The notes under the pieces were generated by a model that did no database searches, was not told the origin of the DNA, and worked only from the letters and a program-made list of their open reading frames with translations. From a virus, in IMG/VR virus record IMGVR_UViG_3300009187_000034, positions 1 through 48,320 of that record: a DNA stretch of 48,320 bases; one strand, 5' to 3'. Of the stretch, positions 1-48,320 are shown piece after piece. A program made the position numbers and the translations under genes. Position 1 is the first letter of the stretch. Each line of letters starts with the position of its first letter.

Positions 1-2
1 CT

Positions 3-2663
3 GGCATTTGGACTATGGATCAACAAGCCTATTGGAAACAACAAGGTCTTTGGCCCATTCCAGGTAACATTAACCCAAGCGCATTTATTGAAAACTTGTT
101 TAGCACTTATTTGTATACAGGTACGGGCGCAGCTCAAACAATTACCAACGGCATTCAATTAGGTGATGGTTATGTAAGCGGCGGCACTGGAGGTAGCGGT
201 TTATTTAACGGTACTACGGGTTATTTATCTGTTCCAACGGGGTCGGCTTTAAACTTATCTGGTGATTTTACAGTTGAATGCTATGTGTACCAAACAAATA
301 GCGTAGGCTATCAAGGAATATTTGGTAATGGAGAATACCCAAGCAGTGGACAAGTAGTTATTGGAATAGCAGATGGAAACCCAATATTTTATATGAGTGG
401 CGGGAGTAGCTGGGCAACATTTATTACACCAACTACCATTATCCCAAATTATAGCTGGACCCATATGGCTGTTACTTGTTCTGGTTCAACATTTACTATG
501 TGGATAAATGGAGTAAGTGTAGGAACATCTACCTATTCAGGAACAAGAGCTACCCCTAATTCTACAAGCGTAATTGGTCGTTTATATCCAGTTACTGGTG
601 GTTTTTATATAAATGGGTATCTTTCTAATTTAAGAGTTGTTAAAGGCACGGCTCTATATACCAGCACATTTACACCATCATCTTCTGCCCTAACCGCAGT
701 ATCAGGAACACAATTACTTTGCTTGCAGGGTACAACACCGTTTGTAGACAATTCTACTAATGCTTTAACTATTACAGTTAATGGTGGTACTACTGCTAGT
801 ACATCTGGTCCTTTCCCTTATTCCTATACAGCGGGTAAAGGTGGTCTTACTTGGATAAAAAGTAGAAGTGGCGCAACAGGGCATCGTCTTACAGATACAG
901 TAAGAGGCGCAACAAAATCACTTGCGTCAAATTCTACAGACGCAGAAGCAACTGAAAGTACAGGTTTGACTGCTTTTGGTTCTACAGGATTTACTATTGG
1001 TGCAGATACAGATTACAACACAAGCGCAGCAACATATTGCTCTTGGACATTTCGTGAACAACCTAAGTTCTTTGATGTAGTTACTTATACTGGTAATGGT
1101 AGCGGTAGTAATAGAACTATAAGTCATAGCCTTGGCTCTGCGCCAGGTATGATAATTTTAAAAGTTACAAACTTGGCTGGTGATGATTGGTATGTGTACC
1201 ACAGAAGTATCCCAACTAGAGTATTAGCTTTAAATTCTACAAATATTACAGACCCATCACCAGCGCAATTTGTTTTTGGAAATGGAACAACTGTTGTTGC
1301 GCCTACAAGCACAAATTTTACTATTGGTAGCACAGTAAACCCCAACGGTTACACATTTGTAGCCTACCTATTCGCCCATGACGCTGGTGGTTTTGGTACA
1401 GCAGGAACAGATAATGTGATTACTTGTGGTAGTTTTACTACTGATGCAAATGGTAATGCAACAGTCAATCTTGGTTATGAACCACAGTATTTAATGTATA
1501 AATCTTCATCCGCTGTTGGAAGCTGGACTGTATTAGACACAATGCGTGGATTTTGTGCGACTAACCAATCATCAAATAGATTGGCAGTTCAGTCAACTAG
1601 TGCTGAAAGTGCAGGTCTTGGTGGCTCACCTTCTGCTACAGGATTTTATGGGGATGATGCAAACTATTTTGCAGCTTCTAATACAACCTACATCTACATG
1701 GCAATCCGTAGACCAATGGCAGTCCCAACTGTTGGTACAAGTGTGTTTATGCCTGTAGCTAGAACTGGAAACGGCTCAAGCAATACAACCGTTACAGCTG
1801 GTTTTCCTGTTGATATGATTTGGAACGGTATTCGCAATTTTGCTGGAGAATACCCAGCTTATTATGACCGTCTAAGAGGCAACAATAGAATTTTATACTC
1901 TAACGCTACAAATGCAGAATTTTCAACTGCATCTGTAGAAGTTGCGTTTAACCCTAGTAACGCTAACACAGGAATTACGCTTGGGATAAACAATAATCAA
2001 ATTAATGGTAATGGCTACGGCTATGTAAATCATTTTTTCCGCAGAGCATCAGGATTCTTTGATGAGGTTTGTTATACAGGAACAGGAAGTTCAACTACAC
2101 AAGCGCACAATCTTGGTGTAATTCCCCAAATGATAATTTATAAGCCAAGAACAACTGACTCAGCAACTGGGGGTCAATGGGCTGCTCTGACTAGTAATAA
2201 TAGTGGGGTTTATTATTTCCAACTTCTTAACTCAACTCTTGGTAATATCGGCACAGACACAGCAGCTAATTATGGTTTGACTGCTTCAACATTTAATCCT
2301 AATATAGTAAACTGGAATACATCTGGGGTATCTTATGTATCCTACTTATTTGCTACTTGTCCTGGCGTATCTAAAGTTGGCTCTTACACAGGCACAGGCG
2401 CTACTCAAACTATTGACTGTGGATTCACTGGTGGCGCTAGATATGTATTAATTAAACGCACCGACTCTGCAGGCAATTGGTGGGTTTGGGATACAGCTCG
2501 TGGAATGATAAGCGGTACAGACCCTAAATTAGCATTGAACGATACAGCCGCAGAAACCAACGCAAACTGGGTATACACCGCAACTACAGGATTCCAAATC
2601 GTTACGACAGATGCTACCGTAAATGTCTCTGGTGGAAGTTACATCTTCTTGGCGATTGCATAA
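3..2663 (+). CDS. Tail fibre / host-recognition protein with LamG-like domain and repeated beta modules (5' end outside window)
   Basis: Virion surface protein, probably a receptor- or glycan-binding tail fibre. From the ATG at 15, residues about 55-235 look like a LamG/concanavalin-like jelly roll (FNGTTGYLSVP start, WTHMAVT and WINGVSVG strands, LRVVKGTALYT end). After this come about five tandem beta modules, each opening with a YTGTGS/YTGNGS-type strand, then an MIIxK strand, a WxVxDxxRG-type strand and a YVxYLFA-type closing strand; such modules are common in phage fibres (DUF7483-like). The frame stays open upstream of the ATG to the window edge, encoding GIWT before MDQQ, and GIWT-MDQQ reads as a continuous conserved fibre N-terminus, so the true start probably lies outside. 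No enzyme motif seen. Function is inferred from composition and from the fibre and lysis genes that follow. Confidence 0.82.
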   Translation, partial: GIWTMDQQAYWKQQGLWPIPGNINPSAFIENLFSTYLYTGTGAAQTITNGIQLGDGYVSGGTGGSGLFNGTTGYLSVPTGSALNLSGDFTVECYVYQTNSVGYQGIFGNGEYPSSGQVVIGIADGNPIFYMSGGSSWATFITPTTIIPNYSWTHMAVTCSGSTFTMWINGVSVGTSTYSGTRATPNSTSVIGRLYPVTGGFYINGYLSNLRVVKGTALYTSTFTPSSSALTAVSGTQLLCLQGTTPFVDNSTNALTITVNGGTTASTSGPFPYSYTAGKGGLTWIKSRSGATGHRLTDTVRGATKSLASNSTDAEATESTGLTAFGSTGFTIGADTDYNTSAATYCSWTFREQPKFFDVVTYTGNGSGSNRTISHSLGSAPGMIILKVTNLAGDDWYVYHRSIPTRVLALNSTNITDPSPAQFVFGNGTTVVAPTSTNFTIGSTVNPNGYTFVAYLFAHDAGGFGTAGTDNVITCGSFTTDANGNATVNLGYEPQYLMYKSSSAVGSWTVLDTMRGFCATNQSSNRLAVQSTSAESAGLGGSPSATGFYGDDANYFAASNTTYIYMAIRRPMAVPTVGTSVFMPVARTGNGSSNTTVTAGFPVDMIWNGIRNFAGEYPAYYDRLRGNNRILYSNATNAEFSTASVEVAFNPSNANTGITLGINNNQINGNGYGYVNHFFRRASGFFDEVCYTGTGSSTTQAHNLGVIPQMIIYKPRTTDSATGGQWAALTSNNSGVYYFQLLNSTLGNIGTDTAANYGLTASTFNPNIVNWNTSGVSYVSYLFATCPGVSKVGSYTGTGATQTIDCGFTGGARYVLIKRTDSAGNWWVWDTARGMISGTDPKLALNDTAAETNANWVYTATTGFQIVTTDATVNVSGGSYIFLAIA

Positions 2664-2672
2664 AGGACTAGT

Positions 2673-3329
2673 ATGTTTGGAATAACCGCATTCGCCCAGT
2701 CGCCATTTGCCGCATTAGGTGGGGCTGTTTTTGGAGTAGACGTATCCGAGTCGTTTACTTCTACTGATGTGTTTGCGGGGTCTGCTGTGTTTTCTGGTGT
2801 TTATGCCGATTCTACTGGAATAACAGACGACGTTCCAAACCAATTTAACTTCTTCTTAAATATTACAGAAAGCTACTCAGCTGAAGAGGCGCTGGGCAAT
2901 ATCAGCGTTTACGACCTGGCCCTTGTTGATGCGTTTACGGCAACAGACTCGCTTTTGTTTGGGTTTGTATATCCATTAAGCCTAGCTGATTCTTTATCAT
3001 TAACCGATGCACAAAATGTAACGTCGTTGTTTATTACAACCGTAGCGGAAACGATGACCGTAACAGAGGCTTTAACAGGCGGCTTCTTCTACGGCGTGAC
3101 TAGAGCAGAAACTGCTACGTTTACAGATGCAACTACAGCGCAATACGCTTTTGGGCCAACTGTTGCAGAAGCAATAACTGCCATAGATACATTACCAGCA
3201 ACCGCTATATACAGACCAACAGTCTCAGACACAATGACGTTAACAGACGCCCCAATTGGACGTGGTTGGTTTAAAATTGTGGATGACCAAACCCCTAACT
3301 GGGTTCAAATTAATAACGACCAGGCTTAA
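2673..3329 (+). CDS. Repetitive virion protein, probably tail-fibre associated
   Basis: 218 residues made of about seven degenerate 25-35 residue repeats with the pattern VAETMTVTEAL / RAETATFTDAT / VSDTMTLTDAP, alternating acidic-Thr strands with aromatic FFYG/YAFG segments. This looks like a stacked beta-repeat rod. It ends with a WFKIVDDQTPNWVQIN segment; similar W-rich closing segments are frequent in adjacent fibre proteins of related phages. It sits 9 nt after the LamG fibre gene with an AAGGA ribosome-binding site, and 9 nt before the S74 fibre gene. No enzymatic residues are visible. Structural role is inferred from repeats and position; I do not recognise a named family. Confidence 0.7.
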   Translation: MFGITAFAQSPFAALGGAVFGVDVSESFTSTDVFAGSAVFSGVYADSTGITDDVPNQFNFFLNITESYSAEEALGNISVYDLALVDAFTATDSLLFGFVYPLSLADSLSLTDAQNVTSLFITTVAETMTVTEALTGGFFYGVTRAETATFTDATTAQYAFGPTVAEAITAIDTLPATAIYRPTVSDTMTLTDAPIGRGWFKIVDDQTPNWVQINNDQA

Positions 3330-3338
3330 AGGACAACC

Positions 3339-4781
3339 ATGCCAACAACGTACTCAAGCAACCTAAAAATTACCTTAATTGGCGATGGTGAACAAACCAA
3401 CGTCTGGGGCGGCACAACAAACACAAACCTAGGCACTCTTTTAGAGCAAGCTATTACAGGGGTTAGTGGCGTAGGTGCGGGCAATACTGCTATTACTATG
3501 ACGGGTTCGGCAGACTATGTGCTAACAAATAACGATGGTGCAGTAAACCAAGCACGTAATGCGGTGTTGGTAGTCAATGGCGCTAGTAGTGGAGGGTACG
3601 CTGTTGTTACTCCGGCTGGTCAGCAAAAAGTGTATATCGTTAATAACAAGCTAACAACCGGTGCGGTTATTGTTAAGCCAAGCGGTGGTACAGGTGTATC
3701 TGTCCCCAACGCCACAACAATGATTCTTTACACAGACGGCACAACTACACAGGCGGTTAACTACGCCCCCCCTGCCAGCACAGCAACAAACTTAGCAGGC
3801 GGAACAGCAAACGCTATTCCTTACCAATCAGGCCCCGACAGTACAACGTTTTTAAGTAGCGTTTCTGGCGATGCTGGTAAGGTATTAACAAGTAACGGAA
3901 CGTCTGCCCCTTCTTGGACTACTGTTTCTGGTGGTGGCGGAACAGCGAACGCTATTGTTGGTGGTAGTGCTGGACAGGTTTTATACCAATCAGGTACAAG
4001 CGCAACAAACTTTACTTCAATTGGTTCTAGTGGGGCGCTTTTACAAGCCAACAGCACATCGCCACCAACTTGGACTACTAACCTTTCTTTAACTAGCGCC
4101 GCTTTTAGTGGTGCGGTAAGTGCTTCAACTTACTATGTTGGTAACGCAAGTAATTATATTAACCAAACCAGTAACGAAGTTTTTGTTATTGCAGGTGGTA
4201 CAACAAGCGCTAAGTTTGCTACTAATGGAATAGGCACATCTAATATTGTTGCAACTGGCGGTATTGGTTGCGGTAATGCTTTTTATGGTAATTACAACCT
4301 AACAGTAAAAGGCCAACCGTTTCAATCTGCAGCATATGTAGAAAACGGTTCTGGTGGGCAAGGTATAGCTGTCCTTGCTTCTGGTAGCGGGACTATTAAC
4401 GCAATGGCTTTTTACTACAACAACGTTGCAGTTGGTGTTGGAATTATTGCTGTAACTTCGGGTGGAACAAGCTATAACACATCATCAGATCGTAGACTTA
4501 AATCTAATATTGCTGACTTAAAAGATGTTGGGGCAACCATTGACGCGCTGCAACCAAGAACATATACATGGAATTCCACCAAAGAAAGCGCTAAAGGATT
4601 TATTGCTGATGAATTGCAAAAAGTAATTCCTAGCGCAGTTCACGGAAAACCAGGTGCAGTAGATAAAGACGGTAAACCAGAATACCAAATGCTTGACGCT
4701 TCTACTCCAGAGATGATAGCTTTGTTGGTTTGCGAATTACAGTCTTTACGTAAACGTGTTGCTGCGTTGGAAGCTAAATAA
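3339..4781 (+). CDS. Tail fibre with C-terminal S74 intramolecular chaperone (endosialidase-type) domain
   Basis: 480 residues. The N-terminal two thirds are Gly/Ser/Thr-rich beta repeats, including two copies of a GTANAI-xxQSG-TxF-G-LxxNxTxxPxWTT unit around residues 150-250. The C-terminus is a Peptidase_S74 chaperone: SDRRLKSNI starting at the catalytic Ser383, followed by IDALQPRTYTW, GFIADELQKVIP, and a final helical LRKRVAALEAK coiled coil. In this family the chaperone trimerises the fibre and then cuts itself off at the Ser. All expected motif residues (S, D, R, K) are present, so self-cleavage near residue 383 is predicted. Its stop overlaps the next start (TAATG). Confidence 0.9.
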   Translation: MPTTYSSNLKITLIGDGEQTNVWGGTTNTNLGTLLEQAITGVSGVGAGNTAITMTGSADYVLTNNDGAVNQARNAVLVVNGASSGGYAVVTPAGQQKVYIVNNKLTTGAVIVKPSGGTGVSVPNATTMILYTDGTTTQAVNYAPPASTATNLAGGTANAIPYQSGPDSTTFLSSVSGDAGKVLTSNGTSAPSWTTVSGGGGTANAIVGGSAGQVLYQSGTSATNFTSIGSSGALLQANSTSPPTWTTNLSLTSAAFSGAVSASTYYVGNASNYINQTSNEVFVIAGGTTSAKFATNGIGTSNIVATGGIGCGNAFYGNYNLTVKGQPFQSAAYVENGSGGQGIAVLASGSGTINAMAFYYNNVAVGVGIIAVTSGGTSYNTSSDRRLKSNIADLKDVGATIDALQPRTYTWNSTKESAKGFIADELQKVIPSAVHGKPGAVDKDGKPEYQMLDASTPEMIALLVCELQSLRKRVAALEAK

Positions 4782-4972
4782 TGTTTATATTTACTTGGTT
4801 GTTTGATAAGCTAGGTTACATGCCTAAAATTGATATGCAAATAGGTAAAGTCAATCTTAATGTAAAGCCTTGGCCTTTTCCAGAAGTAGAAATTAAATCT
4901 TTGGCGGAAGAACCAGTACCTATTAAAAAACCAGCGGCAAAGAAAACTACCCGCACAAAGAAGGTGAAATAA
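4781..4972 (+). CDS. Small basic-tailed protein, unknown
   Basis: 63 residues. Aromatic N-terminus (FIFTWLFDKLGY) that could touch the membrane, a middle segment with VNLNVKPWPFPEVEI, and a Lys/Ala-rich basic tail (KKPAAKKTTRTKK). Start overlaps the S74 fibre stop by one base (TAATG), indicating translational coupling. It sits between the fibre and lysis genes. No family recognised. Confidence 0.6.
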   Translation: MFIFTWLFDKLGYMPKIDMQIGKVNLNVKPWPFPEVEIKSLAEEPVPIKKPAAKKTTRTKKVK

Positions 4973-4981
4973 AAGTGTGCT

Positions 4982-5434
4982 ATGTCCGACCCATTTGGTT
5001 TATCCGAAGGAGTAAAAACTCTTAGTGGAAGCCTAGATGCAAGTCGGGAGGCTAGTAAAGGGCTATCTAAAAGTATTGAAGATGTACAGCACGATGCAGT
5101 AGATGTAGCCCAAAAGCAAGCTAACGAACGTATTAGAGCAAGAAGAGAAGCAGAAGCAAGAAAAGAAATAGCGTTGATTAAAGCGCTTGAGTCCTGGAAG
5201 CATAAGAAACAGATCTCTGATGAAGAGGCAAAATTAAAAATTGATTTTGTTAGGAAGTATGGCGCTAAAGAATGGGAAGCGGTGCTTAAAATTAAACTAG
5301 ATATTGAAAACATGCAAAGAAAAGACAACGAAGAGTATCAGCATGATTTAAAAGCTGTTAGGCGGGTACAGTTGTACTGTTTTGCACTTGCAGCATTAAT
5401 TGCGTGGTATTTAACTTGGGGTTATAAAGGGTAA
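4982..5434 (+). CDS. Coiled-coil protein with C-terminal membrane anchor, lysis-cassette neighbour
   Basis: 150 residues. N-terminal 125 residues are charged and helical (RARREAEARKEIALIKALE region looks like a coiled coil); residues about 128-146 form a single hydrophobic segment (LYCFALAALIAWYLTW), giving a tail-anchored topology. Located immediately upstream of the holin and endolysin genes. It might be a lysis accessory, but it is not a typical inner-membrane spanin, whose membrane segment is N-terminal. No family is recognised with confidence. Confidence 0.65.
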   Translation: MSDPFGLSEGVKTLSGSLDASREASKGLSKSIEDVQHDAVDVAQKQANERIRARREAEARKEIALIKALESWKHKKQISDEEAKLKIDFVRKYGAKEWEAVLKIKLDIENMQRKDNEEYQHDLKAVRRVQLYCFALAALIAWYLTWGYKG

Positions 5435-5439
5435 ATAAT

Positions 5440-5934
5440 ATGGATTGGCTTAAACAAATTGCACCTACTATCGCTACTTGCTTGGGCGGCCCTCTTGCGG
5501 GTCTTGCTGTCACAGCAATTTCTAAAGTATTGGGAGTTGATGAAAATAAAGTCCAAGATGTTATTGACAGCGGTAAATTAAACGCTGACCAAATCGCTAG
5601 TTTGAAACAGGCAGAAATTGAATTAAAAGATCATGCACAACAACTAGGTTTAAATTTTGAACAGTTAGCCGTTCAAGATCGTGCGTCTGCCCGTGACTTA
5701 CAAAAAGAAACTAAATCAATAGTTCCACCAGTGTTATCTATCTTGGTAACTGTTGGGTTCTTTAGCATTTTGATCGGGTTGATGTCTGGCAAGATTATGA
5801 CTTCCGATGCCCTAATGTTAATGCTAGGCTCTTTAGGTACAGCATGGACAGGAATTATTGCTTTCTATTTTGGTAGCTCTGCAAGTAGTCAAGCCAAAGA
5901 CCAAATGATTCATAACAGTACACCAATAAAATGA
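5440..5934 (+). CDS. Holin, 3-TM type
   Basis: 164 residues with a weakly hydrophobic N-terminal segment (about 6-31), a charged helical middle (residues 40-90, KQAEIELKDHAQQ), then two clear membrane segments at about 93-117 (IVPPVLSILVTVGFFSILIGL) and 124-147 (LMLMLGSLGTAWTGIIAFYFGSS), and a short polar tail. The FYFGSSxSSxxKD ending is typical of the 3-TM holin superfamily found in gene transfer agents and many podophages. It forms the inner-membrane lesion releasing the endolysin, whose ATG overlaps the end of this gene by 4 nt (ATGA). Function is well supported by topology plus the adjacent endolysin. Confidence 0.82.
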   Translation: MDWLKQIAPTIATCLGGPLAGLAVTAISKVLGVDENKVQDVIDSGKLNADQIASLKQAEIELKDHAQQLGLNFEQLAVQDRASARDLQKETKSIVPPVLSILVTVGFFSILIGLMSGKIMTSDALMLMLGSLGTAWTGIIAFYFGSSASSQAKDQMIHNSTPIK

Positions 5935-6362
5935 CACAACTATCAGTACACTTTACCCTTGAAGAGCTAACTCACACGGACCACCGTGAGTTTGACAACA
6001 CCCCAAATTCTGCAGAAACCGCTAACCTTATTCGTTTGGCTGGGCTTTTAGAAGACGTCAAGAGCGTTCTTGGCGGCAAACCAATCATGGTTAACAGCGC
6101 CTTTAGATCAAAACAAGTCAATGATGCTGTGGGTTCTAAAGACACTAGTCAGCACCGTATTGGTTGTGCGGCAGATATTCGTGTGCCCGGTATGACGCCA
6201 GATGAGGTAGTTAAAGCAGTGATTGCTTCTGGTCTTGGATACGATCAAATCATTCGTGAGTTTGACAGGTGGACGCATATCAGCGTACCTAACACAAAAG
6301 ACATGACACCACGCCGCCAAGCGCTTATCATTGATAAATTAGGAACACGCGTCTACGCCTAG
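5931..6362 (+). CDS. Endolysin, peptidase M15 family (L,D/D,D-peptidase of peptidoglycan)
   Basis: 143 residues, a single peptidase M15_3-like domain without signal peptide or cell-wall binding domain. Zinc-site signature visible: SAFRSKQVN (residues 56-64), SQHRIGCAADI with His75 and Asp82, and RWTHISVP with His116. Such enzymes cut peptidoglycan cross-link peptides and reach the wall through the holin, encoded directly upstream with an ATGA overlap. Length and motif order fit the family; no key residue is missing. Confidence 0.9.
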   Translation: MTQLSVHFTLEELTHTDHREFDNTPNSAETANLIRLAGLLEDVKSVLGGKPIMVNSAFRSKQVNDAVGSKDTSQHRIGCAADIRVPGMTPDEVVKAVIASGLGYDQIIREFDRWTHISVPNTKDMTPRRQALIIDKLGTRVYA

Positions 6363-6373
6363 GGTTAACCCGT

Positions 6374-8422
6374 ATGCCATTACAGAAACTACAATTTAAA
6401 CCCGGAGTCAACAGAGAGTCTACAAACTACGCTAATGAAGGTGGTTACTACGACTGCGATAAAATTCGTTTCCGTTCTGGTCAGCCAGAAAAACTTGGGG
6501 GGTGGACTAGGTTTTCTTCCAATCAGTATTTGGGTATTTGCCGTTCATTGTGGAATTGGTCTACTTTAGGTGGCGCTAACTACTTGGGTTTAGGTACAAG
6601 CAAAAAATACTATATTGAATACGGCTCAACGTATTACGATGTTACACCTCATATTTACAGCGATAGCCCCGCATTAACTGGGCCGTTTTCAGCAAGCGTT
6701 GCTAACGGAGCTACCATAACTGTTACTGATGGTCAATACACGCCAAACGTAGGCGACTACATTAATATTACTGGGGCTGTTGGGCTGGGCGGAAACATTA
6801 CAGCTGCTGTCTTAAATAAAGAATACGTAGTTACGCAAGTAGGTTCAGGTACTTATAAAGTTGTAGCTTATTCTTCTCAAGTTAGGGCTGGCTCATTTGT
6901 TATTGGTCAGAGCTACACAATTCAGTATTTTGGTACTACAGACTTTACTTTATATGGCGCTGCATCTAATACTTTAGGTTTAACTTTTACTGCTACTGGT
7001 GTAGGTGTTGGCTCTGGGATTGCTGGTGTTCCAGTATTGGCTAATGCAAGTGATACTGGTACTGGCGGTTCTGCGGTGGTTGTTAAATATCAATATCCTG
7101 TTGGTAACGACTTTTCTACAGTAGGTAATGGTTGGGGTACAGGCCCTTGGAGCCGTGGTGGTTGGGGTTCTGGGTATACGTCAGGTATTGTGCAACAGCT
7201 TCGCCTTTGGTCTAACGACAACTACGGGCAAGATTTAGTTATTGCCCCACGAGGTGGCGCTATCGCATACTGGTCAAGCGCCGGTACAGTAAATACTCGA
7301 GCTGTTCCACTAACTACGTTGGCTGGGGTTTACGCTCCGTTGGCAACAAATCAAGTTGTAGCTTCGGCTATTCAGCGCTTTGTTATTGCTATGGGGGCAA
7401 ACCCCTATATACCGGGTACGCCAAACACAACGTTTGATCCGATGCTAGTTCGTTGGTCAGATCAAGAAGACCCGCTTGAGTGGGTTCCGGCAGCAGTAAA
7501 CCAAGCAGGAGAGTTCCGTCTTAGTAATGGTTCTTTCATCATGCAGTCAATTGCTACCCGCCAAGAAATTTTAATTTGGACGGATTCTGCTTTATATTCA
7601 ATGCAGTATTTAGGCGCTCCTTATGTGTGGGGCTTTAATATATTGGCAGACAACATTTCCAGCATGTCGCCTAAATCAGCTATTACAGTAAACAACGTAA
7701 CGTACTGGATGGGTAAAGATAAGTTTTATGTGTATAGCGGGCGTGTTGAAACCTTGCCTTGCACACTGCGCCAGTACGTATTTAACGATATTAATCAAGA
7801 CCAGGCGTTCCAAGTATTTGCAGGTAGCAACGAAGGATACAACGAAGTATGGTGGTTCTATTGTTCAGCAAATTCAAATGTTGTTGACAAATACGTTATC
7901 TACAACTACCTAGACAATGCGTGGTACTACGGCACTATGGGTAGAACAGCATGGTTAGATTCTGGTATTCAACCATATCCAATTGCCGCAAACTATGAAG
8001 ATCGTCTTCTTAACCACGAGCAAGGTACAGACGACGTATCTGGTACACAACCACTTCCGATTGTTGCCTATGTGCAGTCTTCAGATTTTGATATTGGAGA
8101 CGGCTATAACTTTGGATTTGTGTGGCGTATTCTGCCAGACGTTAACTTTAACGGTTCTACCGAAAACAACCCCTCTGTAACGATGACAATAAAACCTCGT
8201 CAAAACTCAGGCACTCCTTATGGAGCTGCCGATAACCCGCAAGTTATTAGTGATGATGAGTACAAAAATCAAAGAGCATACAACATCCAGCTATTTACTG
8301 GGCAGGTATATACCCGTATTAGAGGGCGACAAATGGCTTTTAGGATTGAATCAACTGGCATAGGGGTGGCTTGGCAGTTAGGCAGCCCACGTATTGATAT
8401 TCGACCAGACGGACGTAGATAA
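6374..8422 (+). CDS. Tail nozzle / tail tubular protein B-like structural protein
   Basis: 682 residues. The N-terminus (LQFKPGVNRESTNYANEGGY, then CDKIRFRSGQPEKLGGW) is a well-conserved beginning of podophage tail proteins often annotated as tail tubular/stabilisation protein. The rest is beta-rich with many Trp/Tyr/Gly, including an insertion at about residues 105-240 (SASVANGATITVTDG and GQSYTIQYFGTTDFTLYGA) that resembles an Ig-like or decoration module, and conserved segments such as VRWSDQEDPLEW and ETLPCTLRQYVFNDIN. Probably part of the tail tip through which DNA leaves. Stop overlaps the next start (TAATG). Confidence 0.72.
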   Translation: MPLQKLQFKPGVNRESTNYANEGGYYDCDKIRFRSGQPEKLGGWTRFSSNQYLGICRSLWNWSTLGGANYLGLGTSKKYYIEYGSTYYDVTPHIYSDSPALTGPFSASVANGATITVTDGQYTPNVGDYINITGAVGLGGNITAAVLNKEYVVTQVGSGTYKVVAYSSQVRAGSFVIGQSYTIQYFGTTDFTLYGAASNTLGLTFTATGVGVGSGIAGVPVLANASDTGTGGSAVVVKYQYPVGNDFSTVGNGWGTGPWSRGGWGSGYTSGIVQQLRLWSNDNYGQDLVIAPRGGAIAYWSSAGTVNTRAVPLTTLAGVYAPLATNQVVASAIQRFVIAMGANPYIPGTPNTTFDPMLVRWSDQEDPLEWVPAAVNQAGEFRLSNGSFIMQSIATRQEILIWTDSALYSMQYLGAPYVWGFNILADNISSMSPKSAITVNNVTYWMGKDKFYVYSGRVETLPCTLRQYVFNDINQDQAFQVFAGSNEGYNEVWWFYCSANSNVVDKYVIYNYLDNAWYYGTMGRTAWLDSGIQPYPIAANYEDRLLNHEQGTDDVSGTQPLPIVAYVQSSDFDIGDGYNFGFVWRILPDVNFNGSTENNPSVTMTIKPRQNSGTPYGAADNPQVISDDEYKNQRAYNIQLFTGQVYTRIRGRQMAFRIESTGIGVAWQLGSPRIDIRPDGRR

Positions 8423-8727
8423 TGGCTGTTCAATTAAAAAACACACTGCTGCGTGGAACTAAAGCGCCTAACTTACCTACCTCGCCAACAGGGTACGACT
8501 CCCGGTTTCAAGAGCAATTTAGTAATGCCCTGCGCCTTTACTTTACGCAGATAGATAACTTTAGCCAAGCTATGGCTGTACCCCTTTCCGGGACAACCGC
8601 AGAAAGACCTGTTCAATCGGTACAAGTTCCCTTACAAATAGGGCAGTATTACTACGACACCACGCTAGACAGACCTATATTTTGGAACGGAACTGTGTGG
8701 AAAAAAGCTGACGGAACAACCGTTTAA
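8422..8727 (+). CDS. Small tail/virion protein
   Basis: 101 residues. Ends in GQYYYDTTLDRPIFWNGTVWKKADGTTV; a YYDTxxxxPIxWNGxxWxxxDG module is a frequent C-terminal element in small podophage tail proteins. Start overlaps the nozzle-like gene stop (TAATG), implying co-translation and a matching structural role. No enzymatic motif. Role inferred from motif and position. Confidence 0.62.
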   Translation: MAVQLKNTLLRGTKAPNLPTSPTGYDSRFQEQFSNALRLYFTQIDNFSQAMAVPLSGTTAERPVQSVQVPLQIGQYYYDTTLDRPIFWNGTVWKKADGTTV

Positions 8728-8765
8728 ATGATAAACTTGACACCAAATAACCCCAAGGTACGCTT

Positions 8766-10295
8766 ATGAGCTTACACACCCTAGCTAAACACGTCCAACA
8801 AAAAGGACGTGGCAAAGACCAGATGCTTGTACATATGTCCCCTAGAGAGGTACAGGGGTTACAGGCGCTTGCTAAAGCCAGTGGCGGTAGCTTAACAATT
8901 AACCCAGAAACAGGGTTAGCAGAAGCAGGGTTTTTAGAACAGGTTCTTCCTATTGTGGCTATGGCTGCGGCAACTTATTTTACGGCTGGTGCTGCTGCCC
9001 CTGCTCTTAGCGCTGCTTTGGGTAGTACGATGGCTGGTGGTATTGCCGCGGGTACGCTAGCTGGTGCTGGTGTCGGTGCTATTGGCGCTGCTGCTCAAGA
9101 CAAAGACGTTGGTCAAGGTGCCCTTTATGGTGGTCTTGGCGGCGCTATTTCAGGTGGTATGGGCGCTTATGGCGACGCCAATGTGTTTTCTGGTGCTGGC
9201 GCTACTCCTAGCCCTGATGTAGTTAACAAAGTCGCATTAGATGCTTCTGTTACAGGACAAATCCCCGGTCAAAGTGGAGCTGCATTAACTCCTGTTGAAC
9301 AAGCGACTATGGATCCAAATGCGGGTTTAGCTGGTACAACACCTGGAATGCCTACTCCACCCCCTCCTCCTACACAAGCAGGGTTAGATGCTGCGGCACA
9401 AAGTGGACAAGCTAGAATTGATGCTCTTAATAAGTTAGATCCTTCAGCCAATGCGTTTGGTAGTACTCCTGGTCGTGGTGCTGAGCAGGCTTTGTATCAA
9501 GCTGAAAACTTAGCTAGACCAACGGAAGTAGGCAACATCTACCCAGACCTTAAAGCTCCACCAGGAGCAGAGCCAAGCTACTACAGCACAATGAGTACCC
9601 CCGGTAAACTATTAACTCAGACTTTGCCGGGCATGACTGCCGATATGGGCATGAACACACCCGAAGGACCTCCTGGACCTGAAGCCTATGTAAGTTCGGC
9701 TACGCTATCACCTAATTTTAAAGGCTATACCCCAGAGCCACCAGACCCACGATATAGAGCGCAGTACACACGTTACGCCGCTGATGGTGGTTTGATGGCT
9801 TTAGCAGGTGGTGGTATGCCAGAAGATATTAAAAAGAAAAAACAACGCGCTAGCTTAACTTCTGATAGAACTATGGCGGCTATGAATGCTGATCAAGCTG
9901 GGTTAGCAATGCTTAACAACGCCCGCTATGGCGCTAATATGACTGGCGCACCCCCAATGTCTTCTATGACTCTTGGTGATTTGCCTACTCCTGTTGGTGC
10001 GGCTGGTGGCGGTTTAGCTGATTTAGGCGGTTACTCAGATGGCGGTCGTTTATTGAAAGGTCCTGGCGATGGTATGTCGGATAATATCCCTGCTCAAATC
10101 GGTCGTAAGCAGCCAGCACGTTTGGCTGACGGCGAGTTTGTTGTACCTGCTGATGTTGTGTCTCATCTTGGTAATGGTTCCACTGATGCAGGCGCTAAAC
10201 GTTTATACAGCATGATGGATAAAGTGCGTCAAGCACGTACAGGCAAAAAGAAACAAGCGCCTGCAGTTAACACAAATAGATACTTACCGGTATAG
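8766..10295 (+). CDS. Internal virion / DNA-ejection protein with glycine-zipper segment
   Basis: 509 residues. After a short helical start there is a long Ala/Gly hydrophobic region at about residues 58-130 (small-residue zipper, e.g. AGGIAAGTLAGAGVGAIGAAA) that could insert in a membrane. The middle is Pro/Gly-rich (TPPPPPTQ). The C-terminus has a very conserved podophage signature: GPGDGMSDNIPAQI, then PARLADGEFVVPADVVSHLG, NGSTDAGAKRLYSMMDKVR and ARTGK. Proteins with this ending are encoded near ejection proteins in many uncultured phages and carry GGxVxLAxGG-type repeats (here ADGGLMALAGGG). Function is inferred; no catalytic residues seen. Confidence 0.65.
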   Translation: MSLHTLAKHVQQKGRGKDQMLVHMSPREVQGLQALAKASGGSLTINPETGLAEAGFLEQVLPIVAMAAATYFTAGAAAPALSAALGSTMAGGIAAGTLAGAGVGAIGAAAQDKDVGQGALYGGLGGAISGGMGAYGDANVFSGAGATPSPDVVNKVALDASVTGQIPGQSGAALTPVEQATMDPNAGLAGTTPGMPTPPPPPTQAGLDAAAQSGQARIDALNKLDPSANAFGSTPGRGAEQALYQAENLARPTEVGNIYPDLKAPPGAEPSYYSTMSTPGKLLTQTLPGMTADMGMNTPEGPPGPEAYVSSATLSPNFKGYTPEPPDPRYRAQYTRYAADGGLMALAGGGMPEDIKKKKQRASLTSDRTMAAMNADQAGLAMLNNARYGANMTGAPPMSSMTLGDLPTPVGAAGGGLADLGGYSDGGRLLKGPGDGMSDNIPAQIGRKQPARLADGEFVVPADVVSHLGNGSTDAGAKRLYSMMDKVRQARTGKKKQAPAVNTNRYLPV

Positions 10296-10304
10296 GAGAA
10301 CAAA

Positions 10305-11057
10305 ATGGCAGGTGGCGGCGGATTTAATAGTAGCGCAGTTCAACAAATTGGAGATCAGATAGGGCAACAGAATCAAGGTCAAGGGTTTCCAGTAAATCCG
10401 TACAACAGTGGCGGACCAAATTTTGGTGGCGGTTTTGGGTCAGGTTTTGAAAACTATAATGGTGGTAGCGGTGCTCCTGCTCCGGGTGGTCCTGCGCCTT
10501 ATCCTGGTCCTGCGCCTTACCCTGGTTCTAGCCCTTATCAGCAAAATAATCCGTATCAGCAGCCGCAACAGCAACAGATGCAGCCTCAACAGTTCCAACA
10601 AATGTCTAACATAAATGACATGTACACAAACATTTTGGGGCGTCAGGCAGATCAAGGCGGTTTAAAGTATTGGCAAGACCAAGTAGGTAAAGGCATGTCT
10701 TTAGCTGATGTGCAAAAAAACATTTTAGGTTCAGATGAATTTAAAAATAAACCACAACAAATGTTACAACAGCAGCAACAAATGCCGCAGCAAATGTCAC
10801 AGCAACCGCCTAGAGGTTATGGTATGGGTAGTGGGTTAATGGGTTTATTTGGTGGAAGACGTGATCAGTTTGAAAACAACCCTTTTGCAGGTGGTGGGTT
10901 AAGCGGTTTAAATCCTTATAGCGGGTCTAGCTATAGACCAGATATGTCAAACCAGTTATCCATGTTAAAAAATATAGCTCCTTTCTATACTCCTCCTGCA
11001 CCAGAAGCACCGGCTGCACCAGACACTAATAGATTTAGTGGTCCTAGTGGCGATTAA
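10305..11057 (+). CDS. Gln/Gly/Pro-rich virion protein with DUF4214-like domain
   Basis: 250 residues, low complexity: Gly/Asn-rich N-terminus, PYPG and QQ-rich stretches, Pro/Ala-rich end. The one folded module, about residues 100-148 (INDMYTNILGRQADQGGLKYW then GMSLADVQKNILGSDEF), matches the DUF4214 pattern ILGRxADxxGLxYW-SLxxVxxxIxxSxEF, a small helical unit found in surface and adhesion proteins. Preceded by an AGGAG ribosome-binding site. Lies in the internal virion protein block; probably a minor structural component. Confidence 0.62.
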   Translation: MAGGGGFNSSAVQQIGDQIGQQNQGQGFPVNPYNSGGPNFGGGFGSGFENYNGGSGAPAPGGPAPYPGPAPYPGSSPYQQNNPYQQPQQQQMQPQQFQQMSNINDMYTNILGRQADQGGLKYWQDQVGKGMSLADVQKNILGSDEFKNKPQQMLQQQQQMPQQMSQQPPRGYGMGSGLMGLFGGRRDQFENNPFAGGGLSGLNPYSGSSYRPDMSNQLSMLKNIAPFYTPPAPEAPAAPDTNRFSGPSGD

Positions 11058-11062
11058 GCATA

Positions 11063-11476
11063 ATGAATTTAACTATTAAAGTCGTCTTTACTGCACAGTT
11101 TCATCAAGCATGGCCTGATGTAGAAGGTTTTTTAGCAGACGCTCTTAAATGGGGTGAAGACGACTACACTGCAGAACAGGCTAAGGTTTACCTATCTTCT
11201 GGGCAGTGGATGTTAGTAGTAGCAGTAGACGAAGAAAACAAAATTCATGGTGCAGCGGCAATTAATTTTATGAATATGCCTAATGATAGGGTTGCGTTTG
11301 TGGTGGCAATTGGTGGCAAATTAATTAGTAACCAAAACACTTATGCACAATTTACGGCTTTACTTAAGGCACATGGCGCCACTAAAATACAAGGTGCCGC
11401 AAGAGAATCTATTGCACGGTTGTGGACTAGATACGGGTTTAAAGAACGCTACAGAATTGTAGAGGCAAAAATATGA
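11063..11476 (+). CDS. GNAT-like acetyltransferase-fold protein in virion gene block
   Basis: 137 residues. Secondary-structure pattern and motifs resemble a GNAT fold: an N-terminal helix, LSSGQWMLVVAVDEENKIHGAAAINFM (strand pair), VAFVVAIGGKLI, a helical segment with HGATKIQGAARESIARLWTRYGF, and the closing strand ERYRIVEAKI. The GFKERYRI ending is the typical GNAT close. A canonical acetyl-CoA loop (Q/RxxGxG/A) is not obvious, so activity is uncertain. Many podophages carry such a small protein next to ejection genes. Last 4 nt overlap the next gene (ATGA). Confidence 0.55.
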   Translation: MNLTIKVVFTAQFHQAWPDVEGFLADALKWGEDDYTAEQAKVYLSSGQWMLVVAVDEENKIHGAAAINFMNMPNDRVAFVVAIGGKLISNQNTYAQFTALLKAHGATKIQGAARESIARLWTRYGFKERYRIVEAKI

Positions 11477-12579
11477 GATATACGTTAGATTCAATGCTGC
11501 CCGAACGGGCTTTTTCTCCACGCTTAGGTCGTGGTTTTGGCGCTGGTGGTATGACGCTTGAAGGTGGTTCAGGTGGTGGCGGTGGTCCAACTAACACTAC
11601 TACGCAGACATCTAACATTCCAGAATACGCTCGTCCGTATGTGGAAAACATGCTTCAGTCTACACAGAAGCAGATCTACAATGATGACCAAACAGGCTTT
11701 CGCCCATATACCCCGTATAGTAAAAACCCTAATGACTACGTAGCGGGGTTCTCTCCACTACAACAGCAAGCGCAAGAAGCGACTGCTAGATTACAAACGC
11801 CCGGTCAATATGCGGCAGGTAGTCGTATGGCAAACATGTCTGGTATGGGCTCTTTAAATACGGCAGGGCAAGCTACAGGTGTAGCAAACCAAGCTATGGG
11901 TGCAGGAAGTCGTTACGCACAACAAGCCACAGACCCAGGTTCTGTACAAGCGTACATGTCTCCTTACATGCAAAACGTAGTTGACTATCAAAAAGGTCAG
12001 GCGCTACGTGATTACAATATTGGACAGCAAACTTTAAAAGGGCAAGCAGCTAGAGCCGGTGCTTTTGGTGGTAGCCGTCAAGCTATTCAAGAGTCAGAAG
12101 CCCAGCGTGCTTTAGGCAGTCAGCTACAAGGTATTGCCGCTACAGGTTCACAGAACGCATTCCAAAATGCTCAGCAAGCACAACAGTTTGGCGCTAACCT
12201 AGGTTTACAAGGTTACGGCACAGCACTACAAGGTTATGGCACAGCGTTGCAAGGTTATGGACAAGGCACACAAGCGGCTAACGCTTTAGGCCAGTTAGGT
12301 AGTCAGCAACTTGCTGCTAATAAAAGCATCATTGACCTTAAGTCTCAAGCAGGCGCACAACAACAAGCGCAAGAACAACAGAAAATTAATCAGTCTATTC
12401 AAGACTATGCTACAGCGCAGCAATATCCGTACATGCAGCTTGGTATTATGAACTCTATGATTAGGGGTTTACCACTACAGTCTTCAACAACTCAGATGTA
12501 TCAGGCACAACCAAGCACTGGTCAGCAGTTAATGGGTTATGGTCTTGGCGCCTTAGGCGCTTACAAAGCATTTGGTTAA
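11473..12579 (+). CDS. Internal virion protein, Gln/Ala/Gly-rich
   Basis: 368 residues. N-terminus LPERAFSPRLGRGF followed by a Gly/Thr linker, then a helical Gln/Ala/Gly-rich body with FSPLQQQAQEAT, YMSPYMQNVVDYQKGQALRD and GAFGGSRQAIQESEAQRAL; these segments are typical of podophage internal or ejection proteins. It contains a threefold heptapeptide repeat LQGYGTA (residues about 245-265). No enzyme motif. ATGA coupling to the upstream GNAT-like gene. Confidence 0.62.
   Translation: MRYTLDSMLPERAFSPRLGRGFGAGGMTLEGGSGGGGGPTNTTTQTSNIPEYARPYVENMLQSTQKQIYNDDQTGFRPYTPYSKNPNDYVAGFSPLQQQAQEATARLQTPGQYAAGSRMANMSGMGSLNTAGQATGVANQAMGAGSRYAQQATDPGSVQAYMSPYMQNVVDYQKGQALRDYNIGQQTLKGQAARAGAFGGSRQAIQESEAQRALGSQLQGIAATGSQNAFQNAQQAQQFGANLGLQGYGTALQGYGTALQGYGQGTQAANALGQLGSQQLAANKSIIDLKSQAGAQQQAQEQQKINQSIQDYATAQQYPYMQLGIMNSMIRGLPLQSSTTQMYQAQPSTGQQLMGYGLGALGAYKAFG
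12205..12267 (+). repeat. Three tandem 21-bp units coding LQGYGTA
   Basis: Three head-to-tail 21-bp units (12205-12225, 12226-12246, 12247-12267) inside the preceding gene, differing at a few third positions; the third ends GQG instead of GTA. Looks like a recent in-frame tandem duplication. Confidence 0.85.
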
Positions 12580-12588
12580 GGAATAAAT

Positions 12589-14169
12589 ATGACACCATCT
12601 ATGGGTATGGCTGCTCCAAAAGGTACGACAGCTCCTCAAGCAGGACTCGCTGCTATTGCACAACCGGCTACTGGCGCTAAAGGTATGTCGTCTGGAAATA
12701 TGGCGCAGGTTATGTCATTGGCTCGCAAGATGAGCGATGCCCAGTTAGCGGAAGTGCTTCAAGGTAAGAGTCTTGACGTTCCACAATACGTTGCTATGAC
12801 TGAAGCTATGGGTCGTAAACAGTTACGCACTGCTATGCAAGGCCAACAAGCGCAACAACAAGCTCAACAACCTAATCTCAAAAACAAACTTCTTGGTGAA
12901 TACCAACAAACGCAACAACCACAGATGCCTCCACAGGGTATGCCCCCACAACAGCCCGTAATGGCGGCTGAAGGCGGTTTGATGTATGCAGACGGCGGTT
13001 CTATTGATATGAACGAGTCAGCTAATGCTGGCGGTGGTCTTGCTGAATTGCCTGCTCCTAACATGATGCCTATGACTATGGCAGGTGGTGGTATTGTTGC
13101 GTTTGATGAAGGTGGTGAAGTACCTCGTTTTAATGAAGGCGGTAATTGGTTTACAGAGTTACGAGACAGTTTATATAGCCCTGAAGAAAGACGTCTTGAA
13201 GCAATGAAACGTGGTAGAGCTGCAGACGAACCAACAGATGCGCTTTCGCAAAACCAAATAAATTCAGTTCTTAGAGGTAAGACTCCCGGTCCTGCTGAAG
13301 CGCCAATGCCCCCTGCAAGCATGCAAAAAGAAATAGACGATTCTAAAATGCGTTTGTTTAAGCAAGAGATGGCGGATAAAGAAGCTGCAGCTAACGTTAA
13401 GCCTGTAAGTGTTGGGCCTACTCAAGCGCAAATAGATGCTTTAAATGCTAGACCTAGAGTTGGTGTCGGTGCGCCTAATGAAAAAGCTGGGCTTGGTGCT
13501 ACTGACGAGTTTAAGTCGTACATGGACACGGTTAAAAAGAACAAAGAAGAGTTTTTAGGTAAGCTAGAAGGCATGGGCGCTAAACAGCGTGAGGGTCTTG
13601 CGGCTCTTAAAAACCAAGGTTTGGGCGATTTTTTAATGAACATATCTCAAGGTTTATTAAGTAAACGCGGATTGGCTGCTGGTACAGCCGCTGGTTTACC
13701 CGGAGCAACTGCCGCCGCTGCCGCATCTCGTAAAGAACAACGTGCTGTTGAACAAGGCGCTAATGAGATGGACTTTAATCTTGCTAAGGCTAGAGAAGCT
13801 GCTTCTAGGGGCGATATGGAATCTGCGCTTATGTTTAAAAAGATGGCAGACGAATCTAAATATAGAGCAGACGATCTTTCAATAAAGCGTGCAGCATTGG
13901 GTCAAGAACCAGACATGCTACGCACTTTAAAAGGTATTGCAGGTAATCCACAGCTTGAAGCGTTATATGGCAAAACAGGTAAAACAAACCAGATGTCGTT
14001 AACTGATGCGGCTAAGCAATGGAATGACATGCCAAAAGAGAATAGAAAGTATTACAAAGAGCTACAAAGCATGGGTATTAATAGCGAACAAGATTACTAT
14101 AAGTTTGTAAATGGTCAGTTATTGTCTGCTACAATTCCCGGACAAGGCGCACAAACAAGACCATACTAG
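12589..14169 (+). CDS. Virion protein with GGG/DGG repeats, probably internal
   Basis: 526 residues. Met/Gln/Pro-rich N-terminus (MSLARKMSDAQLAEVLQGK is a recognisable helical motif), then at about residues 125-190 repeated glycine motifs such as AAEGGLMYADGGSI, MAGGGIVAFDEGGEV, PRFNEGGN, known from many uncultured podophage structural proteins. The C-terminal half is helical and charged with a small-residue patch (GLAAGTAAGLPGATAAAAA, about residues 360-380). Positioned between an internal virion protein and the giant ejection-type protein; role inferred from this. Confidence 0.6.
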   Translation: MTPSMGMAAPKGTTAPQAGLAAIAQPATGAKGMSSGNMAQVMSLARKMSDAQLAEVLQGKSLDVPQYVAMTEAMGRKQLRTAMQGQQAQQQAQQPNLKNKLLGEYQQTQQPQMPPQGMPPQQPVMAAEGGLMYADGGSIDMNESANAGGGLAELPAPNMMPMTMAGGGIVAFDEGGEVPRFNEGGNWFTELRDSLYSPEERRLEAMKRGRAADEPTDALSQNQINSVLRGKTPGPAEAPMPPASMQKEIDDSKMRLFKQEMADKEAAANVKPVSVGPTQAQIDALNARPRVGVGAPNEKAGLGATDEFKSYMDTVKKNKEEFLGKLEGMGAKQREGLAALKNQGLGDFLMNISQGLLSKRGLAAGTAAGLPGATAAAAASRKEQRAVEQGANEMDFNLAKAREAASRGDMESALMFKKMADESKYRADDLSIKRAALGQEPDMLRTLKGIAGNPQLEALYGKTGKTNQMSLTDAAKQWNDMPKENRKYYKELQSMGINSEQDYYKFVNGQLLSATIPGQGAQTRPY

Positions 14170-14199
14170 TTCCGCCAGCTAGTTAACTGAATAAAAAAT

Positions 14200-17100
14200 A
14201 TGCCATATTTGCGCTTACCTGATGGTTCCTACATGGACGTACCCGAAGGGGTATCACAGCGCGAAGCATTAGCGCACGCAAAAGAGAAGTACAAAGATTT
14301 ATTTCAACCTGTTGAAAAACCCGACACTGGGCTAACTGGCGCAGCTAAAGCAAGCTATCAAACGCTTAAAGGTGACGTTGCCGCTTTAGCTGGGCGTGCT
14401 GGTTTGATGGACGTAGGTGAAGCTGAGAAATATCAGAAAGAGCGTCAAGCCGAAGCTCAAAGAGTATTTAAACCAACTGAAGAAGGATGGACAGAAGCTC
14501 CATTCTTAAAAGCCCGTGAGCTTATTGGTGGTTCTTTGCCTTATATGGCAGCTCCTATTGCTGTTGGTGGTGCGGCTGCTTTAGGTGGGGCTCCAGTTGC
14601 AGCTGGTGCTGGTTTGGCTGGTTTAGCGTCTGGTTTACAGTTTACTGGTTCGAACTTATCCCGTCAGATGAATACGGGCAAAGCCCTTAAAGATACCGAC
14701 CTTATGGCTGCAGGCGCTGCGGCTATTCCACAGGCTGCGTTAGATGTAGTTGGCTTTAGATTCTTGCCCGGCGTACAAAAGATATTTAAATCTGCCGGTG
14801 TTGAGCTTTCAGAACAAGCGGCTAAAAAAGTTATTGAAGCTGGCACACTTAAGACTGCTGGGCAATACGTTGTAGGCGGTGCAAAAATTGGTGGTATTGA
14901 AGGCGCTACTGAAGCAGGTCAACAGTTCTTTGAGCGACTACAAGCTGGCTTAAACATTGGTGACGAGCAAGCCCGTAAAGAATACCTTGAAAGTTTTATT
15001 GGCGGCGCTGTTCTTGGCGGTATTGCTTCTCCGTTTGGTGTTGCCGGTAAACGTGGCGAAGCTAAAGATGTTATTGCTAAAGAGCAGGCAAAACGTGATT
15101 TAGAAGCGTCAAAACTAGCTGAAGAACAACAGCTTGCTGACATACAAGCTAAAAAAGATGCTGAACTTCAAGCCGTACAAGAGCGCAAAACTAAGATTGA
15201 GCAGATGGGTCTAGAGCTTTATCAAGCAAAGCCAGACCTTTTAAAGAAACTAGAAGAACTAAATACCCAAGCACAAAGAGTAACAGACTTAGACGAGCTA
15301 GCTACACTTAGTCAGCAAGCACAAGATGTGCAAGCACAACTTAACAATTTAGATCCAGAGTTAGTAGGCGCTAACCTCAAAAAGTTAAAGAAAGAAAACG
15401 ACGCTTTAAAAGGGCAAATTAACAAAGCTGAAAAAGACGGCAACGAAGACTTACGTACTGAGCTTAGCACTAAGTACAACGAAAACGCTGCGGCTATTGA
15501 AGAAAAGGCTTTGCGTTTAGAAGCGTTGAAGTACAAGCCAATTGTCCCGCCCGATGTACAAAAAATTCAAGAAAAGTTAAATGCCGCACAAAAGCAATTA
15601 CAGAAAGCCAAAGAGCAAGGCGACCTTGTGTCTGTTGGTAGGATTGTTGCCAAGATTAAAGAGTATCAATCTATTCCTGAGTATCAAGAGTATGCTGCGG
15701 AACAGAAGCGTATAGGAGAAGAAAGAAGCAAACGTGCTGCAACGTCAGCAGACATACTTGCCCAAGAAGAACAAGCCAACCAAGCTAATGAAGAAATTGA
15801 GGCCGGTAATGTAGTAACAATGCGCAAGCCGCCAAAGAAAAAGTATGTTGACTTACCTCGTTTACAACAATACTACAACAGCTCTGTTGAACAGTTAAAC
15901 GCCAAGCTAGCTGAGTCTAGTAAAGCTCCAGCATTAGAAATTCCAGAAGGTCAGTCTGCGCAAGAAACAATTGCAATGGTGCAGCAGAAGTTTCCAGAGG
16001 CGTTTATGTCGCCCGAGCAAAGAAAAAATGCAAATATTAATTTGCCGCCTGCAGACCCAGAAGTTCAAAAACTAATTAAGAAAGTACAAGATGCTAAAGA
16101 TATGTTGGAAGAACATCGTCCAGTTACGTACTCTAGAGAACAAGCAAAGCCTGATCTTGCACAACAACTTGTAGATAAATTTACAGCACCTGAGCAAAAG
16201 CTACCTACAGAACTTACGCCAGAACAAAAGAAAGCCGAGAGCGCACGACTAGCTAAGCTAGACGGACTCAAAAAAGATTACTACGATTCGTTTGATGCTT
16301 ACAAAAAGATCATTGACGAAAGCGAAGCAGCTAGCCAAGGTACAGGAAAAGGTAAGCGCTTATACGGATATAACGGGCGCCCACTACAGGCTAGCGAAAA
16401 AGCTATTGAGGCGTTTAATAAATACGTTGAGGCTAAGAATGCCTACTTGCAAGTTATGAGCGAAGGTACACCAACGCCTGCCAATGCTATTAAGGGTTTA
16501 GAAGCTGCACAAGACGTTGCCTTGCTAGACCTTACCGACACCATTGACAGCATGCGTAAGGGCGAGTTTTTTGGTGGACCTAACCCAGCAGCAGCCAGCA
16601 GTTTCTTAGGTACTTTGGCACAGAAAGCCCGTACAGAATTAGAGAAATACAAAGAAGCAACGCTTAGTCAAATAGATTACGTGCGTCAAGGCAGGGGCAT
16701 GGATGCCCTAACCGAAGATGCTAAGGCTGAAATTAATGGGCAACTTGAAAGTTTATTGGCTGGAAAAATTGAACGTGCTACAGGTAAACTAGCTCGTGTA
16801 TTAAAAGCTGGAGAGAAAGCGGCTCCAGAAGATACTGCCATACGTGCCGCGTTTGAAAAGGCTGGCTTTAAATTTGAGCCTATTGCTACTGGCGAAAAAG
16901 AAATCCTTACTGGCTTTAGCCGTGAAGAACTTGCCGATGTTAAAGACGCCGTTAACAAAATCAAAGATAAAGCGTTACAAAAAGAACGTAAATTTGGTAA
17001 GTTAACTCGTGAATCTACAGGCGATTTGTTTACTGAAGGTCGCATTAAAAATACCAAAAAAGCACGTAAGACTGACGTTGAACTTGACGATGCTGAACAA

Positions 17101-20100
17101 GCTGTTCGTGGTGTAAATGCAATTCTTGATACAGCTCTTTCTTCTAAAGACCGCACAACATTTGAAGAAGCCAAACGTTTACTAGAAGAAGGCGTTAAAA
17201 CTCGTGATACTACTGACTACTCAGCCAGCGGTGTTGCTAAAGTTATGCCGGGCTTGGTAGACGCTATTAATGAACAAGCATATAGGGCGTCTTTAGGTAG
17301 AGAAATAGAAGCTAAAGAAACTTCACAAGCTATTGCCCGTGTTAAAGATGCGTTTGCTTCTCCAGTACAAACTGGTCCTAAAGGTAAAACCACTACTCAG
17401 CTAGAGTTTTTCCCGGGCGAAACAGCTACTATCAGGGCAGATGAAAAGAATTTAAGCCGCCTTGGGCAGCTTCGTAACGCTCGTGGTGCCGATGCTATTT
17501 CGTCAGGGCGTAAGTATTTTGCTGAGAAAGCTACTGGTGCGTTTAGACCAGCGGCTATGCTTAAGTATTTTGAAAGCCCTGAATTAGCCCAACTGCTTGA
17601 CACTGCACAAGAGCTGCAAGCTGAAGGTAAAAAATACGCAAGCAAAGCAAAAGTGCTTAAGCGGCAGTCTACTAAAGATAAATACCGTGCAATGGCAGAT
17701 GAAGCCTTTGCTATGTACGACGAGACTATGGTAGAAGTTAACGAGTACGTTGACTTTATTGAAGATTACGCACGTAAAGCTATAGAAAAAGCAGACAAGC
17801 CAGCTGCTTTTATTGCTGCGTTTGAAACACAAAAACAAACGGTACAAAAAGAACTTAGCAACGCTAAAAAAGTAATAGCTGCGCAAGAAGCTAAAGAGGC
17901 TGCTGCCGTAGAAGAAAAACTTACTGTTGCAAGAGCCAAACTTAAAAAAGCTAAAACAAGCGAAGAGCGAAACTTTTTGCTCGATGAAATTTCTGCTTTA
18001 GAAAAAACTAAAAGACCTGACATAGTAGACGAATTAGCCGCAGCTGAAAGAAAAGTGCGGGGCGCTAAAACGCTTAAACAAAAAATTGAAGCCCGTGCTG
18101 AGGTGCTTAAAATTCAAAGTAACGCTTTAGATAACGTTATTAAAGACACCAAAGAGCGTATTGCTGAAGAACAAGCTAGCGCTGCACAACAAACTGGATT
18201 AGGCTTACCGGGTACTAGAACTCAATTTAAAACACTGCCTCGTATGGAGGCAGAACTACCAAACCGTTTTCCAACAATTCAATCTAAATTTGAATTTGCT
18301 CGTACGTACTACAAAGAAATGCTTGCTGCTCGCAGCATGACTATGAACACTAAGCAGCGCCAAGCGCTTGTTGAAAAACGTAAAAAGTATGAAGACGCTG
18401 TAGTTAGTTTAGATAAAGCGTTTAAGCAGAACAACGTAGACAGCCGGATTGCCACCGTGATGCGCAACATGGTTACGATGGAAGAAGGTACGCCTCAGTA
18501 CAGAAAAGCTGAGAATTTAATACTAAGTATTGAAGAGCGTATTCAACAAGCTATTGCTGGTCTTAAACCTAAAACAGAAACTATTGCCATAAAAGGCGTA
18601 GAAACTAAAGAAGCTGTTGAAAACGAGGCTAAAGTAAAAGAAGTAATTGGAGAGTACTCATACGAAAGCGTTAAACCATCAGGTCCTGAACAAACCGCTG
18701 CTGAGAAAGCTGTTGGTCGCATATCTGAAACAGAACTGGCTAAGTTACGTAAAGTAAAACAAACCCGCTTTGACTTTGTTACCAAGCGTTTGGCAGATCA
18801 AAAAGCTCCAGTTGCAGATCGTGCTGCTCTTGTTGACGAATTACAGCGCAAAGAAAAAGGACCTAACGGACAAGAAATAACTGTTGGTCTTGAAGCTGAA
18901 ATTAAAGCTATTGATGAAATTCTTAACGCACGCCGTATTGGTATGGTTGTCGGTCAAGCGCAAGAAGAAAAAGGCTCTAAGAAGTACAAGGCAACTGTTA
19001 CTGAAAAAGAAATGGAGAAAGCCGGTAAGTTTGATAAAGCCGGTGTGCACCCAGAGTCTTATAGTCTTGTAGCTAAAGCATACAAAGACCGCACTGCTGA
19101 CAAACAAAAACGAGAAGCAAATAAAACCCCAGCAGCTGTAACAAAACTGATTAAAGAAATTGCAGCGCTTCAAACTGAAATTCAATACGACAACTTACCT
19201 GCTCCTAAAATAGTTGAGAAGATGGCGTTAATTTCCGATAAAAGAGCTCAAGTTGAACGTGCTACTTTAGAGTTTACCGAAACGCTAGAAGCCAAAAAAA
19301 TGGGTATCAGCGTTGAAGAGTACCGTCGTATCTTTAACTTTATGAACGCTGGTGAGTTTGTTTTTGACGCTGATGTCAGTCTTACTAAAGACCAAGTAGA
19401 AAAAGAAAACGCTAGAAGACGCAAAGAATCTGATGTTGATTTTCGTGTAGGTAGCGGTAAGTCTGTTGGTTTGCAAATGCTTAGAGCGGACGCTAAAGCT
19501 GTTGTTGACAAGATTAAGTTACCTAAAGGGCTTGACATTACTGTTATACAAGAGCTTTCTCCAATGGTTAAAGAGTACATCCGTACTCGAGGCGTTGACC
19601 CTGAGAGCGTTAAAGGCTTTGTAACTAACAACGGCTCTGTAGTTATTGTTGCAGGCAAGCACGAAAATGCCAAAGACGTTGAAGCTACTGTTGCCCACGA
19701 AGTTATTGGTCACTTGGGCGTTGAGCAAACGCTTGGTCAAGCCGGTATGGAAAAGCTGGTACAGCATATCACCGCACAAAAGGGCGGTGTAATGGGTCTT
19801 GCTTCTAAGCTAGGTGTTTGGAAAGAAGCCTATGGCGCATATGCTGCGGCTCTTAACTCAGGCAAAACCAAAGAAGAAGCCCAAGCCGATGCCGTGCATG
19901 AAATGATTGCGCACGTTGAAGAAAAACGTCCGGGCAGAAGTGGCTTTGAAGACTTTAAGGTTTTTGTTAAGGCGTTGGTTGGTGTATTGCGTGCGGCTTT
20001 GCGTAAGTTCAACATTAACCTTGACATTGATACAAACGACATCTACAAGATTTTGCGTGATGCTCGTAAGAATTTTGACGCTGTGTCTCCCGGTCTTTAC

Positions 20101-22752
20101 AAAAAAGAGAACGGCGAAATGCAATTTAACAGCACGCCTGCTGTGTTTGGTCCGGGTGGAGAGGCTTTCCAGCGTGCGGCTGATGCGCTTATGATTAAAC
20201 AAAGACCGCTTAAAGATCGTTTTTTTCCAACTAATATTGGCTTAACGATTGAGCAAAAGTTTATTAAAGCGTCTGCTGGTTTAATGCGTGTTTACGAGAA
20301 CACGGGTCTTTCTAAGACTGCTGATGCACTACAAACTCAATACTACATACAAAACCATAACCAACGATTTGCTTGGACTTCACAAGCTACAGCTCGTGGC
20401 GTACCAATTCTACGCAAAGAAGAAGGCGGTAAGGGGTTTGTTCTTGAATCTAAAGAAGGCCCTAGCTTAAAGAAACTTGCTGAAATTTTAGGCAAAGCTA
20501 ACTGGGGAAATGCAGAAGGCGTACGTAACGCATATAGCCTGTACAGAATAAGTAAGCGTGCTAAACGTGTTGGGCTATCTAAACTTGGCTTTAAGAAAGA
20601 AGAAGTCACAGAAAAGATGCTCAAGGATGTGGACGCAGCGGTATCTGCTAACAAACAACTAGCAGACATTTTTAAAGAAGCAGACGCTGTGTACGATCAG
20701 TACAACAAAAACTTAATGAACTTGTTGGTACAGACAGGGCGTATGTCTCAGAAAGTAGCTGACGACCTTACCAAACATAACGATTACATTCCGTTTTATA
20801 GGCAAGAAGCTAATGGCGATGTATACCTAGAAATTGGCGGTGCGCCTCGTATACAAGTTGGTAACTTAAAAGATCAGCCTTATTTAAATGAGTTGGTTGG
20901 TAGCGACGAACGTATCGTAGACATTTACCAAGGCGCTCTACAAAATACCAACATGGTTATGGATATGGCTTTGCGTAACCTAGCCACCCGTAATACCGCT
21001 TACTCTTTGGGCAAAATGGGTTTCCTTGAAAAAGGTAAGAACAAAGATGGTATTGGTATTCGCAAGGGTTTTGGAGAAACTAAAAATAATGTAATTCGTT
21101 TCTACGTACAGCCTGTTGACGAAAGCGATGATGGCAAACGTCATGTTATTTTGAAAGAAGATGTGGCTGGCGTACCTGCACAGTTTATTATTGAGGGCTT
21201 GGCTGGCGTTAATACATCTGTGCCGACGTTGATTAGTATGATGGGCGCTCCGGCAAGATTGTTACGCTCTTGGGTTACAAGAAGCCCTGTGTATGCTGCA
21301 CGGCAGGTTGTTCGTGACCCGTTCATTGCTGTTATGGCTAACGGTGTTGATGTTGGTGGTGCGTTGAAGGCTTTTAAGATTATGGGTCAAGCCATTACTG
21401 GCAAGCCTGTAGAAGATGAGATTGGTCGTCTTGGTTTGATTGGTAGCAACGTGTTTACCGGAACCAATGAAGATGTGCAGAAAATCATGTTACAGATTAC
21501 CAGCGGTAAAAAAGGCTGGGAATCTTACTTGGCTAAAGCAGATATGCTTGCGTTGCAAGGCGATGCAGCAACTCGTACAGCCGCATTTAATAACTTCCGT
21601 AAGCAAGGCTTAAGCGAAATAGAAGCAATTATTGCCACCTACGAACTGATGCCGTTTACTCAGCGTGGTACATCGTCTAGCTTGTATTTGCTTTCTACAA
21701 TGGTGCCATTTATGAACGCTCAAATACAGGGACTAAATGTCTTGTACAAAGCGTTTACAGGAAAGTCTACTTTCCAAGAGAAGTTGCGTATTAAAGAAAA
21801 GCTATGGCAGCGAGGTATGTTGATGTTTGGTATGTCTATGGCATACGCTATATTGATGAGCGAAGACGAAGCATACCAGAACGCTAACGACGATGAAAGA
21901 CTTAACAACTGGTTTGTATATGTGCCGGGTGTTGATGAGCCAGTACGTGTACCTATTCCATTTGAATTAGGTATTGTGTTTAAAGCGTTGCCTGAGACAA
22001 TTGTTAACATAGCAAGAGGCGACAGAACTGCTGCCGAAGGTATCAAGGGGTTGGGTAAGATGCTTGCTAACGCTGCGCCTATTGGACCAAGCTCAATACC
22101 GCAAGCCGTTAAAGCGCCGTTTGAAGTCATGGTAGATTACTCATTCTTTACACAACGAAGTATTGTTGGCGATCGTTTAAAAGATGTCGACCCTTCCGAG
22201 CGTTTTAATGCTAACACTTCTGAAATTGCCAAATTTATTGGTAAAGGCACAGGTCAAATCCCTATCCTTGGTGAGTACCTATCACCTGTTCAGATTGAGT
22301 ACTTGGTTCGTGGGTACACAGGCAGCTTGCCATTAGCCGTAGCTTCATTAACTAATCCGTTGTTTGGTAGCGAAGCCGGAGAAAAACCTACTTCTCGTGC
22401 TAGCGATTTACCTGTTGTTGGTTCTTTATTCCAACCTAAAGATGCCGGTGGTCTTATCAATCGTGCATACAAAGATATGGAAAGCGTTAACAGAGCTAAA
22501 GGGACTTACGACAAGCTGCTTGACGAAGGGCGTGAAAAAGAAGCTGACTCTTATGCAGATCGTTTTGCGGACATGCTTGATCTTGCGCCGCTTGCTGGGG
22601 ACTTCCGTTCACGTATGGGGCAACTTGCTAAAGAAGAACGTGAGATTAAAGCGGATCCAAGTCTGTCAGGTCCCGAGAAACGCCGTCAACTTGATGAGAT
22701 TCGTCAAGAACGCATTGAACGCGCTAAAGAGTTTATTAGCGAACGCGGGTAA
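14200..22752 (+). CDS. Giant internal virion / ejected polyvalent protein with predicted metalloprotease motif
   Basis: 2,850 residues, the largest gene here. Starts MPYLRLPDGSYMDVPEGVS. Residues about 105-150 are Ala/Gly hydrophobic (possible membrane segment). About 270-1,700 is mostly charged coiled coil. Around 1,780-1,960 is a predicted zinc peptidase: AHEVIGHLG with His1833, Glu1834, His1838, and a second VHEMIAHVEE with His1900 and Glu1901. The C-terminal 600 residues (e.g. LISMMGAPARLLRSW, SRASDLPVVGSLF, and an ending MxQLAKEEREIKAD) resemble large polyvalent protein-associated domain 38 and similar phage modules. By family analogy (T7 gp16-like role) it would be packed in the virion and enter the host with the DNA, and the protease could act on wall or host proteins. 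Activity and ejection are inferences. Ends 17 nt inside the convergent gene. Confidence 0.75.
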   Translation: MPYLRLPDGSYMDVPEGVSQREALAHAKEKYKDLFQPVEKPDTGLTGAAKASYQTLKGDVAALAGRAGLMDVGEAEKYQKERQAEAQRVFKPTEEGWTEAPFLKARELIGGSLPYMAAPIAVGGAAALGGAPVAAGAGLAGLASGLQFTGSNLSRQMNTGKALKDTDLMAAGAAAIPQAALDVVGFRFLPGVQKIFKSAGVELSEQAAKKVIEAGTLKTAGQYVVGGAKIGGIEGATEAGQQFFERLQAGLNIGDEQARKEYLESFIGGAVLGGIASPFGVAGKRGEAKDVIAKEQAKRDLEASKLAEEQQLADIQAKKDAELQAVQERKTKIEQMGLELYQAKPDLLKKLEELNTQAQRVTDLDELATLSQQAQDVQAQLNNLDPELVGANLKKLKKENDALKGQINKAEKDGNEDLRTELSTKYNENAAAIEEKALRLEALKYKPIVPPDVQKIQEKLNAAQKQLQKAKEQGDLVSVGRIVAKIKEYQSIPEYQEYAAEQKRIGEERSKRAATSADILAQEEQANQANEEIEAGNVVTMRKPPKKKYVDLPRLQQYYNSSVEQLNAKLAESSKAPALEIPEGQSAQETIAMVQQKFPEAFMSPEQRKNANINLPPADPEVQKLIKKVQDAKDMLEEHRPVTYSREQAKPDLAQQLVDKFTAPEQKLPTELTPEQKKAESARLAKLDGLKKDYYDSFDAYKKIIDESEAASQGTGKGKRLYGYNGRPLQASEKAIEAFNKYVEAKNAYLQVMSEGTPTPANAIKGLEAAQDVALLDLTDTIDSMRKGEFFGGPNPAAASSFLGTLAQKARTELEKYKEATLSQIDYVRQGRGMDALTEDAKAEINGQLESLLAGKIERATGKLARVLKAGEKAAPEDTAIRAAFEKAGFKFEPIATGEKEILTGFSREELADVKDAVNKIKDKALQKERKFGKLTRESTGDLFTEGRIKNTKKARKTDVELDDAEQAVRGVNAILDTALSSKDRTTFEEAKRLLEEGVKTRDTTDYSASGVAKVMPGLVDAINEQAYRASLGREIEAKETSQAIARVKDAFASPVQTGPKGKTTTQLEFFPGETATIRADEKNLSRLGQLRNARGADAISSGRKYFAEKATGAFRPAAMLKYFESPELAQLLDTAQELQAEGKKYASKAKVLKRQSTKDKYRAMADEAFAMYDETMVEVNEYVDFIEDYARKAIEKADKPAAFIAAFETQKQTVQKELSNAKKVIAAQEAKEAAAVEEKLTVARAKLKKAKTSEERNFLLDEISALEKTKRPDIVDELAAAERKVRGAKTLKQKIEARAEVLKIQSNALDNVIKDTKERIAEEQASAAQQTGLGLPGTRTQFKTLPRMEAELPNRFPTIQSKFEFARTYYKEMLAARSMTMNTKQRQALVEKRKKYEDAVVSLDKAFKQNNVDSRIATVMRNMVTMEEGTPQYRKAENLILSIEERIQQAIAGLKPKTETIAIKGVETKEAVENEAKVKEVIGEYSYESVKPSGPEQTAAEKAVGRISETELAKLRKVKQTRFDFVTKRLADQKAPVADRAALVDELQRKEKGPNGQEITVGLEAEIKAIDEILNARRIGMVVGQAQEEKGSKKYKATVTEKEMEKAGKFDKAGVHPESYSLVAKAYKDRTADKQKREANKTPAAVTKLIKEIAALQTEIQYDNLPAPKIVEKMALISDKRAQVERATLEFTETLEAKKMGISVEEYRRIFNFMNAGEFVFDADVSLTKDQVEKENARRRKESDVDFRVGSGKSVGLQMLRADAKAVVDKIKLPKGLDITVIQELSPMVKEYIRTRGVDPESVKGFVTNNGSVVIVAGKHENAKDVEATVAHEVIGHLGVEQTLGQAGMEKLVQHITAQKGGVMGLASKLGVWKEAYGAYAAALNSGKTKEEAQADAVHEMIAHVEEKRPGRSGFEDFKVFVKALVGVLRAALRKFNINLDIDTNDIYKILRDARKNFDAVSPGLYKKENGEMQFNSTPAVFGPGGEAFQRAADALMIKQRPLKDRFFPTNIGLTIEQKFIKASAGLMRVYENTGLSKTADALQTQYYIQNHNQRFAWTSQATARGVPILRKEEGGKGFVLESKEGPSLKKLAEILGKANWGNAEGVRNAYSLYRISKRAKRVGLSKLGFKKEEVTEKMLKDVDAAVSANKQLADIFKEADAVYDQYNKNLMNLLVQTGRMSQKVADDLTKHNDYIPFYRQEANGDVYLEIGGAPRIQVGNLKDQPYLNELVGSDERIVDIYQGALQNTNMVMDMALRNLATRNTAYSLGKMGFLEKGKNKDGIGIRKGFGETKNNVIRFYVQPVDESDDGKRHVILKEDVAGVPAQFIIEGLAGVNTSVPTLISMMGAPARLLRSWVTRSPVYAARQVVRDPFIAVMANGVDVGGALKAFKIMGQAITGKPVEDEIGRLGLIGSNVFTGTNEDVQKIMLQITSGKKGWESYLAKADMLALQGDAATRTAAFNNFRKQGLSEIEAIIATYELMPFTQRGTSSSLYLLSTMVPFMNAQIQGLNVLYKAFTGKSTFQEKLRIKEKLWQRGMLMFGMSMAYAILMSEDEAYQNANDDERLNNWFVYVPGVDEPVRVPIPFELGIVFKALPETIVNIARGDRTAAEGIKGLGKMLANAAPIGPSSIPQAVKAPFEVMVDYSFFTQRSIVGDRLKDVDPSERFNANTSEIAKFIGKGTGQIPILGEYLSPVQIEYLVRGYTGSLPLAVASLTNPLFGSEAGEKPTSRASDLPVVGSLFQPKDAGGLINRAYKDMESVNRAKGTYDKLLDEGREKEADSYADRFADMLDLAPLAGDFRSRMGQLAKEEREIKADPSLSGPEKRRQLDEIRQERIERAKEFISERG

Positions 22753-22927
22753 AAAGAACACCGAGTTTGCCCTGTACGGTACCAAACTCGGCTTTACCTA
22801 TAATGCGGTGGTGAGTGGCGGCGCTTAGCCCCTCACTTTTTGTTTCTTCTAACCGCAACGTTGGTACAAAAAACTTCTGTTTAATCTCTAGCTTTTGCCA
22901 CGGGTAGTGCACTTTAACTTTCTTCAT
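22736..22927 (-). CDS. Small basic protein at the end of the replication operon, unknown
   Basis: 63 residues, Lys/Arg-rich with HYPWQKLEIKQKFFVPTLRLEE, then a helical EGLSAATHHRIIGKAEFG and GVLFTRVR. The ATG lies inside the last codons of the primase-helicase gene (14-nt overlap), and its 3' end overlaps the convergent giant virion gene by 17 nt. The globular, basic composition and the coupling suggest a real gene, perhaps a DNA-binding accessory of the primase; function is not known. Confidence 0.6.
   Translation of the reverse strand: MKKVKVHYPWQKLEIKQKFFVPTLRLEETKSEGLSAATHHRIIGKAEFGTVQGKLGVLFTRVR
22761..22791. terminator. Hairpin at the convergent late/early junction
   Basis: Perfect 9-bp stem (CCGAGTTTG / CAAACTCGG) with a 13-nt loop, 9 nt after the plus-strand late operon stop. 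Downstream T content is modest on plus (CTTTA) and better on minus (TGTTCTTTTT). It lies within the small minus-strand gene, so it could end either transcript or just be mRNA structure. Confidence 0.4.
22811..22841 (+). terminator. Possible intrinsic terminator of the late operon
   Basis: GTGAG...CTCAC outer stem with an inner GGC/GCC pair, followed directly by TTTTTG, about 60 nt past the late operon stop. Also inside the antisense coding region of the small minus gene, so coding constraint may explain part of it. Confidence 0.4.
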
Positions 22928-25790
22928 CGTCAGGTGTTATTGGTCTAGTAATCTGCATCACGTTGACCCGCATGCTAGGACCACGAGTCTTGGTTAACAT
23001 ATCCTTACGCACATACTTAACCTTGTAGTTGGGCATCGCCTCGATAGCTTCTTTAAAATCCTTGTAACCAAAACTCATTGATACACAGTGCTGTTTAAGT
23101 AGTTGCTCTTCAATAAAGTAATCAATGTGCCCCGGTGTGAAGCCTTTTTCTACACGCCCTGCAATGTCCGATCGAGTTAGCGACTCATCTACTGCTTCCG
23201 TGCCACCCAGACTAGCTATTAGTTTGCCTTCAATAGACAGCTTAACCATAACAAACTTACCATAATACTCACGGGTGTAGGCGTTTAATACATCTTCAGC
23301 CGTACGCTCGCTGCTATGGATAATCCCACGGGCGCTGTATACCATCATGCGCAGAACTTCTACAATAGGTTTAACTGGAATGTCGATGATGTTGGCATAC
23401 TTTTTACCAAGCAGTTGTACAACAGCAATAATGCAACTATTGCCTGCCGTCCAGTAACGCTCATCCTCATTGGACTCAAACTCTACCTTGAGCTTATCTT
23501 TGGTTTCAGCCAATACCCGCTTGGCAGTTTCTCTGTTACGCACTATCCAACGGATTAACTCACGCCCTGCTACACCAAAGTTCTTTTTGAGTAAGGACAA
23601 GGCTTCTGCTTCTTCGGAAGTCCACTTCAGCTTCTTGTTCATCTGCAACTCAAGGATACGGAACATCTCAGCCTGTGATGCGTGTTTACGAGCGCCTGAT
23701 AAGAAATCCATGACGTGCGTATTGGATGAAAAGAGCACCAGCAGTTTCCAAGTAGTGTCGTTAATCCGCTCTTCGTTAGAGCCCTGCTTCATACGATCTT
23801 TACCCTTACCCTGCGTTAAATCTAGCAGGAACTCAGGCAACCACTCGAAGTCATCACGACTCTTGTTGGTAGTCTCGTCAATAATAAACGGCAAGCTATT
23901 CAGTAAACCCTGACGTTGTTGCGATGCAACAATAGATGTACTCTGCGTTACACGATACCGCTCAGGATGCCCAAAGAAACTAGCCGCTAGTTCAAGCGCC
24001 AACGACTTACCCATACCTGATTTAGAAGAACCCAAGTGATATACACAGCCGTTGTAGCCTGTAAAGTCCATCAAGACAGAAGCTGGACCAACTAAAGACA
24101 TAGCCAAGACTTGCCACTCACCCTTGGCAATCAACATGTTAAAGACTTTTTTCCAGTTATCTAAAGAGCCAGTAGGCTTGGTAGACTGATTGATATTGTC
24201 TAACGCTGGGGTTGGTACGTATATTTCTGTGCCATCAGGTGCAAATATACGACTGTTATACACAAATGTTTCGTCTTCTTGCCAGCCACAACTGTTTGGT
24301 ATAGGTATAGCCTTCTTATTGGCACTAATAAACTCCACACAACCACGTACATAGTCAAACAAGTTCTTGTCATTACCAGCGCCAAAGGCGGCAATGATGT
24401 TTTGATTGGCTAGTGCCTTAACGGTTTCTTCTTTGCTAACAATGGATTTCTGAGGGATTAAAACATCAATTGCACCATCAGGACGAAAAGCCATTAGGTG
24501 AACTATGTGATCTCCTTTATTATTAAGAATATCTACTGCGAACAAATCGTAGGGGAGAAGCATTACCTGCTTGCGTGATTTACCGCCCTGCTCGTCCTCC
24601 ACCATCCTGTCCATAAACACACCGCCGTTAGTGCCAAAGCCGAATCCTTTGGGTGGAGTTGGGCGTGTAATTTTGACTGGTTCTGTCTCGTCATTGAGAT
24701 TGGCTGATACTTCTTTCTCTTGTATCCGATCGACTACAACTTCTTTTGGCTCATTATCTACCTTGATTTCCCGACCTAATGCTAGGGGATTAGTAATCTT
24801 GCCGTAGTGTGGGCAAGCGATACAGATACCGGGGTTTGCTTCATCCAGCTTGAGGCATTTGTATGGCCCTTTGATCTGATTCCACTTGGTGTTGTGGCGG
24901 TCTAAATCATAGGGGTGCATAGCCGATAACGCCAAGCCTTCTTCTACCCCGTCAGTACATGACTTAGCTATGCTGAGGATGCCACGCCACAAGGGTTCCA
25001 TGCCGTCTTCTGTTGCGTGTTCACGGTAGTAGTTAATCTGACCGCATTTATCCCCGATAGTTTTAAAGTATGTAACGCTGTTTTCCATTAGCTTAACGCT
25101 ATTGGCATTGGGCGGTAGTTTAGGGCGGTTTCCGGGCAGTTGTAGTGCAGGTAAGCCTTCGTATGCCGCAACCCCAATCTCTTCTTTAAGGTGGCTCGCA
25201 AGGGTCTCAAAATCGAACGTAGTGCCTGCTAATTTAATGACTACTTTGCGTGGCTTTTCTTGCTTGTAGTTGTGTGTATCAGGCACACGCAGAATACGTG
25301 CGGCATCCCCTGTAACGGAAAAGTCGATGTTGAACTTGAGCTTCTTGCACAACCGCTTTAAGTTCTCTGCAACAGGTTTCCAAGTGGCAATATCTACTTC
25401 TTCGGTAAACGGAAAGTAAACGTGCAACCCCCCACCGCTAGAAATAATCCAAGGATTACCTAATTCTTTAAGGCGTGAGTCCTCTAAAAACTGATCCAAT
25501 GCACGAGCGGCTTCGGCTTTGCTTTCGTAGTCCTTACCTACTGCACAATCAATATCCAAGAACAAAGACTTAATCTTTACCGCATTATCGGCAAGACGTT
25601 TCTTCTCGTCATTAAACGTAGCTAGTGCATAGAAAGTGTTGTACTTCTTCTCATCAAACTGTATAGCGGCGCTATACAACTCTTCAATCGTATTTACAAA
25701 TACGTGTTCTTTTTTAGCTGTGCTAATTTCTACGGCGCAATAAATACCCGAAGTCGGTAGCACAGTCGCTAGGAATTCCTGCGACGTCAT
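22914..25790 (-). CDS. Bifunctional primase-helicase (AEP primase plus DUF927/AAA-type helicase)
   Basis: 958 residues. N-terminal archaeo-eukaryotic primase: metal-binding FLDID with Asp79 and Asp81, SGGGLHVYFPF with His123, and ARILRVPDTHNYK (163-176). A CIACPHYGK segment with two Cys follows around residue 330. The C-terminal half is a ring-type helicase: Walker A GSSKSGMGKS with Lys595, Walker B LPFIIDE, and a LVLFSSNTHVMD sensor-like strand. It would lay primers and unwind at the fork together with the family A polymerase encoded in the same operon. Near the 3' end of the minus-strand operon. Motifs are complete; the DUF927 assignment of the helicase is from pattern memory. Confidence 0.85.
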   Translation of the reverse strand: MTSQEFLATVLPTSGIYCAVEISTAKKEHVFVNTIEELYSAAIQFDEKKYNTFYALATFNDEKKRLADNAVKIKSLFLDIDCAVGKDYESKAEAARALDQFLEDSRLKELGNPWIISSGGGLHVYFPFTEEVDIATWKPVAENLKRLCKKLKFNIDFSVTGDAARILRVPDTHNYKQEKPRKVVIKLAGTTFDFETLASHLKEEIGVAAYEGLPALQLPGNRPKLPPNANSVKLMENSVTYFKTIGDKCGQINYYREHATEDGMEPLWRGILSIAKSCTDGVEEGLALSAMHPYDLDRHNTKWNQIKGPYKCLKLDEANPGICIACPHYGKITNPLALGREIKVDNEPKEVVVDRIQEKEVSANLNDETEPVKITRPTPPKGFGFGTNGGVFMDRMVEDEQGGKSRKQVMLLPYDLFAVDILNNKGDHIVHLMAFRPDGAIDVLIPQKSIVSKEETVKALANQNIIAAFGAGNDKNLFDYVRGCVEFISANKKAIPIPNSCGWQEDETFVYNSRIFAPDGTEIYVPTPALDNINQSTKPTGSLDNWKKVFNMLIAKGEWQVLAMSLVGPASVLMDFTGYNGCVYHLGSSKSGMGKSLALELAASFFGHPERYRVTQSTSIVASQQRQGLLNSLPFIIDETTNKSRDDFEWLPEFLLDLTQGKGKDRMKQGSNEERINDTTWKLLVLFSSNTHVMDFLSGARKHASQAEMFRILELQMNKKLKWTSEEAEALSLLKKNFGVAGRELIRWIVRNRETAKRVLAETKDKLKVEFESNEDERYWTAGNSCIIAVVQLLGKKYANIIDIPVKPIVEVLRMMVYSARGIIHSSERTAEDVLNAYTREYYGKFVMVKLSIEGKLIASLGGTEAVDESLTRSDIAGRVEKGFTPGHIDYFIEEQLLKQHCVSMSFGYKDFKEAIEAMPNYKVKYVRKDMLTKTRGPSMRVNVMQITRPITPDDEES

Positions 25791-25805
25791 GTGAAACCTT
25801 TCGAA

Positions 25806-25973
25806 TTAATAACTGCGTGTTTGTACTATTTTGTCAGCAAAGCGGCGAACTAACTCTATTTGAAAATTCTTAGGCAAGCCTTGTGTATATACAAAATCTT
25901 CAGCAAAACGTAACAGTTCAAGATCACTAAGGGATGAGGCATGGATTGGGGTTTCTATTGGTGTTTGTTGCAT
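25806..25973 (-). CDS. Small 55-residue protein, unknown
   Basis: Translates as MQQTPIETPIHASSLSDLEL, then LRFAEDFVYTQGLPKNF, ending VRRFADKIVQTRSY: helical, acidic centre, basic end. The start codon lies inside the end of the upstream HTH gene (19-nt overlap) with a GAGG element about 10 nt before it, and it stops about 15 nt before the primase start. Overlap and tight spacing argue for a real coupled gene; no family recognised. Confidence 0.55.
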   Translation of the reverse strand: MQQTPIETPIHASSLSDLELLRFAEDFVYTQGLPKNFQIELVRRFADKIVQTRSY

Positions 25974-26221
25974 TGTCTTAGTGCCTCTTCTGATGTCTTG
26001 CTTGATTGGAGTATGTTCAACAAGGACTGCACACGCATCTTATATGCGTTGGTTACTTCGGTTCCGCTGAACCAGTTGTACACAGTTTGTCTTGTTGCGC
26101 CTGTAAATTTTGCTACTTCTATTACTGGGAAATCTAAGCTGATCGCCCACCGCCCCAACTGGTTGCCCAGCGTCTTAGGTGCGTTCTTTGTGGTGTTTCT
26201 AATTTCTTCTGAATAAGCCAT
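25955..26221 (-). CDS. Helix-turn-helix DNA-binding protein (XRE/Cro-like)
   Basis: 88 residues. LGRWAISLDFPVIEVAKFTG then ATRQTVYNWFSGTEVTNAYK is a clear HTH with recognition helix ATRQTVYNWFSG, followed by a short helical C-terminus. Size and single HTH fit a phage Cro-like regulator. Its position in the late part of the replication operon, without divergent promoters or integrase, suggests a regulator of replication or a switch to late expression rather than a lysogeny repressor (inference). The upstream 90 bp (26222-26311) contain no gene. Confidence 0.75.
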   Translation of the reverse strand: MAYSEEIRNTTKNAPKTLGNQLGRWAISLDFPVIEVAKFTGATRQTVYNWFSGTEVTNAYKMRVQSLLNILQSSKTSEEALRQCNKHQ

Positions 26222-26311
26222 GATTTTCTCGTTAAGTTGTGGGCGGGGGTACTGGTGCGATGTATGTGAAGCATCGGGTTATTAAACCATCCACGTTCCC
26301 CCCAAAACTAA

Positions 26312-27196
26312 TTACTCGTCATCCCACTCATCAACAGTAGCGGCTAGGCTACCGGCTTTCTTCTGTGGTACTGCGCTTGCCTTAACTGCTGGCTTGCGCT
26401 TCTCAGGCTCATCAAATGACTCAGCTTCTTCTGCTTTAGCTTTTGGCTTAGCACCTTCTATCTGAAGTGGCTTTTCAGTAGGCTTAGCGACTGACATTGT
26501 AATAGCATTTTTAGCTGGAGTAGAAGCGCCTTTCTCTACTGCTACTGCGTACTCATCATCCTCTAACCAACGTAATGGTTGGAAGAACAACTTGGGTACT
26601 GCGGCTTTTGTGTCGAAACGTAGGCGTGTAACCAATGTTTCAGGGTTAATGCTTTGTGCCGCAAGGTAACGAGCATAAGCTTGTAGTGGGCGTTTGTCGC
26701 CTTCTTCTTTACCAAAGATTGATGTAGCCGCTAGAGTTAATTGCATTACATCGCCTTGAATATCATTGGCTAACACTACAGCAAGACGTTGTGAGAAACG
26801 GCAAGCCTTGGAATCGCCCTGACCTGAGCCCTTAACATTCATTGGGCATGATGCGCAATTTGATGCTTGCGGTGTATCAATACTAGCATCAGGTGTTTCG
26901 CCGTCAGCAGACCAGCAGTTAGGCGCTGAAGTATTTCCTTCTTCGTATGTGCCAGCGTAGTATGTACGGCTGATCTTTGGTGCGGCATTGACGATAACAA
27001 CGTCAAGGTGGCGATCATCAATAGAGGTAATCTCTTTGCCGTCAGCCATCAAACGGAATACACCGCCCTTGATAGAAATACGTTTGCCACCGCCACCTAC
27101 ACCGCCCCCTGCGAGGCTTTTGGCTAGTGATGATAATTCCGCTTTGCGTGCGAAAGATGGTGCTTGTGTTGCATTAAAGTTGGCTAGTTCGCCCAT
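26312..27196 (-). CDS. Single-stranded DNA-binding protein-like, with cysteine cluster and acidic tail
   Basis: 294 residues. N-terminal globular part with KRISIKGGVFRLMADGK strands, NCWSADG, SNCASCPMN and ACRF cysteines (about residues 95-140) that could bind zinc or iron, then a beta-rich part, and a flexible Pro/Lys/Ala linker ending in the acidic tip VDEWDDE. A globular core, a linker and an acidic C-terminal tip are the layout of replicative SSBs (T4 gp32-like zinc SSBs also have cysteines). Located between the HTH/primase and the SNF2 helicase genes, consistent with replication. The specific family is inferred. Confidence 0.65.
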   Translation of the reverse strand: MGELANFNATQAPSFARKAELSSLAKSLAGGGVGGGGKRISIKGGVFRLMADGKEITSIDDRHLDVVIVNAAPKISRTYYAGTYEEGNTSAPNCWSADGETPDASIDTPQASNCASCPMNVKGSGQGDSKACRFSQRLAVVLANDIQGDVMQLTLAATSIFGKEEGDKRPLQAYARYLAAQSINPETLVTRLRFDTKAAVPKLFFQPLRWLEDDEYAVAVEKGASTPAKNAITMSVAKPTEKPLQIEGAKPKAKAEEAESFDEPEKRKPAVKASAVPQKKAGSLAATVDEWDDE

Positions 27197-27206
27197 GTTA
27201 CTGCTC

Positions 27207-27617
27207 CTATTTGGTTGGTTTACGTACTGTTACTGCATACTCGGACATCGAATTGAGACCGGCTGGCACCATGCCGGGGTTCTCATCTAAAAACATAGAC
27301 ATATTCTTCTGCGCTATGCGCTTCTCAAACAGATCTAGTGCGTCATGCTCCACAACAAACGTTTTGAAAGAATCCCAATCGTCTGTGTAGTAGCGTGTCT
27401 TTTGCGACAAAATAATAGTGCCTTCATCTGTACGCACAGAGCTACTGCCCAATGCCAACATTTGATCTTTCATAGCGTTCTTAATTTCGTCTTGCTTCGC
27501 TTTAAGTTCTTCGATCTGACTCTCATACTCCTTGGTCAATTCTTGAACTTTTGTGTATATCTTGCGATACACCCTTGCTAGTTTATCTAGCGGTATTACT
27601 TCATCTTCGTTTGGCAT
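27207..27617 (-). CDS. Coiled-coil protein of the replication operon, unknown
   Basis: 136 residues from MPNEDEV. This start is chosen because AAAGGAG lies 7 nt before it; a longer frame starting 30 nt upstream would put that ribosome-binding site inside the gene. N-terminal coiled coil (YRKIYTKVQELTKEYESQ and ELKAKQDEIKNAM), then a compact domain with DEGTIILSQKTRYYTDDW and FEKRIAQKNMSMFLDENPGMVPAG. Coiled coil plus small domain recalls host-nuclease inhibitors of the Gam type in general shape, but I cannot support that by motif. Confidence 0.65.
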   Translation of the reverse strand: MPNEDEVIPLDKLARVYRKIYTKVQELTKEYESQIEELKAKQDEIKNAMKDQMLALGSSSVRTDEGTIILSQKTRYYTDDWDSFKTFVVEHDALDLFEKRIAQKNMSMFLDENPGMVPAGLNSMSEYAVTVRKPTK

Positions 27618-27684
27618 TTTTATGCTCCTTTGTAAAATATTATACATCAGTAAAGCTGATTAGTAACCCGACATAGGGTTTTCC

Positions 27685-29244
27685 TTACGAATTAATTTCC
27701 TCCTTGTATAAGTTCAAGAGTATGTCGTGCCCTGCAACACGTTTCTCTAGTTGCTTAAACATCTTCTTCTCAATTTCACTACCTTGCAAGTGTATCACCG
27801 TCACATTGGTGGACGTCTGACCAATACGATCTGCTCGAGCAATACATTGTAAATACGTCTCCACCGACATTACAGGACCATAAAATATCACAGTATCGGC
27901 GGCTGTGAGGGTTACACCATGCGATGCGGCTTGCGGTTGCACCACCAGTATGCGAGGCTCAGGCAAAGTTTGAAAGCGCTTAAATATATCGGTTCGTTTA
28001 TTAACTGATACATCGCCATGAATAACTTCGCTTGCTATGTTGTGCTTTAGTAAATAGGTTTGAATAGTTTCTATGCTATGTCTAAACGGCGCAAACACAA
28101 TTACCTTACGGCTAGTCTCTTCTAACACCTCAAGTAGCACGTTCAAACGTGGCATACAGTCGAACTCAACAACCTCGTGGTCATCTGTATACGCCGCACC
28201 AGCAGAGATTTGTAGCAACTTACTTACACCAGCCGCCGCATTAACTGCGGTGATTGTCTCGCCCGATGCTTGCATAACCATGCGGTCTTTGAGCATGCGG
28301 TAGTACTTAACTTGTTGAGGCGTAAGGGGAATTTCTCGTGTTTCTGTAAGTACAGGGGGTAGGTCAGTACACTCTTCTTTTGTATAACGTATTGCTGGTT
28401 GAAGAGCATCGTATACCGCTTGCGCCGCACCTGACTTTGGCACCCACTTAAATTTAGTTAGCTTAGCCATTACCTTGTCACGCCATGCAGTAGCAAATTT
28501 CGGCACACCTGAAGGATTCACTAGCTTAGCCAAACCATAGGCGTCCACAGGCGATTGTGCGGAAGGCGTACCCGTCATCATCCACAGCATAGTGTCAGGC
28601 TTTAAAATTTTGTTGAGTGACTTCCAGCGCTTCGTTGATGGATTCTTGTATGCGTTTGCTTCGTCCACAATAACTAGATCGAACTTGCCGTTGGCAATGA
28701 CTTCTTCAGCAATTAAATTCAAGCCATCATAGTTCACCACAACGAATTCGTAATTGCCTTGTACCATTTCAACACGTCTTGATGCTTGTACATGGTGCGC
28801 CGCAACAACTGAACGATGAATAACACTCTTACCAATACTGCTTACCCAAGCATCGTGCATGATGGATAGCGGACACAGAATTAAACAACGGCGTACATGC
28901 CCTAAAGCCATCAAGTAATCAGCCGCCCATAATGCGGAGAAAGTTTTGCCAGTTCCGGGGTCGTTAAATACAAACGCTCTGCGGTTCATTGTCAAGAAAG
29001 ATGCCGTATCTATCTGATGTGCAAAGGGTTTATGACGACCGGGCCAACTGTATTTAGCTTCAATGGGTGATGGCGTATTCTTAACACCTAGGTTGCGGAG
29101 CACACGCACTTCATCTAATCCCCAGTACACCGCTACTTCAAACGTGCCGTTGTCTTCGCTAACAACTTTGCTTCTTGGTATGATGCTGTACTTAGATGGG
29201 TTGCGTGTCTTAAACAGCAACGCTTTGTTTTCTATGATCTGCAT
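27685..29244 (-). CDS. SNF2-family superfamily 2 helicase/translocase
   Basis: 519 residues, both RecA-like lobes. Motif I FNDPGTGKT with Lys100, motif Ia LILCPLSI, motif II VDEAN (Asp194, Glu195; DEAN rather than DEAH), motif III MTGTP (223-227), motif IV region VIVFAPFRHS, motif V-VI HGVTLTAADTVIF and QCIARADRIGQ (466-476). Compact phage SNF2 enzymes move on duplex DNA in replication or recombination and often occur with VRR-NUC nucleases, one of which is encoded 5 kb upstream in this operon. Overlaps the next upstream gene by one base (TAATG). Confidence 0.88.
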   Translation of the reverse strand: MQIIENKALLFKTRNPSKYSIIPRSKVVSEDNGTFEVAVYWGLDEVRVLRNLGVKNTPSPIEAKYSWPGRHKPFAHQIDTASFLTMNRRAFVFNDPGTGKTFSALWAADYLMALGHVRRCLILCPLSIMHDAWVSSIGKSVIHRSVVAAHHVQASRRVEMVQGNYEFVVVNYDGLNLIAEEVIANGKFDLVIVDEANAYKNPSTKRWKSLNKILKPDTMLWMMTGTPSAQSPVDAYGLAKLVNPSGVPKFATAWRDKVMAKLTKFKWVPKSGAAQAVYDALQPAIRYTKEECTDLPPVLTETREIPLTPQQVKYYRMLKDRMVMQASGETITAVNAAAGVSKLLQISAGAAYTDDHEVVEFDCMPRLNVLLEVLEETSRKVIVFAPFRHSIETIQTYLLKHNIASEVIHGDVSVNKRTDIFKRFQTLPEPRILVVQPQAASHGVTLTAADTVIFYGPVMSVETYLQCIARADRIGQTSTNVTVIHLQGSEIEKKMFKQLEKRVAGHDILLNLYKEEINS

Positions 29245-29609
29245 TATTCAATAATCCTATACACAGCGTCGTATTGATTAGCTAGGTTGTGCTTCTCCAG
29301 CCTACTAGCACCCGTTAAGCGAATCAAAGCTAACCGCCAAAAGTCCTCTTCTCTGAATTTGGCTTCGCTAACCCACTCTCCTCCCCAACGCATTGTCCAC
29401 ATGTCAATCAACGCAGATAGCGGAGCCCTCATAGCTTCGTGTTGTAGGTCTTCTTCGTTTAGAGTTTTAATTCCTCTAGCACCTGCCCGTTGTGCTTTTA
29501 GCAGTACTTCTTCTAGTGTTTCTTGTTTTGTTTGTGACCCTATCAGCGCTATCTGATGCACTCTTTGGTGCTCTAGTGCGTTAGCGTAGTCCTCGTCTGA
29601 TATTCCCAT
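29244..29609 (-). CDS. Hypothetical helical protein
   Basis: 121 residues, mainly helical and charged: QETLEEVLLKAQRAGARGIK, then a Trp-rich DMWTMRWGGEWVSEAKFREEDFW segment and a C-terminal helix. It shares single-base stop/start overlaps with the SNF2 gene downstream and the HNH gene upstream, so it is translated with DNA-processing enzymes. No family recognised. Confidence 0.6.
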   Translation of the reverse strand: MGISDEDYANALEHQRVHQIALIGSQTKQETLEEVLLKAQRAGARGIKTLNEEDLQHEAMRAPLSALIDMWTMRWGGEWVSEAKFREEDFWRLALIRLTGASRLEKHNLANQYDAVYRIIE

Positions 29610-29866
29610 TACTTGATTGCCCCCTTGGATGTACGTTTGTACGAGCGGTTCTTGCTAGCTGGTATGGCTTTTAGATTAGAACGTGTTGTTGTACCGCCCT
29701 TGCTTAGTGGCTTCTTGTGGTCAACGTCCATGCCGTCACCCTTGTGTACCACACCTTCACGCTCTAACATACGGCGTGCTTTGTTGCGCTGAGCACGTTT
29801 CTTCTTTACTTTCTCTGTGCCATCGTATGTTGCGTATTCTTGTGCGTAGTTGCGTTTCGTTGCCAT
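29609..29866 (-). CDS. HNH endonuclease-like protein
   Basis: 85 residues. Basic N-terminal helix (KVKKKRAQRNKARRMLE), then MDVDHKKPLSKGG and SNLKAIPASKNRSYKR, the beta-beta-alpha metal core of small phage HNH proteins (His of VDHKK, Asn of SNL, Asn of SKN). The zinc-binding cysteines of larger HNH enzymes are absent, normal for this short subgroup. Likely DNA nicking or cutting in replication or packaging. Sits in the recombination/replication gene group. Confidence 0.75.
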   Translation of the reverse strand: MATKRNYAQEYATYDGTEKVKKKRAQRNKARRMLEREGVVHKGDGMDVDHKKPLSKGGTTTRSNLKAIPASKNRSYKRTSKGAIK

Positions 29867-29874
29867 GATTGTCC

Positions 29875-30540
29875 TTAGTGCTTGGGGTTAAATTCACAAC
29901 CCTTCACTTGGCACCATCCGCATAGCGGTGTGCTGGTCGGGTTCCAAATGTCATTATCGTAGGATGCTGCCAGTTTTGCTACCCTCTCCCTGTATAGCTG
30001 CCAATGGAAATCCTTCTCTTCTACGGTCATCGTTTGCGTGACCATCGTGTTCTTGACAACAAACAGCAGAGCAGAATTAACTTGGCGTATGTGGGGGAAG
30101 TGGGCAAACACCATCAAAGACATTAGGGTTAGCTGATCTCGGTCGGGGTACTTGTTGTTGCCTGTCTTGTAGTCCACCACCCTAGCCTTAAACCCATCGT
30201 CATCAATGATCAGTAAGTCAGCAATACCACGAACCCATACGTCAGGTGAATCAAAGGCACAGGGTTGTAAGTCTTCAGTCAGCCCCATCTCGTGCTCAGT
30301 TAGTTTGCGCCCTGTCTTTTTGAGTAGTGCGTCCAGCGTGGGCTTCATAAATTCGTGCTCGGGGGGTAGGGGTGTGCCGTCCTTGATATAGTGTTCAGCA
30401 GACTCGTGCACTTGCTTGCCATATATGGTGTGAACTGTGTCAGTAAACGGGTAGTTCTTCAGCACCTTTACTTCGTGGAAACGTCTTGCACAGCCCTCGT
30501 AGTCCTTAAGTCCTGAGTGCGACCATTTAAATTTAGGCAT
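29875..30540 (-). CDS. PD-(D/E)XK exonuclease with 4Fe-4S cysteines (Cas4/RecB-like)
   Basis: 221 residues from MPKFKW; a longer frame exists to 30684 but would swallow most of the upstream gene, and the chosen start gives an 8-nt overlap instead. Motifs: Cys17 (YEGCARRF), HESAEH with His45, RGIADLLIIDD with Asp108, VVDYKTG with Asp123 and Lys125, a Gln motif at DQLTL, and C-terminal CGWCQVKGC (Cys207, 210, 215). One N-terminal plus three C-terminal cysteines is the iron-sulphur arrangement of Cas4/AddB nucleases. Probably a DNA end-processing exonuclease serving recombination next to the polymerase; no CRISPR genes are present. Confidence 0.85.
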   Translation of the reverse strand: MPKFKWSHSGLKDYEGCARRFHEVKVLKNYPFTDTVHTIYGKQVHESAEHYIKDGTPLPPEHEFMKPTLDALLKKTGRKLTEHEMGLTEDLQPCAFDSPDVWVRGIADLLIIDDDGFKARVVDYKTGNNKYPDRDQLTLMSLMVFAHFPHIRQVNSALLFVVKNTMVTQTMTVEEKDFHWQLYRERVAKLAASYDNDIWNPTSTPLCGWCQVKGCEFNPKH

Positions 30541-30748
30541 TGTGTTTAGTCCAGTAGTTAAATGCTTTGCGGATTGCTTCGTACTCGGTGTCTGCGGTAA
30601 AAAGATGGGATTGTGGATTATCGGGGGCATAAAGGTGAATGCTTGTGTATTCCTTATTGATGTCTTCACCAACCACATACCCATTCAGCTTCATCATATC
30701 AATCATGGTCTGCTCTTCAGCACTCCAGCGTGGCTCGTAGTAACCCAT
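30533..30748 (-). CDS. Small hypothetical protein
   Basis: 71 residues: YYEPRWSAEEQTMIDMMKLNG, then SIHLYAPDNPQSHLFTADT and EYEAIRKAFNYWTKHNA, an alpha-beta-beta-alpha pattern. Start overlaps the HExxH gene stop by one base (TAATG), and its end overlaps the nuclease start. No family recognised. Confidence 0.6.
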   Translation of the reverse strand: MGYYEPRWSAEEQTMIDMMKLNGYVVGEDINKEYTSIHLYAPDNPQSHLFTADTEYEAIRKAFNYWTKHNA

Positions 30749-31053
30749 TAGAATTTCGCAGTCTTAATAGCTTGGTCTAGGCGATCGGAGAACTCAGTAA
30801 CAAACTTCTCATTGTGGGTCAGCGTACAGCCCATGTCGTACAAGATTGCGTGAGTAAGCTCGTGCCAAAACGTGTTAGCGCGTTCGTGTGTATCGTACAC
30901 ATAACCCCGAAGTGGGTTGCCCTTGGCTATGGTAATGGTGTGAGTTTCCTCGTCAAAAGACCCATGACATACGGTGTTTCCTACAACTACACTTTTTTTC
31001 GTGCATATCTGGTGGGGGGTATTACCTATGACAACTTCTTTTGGTATCTTCAT
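30748..31053 (-). CDS. Small zinc-metallopeptidase-like protein (HExxH)
   Basis: 101 residues with two N-terminal beta strands (GNTVCHGSFDEETHTITIAKG) followed by NTFWHELTHAILYDMG, a textbook HExxH helix, and a helical end. This strand-then-HExxH layout recalls SprT-like and ImmA/IrrE-like minimal peptidase folds. The third zinc ligand is not certain (a Glu in HNEKFVTEF could serve). ATGA overlap with the DNA polymerase gene. It might process a repressor or a DNA-protein complex; that is inference only. Confidence 0.65.
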   Translation of the reverse strand: MKIPKEVVIGNTPHQICTKKSVVVGNTVCHGSFDEETHTITIAKGNPLRGYVYDTHERANTFWHELTHAILYDMGCTLTHNEKFVTEFSDRLDQAIKTAKF

Positions 31054-33035
31054 TTAGCTTCTCCATATCGTTTGTTGCATCCTGTTTCGGCATCTAGTGG
31101 TATGCCGGGCATGTACGAGGGGTCTTTAACCATCTGCTCCAAAACCCATTGCTCAGCTTCTTTGGCTTCGTCTTCGGGTACTAGGCACACAACCTCATCG
31201 TGCACAGTCAATACGCAGGAATACCTCTTCTGTATCCTGAGCATGCCATCCGTCATCACACATCTTGCTATTGCTTGTACTACGTTCTCTACAATCTTAC
31301 CGCCATACAGCTTGCGCCTAGACTTCTCATCGACGCCATAAACCCACTGAATACGCCCTTTGTTATCGGCTTCTCCAGTCAAAGCAGGGTACTTTAAAGC
31401 AAGTCCACTAGGTAATAGTATACGCTCTTTGTCAAAAGTTAGGCATTTATGTACATAGGGTTTACCCTGATACATACTATTTCTCACCAACGAGTTGCAC
31501 AGCTCCCATAGATCGACCACAGGGCTAGCGGCTTCTCGGTATTTATCAATGATTTTCTTGGCGGCAAGACAATGTATCAGCAATTCTTTCTCCGAACAGG
31601 TATGCGGTATGGCACGCATCATTTCCATGTTCTTCTCCCAACCAATGAAATCATTTACATCTTGCGTAGTTACACCCAACTGCTTGGCAAACGCTTTGTC
31701 GTACATGGTAGGTGGCGCACCTAGAAAGCCTGTAAGTAGTTGTGCAGAGAAGCTAGCCCAACCCATGCCGTAACCACAACCTAGTAGTGCCGACTTAGCG
31801 CTTTGCCTGAGATCGGGGTGGGAATTTTTTGTGAGTGTAGGGATGTCGAACATCTGAGCGCCGAACGACGCATAGGCGTCTTTACCCGATGAGAAGATCT
31901 CAAGAAGCGCTTGATAGTCGGCGAGATAAGCCAAGACCCGAGGCTCGATTTGTGAGAGGTCACAGACCACCAAGGTATAACCTTTCGGGGCTTGGATAGC
32001 TTTACGTAGGAAAGACCCTCGTTTGAGGTTTTGCAGATTAAGCCCCGAACCCTTTGACGCTGACCAACGACCTGTGTGTGCGCCGTAGTAGTTGAGCGGG
32101 ACAGGAAGCGTACCTCGTTGTGATATATCAACGAATCTCTGCGCTCTTGTGCGTTCAAGCGTTGATTTAACTTTGAGCCTTGCTTCGCACAGTAGGGCAA
32201 CATCCTCGTTATCGCTGTTAAGTAACGCTTGGAAGAGTGCGTCGTTTTTAGCAAACGCAAAAGCTTCTTTATTGGTCGTTTTACTGATTTTCTTTGGAGG
32301 CACGACCCCAAGTTCAGTAAGTACTCTAGCAAACTGGTCATTACTAGCAAGCGCCGTTTCGTCAACGTTAATTTTTGCAAGTAATGCTTCACGTTTTTGC
32401 TTCTCATCTTTAATCGCTTCACTTAACATCTCCTCGTCTAGTTCTAATACAGGGTTAGTAAACATCTTGAGCGTCATGTCAATCAACTTAAGCTCTTTCA
32501 ACGGAAAGCCACCATCAACTTCCATCATTAGGTTCTCAAAGATACTTTCGCATAGCACAACGTCGTGTGCACAGTAGGCGGCTAACTCTTGCTCGACTTC
32601 ATACGGCAACTCACTCATACCATTGGTGCTGTGTACTGCGTTGCCCTTTGGTGGTAGCCCATACACCTCAGCTAGTTTCATTAGGCTGTTGCCTACTTCC
32701 ACACCCCTAAGAGCACGAGCCATAGATAGAGAGTCAAAAATAAAGCAAGGACTCGCCCCATAAACCCAGCTAAGGATTGAAATATCGAACTGCGCATTAT
32801 GCGCAAGCACCGCCGTCCGGCTCCAATCAACCGAGTTAACCCAGTTTTGTAAGTCATCATGTGATACCCATTGTGGTGGTACATCTACGTCTAGTTGTTT
32901 AAAGCACAAGCCAAAGGCTTTGAAGCGAGGATCTCTGACGTACTCTTCTGTCGTCATCTTAGATAGCGTGTACTCCTTGCTATCCCACCTCGTCTCGAAG
33001 TCAATGACAAGTATCTTGTCGAATGGTGCGCTCAT
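31050..33035 (-). CDS. DNA polymerase, family A, with 3'-5' exonuclease
   Basis: 661 residues. Proofreading exonuclease: IDFETRW (Asp12, Glu14), LAHNAQFDI, and YCAHDVVL supply the DEDDy residues. Polymerase: YGAHTGRWSASKGSGLNLQN, motif A DLSQIEPRVLA with Asp359, a helix O-like region with LGCGYGMGW, and motif C TVHDEVV with His612, Asp613, Glu614. No 5'-3' exonuclease domain, as usual for phage PolA types. It is the replicative polymerase, co-encoded with primase-helicase, SSB and nucleases. ATGA overlaps at both ends show translational coupling. Confidence 0.95.
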   Translation of the reverse strand: MSAPFDKILVIDFETRWDSKEYTLSKMTTEEYVRDPRFKAFGLCFKQLDVDVPPQWVSHDDLQNWVNSVDWSRTAVLAHNAQFDISILSWVYGASPCFIFDSLSMARALRGVEVGNSLMKLAEVYGLPPKGNAVHSTNGMSELPYEVEQELAAYCAHDVVLCESIFENLMMEVDGGFPLKELKLIDMTLKMFTNPVLELDEEMLSEAIKDEKQKREALLAKINVDETALASNDQFARVLTELGVVPPKKISKTTNKEAFAFAKNDALFQALLNSDNEDVALLCEARLKVKSTLERTRAQRFVDISQRGTLPVPLNYYGAHTGRWSASKGSGLNLQNLKRGSFLRKAIQAPKGYTLVVCDLSQIEPRVLAYLADYQALLEIFSSGKDAYASFGAQMFDIPTLTKNSHPDLRQSAKSALLGCGYGMGWASFSAQLLTGFLGAPPTMYDKAFAKQLGVTTQDVNDFIGWEKNMEMMRAIPHTCSEKELLIHCLAAKKIIDKYREAASPVVDLWELCNSLVRNSMYQGKPYVHKCLTFDKERILLPSGLALKYPALTGEADNKGRIQWVYGVDEKSRRKLYGGKIVENVVQAIARCVMTDGMLRIQKRYSCVLTVHDEVVCLVPEDEAKEAEQWVLEQMVKDPSYMPGIPLDAETGCNKRYGEAK

Positions 33036-33772
33036 GTTCTTACCAACTGTCCTGTAAAGCTATACGTGCCGTTGTGTTCTAGTTGTACCCAAGGTGCCGC
33101 CCAAACTCTAAAGCCTGCCTTGCGTGCGATCTTACAGAAGTGATAGTCCTCAGATAACAAGCGACCACCTGACTCTTCGTCAATACTTGTTGCAAAGAAC
33201 TCTTTAATAAACTTTGGCTTGTACTCATCCGTTGCACGCCACATGTCGTTCTTATACTCAGGCACTAGTGGGGCTAACTTCTCAAACACCTCACGTTTAA
33301 TTAGCATAAAGCCTGTGCCACCGTTTTCAATCTCCATTGGTTCATACAACATACCTTCTTGATGTAGCGCACCGCCTACTAAGTTAACTACAAACGCTCC
33401 TGTATGTAAGTGGAGTTCTTGCATAGGCACGCCAGCTTTGACTGCTTCTTCTACCTTGGGCCAATTAATTTCTTTCTTAGGATAGATACCACAGATGATG
33501 TCTTTGTCAGCTTCAACCATAGTTGGAACATCCTCGGGGTTAAAGCCAATGTCTGCATCAATAAACATCAAGTGTGTGCAATCAGTATCCAAGAAGTCGT
33601 ACGCTAAACTGTTGCGCCCTCGTGTGATAAGTGATTCGTTGGTCATGTATGCGTACCTAAATGACATTTGTTTACTGCTCATAGCCGATGCCATTTGAAT
33701 CATGCCGACTGTGTACGTCCCATTACACACACCACCATACATAGGTGTTGCTACAAGTAAGTTAGCTTTCAT
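33032..33772 (-). CDS. Glycosyltransferase-like protein (GT-A fold)
   Basis: 246 residues. Opens LLVATPMYGG, typical of a GT-A nucleotide-sugar site; HLMFIDADIGF carries the metal-binding DxD (Asp72, Asp74), followed by DKDIICGIYPKK and GGTGFMLIKREVF; the end has LLSEDYHFCKIARKAGF, the usual acceptor-side ED motif. It would transfer a sugar to DNA, host surface glycan or protein; the substrate cannot be told. Lying between polymerase and small early genes (ATGA overlaps both sides), DNA modification is possible, but no base hydroxylase is visible in the window. Confidence 0.72.
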   Translation of the reverse strand: MKANLLVATPMYGGVCNGTYTVGMIQMASAMSSKQMSFRYAYMTNESLITRGRNSLAYDFLDTDCTHLMFIDADIGFNPEDVPTMVEADKDIICGIYPKKEINWPKVEEAVKAGVPMQELHLHTGAFVVNLVGGALHQEGMLYEPMEIENGGTGFMLIKREVFEKLAPLVPEYKNDMWRATDEYKPKFIKEFFATSIDEESGGRLLSEDYHFCKIARKAGFRVWAAPWVQLEHNGTYSFTGQLVRT

Positions 33773-33969
33773 TTCTTTTCTTTCTTTGCTGTTAGTTTTT
33801 TACGTAGCTTGATACCAGCTTGAGCGTTTTTGTTTTGCTCGATGACCTGCGTAATCACCGCCAGTATTCCCTCTTGTACTAAAAACTCCAAACCTTCTTT
33901 ATCAAAGTTAACAATAGCGTCTGCTGACCCATTTTTATTTTCTTTAACTACCTTTAATGTAATTTCCAT
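33769..33969 (-). CDS. Small hypothetical protein
   Basis: 66 residues from MEITLKVVKEN; this start is preferred because GGGAG lies upstream and it overlaps the preceding stop by one base (TAATG). Beta N-terminus, a middle LVQEGILAVITQVIEQN helix, and a Lys-rich tail (KLRKKLTAKKEKK). Unknown function. Confidence 0.55.
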   Translation of the reverse strand: MEITLKVVKENKNGSADAIVNFDKEGLEFLVQEGILAVITQVIEQNKNAQAGIKLRKKLTAKKEKK

Positions 33970-34151
33970 TATTTGCCACTCCCGATAATGCCCGGTGTCC
34001 ACACGCTTGGTATTTCTCTAAACGCTTCAAGGCGCTTGATGAATGGGTGTGGTGTTGGTACGTATGGTTTGAAGTTGTTGCCTGTGCGTGATTGTGCGAT
34101 GGCAAACTCGTTTGGTTTTGCTTTGTATGTTTCAAATTTAGCTGGTTTCAT
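33969..34151 (-). CDS. Small hypothetical protein
   Basis: 60 residues, basic and Pro-rich: KPAKFETYKAKPNEFAIAQS, PYVPTPHPFIKRLEAFREIP. ATGA overlap with the upstream gene. No family recognised. Confidence 0.5.
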   Translation of the reverse strand: MKPAKFETYKAKPNEFAIAQSRTGNNFKPYVPTPHPFIKRLEAFREIPSVWTPGIIGSGK

Positions 34152-34387
34152 TGTAAAGTCCTGTTCTTGATTAGATTTTTAATGCGATCACTTACTTCTG
34201 CGGCGGTTTCTAGTAGTAGCATTGGTAACTCCATCTCATCCATATTCAACCCATATACCTTGACGGTTTCTGTTTCGTTGTTGACTATGATTACTGCGGC
34301 TGAGTGAATTGCGTTATCTACTGTGCATAGGTTTAACTGCTGTTGCACTTCGTCATATGCTTGCTCCTTGGTTCGGTCTTTAATCAT
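34148..34387 (-). CDS. Small hypothetical protein
   Basis: 79 residues, alpha/beta: helix EQAYDEVQQQLNL, strands HSAAVIIVNNETETVKVYG, helix EVSDRIKNLIKN. Starts at the ATGA overlap with the VRR-NUC gene, so likely made with it. Unknown function. Confidence 0.55.
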   Translation of the reverse strand: MIKDRTKEQAYDEVQQQLNLCTVDNAIHSAAVIIVNNETETVKVYGLNMDEMELPMLLLETAAEVSDRIKNLIKNRTLQ

Positions 34388-34686
34388 GGCATTAGCCCTT
34401 TATCAATGATGTCGAATACTTCTTGTACGTCGGCAATGTTATCTTCGTTTACTACCCTAACAAACCCCTGTGTCTGCCTGATCTTGTCCATCTCTGCCTC
34501 TTGTAATGCGGTTGGCTTGTTACTGCCAGCTTTACACTCAATAGCAACGAACATACCCCGATAACAACACACAATATCAGGAACCCCACTACGCCCATAG
34601 CCACCAGTAGCAGGGAAAAAATAGTAAGCACCGTTCTTTTTAATAACATCGACAACTTTTTTTTTAACTTTGGCTTCGGGTGTCAT
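34384..34686 (-). CDS. VRR-NUC domain nuclease
   Basis: 100 residues, one complete VRR-NUC (PD-(D/E)XK) domain: helix KVKKKVVDVIKKNG, RSGVPDIVCCYRG with Asp37, FVAIECKAG with Glu50 and Lys52, then the helix TALQEAEMDKIRQTQG and strand FVRVVN. Standalone phage VRR-NUC proteins are proposed Holliday-junction or flap nucleases and commonly accompany SNF2 helicases, as in this operon. AAGGA site before the ATG. Confidence 0.88.
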   Translation of the reverse strand: MTPEAKVKKKVVDVIKKNGAYYFFPATGGYGRSGVPDIVCCYRGMFVAIECKAGSNKPTALQEAEMDKIRQTQGFVRVVNEDNIADVQEVFDIIDKGLMP

Positions 34687-34867
34687 AGCGTTTCCTTACC
34701 TCGTCAAGACGTTGCAGACAGATTACGATTTTATTTAGTTGTTGGTTAAGAATCTGTTGATCGCCAACTTGATACGACTTGAGCGCAACAATAACCTCAG
34801 CTTCAAGGTTACATAGTGCGGCGTTCTCACGCATCATCAATAGAACTTCACCTTCCGACATGGGCAT
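34664..34867 (-). CDS. Small helical protein, unknown
   Basis: 67 residues, almost all helical (LLMMRENAALCNLEAEVIVALK and QQLNKIVICLQRLDEVRK), a possible dimeric coiled coil. Has AAAGGAG 7 nt before the ATG. Overlaps the VRR-NUC start by 23 nt and the winged-HTH end by 20 nt, both larger than usual, but the strong ribosome-binding site supports it. Confidence 0.55.
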   Translation of the reverse strand: MPMSEGEVLLMMRENAALCNLEAEVIVALKSYQVGDQQILNQQLNKIVICLQRLDEVRKRYDTRSQS

Positions 34868-35150
34868 CTTTAATCTCCTTTAAAAACGATTGACCTTTAG
34901 CGCCGACAAAAAGATCTACACCCCGTCTGTCGTCTCTGTCTTGTTTCTCAAGCACAAACTTCTTGGCAATGAGTTTGTGTAAGTACTTGTGCGTGGTGGC
35001 TGGTGACATAACTGCTTGTGCTTCAGCTATCTTCAGTACTGACATTGTACCTAGCGGTGCTTCTGCATTAACCATGCCTAGTACATACTCTTCTTGCCAC
35101 GATATTTTGTGGCGGTTTCGTACTACTTGTGTATCGTATGCGTTACTCAT
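34848..35150 (-). CDS. MarR-like winged helix-turn-helix protein
   Basis: 100 residues from MSNAYDT (AAAGGAG 7 nt upstream decides the start over a longer frame to 35186). Helix SWQEEYVLGMVNAE, HTH TMSVLKIAEAQAVMSPATTHKYLHKLIAKKFV, and wing KQDRDDRRGVDLFVGAKGQ, the arrangement of MarR-type winged HTH domains. A small phage transcription regulator, target unknown; candidate binders for the dyad sites elsewhere in this window include this protein. Confidence 0.72.
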   Translation of the reverse strand: MSNAYDTQVVRNRHKISWQEEYVLGMVNAEAPLGTMSVLKIAEAQAVMSPATTHKYLHKLIAKKFVLEKQDRDDRRGVDLFVGAKGQSFLKEIKDAHVGR

Positions 35151-35436
35151 CTTCTTGCTCCTTTGGTTCTTCATCACACCTTTCAATTAGTGCGGCATAG
35201 CCACACATATCTACTAAGTTATCTCTATGGTCGGGGTCGTTGGCAAACCTAGCCACCTTAACTAACACCATCATTGCGGCAACATCTTTTGGTGTGATGG
35301 TTGAGTCTAAGTGCTTACGTGCATTTAAATACGCATCCCACATCACAGCTATGGTTTGCAAGTTCTTAGCTGGATGACCATACGTCTTCTCTCTGTCGCC
35401 ATAGATAAGAGCATTAGCTTCTTTTAATACGCTCAT
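35143..35436 (-). CDS. DUF6378-like phage protein
   Basis: 97 residues. ALIYGDREKTYGHPAKN then LQTIAVMWDAYLN, TPKDVAAMMVLVKVARFAND and HRDNLVDMCGYAAL match the conserved motifs of DUF6378 (GDRxxxYGxP...W...DVAxMMxLxKxAR...D...DxxGYAAL). These look like the all-alpha MazG-type nucleotide-pyrophosphatase pattern in general layout, but biochemical function is not established. Acidic tail EEPKEQEDE. Confidence 0.75.
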   Translation of the reverse strand: MSVLKEANALIYGDREKTYGHPAKNLQTIAVMWDAYLNARKHLDSTITPKDVAAMMVLVKVARFANDPDHRDNLVDMCGYAALIERCDEEPKEQEDE

Positions 35437-35437
35437 A

Positions 35438-35629
35438 CTACTTCTCCAAAAAAGGTATGCTTGGTGTTTGCTTTGTCAGTGCGTAGTAATCTAATTGCAC
35501 CTTAGCGGAGTTAATCATCTTGCCTGCGATGTTGGCTAACTCAGCCGCATCTGTGTGCTTGACGGTACCACCACGTAGATCACTAAACACTTGTGACAAC
35601 TGCTCTCTTAACTCAGTTACATTTTTCAT
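35438..35629 (-). CDS. Small conserved-looking phage protein
   Basis: 63 residues: helix NVTELREQLSQVFSDLRGG, helix DAAELANIAGKMINSAKVQLDYYAL. This two-helix type with GKMINSAKVQLxY is frequent among phage early genes, function unknown. ATGA overlap with the upstream gene. Confidence 0.6.
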   Translation of the reverse strand: MKNVTELREQLSQVFSDLRGGTVKHTDAAELANIAGKMINSAKVQLDYYALTKQTPSIPFLEK

Positions 35630-36273
35630 TTCTCTAACTCCCTTTTAATCATTAGTTGTAAACGTTTTGCTTCAATCAGTTCTTTTGGTATGGCACTTGC
35701 GTGCAACCTAAACCCTGTACTCTTTGATAACAGATATGCAACATAGTTATCTCTTACTTCTGTTACTAACTTGCCGTTTGACTTGCGTATGTACTCTCTA
35801 CGCTTTTGCAAATATCCTTCGGGGTCTTTTACCAGTAGCCTTTGTTTTGCTTCTTGGCGTTGCGCCCTTACCTTCTCAGGATTCTCGGCAAACCTACGCT
35901 GTGCCGCTTTTTTTGCTGTTTGCCTTACGTGTTCTTTGTTGTTATCTCTATACTTTTTCTGTAACTCCTTCCATCTCTCAGGGTTTGCCTTTCGCCACGC
36001 TTTAGAGCGCGCACGCATGCGCTCTTTGTTGTAGTTCTCTTGGTGCCACTCCTTACTATAAGCGTTGCTCTTTTCTTTATTGGCTTGGTAATATGCACGC
36101 CGATACTCTCGTTTATATTCTTCCGTCCATTTTGTTTTCTTAGGTTGAGGTGGGTGCGCTTGGGCATATCGCTCTCTAGCTTTGGCTCGCATTTCCTCCA
36201 AGTTCTTTTCACGATACACTTTGTTTTTCTTTCTGTTGCACTCACGTCGTTTCTCAGGATCTTTGTAAGGCAT
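35626..36273 (-). CDS. Highly basic helical repeat protein, unknown
   Basis: 215 residues, very rich in Lys/Arg/Glu, with a repeated pattern Y-x-x-N-x-E/K-x-x-x-x-x-x-K-W/R (e.g. YYQANKEKSNAYSKEWHQEN, ARSKAWRKANPERWKELQKK, AQRRFAENPEKVRAQRQEAK, LLVKDPEGYLQKRREYIRKS). Likely a long DNA- or RNA-binding helix array; the last 50 residues look more globular. The N-terminal pattern PYKDPEKRRECNRKK resembles starts of phage HNH proteins, but no HNH core follows. Started at ATG after AAGGGGG. Confidence 0.6.
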   Translation of the reverse strand: MPYKDPEKRRECNRKKNKVYREKNLEEMRAKARERYAQAHPPQPKKTKWTEEYKREYRRAYYQANKEKSNAYSKEWHQENYNKERMRARSKAWRKANPERWKELQKKYRDNNKEHVRQTAKKAAQRRFAENPEKVRAQRQEAKQRLLVKDPEGYLQKRREYIRKSNGKLVTEVRDNYVAYLLSKSTGFRLHASAIPKELIEAKRLQLMIKRELEK

Positions 36274-36282
36274 GTTACCCCC

Positions 36283-37155
36283 TTAGAAATTAAACTTAGA
36301 TAAGATGTCATCGACCTGAGTCTTAACATCGGTACGTGCACCCACATCCTTGCGTAAGTCTTTCACATCAATACCACCGATGGCTTTCTTTAGCGCCTTG
36401 CGTGCGTCATCTAGCTGTGGATCGTTGATTATATTCAAACTGCTAGCCAAGTCGCACAAATCATGAGCACCATCTAGCAACGAGTCGTGGAACTTGCGGG
36501 GCTTAGCCTCACCACTAACATAGTCAATAGACAGGCGATCAGACATACGCTTGAGGTGCTCAAGTAATCTACCCTTGATGTCCTTCATCGCATACTCAAC
36601 TCGCTCGTCAGCAAGGCTTGACAACTTCTTGCGGAGTTCTTCTTGCGCATCATTGCCGATGTCCACCCTAAAGTCACCCGATGCAGGCACAGGCATGTAG
36701 TTCACATTGAAGTTGAACCGATGCTCGATGTCGTTAGGGTTAGGGTAGTCGTTGCGGTTGAACATATCACCGAGAGCCATAGCTTGTGCAGTAATCAGCG
36801 ATGGGTACACAGTAACGAACTCAGTAACCAGCCCATGAAATCTATCCTCTGCTTGTTGTAGCTTAGTATTAAATTCCATAAACTTAGCGCTTGGCAATAG
36901 TCGTATACCCGAGTCACTCCAAGGCAACGTATTGTCATACACATAGCTACGTGTTTCTGTAACGTGCTGACCTACTACTTCCAACTCGCTACGCCCTGCG
37001 AATAGGTTCTTGTTAACTCGAGCCGCACCCTTAGCCTGTGCATGCTTGTTACTAACCAACTCGTCAGTAGTCGAGCGATCTAGCTTGCGTGCAGTCCATT
37101 GTGATACGTTGAGTTCTACTAGTAATGCGCATGTGTCAATGTTATAGCGTGTCAT
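36283..37155 (-). CDS. DUF3150-like protein, partner of the MoxR/VWA module
   Basis: 290 residues. TALTE-like N-terminus LVELNVSQWTARKLDRSTTDE, then VYDNTLPWSDSGIRLLPSAKFMEF, FVTVYPSLITAQAMALGDMFNRNDYP, and FNFNVNYMPVPASGDFRVD, matching the DUF3150 pattern (W-R, TLPWxDxGxRLL, LGxxFxxxDYP, PVPxxxDFRV). DUF3150 proteins are commonly encoded with a MoxR ATPase and VWA protein in phages and proteobacteria, as here. Probably a substrate or adaptor of that ATPase; mechanism unknown. Confidence 0.7.
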   Translation of the reverse strand: MTRYNIDTCALLVELNVSQWTARKLDRSTTDELVSNKHAQAKGAARVNKNLFAGRSELEVVGQHVTETRSYVYDNTLPWSDSGIRLLPSAKFMEFNTKLQQAEDRFHGLVTEFVTVYPSLITAQAMALGDMFNRNDYPNPNDIEHRFNFNVNYMPVPASGDFRVDIGNDAQEELRKKLSSLADERVEYAMKDIKGRLLEHLKRMSDRLSIDYVSGEAKPRKFHDSLLDGAHDLCDLASSLNIINDPQLDDARKALKKAIGGIDVKDLRKDVGARTDVKTQVDDILSKFNF

Positions 37156-37164
37156 ACATCCCCC

Positions 37165-37563
37165 TTAGTTAATGCCTAGTTGTTTGAATAAATCATCAAG
37201 GTCATCCATCTTCTCGGTGCGTGTGATGAGTACAAAGCGCTTGTCATCTGATGCACCTACCTTATGACATTGCTTACCCCACAACACAGTAGCCGTTGAT
37301 GACGCTGAACCATACACAGTTTCTAAATCGTATGGTGATACCGGTATGCGTGCCGTCTGATTAACCGCTATGTGATCAAGGTAAGGCTTGATGTGCTTAC
37401 GAATGACGCCGTACGGATACTTCGCTGGTCTGCGTTTGGATTTGGAAACGACTTCCAACTCGCCGTACTTCTTAAGATCAACGTCGATGATGGCATACTT
37501 AGCGCCGATTGCGTTTAACAATTTAACTGCGTTGGTCAATGCTTTTGTATGAACAGTATTCAT
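37165..37563 (-). CDS. Hypothetical protein in the MoxR/VWA module
   Basis: 132 residues, alpha/beta: helix TKALTNAVKLLNAIGAKYAI, strand VDLKKYGELEVV, basic KSKRRPAKYPYGVIRKHIKP, then Ser/Ala-rich VYGSASSTATVLWGKQC. Sits between the DUF3150 and VWA genes with 9-14 nt gaps, so it is likely part of the same complex. No family recognised. Confidence 0.6.
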   Translation of the reverse strand: MNTVHTKALTNAVKLLNAIGAKYAIIDVDLKKYGELEVVSKSKRRPAKYPYGVIRKHIKPYLDHIAVNQTARIPVSPYDLETVYGSASSTATVLWGKQCHKVGASDDKRFVLITRTEKMDDLDDLFKQLGIN

Positions 37564-37577
37564 AGTTGTAGTGCTCC

Positions 37578-38768
37578 TTAGTTTGAGTAGATACGAACTG
37601 CTTTGCCTTGCGGTGGTTTGAAGTGGTCGTTGTCAACTACGCCCCATAATGCAGGCACATCGACGCACGCATTGCTACCATCTAAATACCCATCGGTTAA
37701 CCACACAACACCTTTGGGTTTGTACTTCTTGTCACGAATGTATTGCACAACGCACTCAGGGGAAGTGCCACCGCCACCCTGTGGGGAAAGAAGATGACCG
37801 ATGTTCACAAACTGCTCGGGCTTGAACAACTGCTCACCGCACACAGCACTATCCCACCACACGACACGCACAGAGTCAGGTCGTACATTCTCTGCAATGC
37901 GGGCGATCTCACCAAACACAGTAGGCAAGATACCGCCCATAGAGCCTGATGTATCACACGCAACGATGAGCTCACCAGTAGCCTCAGAGAAGTGAGACGG
38001 CATGACAATGCCAAGAGGTAGCAAGCGCTTGTTGGGTGGCGCAAAGCGAGAGTACTCATCACCCTCACATAGTGCAGTAACCCACTCACGCAAGTGCTCA
38101 CGCCAGTTGGTGTCACGCTTCTGTGTAGCACGATCGAGTGGGCTATTGCGAGAACCCTGACCAGCTAACTTGTCAGCTAACAACTTACCCTGACGACCGG
38201 CATCATCTAGCTGACGACCTAGCTCGTTGGCTTCCTTACTGCCTAGCTCAACTGCCTTGTCGAACATATGCGTATCCATAGCACCGCCGTTTTGTTGCTG
38301 TTGCTGTTGTGGTGGGGGGTTACGCAACAAGTCTTGCAACACCTCGATGAAAGACCAACCTTGATACTTGACGTCGATCAATGGCGCAGGATCTACTATG
38401 CGCTCGACAAACGTGAAGTTGGGGTCGATCTCCTCGATGGTTGCATTGACTACATAGTCCATAGCCATGTTGCATAACTGTGGATACTTCTTGGATAGCT
38501 CCTTGTAGTTAGTGCAGTGCATCAACGCCTTGTGCAACGACTCGTGCGCAACAAGATAACGCAACTGCTTGCGGTTAAGACCACCGACAAACGCAGGGTC
38601 ATACCATACATCACGACCATCTGTACCTGCTGTGCCGATGTCCTCAAACTTGACGTCGCCGATATACACATAGCCTGATAGACCAGCGAAGTCCTTGTTG
38701 TTGCTGAAGTCAACGTGTACTGCAATCACCCGATTGGGTGGGGTTAGTTTGTCCCATGTCTTAGACAT
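37578..38768 (-). CDS. VWA-like protein with N-terminal metallopeptidase-like domain (DUF2201 type)
   Basis: 396 residues. N-terminal domain contains LVAHESLHKALMH (His75, Glu76, His79, HExxH). A Gln-rich linker (about 152-160) leads to a charged helical stretch, then a von Willebrand A-like domain with MIDAS sequence ACDTSGSMGG (Asp272, Ser274, Ser276), WWDSAVC, and GGGGTSPECV around residue 345. This two-domain layout is DUF2201. VWA proteins of this class work as partners of MoxR AAA+ ATPases (encoded 11 nt upstream) to remodel or insert cofactors into a target. Ribosome-binding site AAGGAG. Confidence 0.85.
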   Translation of the reverse strand: MSKTWDKLTPPNRVIAVHVDFSNNKDFAGLSGYVYIGDVKFEDIGTAGTDGRDVWYDPAFVGGLNRKQLRYLVAHESLHKALMHCTNYKELSKKYPQLCNMAMDYVVNATIEEIDPNFTFVERIVDPAPLIDVKYQGWSFIEVLQDLLRNPPPQQQQQQNGGAMDTHMFDKAVELGSKEANELGRQLDDAGRQGKLLADKLAGQGSRNSPLDRATQKRDTNWREHLREWVTALCEGDEYSRFAPPNKRLLPLGIVMPSHFSEATGELIVACDTSGSMGGILPTVFGEIARIAENVRPDSVRVVWWDSAVCGEQLFKPEQFVNIGHLLSPQGGGGTSPECVVQYIRDKKYKPKGVVWLTDGYLDGSNACVDVPALWGVVDNDHFKPPQGKAVRIYSN

Positions 38769-38779
38769 TTGCTTTCTCC

Positions 38780-39895
38780 TTATTTGGTTGAGAAGTAAAT
38801 CTTGTTGTCATTCATCAATGCTTGGAACGGCTTGACTGTGACGAACAATGCGGCACGAGTAGAGTTAGCAATGTTGTTAGCGAACATAGACTGCAACTCC
38901 TTGCGGTTACGCATGACGTACTCGGTGCATGCCTCGGCTTCCTCTCGTGTGCTTGTATCCGTAACACACTTGAGCACAGTAATGATCTGCGCCACAGGAT
39001 TGCTAGGGATAGGGCAAGTAGATGGTGAGCTAACTATTCTGCTAAACGCAGGCGTCTCGTCACCGAAGCGAATGAACGCACCCAATTCCTCAGCACCAGC
39101 ACGACCGATCGTACCCTCGAGTAGACCCTGCAACGTATCGGTATCCATGAACTCACGCTCTTTGACAATGTCTGACGCAGAGTGTAGTGAGCGAGGTGTG
39201 ATGTAAGCCTGCTGAGATAACAACGGATTGAAGATAACGTCATTCTCCTTAGACTGATCACGACCTGCATACTTACCGCCATCTTGATAGTCAAGGAAGC
39301 TATCGAACCATTTCGTGTGTCGCTCGGTGCATGCCAAGATGATAGAGTCGATGCCGTTGTCGATACCCCAGTTGTACCACTCAGGTTGCGTAGGCTTACG
39401 CATAGTCAAGAACACAAGACGATTACGCAAGTGCGCCTGTATCGAATCACCCAAGCCCTCGACCGCAAGGTTAGTACCAGCGAACACGACTGAACCCTCA
39501 GCCATCTGATAGTTACCAACGGCACGCTCGTACACAATCGGAGCAAGTACGTCTTTGATGTACTGCTTAGCCTTAGCCAACTCATCGAGGAACACAAGCG
39601 ATGGGCGAGCACCATTGATACCCCTTTGATTAGCCTTGCTGACACCGAAGCGCTCGTTGGGTAGCTCACGAGATACGCCTGCATCACGATCAATGTCAGG
39701 CATCCACACAGAACCATCAGACATCTGAGTACAGTCGAGCTTGACCGCAACGTGATTGGCGAAGTGTGGGTCACGCTCAAGGGTGTGATAAATACCAGTC
39801 TTACCGATACCATTCTCACCTTGAACAATGATGGTGCGCTTGTGACCAATCATCTTGATTGCGTTTGCTACTTGTAATGAATTAAGTAATTTCAT
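38780..39895 (-). CDS. MoxR-type AAA+ ATPase
   Basis: 371 residues. Walker A QGENGIGKT (Gly26-Thr33 with Lys32), Walker B SLVFLDELAKA (Asp104, Glu105), sensor-1-like GSVVFAGTNLAVEG, and an arginine-rich RNRLVFLTMRKPTQPEW. Fits AAA_5/MoxR ATPases, which form hexameric rings and cooperate with VWA proteins. First gene of the MoxR-VWA-x-DUF3150 module in transcription order and preceded by a possible promoter. Phage role unknown; a chaperone for a large phage complex, or interference with a host system, are both possible. Confidence 0.85.
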   Translation of the reverse strand: MKLLNSLQVANAIKMIGHKRTIIVQGENGIGKTGIYHTLERDPHFANHVAVKLDCTQMSDGSVWMPDIDRDAGVSRELPNERFGVSKANQRGINGARPSLVFLDELAKAKQYIKDVLAPIVYERAVGNYQMAEGSVVFAGTNLAVEGLGDSIQAHLRNRLVFLTMRKPTQPEWYNWGIDNGIDSIILACTERHTKWFDSFLDYQDGGKYAGRDQSKENDVIFNPLLSQQAYITPRSLHSASDIVKEREFMDTDTLQGLLEGTIGRAGAEELGAFIRFGDETPAFSRIVSSPSTCPIPSNPVAQIITVLKCVTDTSTREEAEACTEYVMRNRKELQSMFANNIANSTRAALFVTVKPFQALMNDNKIYFSTK

Positions 39896-39938
39896 GGTGT
39901 TTATATCCTCGTTTGATTAGTACTACTGTTTTTTAGAA

Positions 39939-39966
39939 ATTGTAACATACTACTTTATAGAAACAA
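39939..39966 (-). promoter_or_regulatory. Possible promoter for the MoxR/VWA module
   Basis: Reading leftward: TTGTTT (39966-39961), 16-nt spacer, TACAAT (39944-39939), in the 78-bp gap between two genes, one of the larger gaps in this operon. The -10 matches 5 of 6, the -35 only 3 of 6. Confidence 0.35.
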
Positions 39967-39973
39967 CAACTAC

Positions 39974-40957
39974 TTAACCTCCTTTCTTGTTGGCACGGGT
40001 GTAATAAGTTCTCGGCAACGTCTTGTCAAACTGTGGCAGGGCTATTGAATCTGTACCCTTGGATAGCCCAGCAAACGACATCAGCCTAGCTACCAATGAC
40101 TTCTTGAACTCGTCAGCGGTAATGGCTTGTACTATGTCATCAGCCTTTTCCTGCGCATCGTCAGCCTCGGCAGGGTTGCGTGACCTAGCCCAACCACTCA
40201 TCTTGTGGAACAGATTGCCGCTATGCTCGTTGTACACCTTCTTACTAGCTAGCATGTCGAAGCAATCCTGCGCTACCTCGTCAAAGGTCTGCATAAAAGC
40301 CGTTGACTCAAGGGGTAGGGGTAGGTTAAACAGCGCATCCATCATGGTTGACTGAAGGGCATACCCTAGGCGTGACTCACCAAACGGCTTGCCCATGTTA
40401 GACGATAGGTTGACACACTCCTTAAGCGTGGGTAGCTTGAACATCTGAAGCGTGACGTAGGCATCGAGTTCTTTCTTGATGTCCTTGCGCTTTTGCTTGT
40501 CACCCTCGTTTGAGGCAAGGCGGTATATATCTGCATGCCATGACTTCTCCGCAATGAGTTGGTGAGAGCTGTTGTAGGTAAGCAAAGCCGAGAAGTCTTT
40601 GCCCTGCTCCTTGTAGTGTGGGTTGAGTGGCAAGCGAACTGCATCGCCTGTGGTAGTGCGTAAGCCAATGCCGTTGTAGTAGCCTGTGAACTTGTACTGT
40701 AGTTGTATGTCATAAGTACCATACAAGCCAATGACTGCTACCTCGTACTCACCCTGATCATTTGGTTCATACACCCTGACGACATCTACGCCGTTGACCT
40801 TGTACACATAGCTGTGTGCGTCCTTCTGAAGCATGAGGTTGTACTCGGATACCCTGCGTAGGGGTCGTTGGAACTCGTTGTACCGCTTACTGCGTGGTGG
40901 CTTCTTGGTCTTGTTGAATTGATCTTGTGCTGATTGGTAGGTTACTGTTGTGTACAT
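39974..40957 (-). CDS. Hypothetical protein upstream of the MoxR/VWA module
   Basis: 327 residues. Basic N-terminus (TKKPPRSKRYNEFQRPLRR), then a beta-rich segment (HSYVYKVNGVDVVRVYEP, GEYEVAVIGLYGTYDIQLQY), and an alpha-helical C-terminal half with YVTLQMFKLPTLKECVNLSS and CFDMLASKKVYNE. No known domain recognised. Its position directly before the MoxR gene suggests membership in the same module, but the gap and possible promoter between them weaken this. Confidence 0.65.
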   Translation of the reverse strand: MYTTVTYQSAQDQFNKTKKPPRSKRYNEFQRPLRRVSEYNLMLQKDAHSYVYKVNGVDVVRVYEPNDQGEYEVAVIGLYGTYDIQLQYKFTGYYNGIGLRTTTGDAVRLPLNPHYKEQGKDFSALLTYNSSHQLIAEKSWHADIYRLASNEGDKQKRKDIKKELDAYVTLQMFKLPTLKECVNLSSNMGKPFGESRLGYALQSTMMDALFNLPLPLESTAFMQTFDEVAQDCFDMLASKKVYNEHSGNLFHKMSGWARSRNPAEADDAQEKADDIVQAITADEFKKSLVARLMSFAGLSKGTDSIALPQFDKTLPRTYYTRANKKGG

Positions 40958-40974
40958 ATTGATTCTCCTTTGGT

Positions 40975-41829
40975 TTACTTGCTGATTGAAATAGTTGCAT
41001 TGCTTAGGTACGAGTCAACCGCACCATCGATCTTGTCGCTGACCACATCATCAATGCGATCGCCAACTGCATCACTCACCGCATCATCGAAGTCGAAGTG
41101 GTAGCTTGGGTCAAAGTTATTCTCGAAGTAAGACTCAACCTCACTCTCCACAACTTCTTGCACAGCGTCTTTGGCTAGGTCTTCGATGCCTGCCCCGATC
41201 AACTCATGTCGCACCAAGTCTTTGAACCAGTCTGCTTGTTGTAGTGTGAGTGATACGCATTCTTGGAGAGAATTCTCTCCAGCCTCGGGTTGGGCTTTAG
41301 ATTGGCTGATGACCGAAGTAAGAAGCTGAAGCTGGGTACAGATGTTGTTGATGATGTCGGCTAGGGTTGGGGTAGCCTGTGGTTCGGGTGCGCCGAGTGT
41401 ACCCCCGTGTGTGTACTGAATTGCATCAGGGTTTGGTAGGCGTATGTTGTCTACTATGTCCTGCATTGTTGGTTCGGGTATAGCCCTGTTCTCCACAAGT
41501 GAGTGCAATACTTCCTTGGTTTCTCTCGGCACTTCGGGTGCGTTAAGGTGGTCGAGTAATAGTTCTTTCAATCCGATATTTTCCATCTGCTTAAACTCCT
41601 CGTCTTGTTCGTGGGTTGTAGGTACTGCGTTGTTAAGGTCTTGCATTGTGAATGTGGTCATGCTGTTTCTCCTTGTGGTAATGGTTCGATTGATTTCATC
41701 TACTTCGGCGATAACCCACTCATCTGTGGGCTCAAAGATTTCCATAGCTATTTCGCAGGCATCTTCGGGACTCTCTGCCTCAACTAACTCAACGGAATAG
41801 CTAGCTACTACAACTCGGTACTCTTTCAT
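40975..41829 (-). CDS. Early protein with an internal second start; N-terminal 56-residue domain fused to an acidic helical protein
   Basis: 284 residues from ATG at 41829 (TAGGAG 7 nt upstream). Residues 1-50 form a small alpha/beta unit (EYRVVVASYSVELVEAES, PEDACEIAMEIFEPTDEWVI) like free-standing small phage proteins. At Met57 (41661) a second ATG is preceded by AAGGAG with 7-nt spacing, the operon's usual strong signal, so a 228-residue product is also expected. The remainder is acidic and helical, with a repeated C-terminal pattern VESEVESYFENNF / AVSDAVGDRIDDVVSDKIDGAV. A palindromic repeat (41265-41280) is translated here as GENSL. Function unknown. Confidence 0.65.
   Translation of the reverse strand: MKEYRVVVASYSVELVEAESPEDACEIAMEIFEPTDEWVIAEVDEINRTITTRRNSMTTFTMQDLNNAVPTTHEQDEEFKQMENIGLKELLLDHLNAPEVPRETKEVLHSLVENRAIPEPTMQDIVDNIRLPNPDAIQYTHGGTLGAPEPQATPTLADIINNICTQLQLLTSVISQSKAQPEAGENSLQECVSLTLQQADWFKDLVRHELIGAGIEDLAKDAVQEVVESEVESYFENNFDPSYHFDFDDAVSDAVGDRIDDVVSDKIDGAVDSYLSNATISISK
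41265..41280. repeat. GGAGAG-AATT-CTCTCC palindrome, copy 1
   Basis: Perfect 16-bp palindrome inside the preceding gene; in that reading frame it encodes Gly-Glu-Asn-Ser-Leu. See the finding on the seven copies. Confidence 0.9.
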
Positions 41830-42281
41830 ACGCTTTCTCCTATCGCTTGGTTGAACTGCTCGGATACACCTACTTCTACTTCTTCGCTACTATGCTTACT
41901 TCTAATCGTTACATACGCACCACCATCTGTGATGGCTATTTCCTGATGTCCTATACCACCCCACCCATTTTCTATATCACAGTCAATACCTAAATGAAAC
42001 ACGATTGATTGCGCCCCTTGAAGGGACTTGACTAGCCCTCGTGCCATCTTGTACTCCAATATGTAGTCGTCTTTGATCGTGACATCAATCCATACAGGCA
42101 GGTCGGTGTACTCGCTGTTGGTGTACATATCCTCGGTAAACTCGATGGGGTGTGAGCAGTCTTTCTTTAGCTCAGCCCATGCTTGCGCCCAATCTTCTTG
42201 CGTATCAGGGTCTGTTGGTGGTTCGCTAAGCCACTCGTTGTCCCCACTATGTAAGTACATGTATCGTCTGCTGTTACTCAT
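41826..42281 (-). CDS. Hypothetical acidic protein
   Basis: 151 residues from MSNSRRY, chosen because GAAAGGA lies upstream; a longer frame to 42404 reads through a separate membrane-protein gene in another frame. Acidic, with DWAQAWAELKKDCSHPIEF, PVWIDVTIKDDYILEYKMARGL, GGAYVTIRSKHS. ATGA overlap with the next gene. No family recognised. Confidence 0.6.
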   Translation of the reverse strand: MSNSRRYMYLHSGDNEWLSEPPTDPDTQEDWAQAWAELKKDCSHPIEFTEDMYTNSEYTDLPVWIDVTIKDDYILEYKMARGLVKSLQGAQSIVFHLGIDCDIENGWGGIGHQEIAITDGGAYVTIRSKHSSEEVEVGVSEQFNQAIGESV

Positions 42282-42283
42282 CT

Positions 42284-42418
42284 CTATTTCCTTTCTCCTA
42301 GTTCGCATAGTTTGGCTATGCACCATAACAACCCAGCAAATAACCCAAAGGTAAGACCAACGGATATAAGCCAAGCACCTATCTCCAACAACCAATACGC
42401 CCAATCAATTGCTTCCAT
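42284..42418 (-). CDS. Tiny membrane protein (44 residues)
   Basis: MEAIDWAYWLLEIGAWLISV, then GLTFGLFAGLLWCIAKLCEL and GERK. One long or two short hydrophobic segments (about residues 6-37) with an acidic N-terminus and basic end. GGAG 7 nt before the ATG; the start overlaps the upstream gene end by 14 nt and the stop lies 2 nt before the next gene's ATG. Small early membrane proteins in phages often block superinfection or host functions; not known here. Confidence 0.6.
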   Translation of the reverse strand: MEAIDWAYWLLEIGAWLISVGLTFGLFAGLLWCIAKLCELGERK

Positions 42419-42662
42419 GACTAAACTCCGAGTAGCCACAGTTCTCAACTAAATGGCGTGCCATATCACTAATGAGGGTTTCAATCTCATCTAGCACTTC
42501 GCCACCATACTTAAACTCCCACTCAGTCAACGCACTACTTACTTCGTTAATGCGTTCCCACTCAGCTACGCTATCGTCTCGTGCTGGTGGTGCGGTAAGG
42601 CAATGAATGATGTTAGGTAAGTCTTCTTCTAATGCGGTTTCATACTCTGTGTAGTAACTCAT
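42405..42662 (-). CDS. Hypothetical small acidic protein
   Basis: 85 residues, acidic and helical: YETALEEDLPNIIHCLTA, SSALTEWEFKYGGEVLDEI, METLISDMARHL-like end. ATGA overlap with the upstream gene. Early phage ORF of unknown role. Confidence 0.55.
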   Translation of the reverse strand: MSYYTEYETALEEDLPNIIHCLTAPPARDDSVAEWERINEVSSALTEWEFKYGGEVLDEIETLISDMARHLVENCGYSEFSHGSN

Positions 42663-43024
42663 ACCAACTCCTCCTCTCGTGCTAATACGCCTTCAATAAA
42701 CCCATTAACAAAGCTAGGCAAGCCATCATCAACGGGGTCGTGATCTTTTAGGTATAGCTTTGTAGCGTGTGCCTCTAACTCTTGTATGTACTCATCGTCA
42801 TACACCCAGTCGTATGTCTCAACAGGGCGAATGACGTATAGGTAGTTTGTGGTATCAACGCCATCTTTTGCGAACTTGAACTTCATGCGGTCGATCTCCG
42901 CTTTCGCTTCTTCTACATACAGATAGCCATACTTGGCATACACACATTTGCCAGCCAACCCACCATCAAATACATCTACTGTGTACGACTCGCCTTTCGG
43001 CACTTGCTTTAGTCTGCCTCTCAT
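42659..43024 (-). CDS. Hypothetical protein
   Basis: 121 residues; beta strand GESYTVDVFDGGLAGKCVYA, helix YVEEAKAEIDRMKFKFAKDG, then YLYVIRPVETYDWVYDDEYI and an acidic helical end. Strong AAGGAG site 7 nt before the ATG. A palindromic repeat (43062-43077) lies about 38 nt upstream in the mRNA and could pair with that site. Unknown function. Confidence 0.55.
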   Translation of the reverse strand: MRGRLKQVPKGESYTVDVFDGGLAGKCVYAKYGYLYVEEAKAEIDRMKFKFAKDGVDTTNYLYVIRPVETYDWVYDDEYIQELEAHATKLYLKDHDPVDDGLPSFVNGFIEGVLAREEELV

Positions 43025-43061
43025 AATGATTCTCCTTGTCTAATAGATTGTGCTAGTTGTT

Positions 43062-43077
43062 GGAGAGAATTCTCTCC
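43062..43077. repeat. GGAGAG-AATT-CTCTCC palindrome, copy 2
   Basis: Perfect copy in the gap between two genes, 7 nt after the stop codon of the 35-residue membrane protein. Confidence 0.9.
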
Positions 43078-43084
43078 GTCTCTT

Positions 43085-43192
43085 TTAAAACCACACCCAC
43101 AACATAAAGGCACGAAACATCTGTGCGATAAAGAAAAGTGCAACTAAAGCTAGCACCGCCCATATAAACCGATCTTCGTCCATCCATTTCAT
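43085..43192 (-). CDS. Tiny membrane protein (35 residues)
   Basis: MKWMDEDRFIWAVLALVALF then FIAQMFRAFMLWVWF. A single membrane helix (about residues 9-30) after an acidic N-terminus. ATGA overlap with the zinc-ribbon gene upstream. Second tiny membrane protein in this early region, unrelated in sequence to the one at 42284-42418. Unknown function. Confidence 0.55.
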   Translation of the reverse strand: MKWMDEDRFIWAVLALVALFFIAQMFRAFMLWVWF

Positions 43193-43830
43193 AATGCACC
43201 TACCTTTCTTCGTTTGATTAACTCGTTGATTTTGATGCTTGGAGAGATTTCTCTCCCGTCCTTTGCTTGCTCAAGCAAGTCTTGTCTTATTCGTTTAGCC
43301 TCTGCGTAGTTGTAGCTATGTTGATCTAGCAAAGCGTGTTGTAGGGGTGTTGCGTCTTCGGGCATTTGATTCTTGTATGAGTAGTAGCGGCTAGCATACG
43401 CCGTGACCTGTTTTTGTAGGTTTGTTTTAAGTTCATCTTGCCACAGGGTTCGCTTCTTCTGCCAATACTCTTTCATTACCTTTGCCCTTTTCTTGGGCAG
43501 GGCTTCACGCTTCTCGGCTATCAGGGCTTCGCCTATCGTGGGGTTCATGTCCCCGCTACTTATTTTATTTCTTATCTCTTTGATGCTTAGCGGTGTTCTG
43601 CGTTTGCGTTGGTTTCTACAGTCTTTGCACAATGAGCTGTACAGCGTGTGCCGTGTGGTTAGGTTCGGTTTGCGTAGCAACGCTTTGCTCTGTGCAAGGG
43701 TGAGCACCCGATGGAAATCTTTTTTGGGTTTGGTTTCACCGCAAGTTTTGCACAGAAGAGTGATGACCGAAGTTGGGAGAGAATTCTCTCCGAGTTGTGT
43801 GTTGACGGATTTTCCCTTGTGCTGGTGCAT
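43189..43830 (-). CDS. Zinc-ribbon basic protein, possible DNA-binding regulator
   Basis: 213 residues from MHQHKGK (AAGGAG upstream decides the start over a longer frame to 43899). CKTCGETKPKKDFHR (Cys27, Cys30) and SLCKDCRNQRKR (Cys68, Cys71) form a two-knuckle zinc ribbon of the kind placed in front of HNH nucleases, but no HNH core follows. The rest is basic and helical. First gene after the promoter region at 43911-43940. Two palindromic repeats lie within it, one perfect (read as GENSL) and one imperfect (read as GREIS). Confidence 0.65.
   Translation of the reverse strand: MHQHKGKSVNTQLGENSLPTSVITLLCKTCGETKPKKDFHRVLTLAQSKALLRKPNLTTRHTLYSSLCKDCRNQRKRRTPLSIKEIRNKISSGDMNPTIGEALIAEKREALPKKRAKVMKEYWQKKRTLWQDELKTNLQKQVTAYASRYYSYKNQMPEDATPLQHALLDQHSYNYAEAKRIRQDLLEQAKDGREISPSIKINELIKRRKVGAL
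43241..43256. repeat. GGAGAGATTTCTCTCC imperfect palindrome, copy 3
   Basis: One central mismatch to the 16-bp palindrome; inside the zinc-ribbon gene near its 3' end. Confidence 0.8.
43776..43791. repeat. GGAGAG-AATT-CTCTCC palindrome, copy 4
   Basis: Perfect copy inside the zinc-ribbon gene, about 40 nt after its start codon, read as Gly-Glu-Asn-Ser-Leu. Confidence 0.9.
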
Positions 43831-43847
43831 GATGTTCTCCTTAAAAA

Positions 43848-43865
43848 TCTGCCAATAGTCTACCA
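43848..43865 (-). repeat. 18-bp inverted repeat, left arm
   Basis: TCTGCCAATAGTCTACCA; exact reverse complement of 44131-44148. The left arm lies in the 5' leader of the zinc-ribbon gene, about 10 nt before its ribosome-binding site. Confidence 0.9.
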
Positions 43866-44130
43866 ATTCACTGCAGGTGGACGCAGTACTAGACGCCACG
43901 AGAAGTATACATTATAAGGCTTGAGAGATATAGTGACCAAGATATATACGAGTCACAGAGTTTTATTAAAGTAACTAAGTTTTTCAACAAGATTACTCTG
44001 TCCACTTTTTTCTCTCTTATTATTATGTATTCTATTCTCTTTTATATATATATAGGTAGGTTGCCAAGTTGACGCAATCATATTCTATATACCTTTGGGG
44101 GTGTCCACTATGTGTCCACTAGTGCTCAAA
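43866..44130. promoter_or_regulatory. AT-rich regulatory region with promoter and iterons, possible origin
   Basis: Within the 43831-44218 gap, no gene seen. It contains AT-rich and pyrimidine-rich tracts including a (TA)n run (about 44044-44054). TGTCCACT occurs three times: 43999-44006, 44102-44109 and 44113-44120. The last two are part of GTGTCCACTA units spaced 11 bp, one helical turn. Bounded by the 18-bp inverted repeat. Iterons, AT-rich DNA and inverted repeats are what replication origins or complex operators contain; which of these applies is not decided by sequence. Confidence 0.5.
43911..43940 (-). promoter_or_regulatory. Leftward promoter
   Basis: Reading leftward: TTGGTC (43940-43935), 18-nt spacer, perfect TATAAT (43916-43911); expected transcription start near 43904, about 75 nt before the zinc-ribbon gene. 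Confidence 0.55.
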
Positions 44131-44148
44131 TGGTAGACTATTGGCAGA
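44131..44148 (+). repeat. 18-bp inverted repeat, right arm
   Basis: TGGTAGACTATTGGCAGA; exact reverse complement of 43848-43865. The two arms point outward and enclose 265 bp. Confidence 0.9.
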
Positions 44149-44199
44149 AAAGGGGGTAAAAGGTGTTCTCCACAATAGCTTGCAGAGAACCTATGTGAT

Positions 44200-44215
44200 G
44201 GAGAGAATTCTCTCC
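44200..44215. repeat. GGAGAG-AATT-CTCTCC palindrome, copy 5
   Basis: Perfect copy 3 nt after the stop codon of the 71-residue gene at 44219-44434. Confidence 0.9.
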
Positions 44216-44218
44216 GAG

Positions 44219-44434
44219 TCATGCCCACTTAGAGCGAGCCAATGCGACTGTTGTCACAATGAACCAACCATCTTGAAAGCCATCATTAGCACCTAACTTC
44301 TTGAGTGCATTGAGTGCTGTCTTGTAGTGGTCGTGGCATTTCATTGTGCCGTCAGTATCTCGTTGGAATGAACAGATAAGCCCGTCCTCTTTGTAGATAA
44401 CATGATAGCCCGTTGGGTTGAGTTTCTTTTTCAT
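44219..44434 (-). CDS. Hypothetical small protein
   Basis: 71 residues: NPTGYHVIYKEDGLICSFQR strands, helix KTALNALKKLGA, closing strand GWFIVTTVALARSKW. AAGGAG site before the ATG. Followed by a palindromic repeat and the 43866-44130 regulatory region, so it may be the last gene of the rightmost early transcript. Unknown function. Confidence 0.6.
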   Translation of the reverse strand: MKKKLNPTGYHVIYKEDGLICSFQRDTDGTMKCHDHYKTALNALKKLGANDGFQDGWFIVTTVALARSKWA

Positions 44435-44438
44435 GGTG

Positions 44439-44597
44439 TTACTCCTTATGTTGTTTGTAAATGGTGATGCTGAACTGATTGAACGCTGACTGCATGGATA
44501 CTTCTACCTCTACTTCTTTGGGTTTTGTGCAGGGTTTCTGCACAACTTGTTGCTTAGCCTGAGCCTTAAGTAAGGCGCATTGTTGCTTGGTTAACAT
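44439..44597 (-). CDS. Small protein, unknown (52 residues)
   Basis: MLTKQQCALLKAQAKQQVVQ, then KPCTKPKEVEVEVSMQSAFN and QFSITIYKQHKE. AAAGGAG ahead of the ATG; spacing of 4 nt to the next gene. Start lies within the last codons of the small HTH-like gene. No family recognised. Confidence 0.55.
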   Translation of the reverse strand: MLTKQQCALLKAQAKQQVVQKPCTKPKEVEVEVSMQSAFNQFSITIYKQHKE

Positions 44598-44734
44598 GGT
44601 GATTCTCCTTTGTAGTGCTTCTGTAATATGGTTTCGATCTTTAGTACTGTGGTGCGTAGGTGCTTGGCAATGTATTCGGGAGATCGACCCTTGTGATACA
44701 TCAAGCAGACGATAAAGCTAGAGAACATAGTCAT
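44591..44734 (-). CDS. Small HTH-like protein (47 residues)
   Basis: MTMFSSFIVCLMYHKGRSPE, then YIAKHLRTTVLKIETILQKH, ending YKGESPC. SPEYIAKHLRTTVLKIETIL reads like a helix-turn-helix with recognition helix TTVLKIETIL. GAGGAG site, and an ATGA overlap with the upstream gene. Might be a minimal DNA-binding regulator; too short to be sure. Confidence 0.5.
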   Translation of the reverse strand: MTMFSSFIVCLMYHKGRSPEYIAKHLRTTVLKIETILQKHYKGESPC

Positions 44735-44955
44735 ACTTGCTCCTCGTATGTTCTGAACCAAAAGGCTAGGCTTTCGTGTGTGCCAGACCTATTATCAGAC
44801 GGCTCGTTACTAAACCGCAGTACATACTGATGGTCGCACTTGTACATATCCGCAGGCTCATACTTTTGAATAGGCACAAACACAGTACCCAAGAACTGAC
44901 AGGCAGGACAATCGTGTTCGTACAAAGGTGTTGCTAAGTGTTTCATTGATGACAT
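44731..44955 (-). CDS. Small protein with Cys-pair, unknown
   Basis: 74 residues: EHDCPACQFLGTVFV has a CxxC knuckle and a later KCDHQYVLRF could supply further metal ligands. AAGGAG site before the ATG. A palindromic repeat lies about 22 nt upstream in the mRNA, able to pair with the ribosome-binding site. No family recognised. Confidence 0.55.
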   Translation of the reverse strand: MSSMKHLATPLYEHDCPACQFLGTVFVPIQKYEPADMYKCDHQYVLRFSNEPSDNRSGTHESLAFWFRTYEEQV

Positions 44956-44977
44956 GGTGTTTCTCCTTCGTTGGTTG

Positions 44978-44993
44978 GGAGAGAATTCTCTCC
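44978..44993. repeat. GGAGAG-AATT-CTCTCC palindrome, copy 6
   Basis: Perfect copy 4 nt after the stop codon of the gene at 44998-45225 and upstream of the next ribosome-binding site. Confidence 0.9.
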
Positions 44994-44997
44994 GAGG

Positions 44998-45225
44998 TTA
45001 ACCCCACACAGAGATGTGTGAAGTGAGTTCATACGACAAGCGATCGTGGAGATCGTCCCAATCATATGTGGTGAGCCTGTGCTTTTGATCTCTAGCCAAC
45101 TCAATGAGTTTGGCAAGGTCTTGCGGAGACATGGACAATACAACGCTGTTCCGCTTGAACTCTTTGTAGTCAATGGCTATTGGCTTAGCCTTCTTTGGGA
45201 TTGGTTTTGCTGGTGCTTTTTGCAT
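44998..45225 (-). CDS. Hypothetical small basic protein
   Basis: 75 residues. Basic N-terminus (KAPAKPIPKKAKPIAIDYKE), then helical SPQDLAKLIELARDQKHR and TTYDWDDLHDRLSYEL. No known domain. The 87 bp upstream (45226-45312) hold no gene. Confidence 0.55.
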   Translation of the reverse strand: MQKAPAKPIPKKAKPIAIDYKEFKRNSVVLSMSPQDLAKLIELARDQKHRLTTYDWDDLHDRLSYELTSHISVWG

Positions 45226-45312
45226 GATTAACTCCTGTGTTGTGGTACTTGTTGGTGGGAAAGGGCAAGACTTGACACGAAACTAAACAGCCTTGAAGCC
45301 TCGCCCTCTCGG

Positions 45313-45735
45313 TTACTTGCGTGAAACACGCTTGAAAAACTTCTCCTGCTGAGCTTTAGTCATTGACTCAACCAAAGCCAAAGCCTGCTCCACAACATCT
45401 ACCTGAGCTGATACTGTTGCTGAGTCCTTCTTAGTCTCAGGGCGAATGATGTGATACCTAAAGTCAGAATAGGCTCTTGAATAGGCGTTGTTGTGCTCCT
45501 TGTTGCGTTGAGTACGGCTCTTGGAGAGAATTCTCTCCGCAACTTGTTGCGTAACATCTAATTGACCCATCAAGTGTTGCGTGACCCACTCCTTGAGCCT
45601 GTCGGCTCGTGTTGTGCTGTCGGCTTTCTTGTACTCCAAATGCCACACAAGAGATGACTCACGCAACAAGCGGGCTTGAGTGCCTAGACCAAAGGCGAAT
45701 TGTGAATAAGATACAACGATTGAGTTTTGTTTCAT
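45313..45735 (-). CDS. Hypothetical protein, first gene of the early operon
   Basis: 140 residues, helical, basic: QARLLRESSLVWHLEYKKAD, LKEWVTQHLMGQLDVTQQVAERI, and a C-terminal VEQALALVESMTKAQQEKFFKRV. AAGGAG site. A perfect palindrome is embedded in a different frame from the other genes (read as ERILS). Directly downstream of the leader RNA and terminator at 45757-45951, so its expression may depend on readthrough. Unknown function. Confidence 0.6.
   Translation of the reverse strand: MKQNSIVVSYSQFAFGLGTQARLLRESSLVWHLEYKKADSTTRADRLKEWVTQHLMGQLDVTQQVAERILSKSRTQRNKEHNNAYSRAYSDFRYHIIRPETKKDSATVSAQVDVVEQALALVESMTKAQQEKFFKRVSRK
45523..45538. repeat. GGAGAG-AATT-CTCTCC palindrome, copy 7
   Basis: Perfect copy inside the 140-residue gene, here in another reading frame than in the other coding copies. 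Confidence 0.9.
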
Positions 45736-45756
45736 GGTATTACTCCTTGATTAAGA

Positions 45757-45789
45757 TAAAAAAAATCGGCTGAAAACTTCTCAACCGAT
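45757..45789 (-). terminator. Intrinsic terminator before the early operon
   Basis: Reading leftward: ATCGGTTGA / TCAGCCGAT stem (9 pairs including one G-U), 7-nt loop, then a run of eight T. Strong rho-independent terminator, only about 20 nt before the first early gene start codon. Confidence 0.8.
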
Positions 45790-45951
45790 ACCTCTATTAT
45801 AAAGATTGGGGTATTTTTTAAACGATTTGAACCCCACCCGATACCCACCAACCTGTTTGGTCGTCAAGCCTGCTTGTCCCCCAGATCACTGTTCCTCAGC
45901 CATTCCGTTGAATTTTGTCAAATCTTGTATAAAAGCGATTTACCGGGGGGT
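45757..45951 (-). ncRNA. Candidate leader or small RNA (about 195 nt)
   Basis: Defined by a consensus leftward promoter at 45958-45986 and the intrinsic terminator. The interior is clearly more GC-rich and structured than its surroundings: ACCAA-ACAGG-TTGGT hairpin, CAAG-CAGG-CTTG hairpin, and a long-range GGGTAT / ATACCC pair with an alternative GGGGT / ACCCC pairing. I saw no convincing ORF in it. Could be a free small RNA, an attenuator, or an antitermination element for the early operon. No known RNA family recognised. Confidence 0.4.
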
Positions 45952-45957
45952 ATAAAT

Positions 45958-45986
45958 TTTATAAAAAATGCTAGGGGTTATGTCAA
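45958..45986 (-). promoter_or_regulatory. Strong leftward promoter
   Basis: Reading leftward: perfect TTGACA (45986-45981), 17-nt spacer, TATAAA (45963-45958). Best sigma70-type promoter in the window and pointing into the early operon; expected start near 45951. Confidence 0.75.
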
Positions 45987-46057
45987 ACTTTATACAGAAA
46001 AGTGCATGAAATTTCAATAAAAAAACATGCAAAACTAAATGATGCAGCGCAACAAAA

Positions 46058-46075
46058 TGTGTAATATAATACACA
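46058..46075 (+). promoter_or_regulatory. Rightward -10 box within an operator-like dyad
   Basis: TATAAT (46065-46070) lies in the middle of TGTGTA-ATATAA-TACACA, a 6-bp-arm dyad. The -35 region (ATGCAG at 17-nt spacing) is poor, suggesting an activator or a phage-specific factor. Drives the small ORF starting at 46101 and perhaps the terminases. Confidence 0.5.
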
Positions 46076-46100
46076 AACTAATAACCTAAAGGAGAAAACC

Positions 46101-46217
46101 ATGTTTGATTTCACTAAACAAACCAAGCAGTTCGAGCAGTTGGCAGAGCGCATCAAGGAAGTAAACGATTTTTGGATCGACGCTTTTATTTCAAGCATCA
46201 AGCAGTTCACTAAGTAA
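46101..46217 (+). CDS. 38-residue helical protein between the divergent operons
   Basis: MFDFTKQTKQFEQLAERIKE then VNDFWIDAFISSIKQFTK. Amphipathic helix, superficially phasin-like at its start. AAAGGAG 7 nt before the ATG is among the best ribosome-binding sites in the window, and a strong hairpin follows 5 nt after the stop. No family recognised. Confidence 0.55.
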   Translation: MFDFTKQTKQFEQLAERIKEVNDFWIDAFISSIKQFTK

Positions 46218-46222
46218 TAAAA

Positions 46223-46247
46223 AACCCCCACGTCTTAGGTGGGGGTT
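46223..46247. terminator. Strong GC hairpin, terminator better placed for leftward transcription
   Basis: AACCCCCAC / GTGGGGGTT, 9 perfect pairs, 7-nt loop. On the minus strand it is followed by TTTTTTATT; on plus only by TTCAAAA. Sits just after the 38-residue gene. It would block antisense transcription coming from the right, or act as a poor terminator or 3' end stabiliser for the plus transcript. Confidence 0.6.
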
Positions 46248-46387
46248 CAAAAAATGCCCTACTAATCAACACCAACGCCCAAACGAAGGAGGAAAAGCGC
46301 TGGTAAACAAATTATACACAAAAACTAAAAAACAATATATACTCCAGCCATACGTGAGCACCACACGCAACCAAAGGGGAATAGCAT

Positions 46388-46966
46388 TTGTTTTTAGAAC
46401 ACCTAGTCACAGCATCTGCAGCAGACTTTGTACCGGACATCCTGCCCGACAAGACCCCTTTCACTGAATTAAATACCACCACACCAGCGCAAACGCTAAA
46501 CGCCCAGAAGAAAACATCTGACTGGTTAGCCCAGTTTGACGACGATGACGAAGCAACGCTTACTAAAACCCAAGAAGAAAAAGTAACCGACACTTTCAAC
46601 GCTTTAACCCGTGCAGACCCCAACGCAAAAAACAAATTACTACAGCTCGACCTGCCAGAAGAGATAAAAGCAGCTATTGGAATGGTGACGGCCTACCAGT
46701 GGAAGTTTGTTGAGCAGGCAGAAAACTTAAGAAGCCTTGCGGTATCGAAAATAGTAAAAGAAATTGAGCACCCCGACGCCCGTATCAGGCTTAAAGCATT
46801 GGAAATGCTAGGAAAAGTTACAGAAGTGGCGTTGTTCACCGACAGAGTCCAAGTAAAAACAGAAGAAATCAGTGACGAAGAGTTAGATAAACAGATCAAA
46901 GACAAACTTGAGCGGTACATGGGCGCTGTTGATGTAGTAGATGCCGATGTTAAGGATGTAGAGTAG
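46388..46966 (+). CDS. terS: Terminase small subunit
   Basis: 192 residues with TTG start (AAAGGGG 7 nt upstream, no better ATG before). Acidic N-terminus (FDDDDEATLTKTQ), helical core LPEEIKAAIGMVTAYQWKF and VEQAENLRSLAVSKIVKEIE, then HPDARIRLKALEMLGKVTEVALFTDRVQV and an acidic helical end. This core is characteristic of small terminases in related uncultured podophages, and the large subunit follows 2 nt later. It recognises the packaging site and regulates the large subunit. The gap 46218-46387 before it holds no gene beyond the hairpin. Confidence 0.72.
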   Translation: MFLEHLVTASAADFVPDILPDKTPFTELNTTTPAQTLNAQKKTSDWLAQFDDDDEATLTKTQEEKVTDTFNALTRADPNAKNKLLQLDLPEEIKAAIGMVTAYQWKFVEQAENLRSLAVSKIVKEIEHPDARIRLKALEMLGKVTEVALFTDRVQVKTEEISDEELDKQIKDKLERYMGAVDVVDADVKDVE

Positions 46967-46968
46967 TC

Positions 46969-48320
46969 GTGGATTTAGATTTTTTAACTCCCGAAGAAGC
47001 CTTGGCAGCACAAAAGGCACTCAAAGACATGAATAAAGCGCAAAAGATTGCATATCTGAATCTTTTGGAGAAGAAAGAAGAGCGCGGTAATTTAAAACTA
47101 GCGCAGACAAGCCCGATAGAGTTCGCAAAACGCGTATATCCTGGGTTTAAAGTAGGCCCGCACCATAGAAGGTTAGCTAAAATCTTCCAAGACGTAGTCG
47201 ATGGTAAGAAAAAGCGGGTTATTATTAATATTGCACCACGTATGGGTAAGTCGGAGTTTTCTAGCTACCTGTTTCCCGCCTATTTTTTAGGCAACTTCCC
47301 ACACAAGAAGATCATTATGGGAACCCATACGGCGTCTCTCTCCGAAGACTTTGGTCGACGGGTAAGGAACTTAATTGACTCAGAAGAATACAGAGAAATC
47401 TTCCCAGATACCGTTGTTGCGGCGGACCAGAAAGCGGCTGGGAAATGGAGTACAGGTGCTGGTGGTCAGTATTATGCTGCTGGTGTCGGAGGCGCTCTTG
47501 CCGGACGGGGTGCTGACTTATTTGTTATTGATGATCCACATTCCGAACAAGATATGAAGGCTAACAGCCGCCTAGCGTTTGACAATGCGTGGTCTTGGTT
47601 TCAAACAGGTCCGTTGCAACGTTTAATGCCAGGTGGTGCAATCATTGTGATCATGACTCGATGGAGTTTGTTAGATTTGACTGGGCGCTTGCTTGACTAC
47701 CAGACCAAAAACCCAGAAACCATACCTTGGGAGATAGTCGAGCTGCCAGCTATCATGGACGCCGGTACGGAAAATGAGAAATCTTTGTGGCCTGCGCAGT
47801 GGAGCCTAGAAGCGTTAAAAAATACCCAGCAGTCCATTGACCCACGGTACTGGAACGCCCAGTACATGCAAAATCCCACTAGTGACATGAGCGCATTAGT
47901 TGGAAGAAAAGATTGGAAGATATGGGAAGACGATGATCCACCCAAGTGTGAGTACGTAATCCAGTCTTGGGATACGGCGTTCGAGACAAAGAACAACTCA
48001 GACTATTCTGCTTGCACAACCTGGGGTGTTTTCTACGATAACGAGGATAAACGCAACCCCAACATCATCTTGCTAGACGCTTTTAAAGACCGCATGACCT
48101 TTCCAGAGCTAAAGCAAATTGCACTCAAACACTACAAAGAGTGGACGCCAGATGCTTTCATTGTGGAGAAAAAGGCGGCGGGTGCGCCGTTGATACAAGA
48201 GCTGCGGTTGATTGGAATACCTGTACAAGAATTTTCTCCATCCAGAGGCAACGACAAGATGGTCAGATTGAACGCTGTAGCTGATCTGTTTACAAGTGGT
48301 AAAGTATGGGCACCAGATAC
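46969..48320 (+). CDS. terL: Terminase large subunit (runs off the window)
   Basis: About 450 residues visible from a GTG start 2 nt after the small-subunit stop; the C-terminus lies outside the window. ATPase: Walker A INIAPRMGKSEF, Walker B ADLFVIDDPHSE, and coupling-like IVIMTRWSLLDLTGR. RNase H-like nuclease: QSWDTAFETKNNSDYSACTTW with its metal Asp, and DAFIVEKKAAGAPLIQ with its Glu. The enzyme packages phage DNA into proheads. Portal and capsid genes presumably follow outside. The sequence ends GKVWAPDT at the edge. Confidence 0.92.
   Translation, partial: MDLDFLTPEEALAAQKALKDMNKAQKIAYLNLLEKKEERGNLKLAQTSPIEFAKRVYPGFKVGPHHRRLAKIFQDVVDGKKKRVIINIAPRMGKSEFSSYLFPAYFLGNFPHKKIIMGTHTASLSEDFGRRVRNLIDSEEYREIFPDTVVAADQKAAGKWSTGAGGQYYAAGVGGALAGRGADLFVIDDPHSEQDMKANSRLAFDNAWSWFQTGPLQRLMPGGAIIVIMTRWSLLDLTGRLLDYQTKNPETIPWEIVELPAIMDAGTENEKSLWPAQWSLEALKNTQQSIDPRYWNAQYMQNPTSDMSALVGRKDWKIWEDDDPPKCEYVIQSWDTAFETKNNSDYSACTTWGVFYDNEDKRNPNIILLDAFKDRMTFPELKQIALKHYKEWTPDAFIVEKKAAGAPLIQELRLIGIPVQEFSPSRGNDKMVRLNAVADLFTSGKVWAPD

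Follow-up and report, generated by a model that had tools for sequence, protein, structure and literature searches.

Dispersed early-operon palindromes in a group of related phages covary with the product of the first early gene, a candidate dimeric DNA-binding protein

Introduction

In the stretch of viral DNA analysed here (the window, 48,320 nucleotides), seven copies of a 16-bp palindrome lie in the early operon. Related phages carry palindromes of their own, and the sequence of the palindrome tracks the first gene of the operon, not phage kinship. We propose, with a probability of roughly 0.7, that these palindromes are operators for a dimeric, sequence-specific DNA-binding protein encoded by gene 45313-45735, a reading that includes both self-repression and control of elongation. 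An earlier note on this DNA had listed the operator of a dimeric regulator among its possibilities; this is now strongly supported by sequence covariation, which points to the product of 45313-45735 as the candidate cognate protein.

Results and discussion

The palindromes of the window

A search of the whole window for GGAGAG-N4-CTCTCC returned seven copies, all within 41265-45538, where shuffles gave a chance expectation of 0.03. Six of these are perfect palindromes (41265, 43062, 43776, 44200, 44978 and 45523) and the copy at 43241 is a spacer variant with ATTT at its centre (GGAGAGATTTCTCTCC), in agreement with the earlier note, which had reported six perfect copies and one altered in its centre in the early-operon region only. 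Further matches to the 16-mer with up to three mismatches were absent from the 48,320 bases, as were copies with one arm mismatch in the part of the window outside 41265-45538. The candidate operators are:

41265-41280, no strand: copy 1, within gene 40975-41829, codon phase 0
43062-43077, no strand: copy 2, intergenic; stop codon 7 nt before, and gene 42659-43024 starts 37 nt downstream
43241-43256, no strand: copy 3, spacer ATTT; close to codon 192 of an HNH-like gene, phase 1
43776-43791, no strand: copy 4, in the HNH-like gene at codon 14, phase 0
44200-44215, no strand: copy 5, intergenic, 3 nt past the stop of 44219-44434
44978-44993, no strand: copy 6, intergenic, 4 nt past the 44998-45225 stop codon; gene 44731-44955 starts 22 nt downstream
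45523-45538, no strand: copy 7, in the candidate regulator gene, encoding part of AERILS, phase 2

Three copies had been described as lying 3, 4 and 7 nt past stop codons, and these are 44200, 44978 and 43062, respectively. The four intragenic copies were also counted correctly, but the estimate of at least two reading frames was too low, as they occupy all three codon phases: 0 (41265 and 43776), 1 (43241) and 2 (45523).

In a search of one genome from each of 84,980 prokaryote species the 16-mer was found as singletons only, in 87 stretches in 257 Gb where about 60 are predicted from 4^16. This chance frequency rules out a host repeat, whilst the shuffles and the family-wide control described below rule out a chance repeat. 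Viral contigs with multiple copies of the 16-mer are relatives of the window phage.

Site arrays in related phages

Relatives (175 distinct) were collected by means of the large terminase gene, which also served as the yardstick of kinship:

46969-48320, plus strand: gene of the large terminase, truncated where the window ends

A dyad of the phage's own, in at least three copies upstream of the terminase and in the same early region, is present in 138 of the 175, and in 95 of the 100 relatives with at least 4 kb of upstream sequence. Neither control yielded a single such array: 100 Markov resamples had none, nor did 62 downstream regions from these phages. The view that a dispersed element of this kind in one phage operon is unusual does not hold for this family, where it is the rule. 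Looked for in the rest of the genome and in relatives, the 16-mer proved confined to the early region, not scattered at random over the genome, and the relatives bear dyads of their own. The family dyads are perfect, 15-17 bp long and mostly present in 3-9 copies in the early region. Around 40 arm and spacer types were seen between phages and a near-uniform dyad within each, the arms being constant within a phage and the spacer free. Such a dyad was absent from the first 50 kb of the records of HTVC027P, HTVC023P, 023Pt_psg01 and DSL-LC04.

Orthologous genes carry different palindromes at identical codons, with both arms rewritten. At the position of copy 3, orthologues have GGGGAC or GGGAAC dyads; the place homologous to copy 5 holds GGGGACAAGTGTCCCC in two relatives (L122 and L127) and GGAGAGAAGTCTCTCC in a third (L123); and the codons of copy 7 hold GGACAG or GGATAG dyads in relatives, matching the specificities of those relatives. 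The residues encoded at the same site differ between orthologues (DGREISPS, SGTNVPTD), which rules out protein-coding constraint as the cause of the palindromes; protein sequence alone does not explain their conservation, an outcome for which the earlier note had allowed. A switch of arm from GGACAG to GGATAG entails two replacements in one gene (TETCP to IETYP) and is silent in another (ADRILS).

Covariation of site and protein

The features of the candidate regulator gene and its surroundings are:

45313-45735, minus strand: opens the early operon; its 140-aa product is the candidate binder of the palindromes; candidate cognate dyad GGAGAGAATTCTCTCC
45445-45708, minus strand: predicted helical N-domain, residues 10-97, which tracks the palindrome
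45445-45501, minus strand: putative recognition helix (residues 79-97), with which the N-domain ends
45478-45480, minus strand: codon of residue 86 (Ser in the window phage), which matches arm base 4 across relatives
45322-45396, minus strand: C-terminal helical hairpin, residues 114-138, a family motif exchangeable between N-domain types
45765-45789, minus strand: hairpin and T-run resembling an intrinsic terminator by pattern, in the interval from the putative early promoter to the first gene

Palindrome similarity correlates with that of the first-gene N-domain (Spearman 0.41; partial 0.39 given terminase kinship), compared with a permutation maximum of 0.05 and a small-terminase control of 0.12; phage pairs are non-independent, a problem limited by the permutation test and by repeated switches. 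For pairs with TerL at least 88% identical, N-domain identity is 0.69 when the palindromes are alike and 0.14 when they are unlike. When the gene families of the 10 kb upstream were scanned, that of the first gene ranked top (0.48). The N-domains fall into nine types by average linkage (single linkage chained all of them together), each with a distinct palindrome architecture.

Within one protein type, residue 86 corresponds to arm base 4: lysine with C (9/9), methionine with T (5/5) and serine or tyrosine with G (10/10), and asparagine or aspartate accompanies GGGG arms. The tree indicates about three independent switches between lysine with C and methionine with T, and in three sister pairs the sole common N-domain change is lysine to methionine. 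At residue 87, threonine occurs with GGGGAA and alanine with GGGGAG. For held-out phages the palindrome was predicted from the protein in 21 of 25 cases, against 1.2% for other motifs. Since nearly every relative has matching versions of site and protein, their comparison reveals a protein-to-DNA recognition code, and the family constitutes a natural data set from which this code can be read.

The protein family itself appears to be undescribed. We found no relatives of first-gene products in Pfam, PHROG or the PDB, no ParB family among them by Pfam, and no solved-fold match for two confident predicted models (pLDDT 86); Rfam gave one sub-threshold match, taken as noise. Homologues in cultured phages are limited to the MinM2, Pag-Yong1 and Pra-JY27 group, and tblastn with three other first-gene types found no cultured-phage homologues. 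A first-gene match is absent at 31 of the 175 loci.

Proposed mechanism

From the covariation we infer with high confidence that the first-gene product physically binds the palindromes, and it would do so as a dimer. The N-terminal helical domain would recognise the 6-bp arms mainly by means of its last helix (79-97), and the C-terminal hairpin is perhaps the part for dimerisation or oligomerisation, the latter being its probable role. Autorepression at its own promoter is probable: a site lies within 150 bp upstream of the first-gene start in 64 of 112 phages, while the window phage has the terminator-like hairpin there instead of a site. As most sites lie away from promoters, their main job cannot be simple promoter repression. 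By occupying several sites the protein probably also dampens or blocks elongation in the early operon, as at mycobacteriophage stoperators, and repression by roadblock is the likeliest function of the system. Specificity would shift often, the entire set of sites, coding ones included, being rewritten to match; this offers a case of a regulator that switches specificity though many sites, some of them coding, must follow. Neither a tyrosine integrase nor a serine recombinase was found in 22 records, and thus classical lysogenic immunity is not indicated. It is a tentative suggestion, to which we give somewhat less than even odds, that this is a new family of DNA-binding proteins with an unsolved fold, radiated into dozens of specificities in one phage group and serving superinfection exclusion or early shut-off, with turnover by domain replacement and single-residue switches and all sites rewritten.

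Alternative explanations

The same protein and sites could instead serve to organise, partition, protect or mark phage DNA, in the manner of ParB/parS or a nucleoid, or to exclude coinfecting relatives. Across the family about two thirds of the sites are intragenic and most are away from promoters, the specificities diversify as self/non-self recognition would, and in MinM2 the sites run through most of the genome (gene placement was judged only above position 24382), all of which would suit such a role. However, MinM2 is the sole genome-wide case: in members of this family with long records the sites extend over about the initial 4-9 kb of the early operon and no further, and they stand on both sides of the first gene, a pattern better suited to control of that operon. 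We therefore regard a non-transcriptional role as unlikely.

It is very unlikely that the palindromes work at the RNA level, forming 6-bp hairpins for attenuation, for protection of RNA ends or to mask ribosome-binding sites, possibly with an RNA-binding protein attached. Such a role would account for the invariable complementarity of the arms, for the intergenic window copies 3-7 nt past stop codons and for a site 0-8 bp past the first-gene stop codon in about 80 phages. Yet asymmetric spacers point both ways with respect to transcription (259 versus 299; 33 and 28 for AAAC/GTTT), which indicates that the site is read as double-stranded DNA, and on this ground the RNA hairpin was rejected. 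Furthermore, the arms are fixed and the loop is free, the arms change between phages alongside a protein residue, and coding-sequence copies occupy all three phases. The balance of spacer orientations and the spread of coding sites over all frames likewise argue against the suggestion that the palindromes fold onto ribosome-binding sites. That they are not ordinary terminators was borne out, with no T-run beside the copies; the copy at 43062 fits a loose intrinsic-terminator pattern only on the strand opposite transcription.

The HTH and MarR-like proteins named in the earlier note as candidate regulators were rejected as cognate. If another regulator, such as the winged-helix (MarR-like) protein 34848-35186 or the HTH protein 25955-26221, were the true binder, the first gene would merely travel with it. 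A relative that shares the palindrome has a winged-helix protein 96% identical to that of the window phage, against 42-57% for relatives with other palindromes, but only 8 of 28 records, mostly palindrome-bearing, have a homologue. The HTH protein is 100% identical between phages with GGAGAG and GGGGAC. Neither explains the match of residue to base in the first-gene product, or why distant GGAGAG phages share a first-gene type, and we consider either binder highly improbable. Repeated insertion of a short mobile palindrome of REP or MITE type, as the earlier note had also entertained, would yield dispersed copies near-identical within a phage but has a negligible probability, given that orthologues show different palindromes at these codons, both arms rewritten, instead of empty sites, that the unit is a 16-bp dyad only and that the rest of the genome lacks copies.

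Comparison with known systems

Cluster O mycobacteriophages (Corndog) carry 17-bp repeats, TGTTCGG-N3-CCGAACA, which are perfect, unoriented dyads with a free A/T-rich spacer, intergenic with some in coding sequence and dense in the leftward operon; the phages have no integrase and a dimeric binder was predicted (PMC4351075). The single motif is shared by five close genomes with more than 30 copies genome-wide, transcription control was thought unlikely and the cognate protein was unknown (PMC4351075). Compared by published description, the window family shares the perfect dyad, free spacer and lack of orientation, the mix of intergenic and coding copies, their density in a leftward operon and the absence of an integrase, but has dozens of motifs of other sequence, mostly 3-9 early copies, and a candidate cognate gene with a residue code. 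That gene is a candidate answer to a puzzle dating from the Cluster O phages, namely what it is that recognises palindromes scattered at a distance from promoters.

The stoperators of Cluster A mycobacteriophages (L5, Bxb1) are many dispersed copies of a phage-specific site, with one near the regulator's own promoter; their consensus varies with the repressor, and residue-to-base correlations have been proposed (PMC3029335, PMC6550527, PMC9283540). Each is an asymmetric 13-bp site aligned with the direction of transcription and bound by a monomeric HTH repressor, and the phages are temperate (PMC3029335, PMC6550527, PMC9283540), with an integrase or parABS. The window family resembles them in carrying one phage-specific regulator site in many scattered copies and in a consensus that varies together with the regulator, with residue-to-base correlations; in many of its phages a site also lies just upstream of the regulator gene. 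It differs in its unoriented perfect dyads of 15-17 bp, in a protein that lacks Pfam, PHROG and PDB matches and whose models lack solved neighbours, and in the lack of an integrase among its 22 records.

Lambdoid CI and Cro are phage-encoded dimers of HTH fold that bind short dyads clustered at promoters, with specificity diverging between relatives. The window family likewise has a phage-encoded protein (a putative dimer), a short dyad and specificity that diverges between relatives, although its sites are dispersed along the operon and the predicted fold matches nothing solved. The parS sites of ParB and the operators of KorB are dispersed palindromes of a length similar to those of the window family. 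ParB is not matched by the first-gene products, and whereas parS is highly conserved, the sites described here diverge rapidly.

The dyad and its replacement in related phages

Seven GGAGAG-N4-CTCTCC dyads occur in the window, where 0.03 would be expected, and all lie within 41265-45538, among early genes carried on the minus strand; no copy with a single arm mismatch was found elsewhere in the window. Three of the seven are intergenic, 3-7 nt past stop codons, and four lie within genes, with all three codon phases represented. The 87 occurrences of the 16-mer in 257 Gb of prokaryote genomes are each single and at chance level, and the viral contigs with multiple copies are relatives of the window phage.

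A query of IMG/VR with the large terminase (46969-48318) yielded several hundred related contigs, which are metagenomic and mostly partial. When the region upstream of the terminase was searched for any 6+6-bp dyad present in at least three copies, almost all relatives proved to have a dyad of their own, differing in sequence between them. The arms include GGGGAC, GGGAAC, GGACAG, GGATAG, GTGGAG, GTGCAG, GCAGAC, GGGTCA, TGTGTG and GTTGAC, among others, and each dyad type has a characteristic spacer length. Among the loci with 4 kb or more of upstream sequence, 95 of 100 had at least three copies (median 5); first-order Markov resamples (0 of 100) and downstream regions from the same phages (0 of 62) never did. 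In long records the dyads keep to the early operon and do not extend beyond roughly its first 4-9 kb.

The same places hold different palindromes in different phages. Two close relatives, L122 and L127, carry GGGGACAAGTGTCCCC where the window has site 44200, and the copy at codon 192 of the HNH-like early gene, which encodes DGREISPS in the window, encodes SGTNVPTD in L127, where the dyad is GGGGAC. In more distant orthologues of that gene, codon 154 lies in TETCP in GGACAG phages and in IETYP in GGATAG phages; the AERILS or ADRILS codons of the operon's first gene likewise hold GGAGAG, GGACAG or GGATAG, matching the specificity of the phage. Both arms change together, and therefore something reads the dyad.

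A few phages (L015, L018, L024, L030, L032 and L033) retain a single GGAGAGAATTCTCTCC site next to a conserved flank, CAACAAGTAGCACAAA; at least two of them, L015 and L032, clearly have a different dyad of their own. Such lone GGAGAG sites look like remnants left by a previous specificity or by an exchange of genes.

An RNA stem had been among the earlier suggestions. Asymmetric spacers are oriented 259 one way and 299 the other relative to transcription (AAAC 33, GTTT 28), and 65 of 127 phages carry an identical spacer in both orientations. A hairpin-binding protein would see the two orientations as different loops, which makes the RNA reading unlikely; the spacers thus indicate that the sites are read as double-stranded DNA.

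The first gene as candidate reader

Candidate regulators were screened with a gene-by-gene identity table between relatives. The HTH protein at 25955-26221 was excluded as reader, being 100% identical in a GGGGAC phage. Three genes tracked the palindrome:

34848-35186, winged-helix protein, unusually divergent among otherwise close relatives (96% versus 42-57%)
40975-41829
45313-45735, minus strand, first gene of the early operon, 140 aa

Only the last was found nearly throughout, its C-terminal motif (a helical hairpin, residues 114-138) giving a match in 144 of 175 loci and none in the other 31. A homologue is also present in the cultured phage MinM2, whose dyad is GGTTCAG-N-CTGAACC.

Identity in the N-domain (residues 10-97) correlated with palindrome similarity at 0.41 across phage pairs that are not independent, or 0.39 with terminase kinship held constant, a value reached in 0 of 499 permutations and far above that of the small-terminase control (0.12). 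Among close relatives (large terminase at least 88% identical), N-domain identity was 0.69 where palindromes were alike, while N-domains were unrelated (0.14) where they were unlike. In a scan of families with at least 20 phages, within 10 kb upstream, the first-gene family came top at 0.48; the next two stood at 0.36, one of them comprising ORFs antisense to the small terminase gene. Of 25 held-out phages without a previously detected dyad, 21 carried the palindrome of the phage whose first-gene protein was closest to their own; for other motifs the figure was 1.2%.

There are nine N-domain types, most with their own palindrome architecture. Among 31 non-redundant proteins of the window phage's type, the identity of arm base 4 is completely explained by residue 86: the base is C in phages with Lys, T in those with Met and G in those with Ser or Tyr, and Asn or Asp is found where bases 3 and 4 are GG. 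In three sister pairs (L155/L158, L422/L423 and L159/L436), one with low node support, the Lys/Met switch coincides with the T/C switch, and no N-domain change other than Lys-to-Met is shared by the three pairs. At residue 87, GGGGAA proteins have Thr and GGGGAG proteins Ala. Both residues lie within the last predicted N-domain helix (79-97).

The AlphaFold model of the window type (pLDDT 86) confidently shows an N-domain built only of helices, joined by a loose linker to a helical hairpin at the C-terminus. In that of the GGGTCA type (pLDDT 86) a similar C-terminal hairpin is preceded by two helices, a beta hairpin and a further helix. C-terminal modules have been swapped between N-domain types. 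Neither model has PDB neighbours, Pfam and PHROG gave no convincing family match, and tblastn found no relative in cultured phages outside the MinM2 group; the family appears undescribed. The dyad suggests that the protein would act as a dimer. MinM2 encodes a second copy, 39% identical, adjoining a MoxR gene (L204:28283-28804; record 48282-48803).

Possible function

A site lies within 150 bp upstream of the first-gene start in 64 of 112 phages, and 0-8 bp past its stop in about 80. Sites avoid coding sequence, 67% lying in ORFs versus 88% of random positions; in MinM2, 20 of 27 are outside genes in a stretch only 9% intergenic. This distribution fits autoregulation and control along the operon better than a purely structural role. 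In a stoperator model the protein would regulate its own gene and control the early operon through dispersed sites, and we propose occupancy, repression and roadblock at these putative operators. A search of 22 records, many 58-67 kb long, turned up neither an integrase nor a resolvase. The rapid change in specificity would therefore need to be explained by early shut-off, by carrier-state immunity or by phages excluding one another in coinfection, in no order of preference.

The logic resembles that of Cluster A stoperators, although site type and protein differ (PMC3029335, PMC6550527, PMC9283540), and the site type resembles the Cluster O palindromes, whose reader is unknown (PMC4351075).

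Other features of the window

43846-44152, intergenic and AT-rich, about 300 bp, flanked by inverted repeats TCTGCCAATAGTCTACCA whose arms have changed together in L122/L127 (TCTGACAATAGTCTAGCA); may be an origin or a non-coding RNA
45765-45789, terminator-like hairpin with T-run, downstream of a putative early promoter and upstream of the first gene, close to where many relatives carry an operator
46102-46248, plus strand, tiny ORF (MFDFTKQTKQFEQLAERIKEVNDFWIDAFISSIKQFTK) of phasin-like appearance, with a strong terminator hairpin after it
14200-22752, a single open reading frame of 2850 aa, 18% of the window
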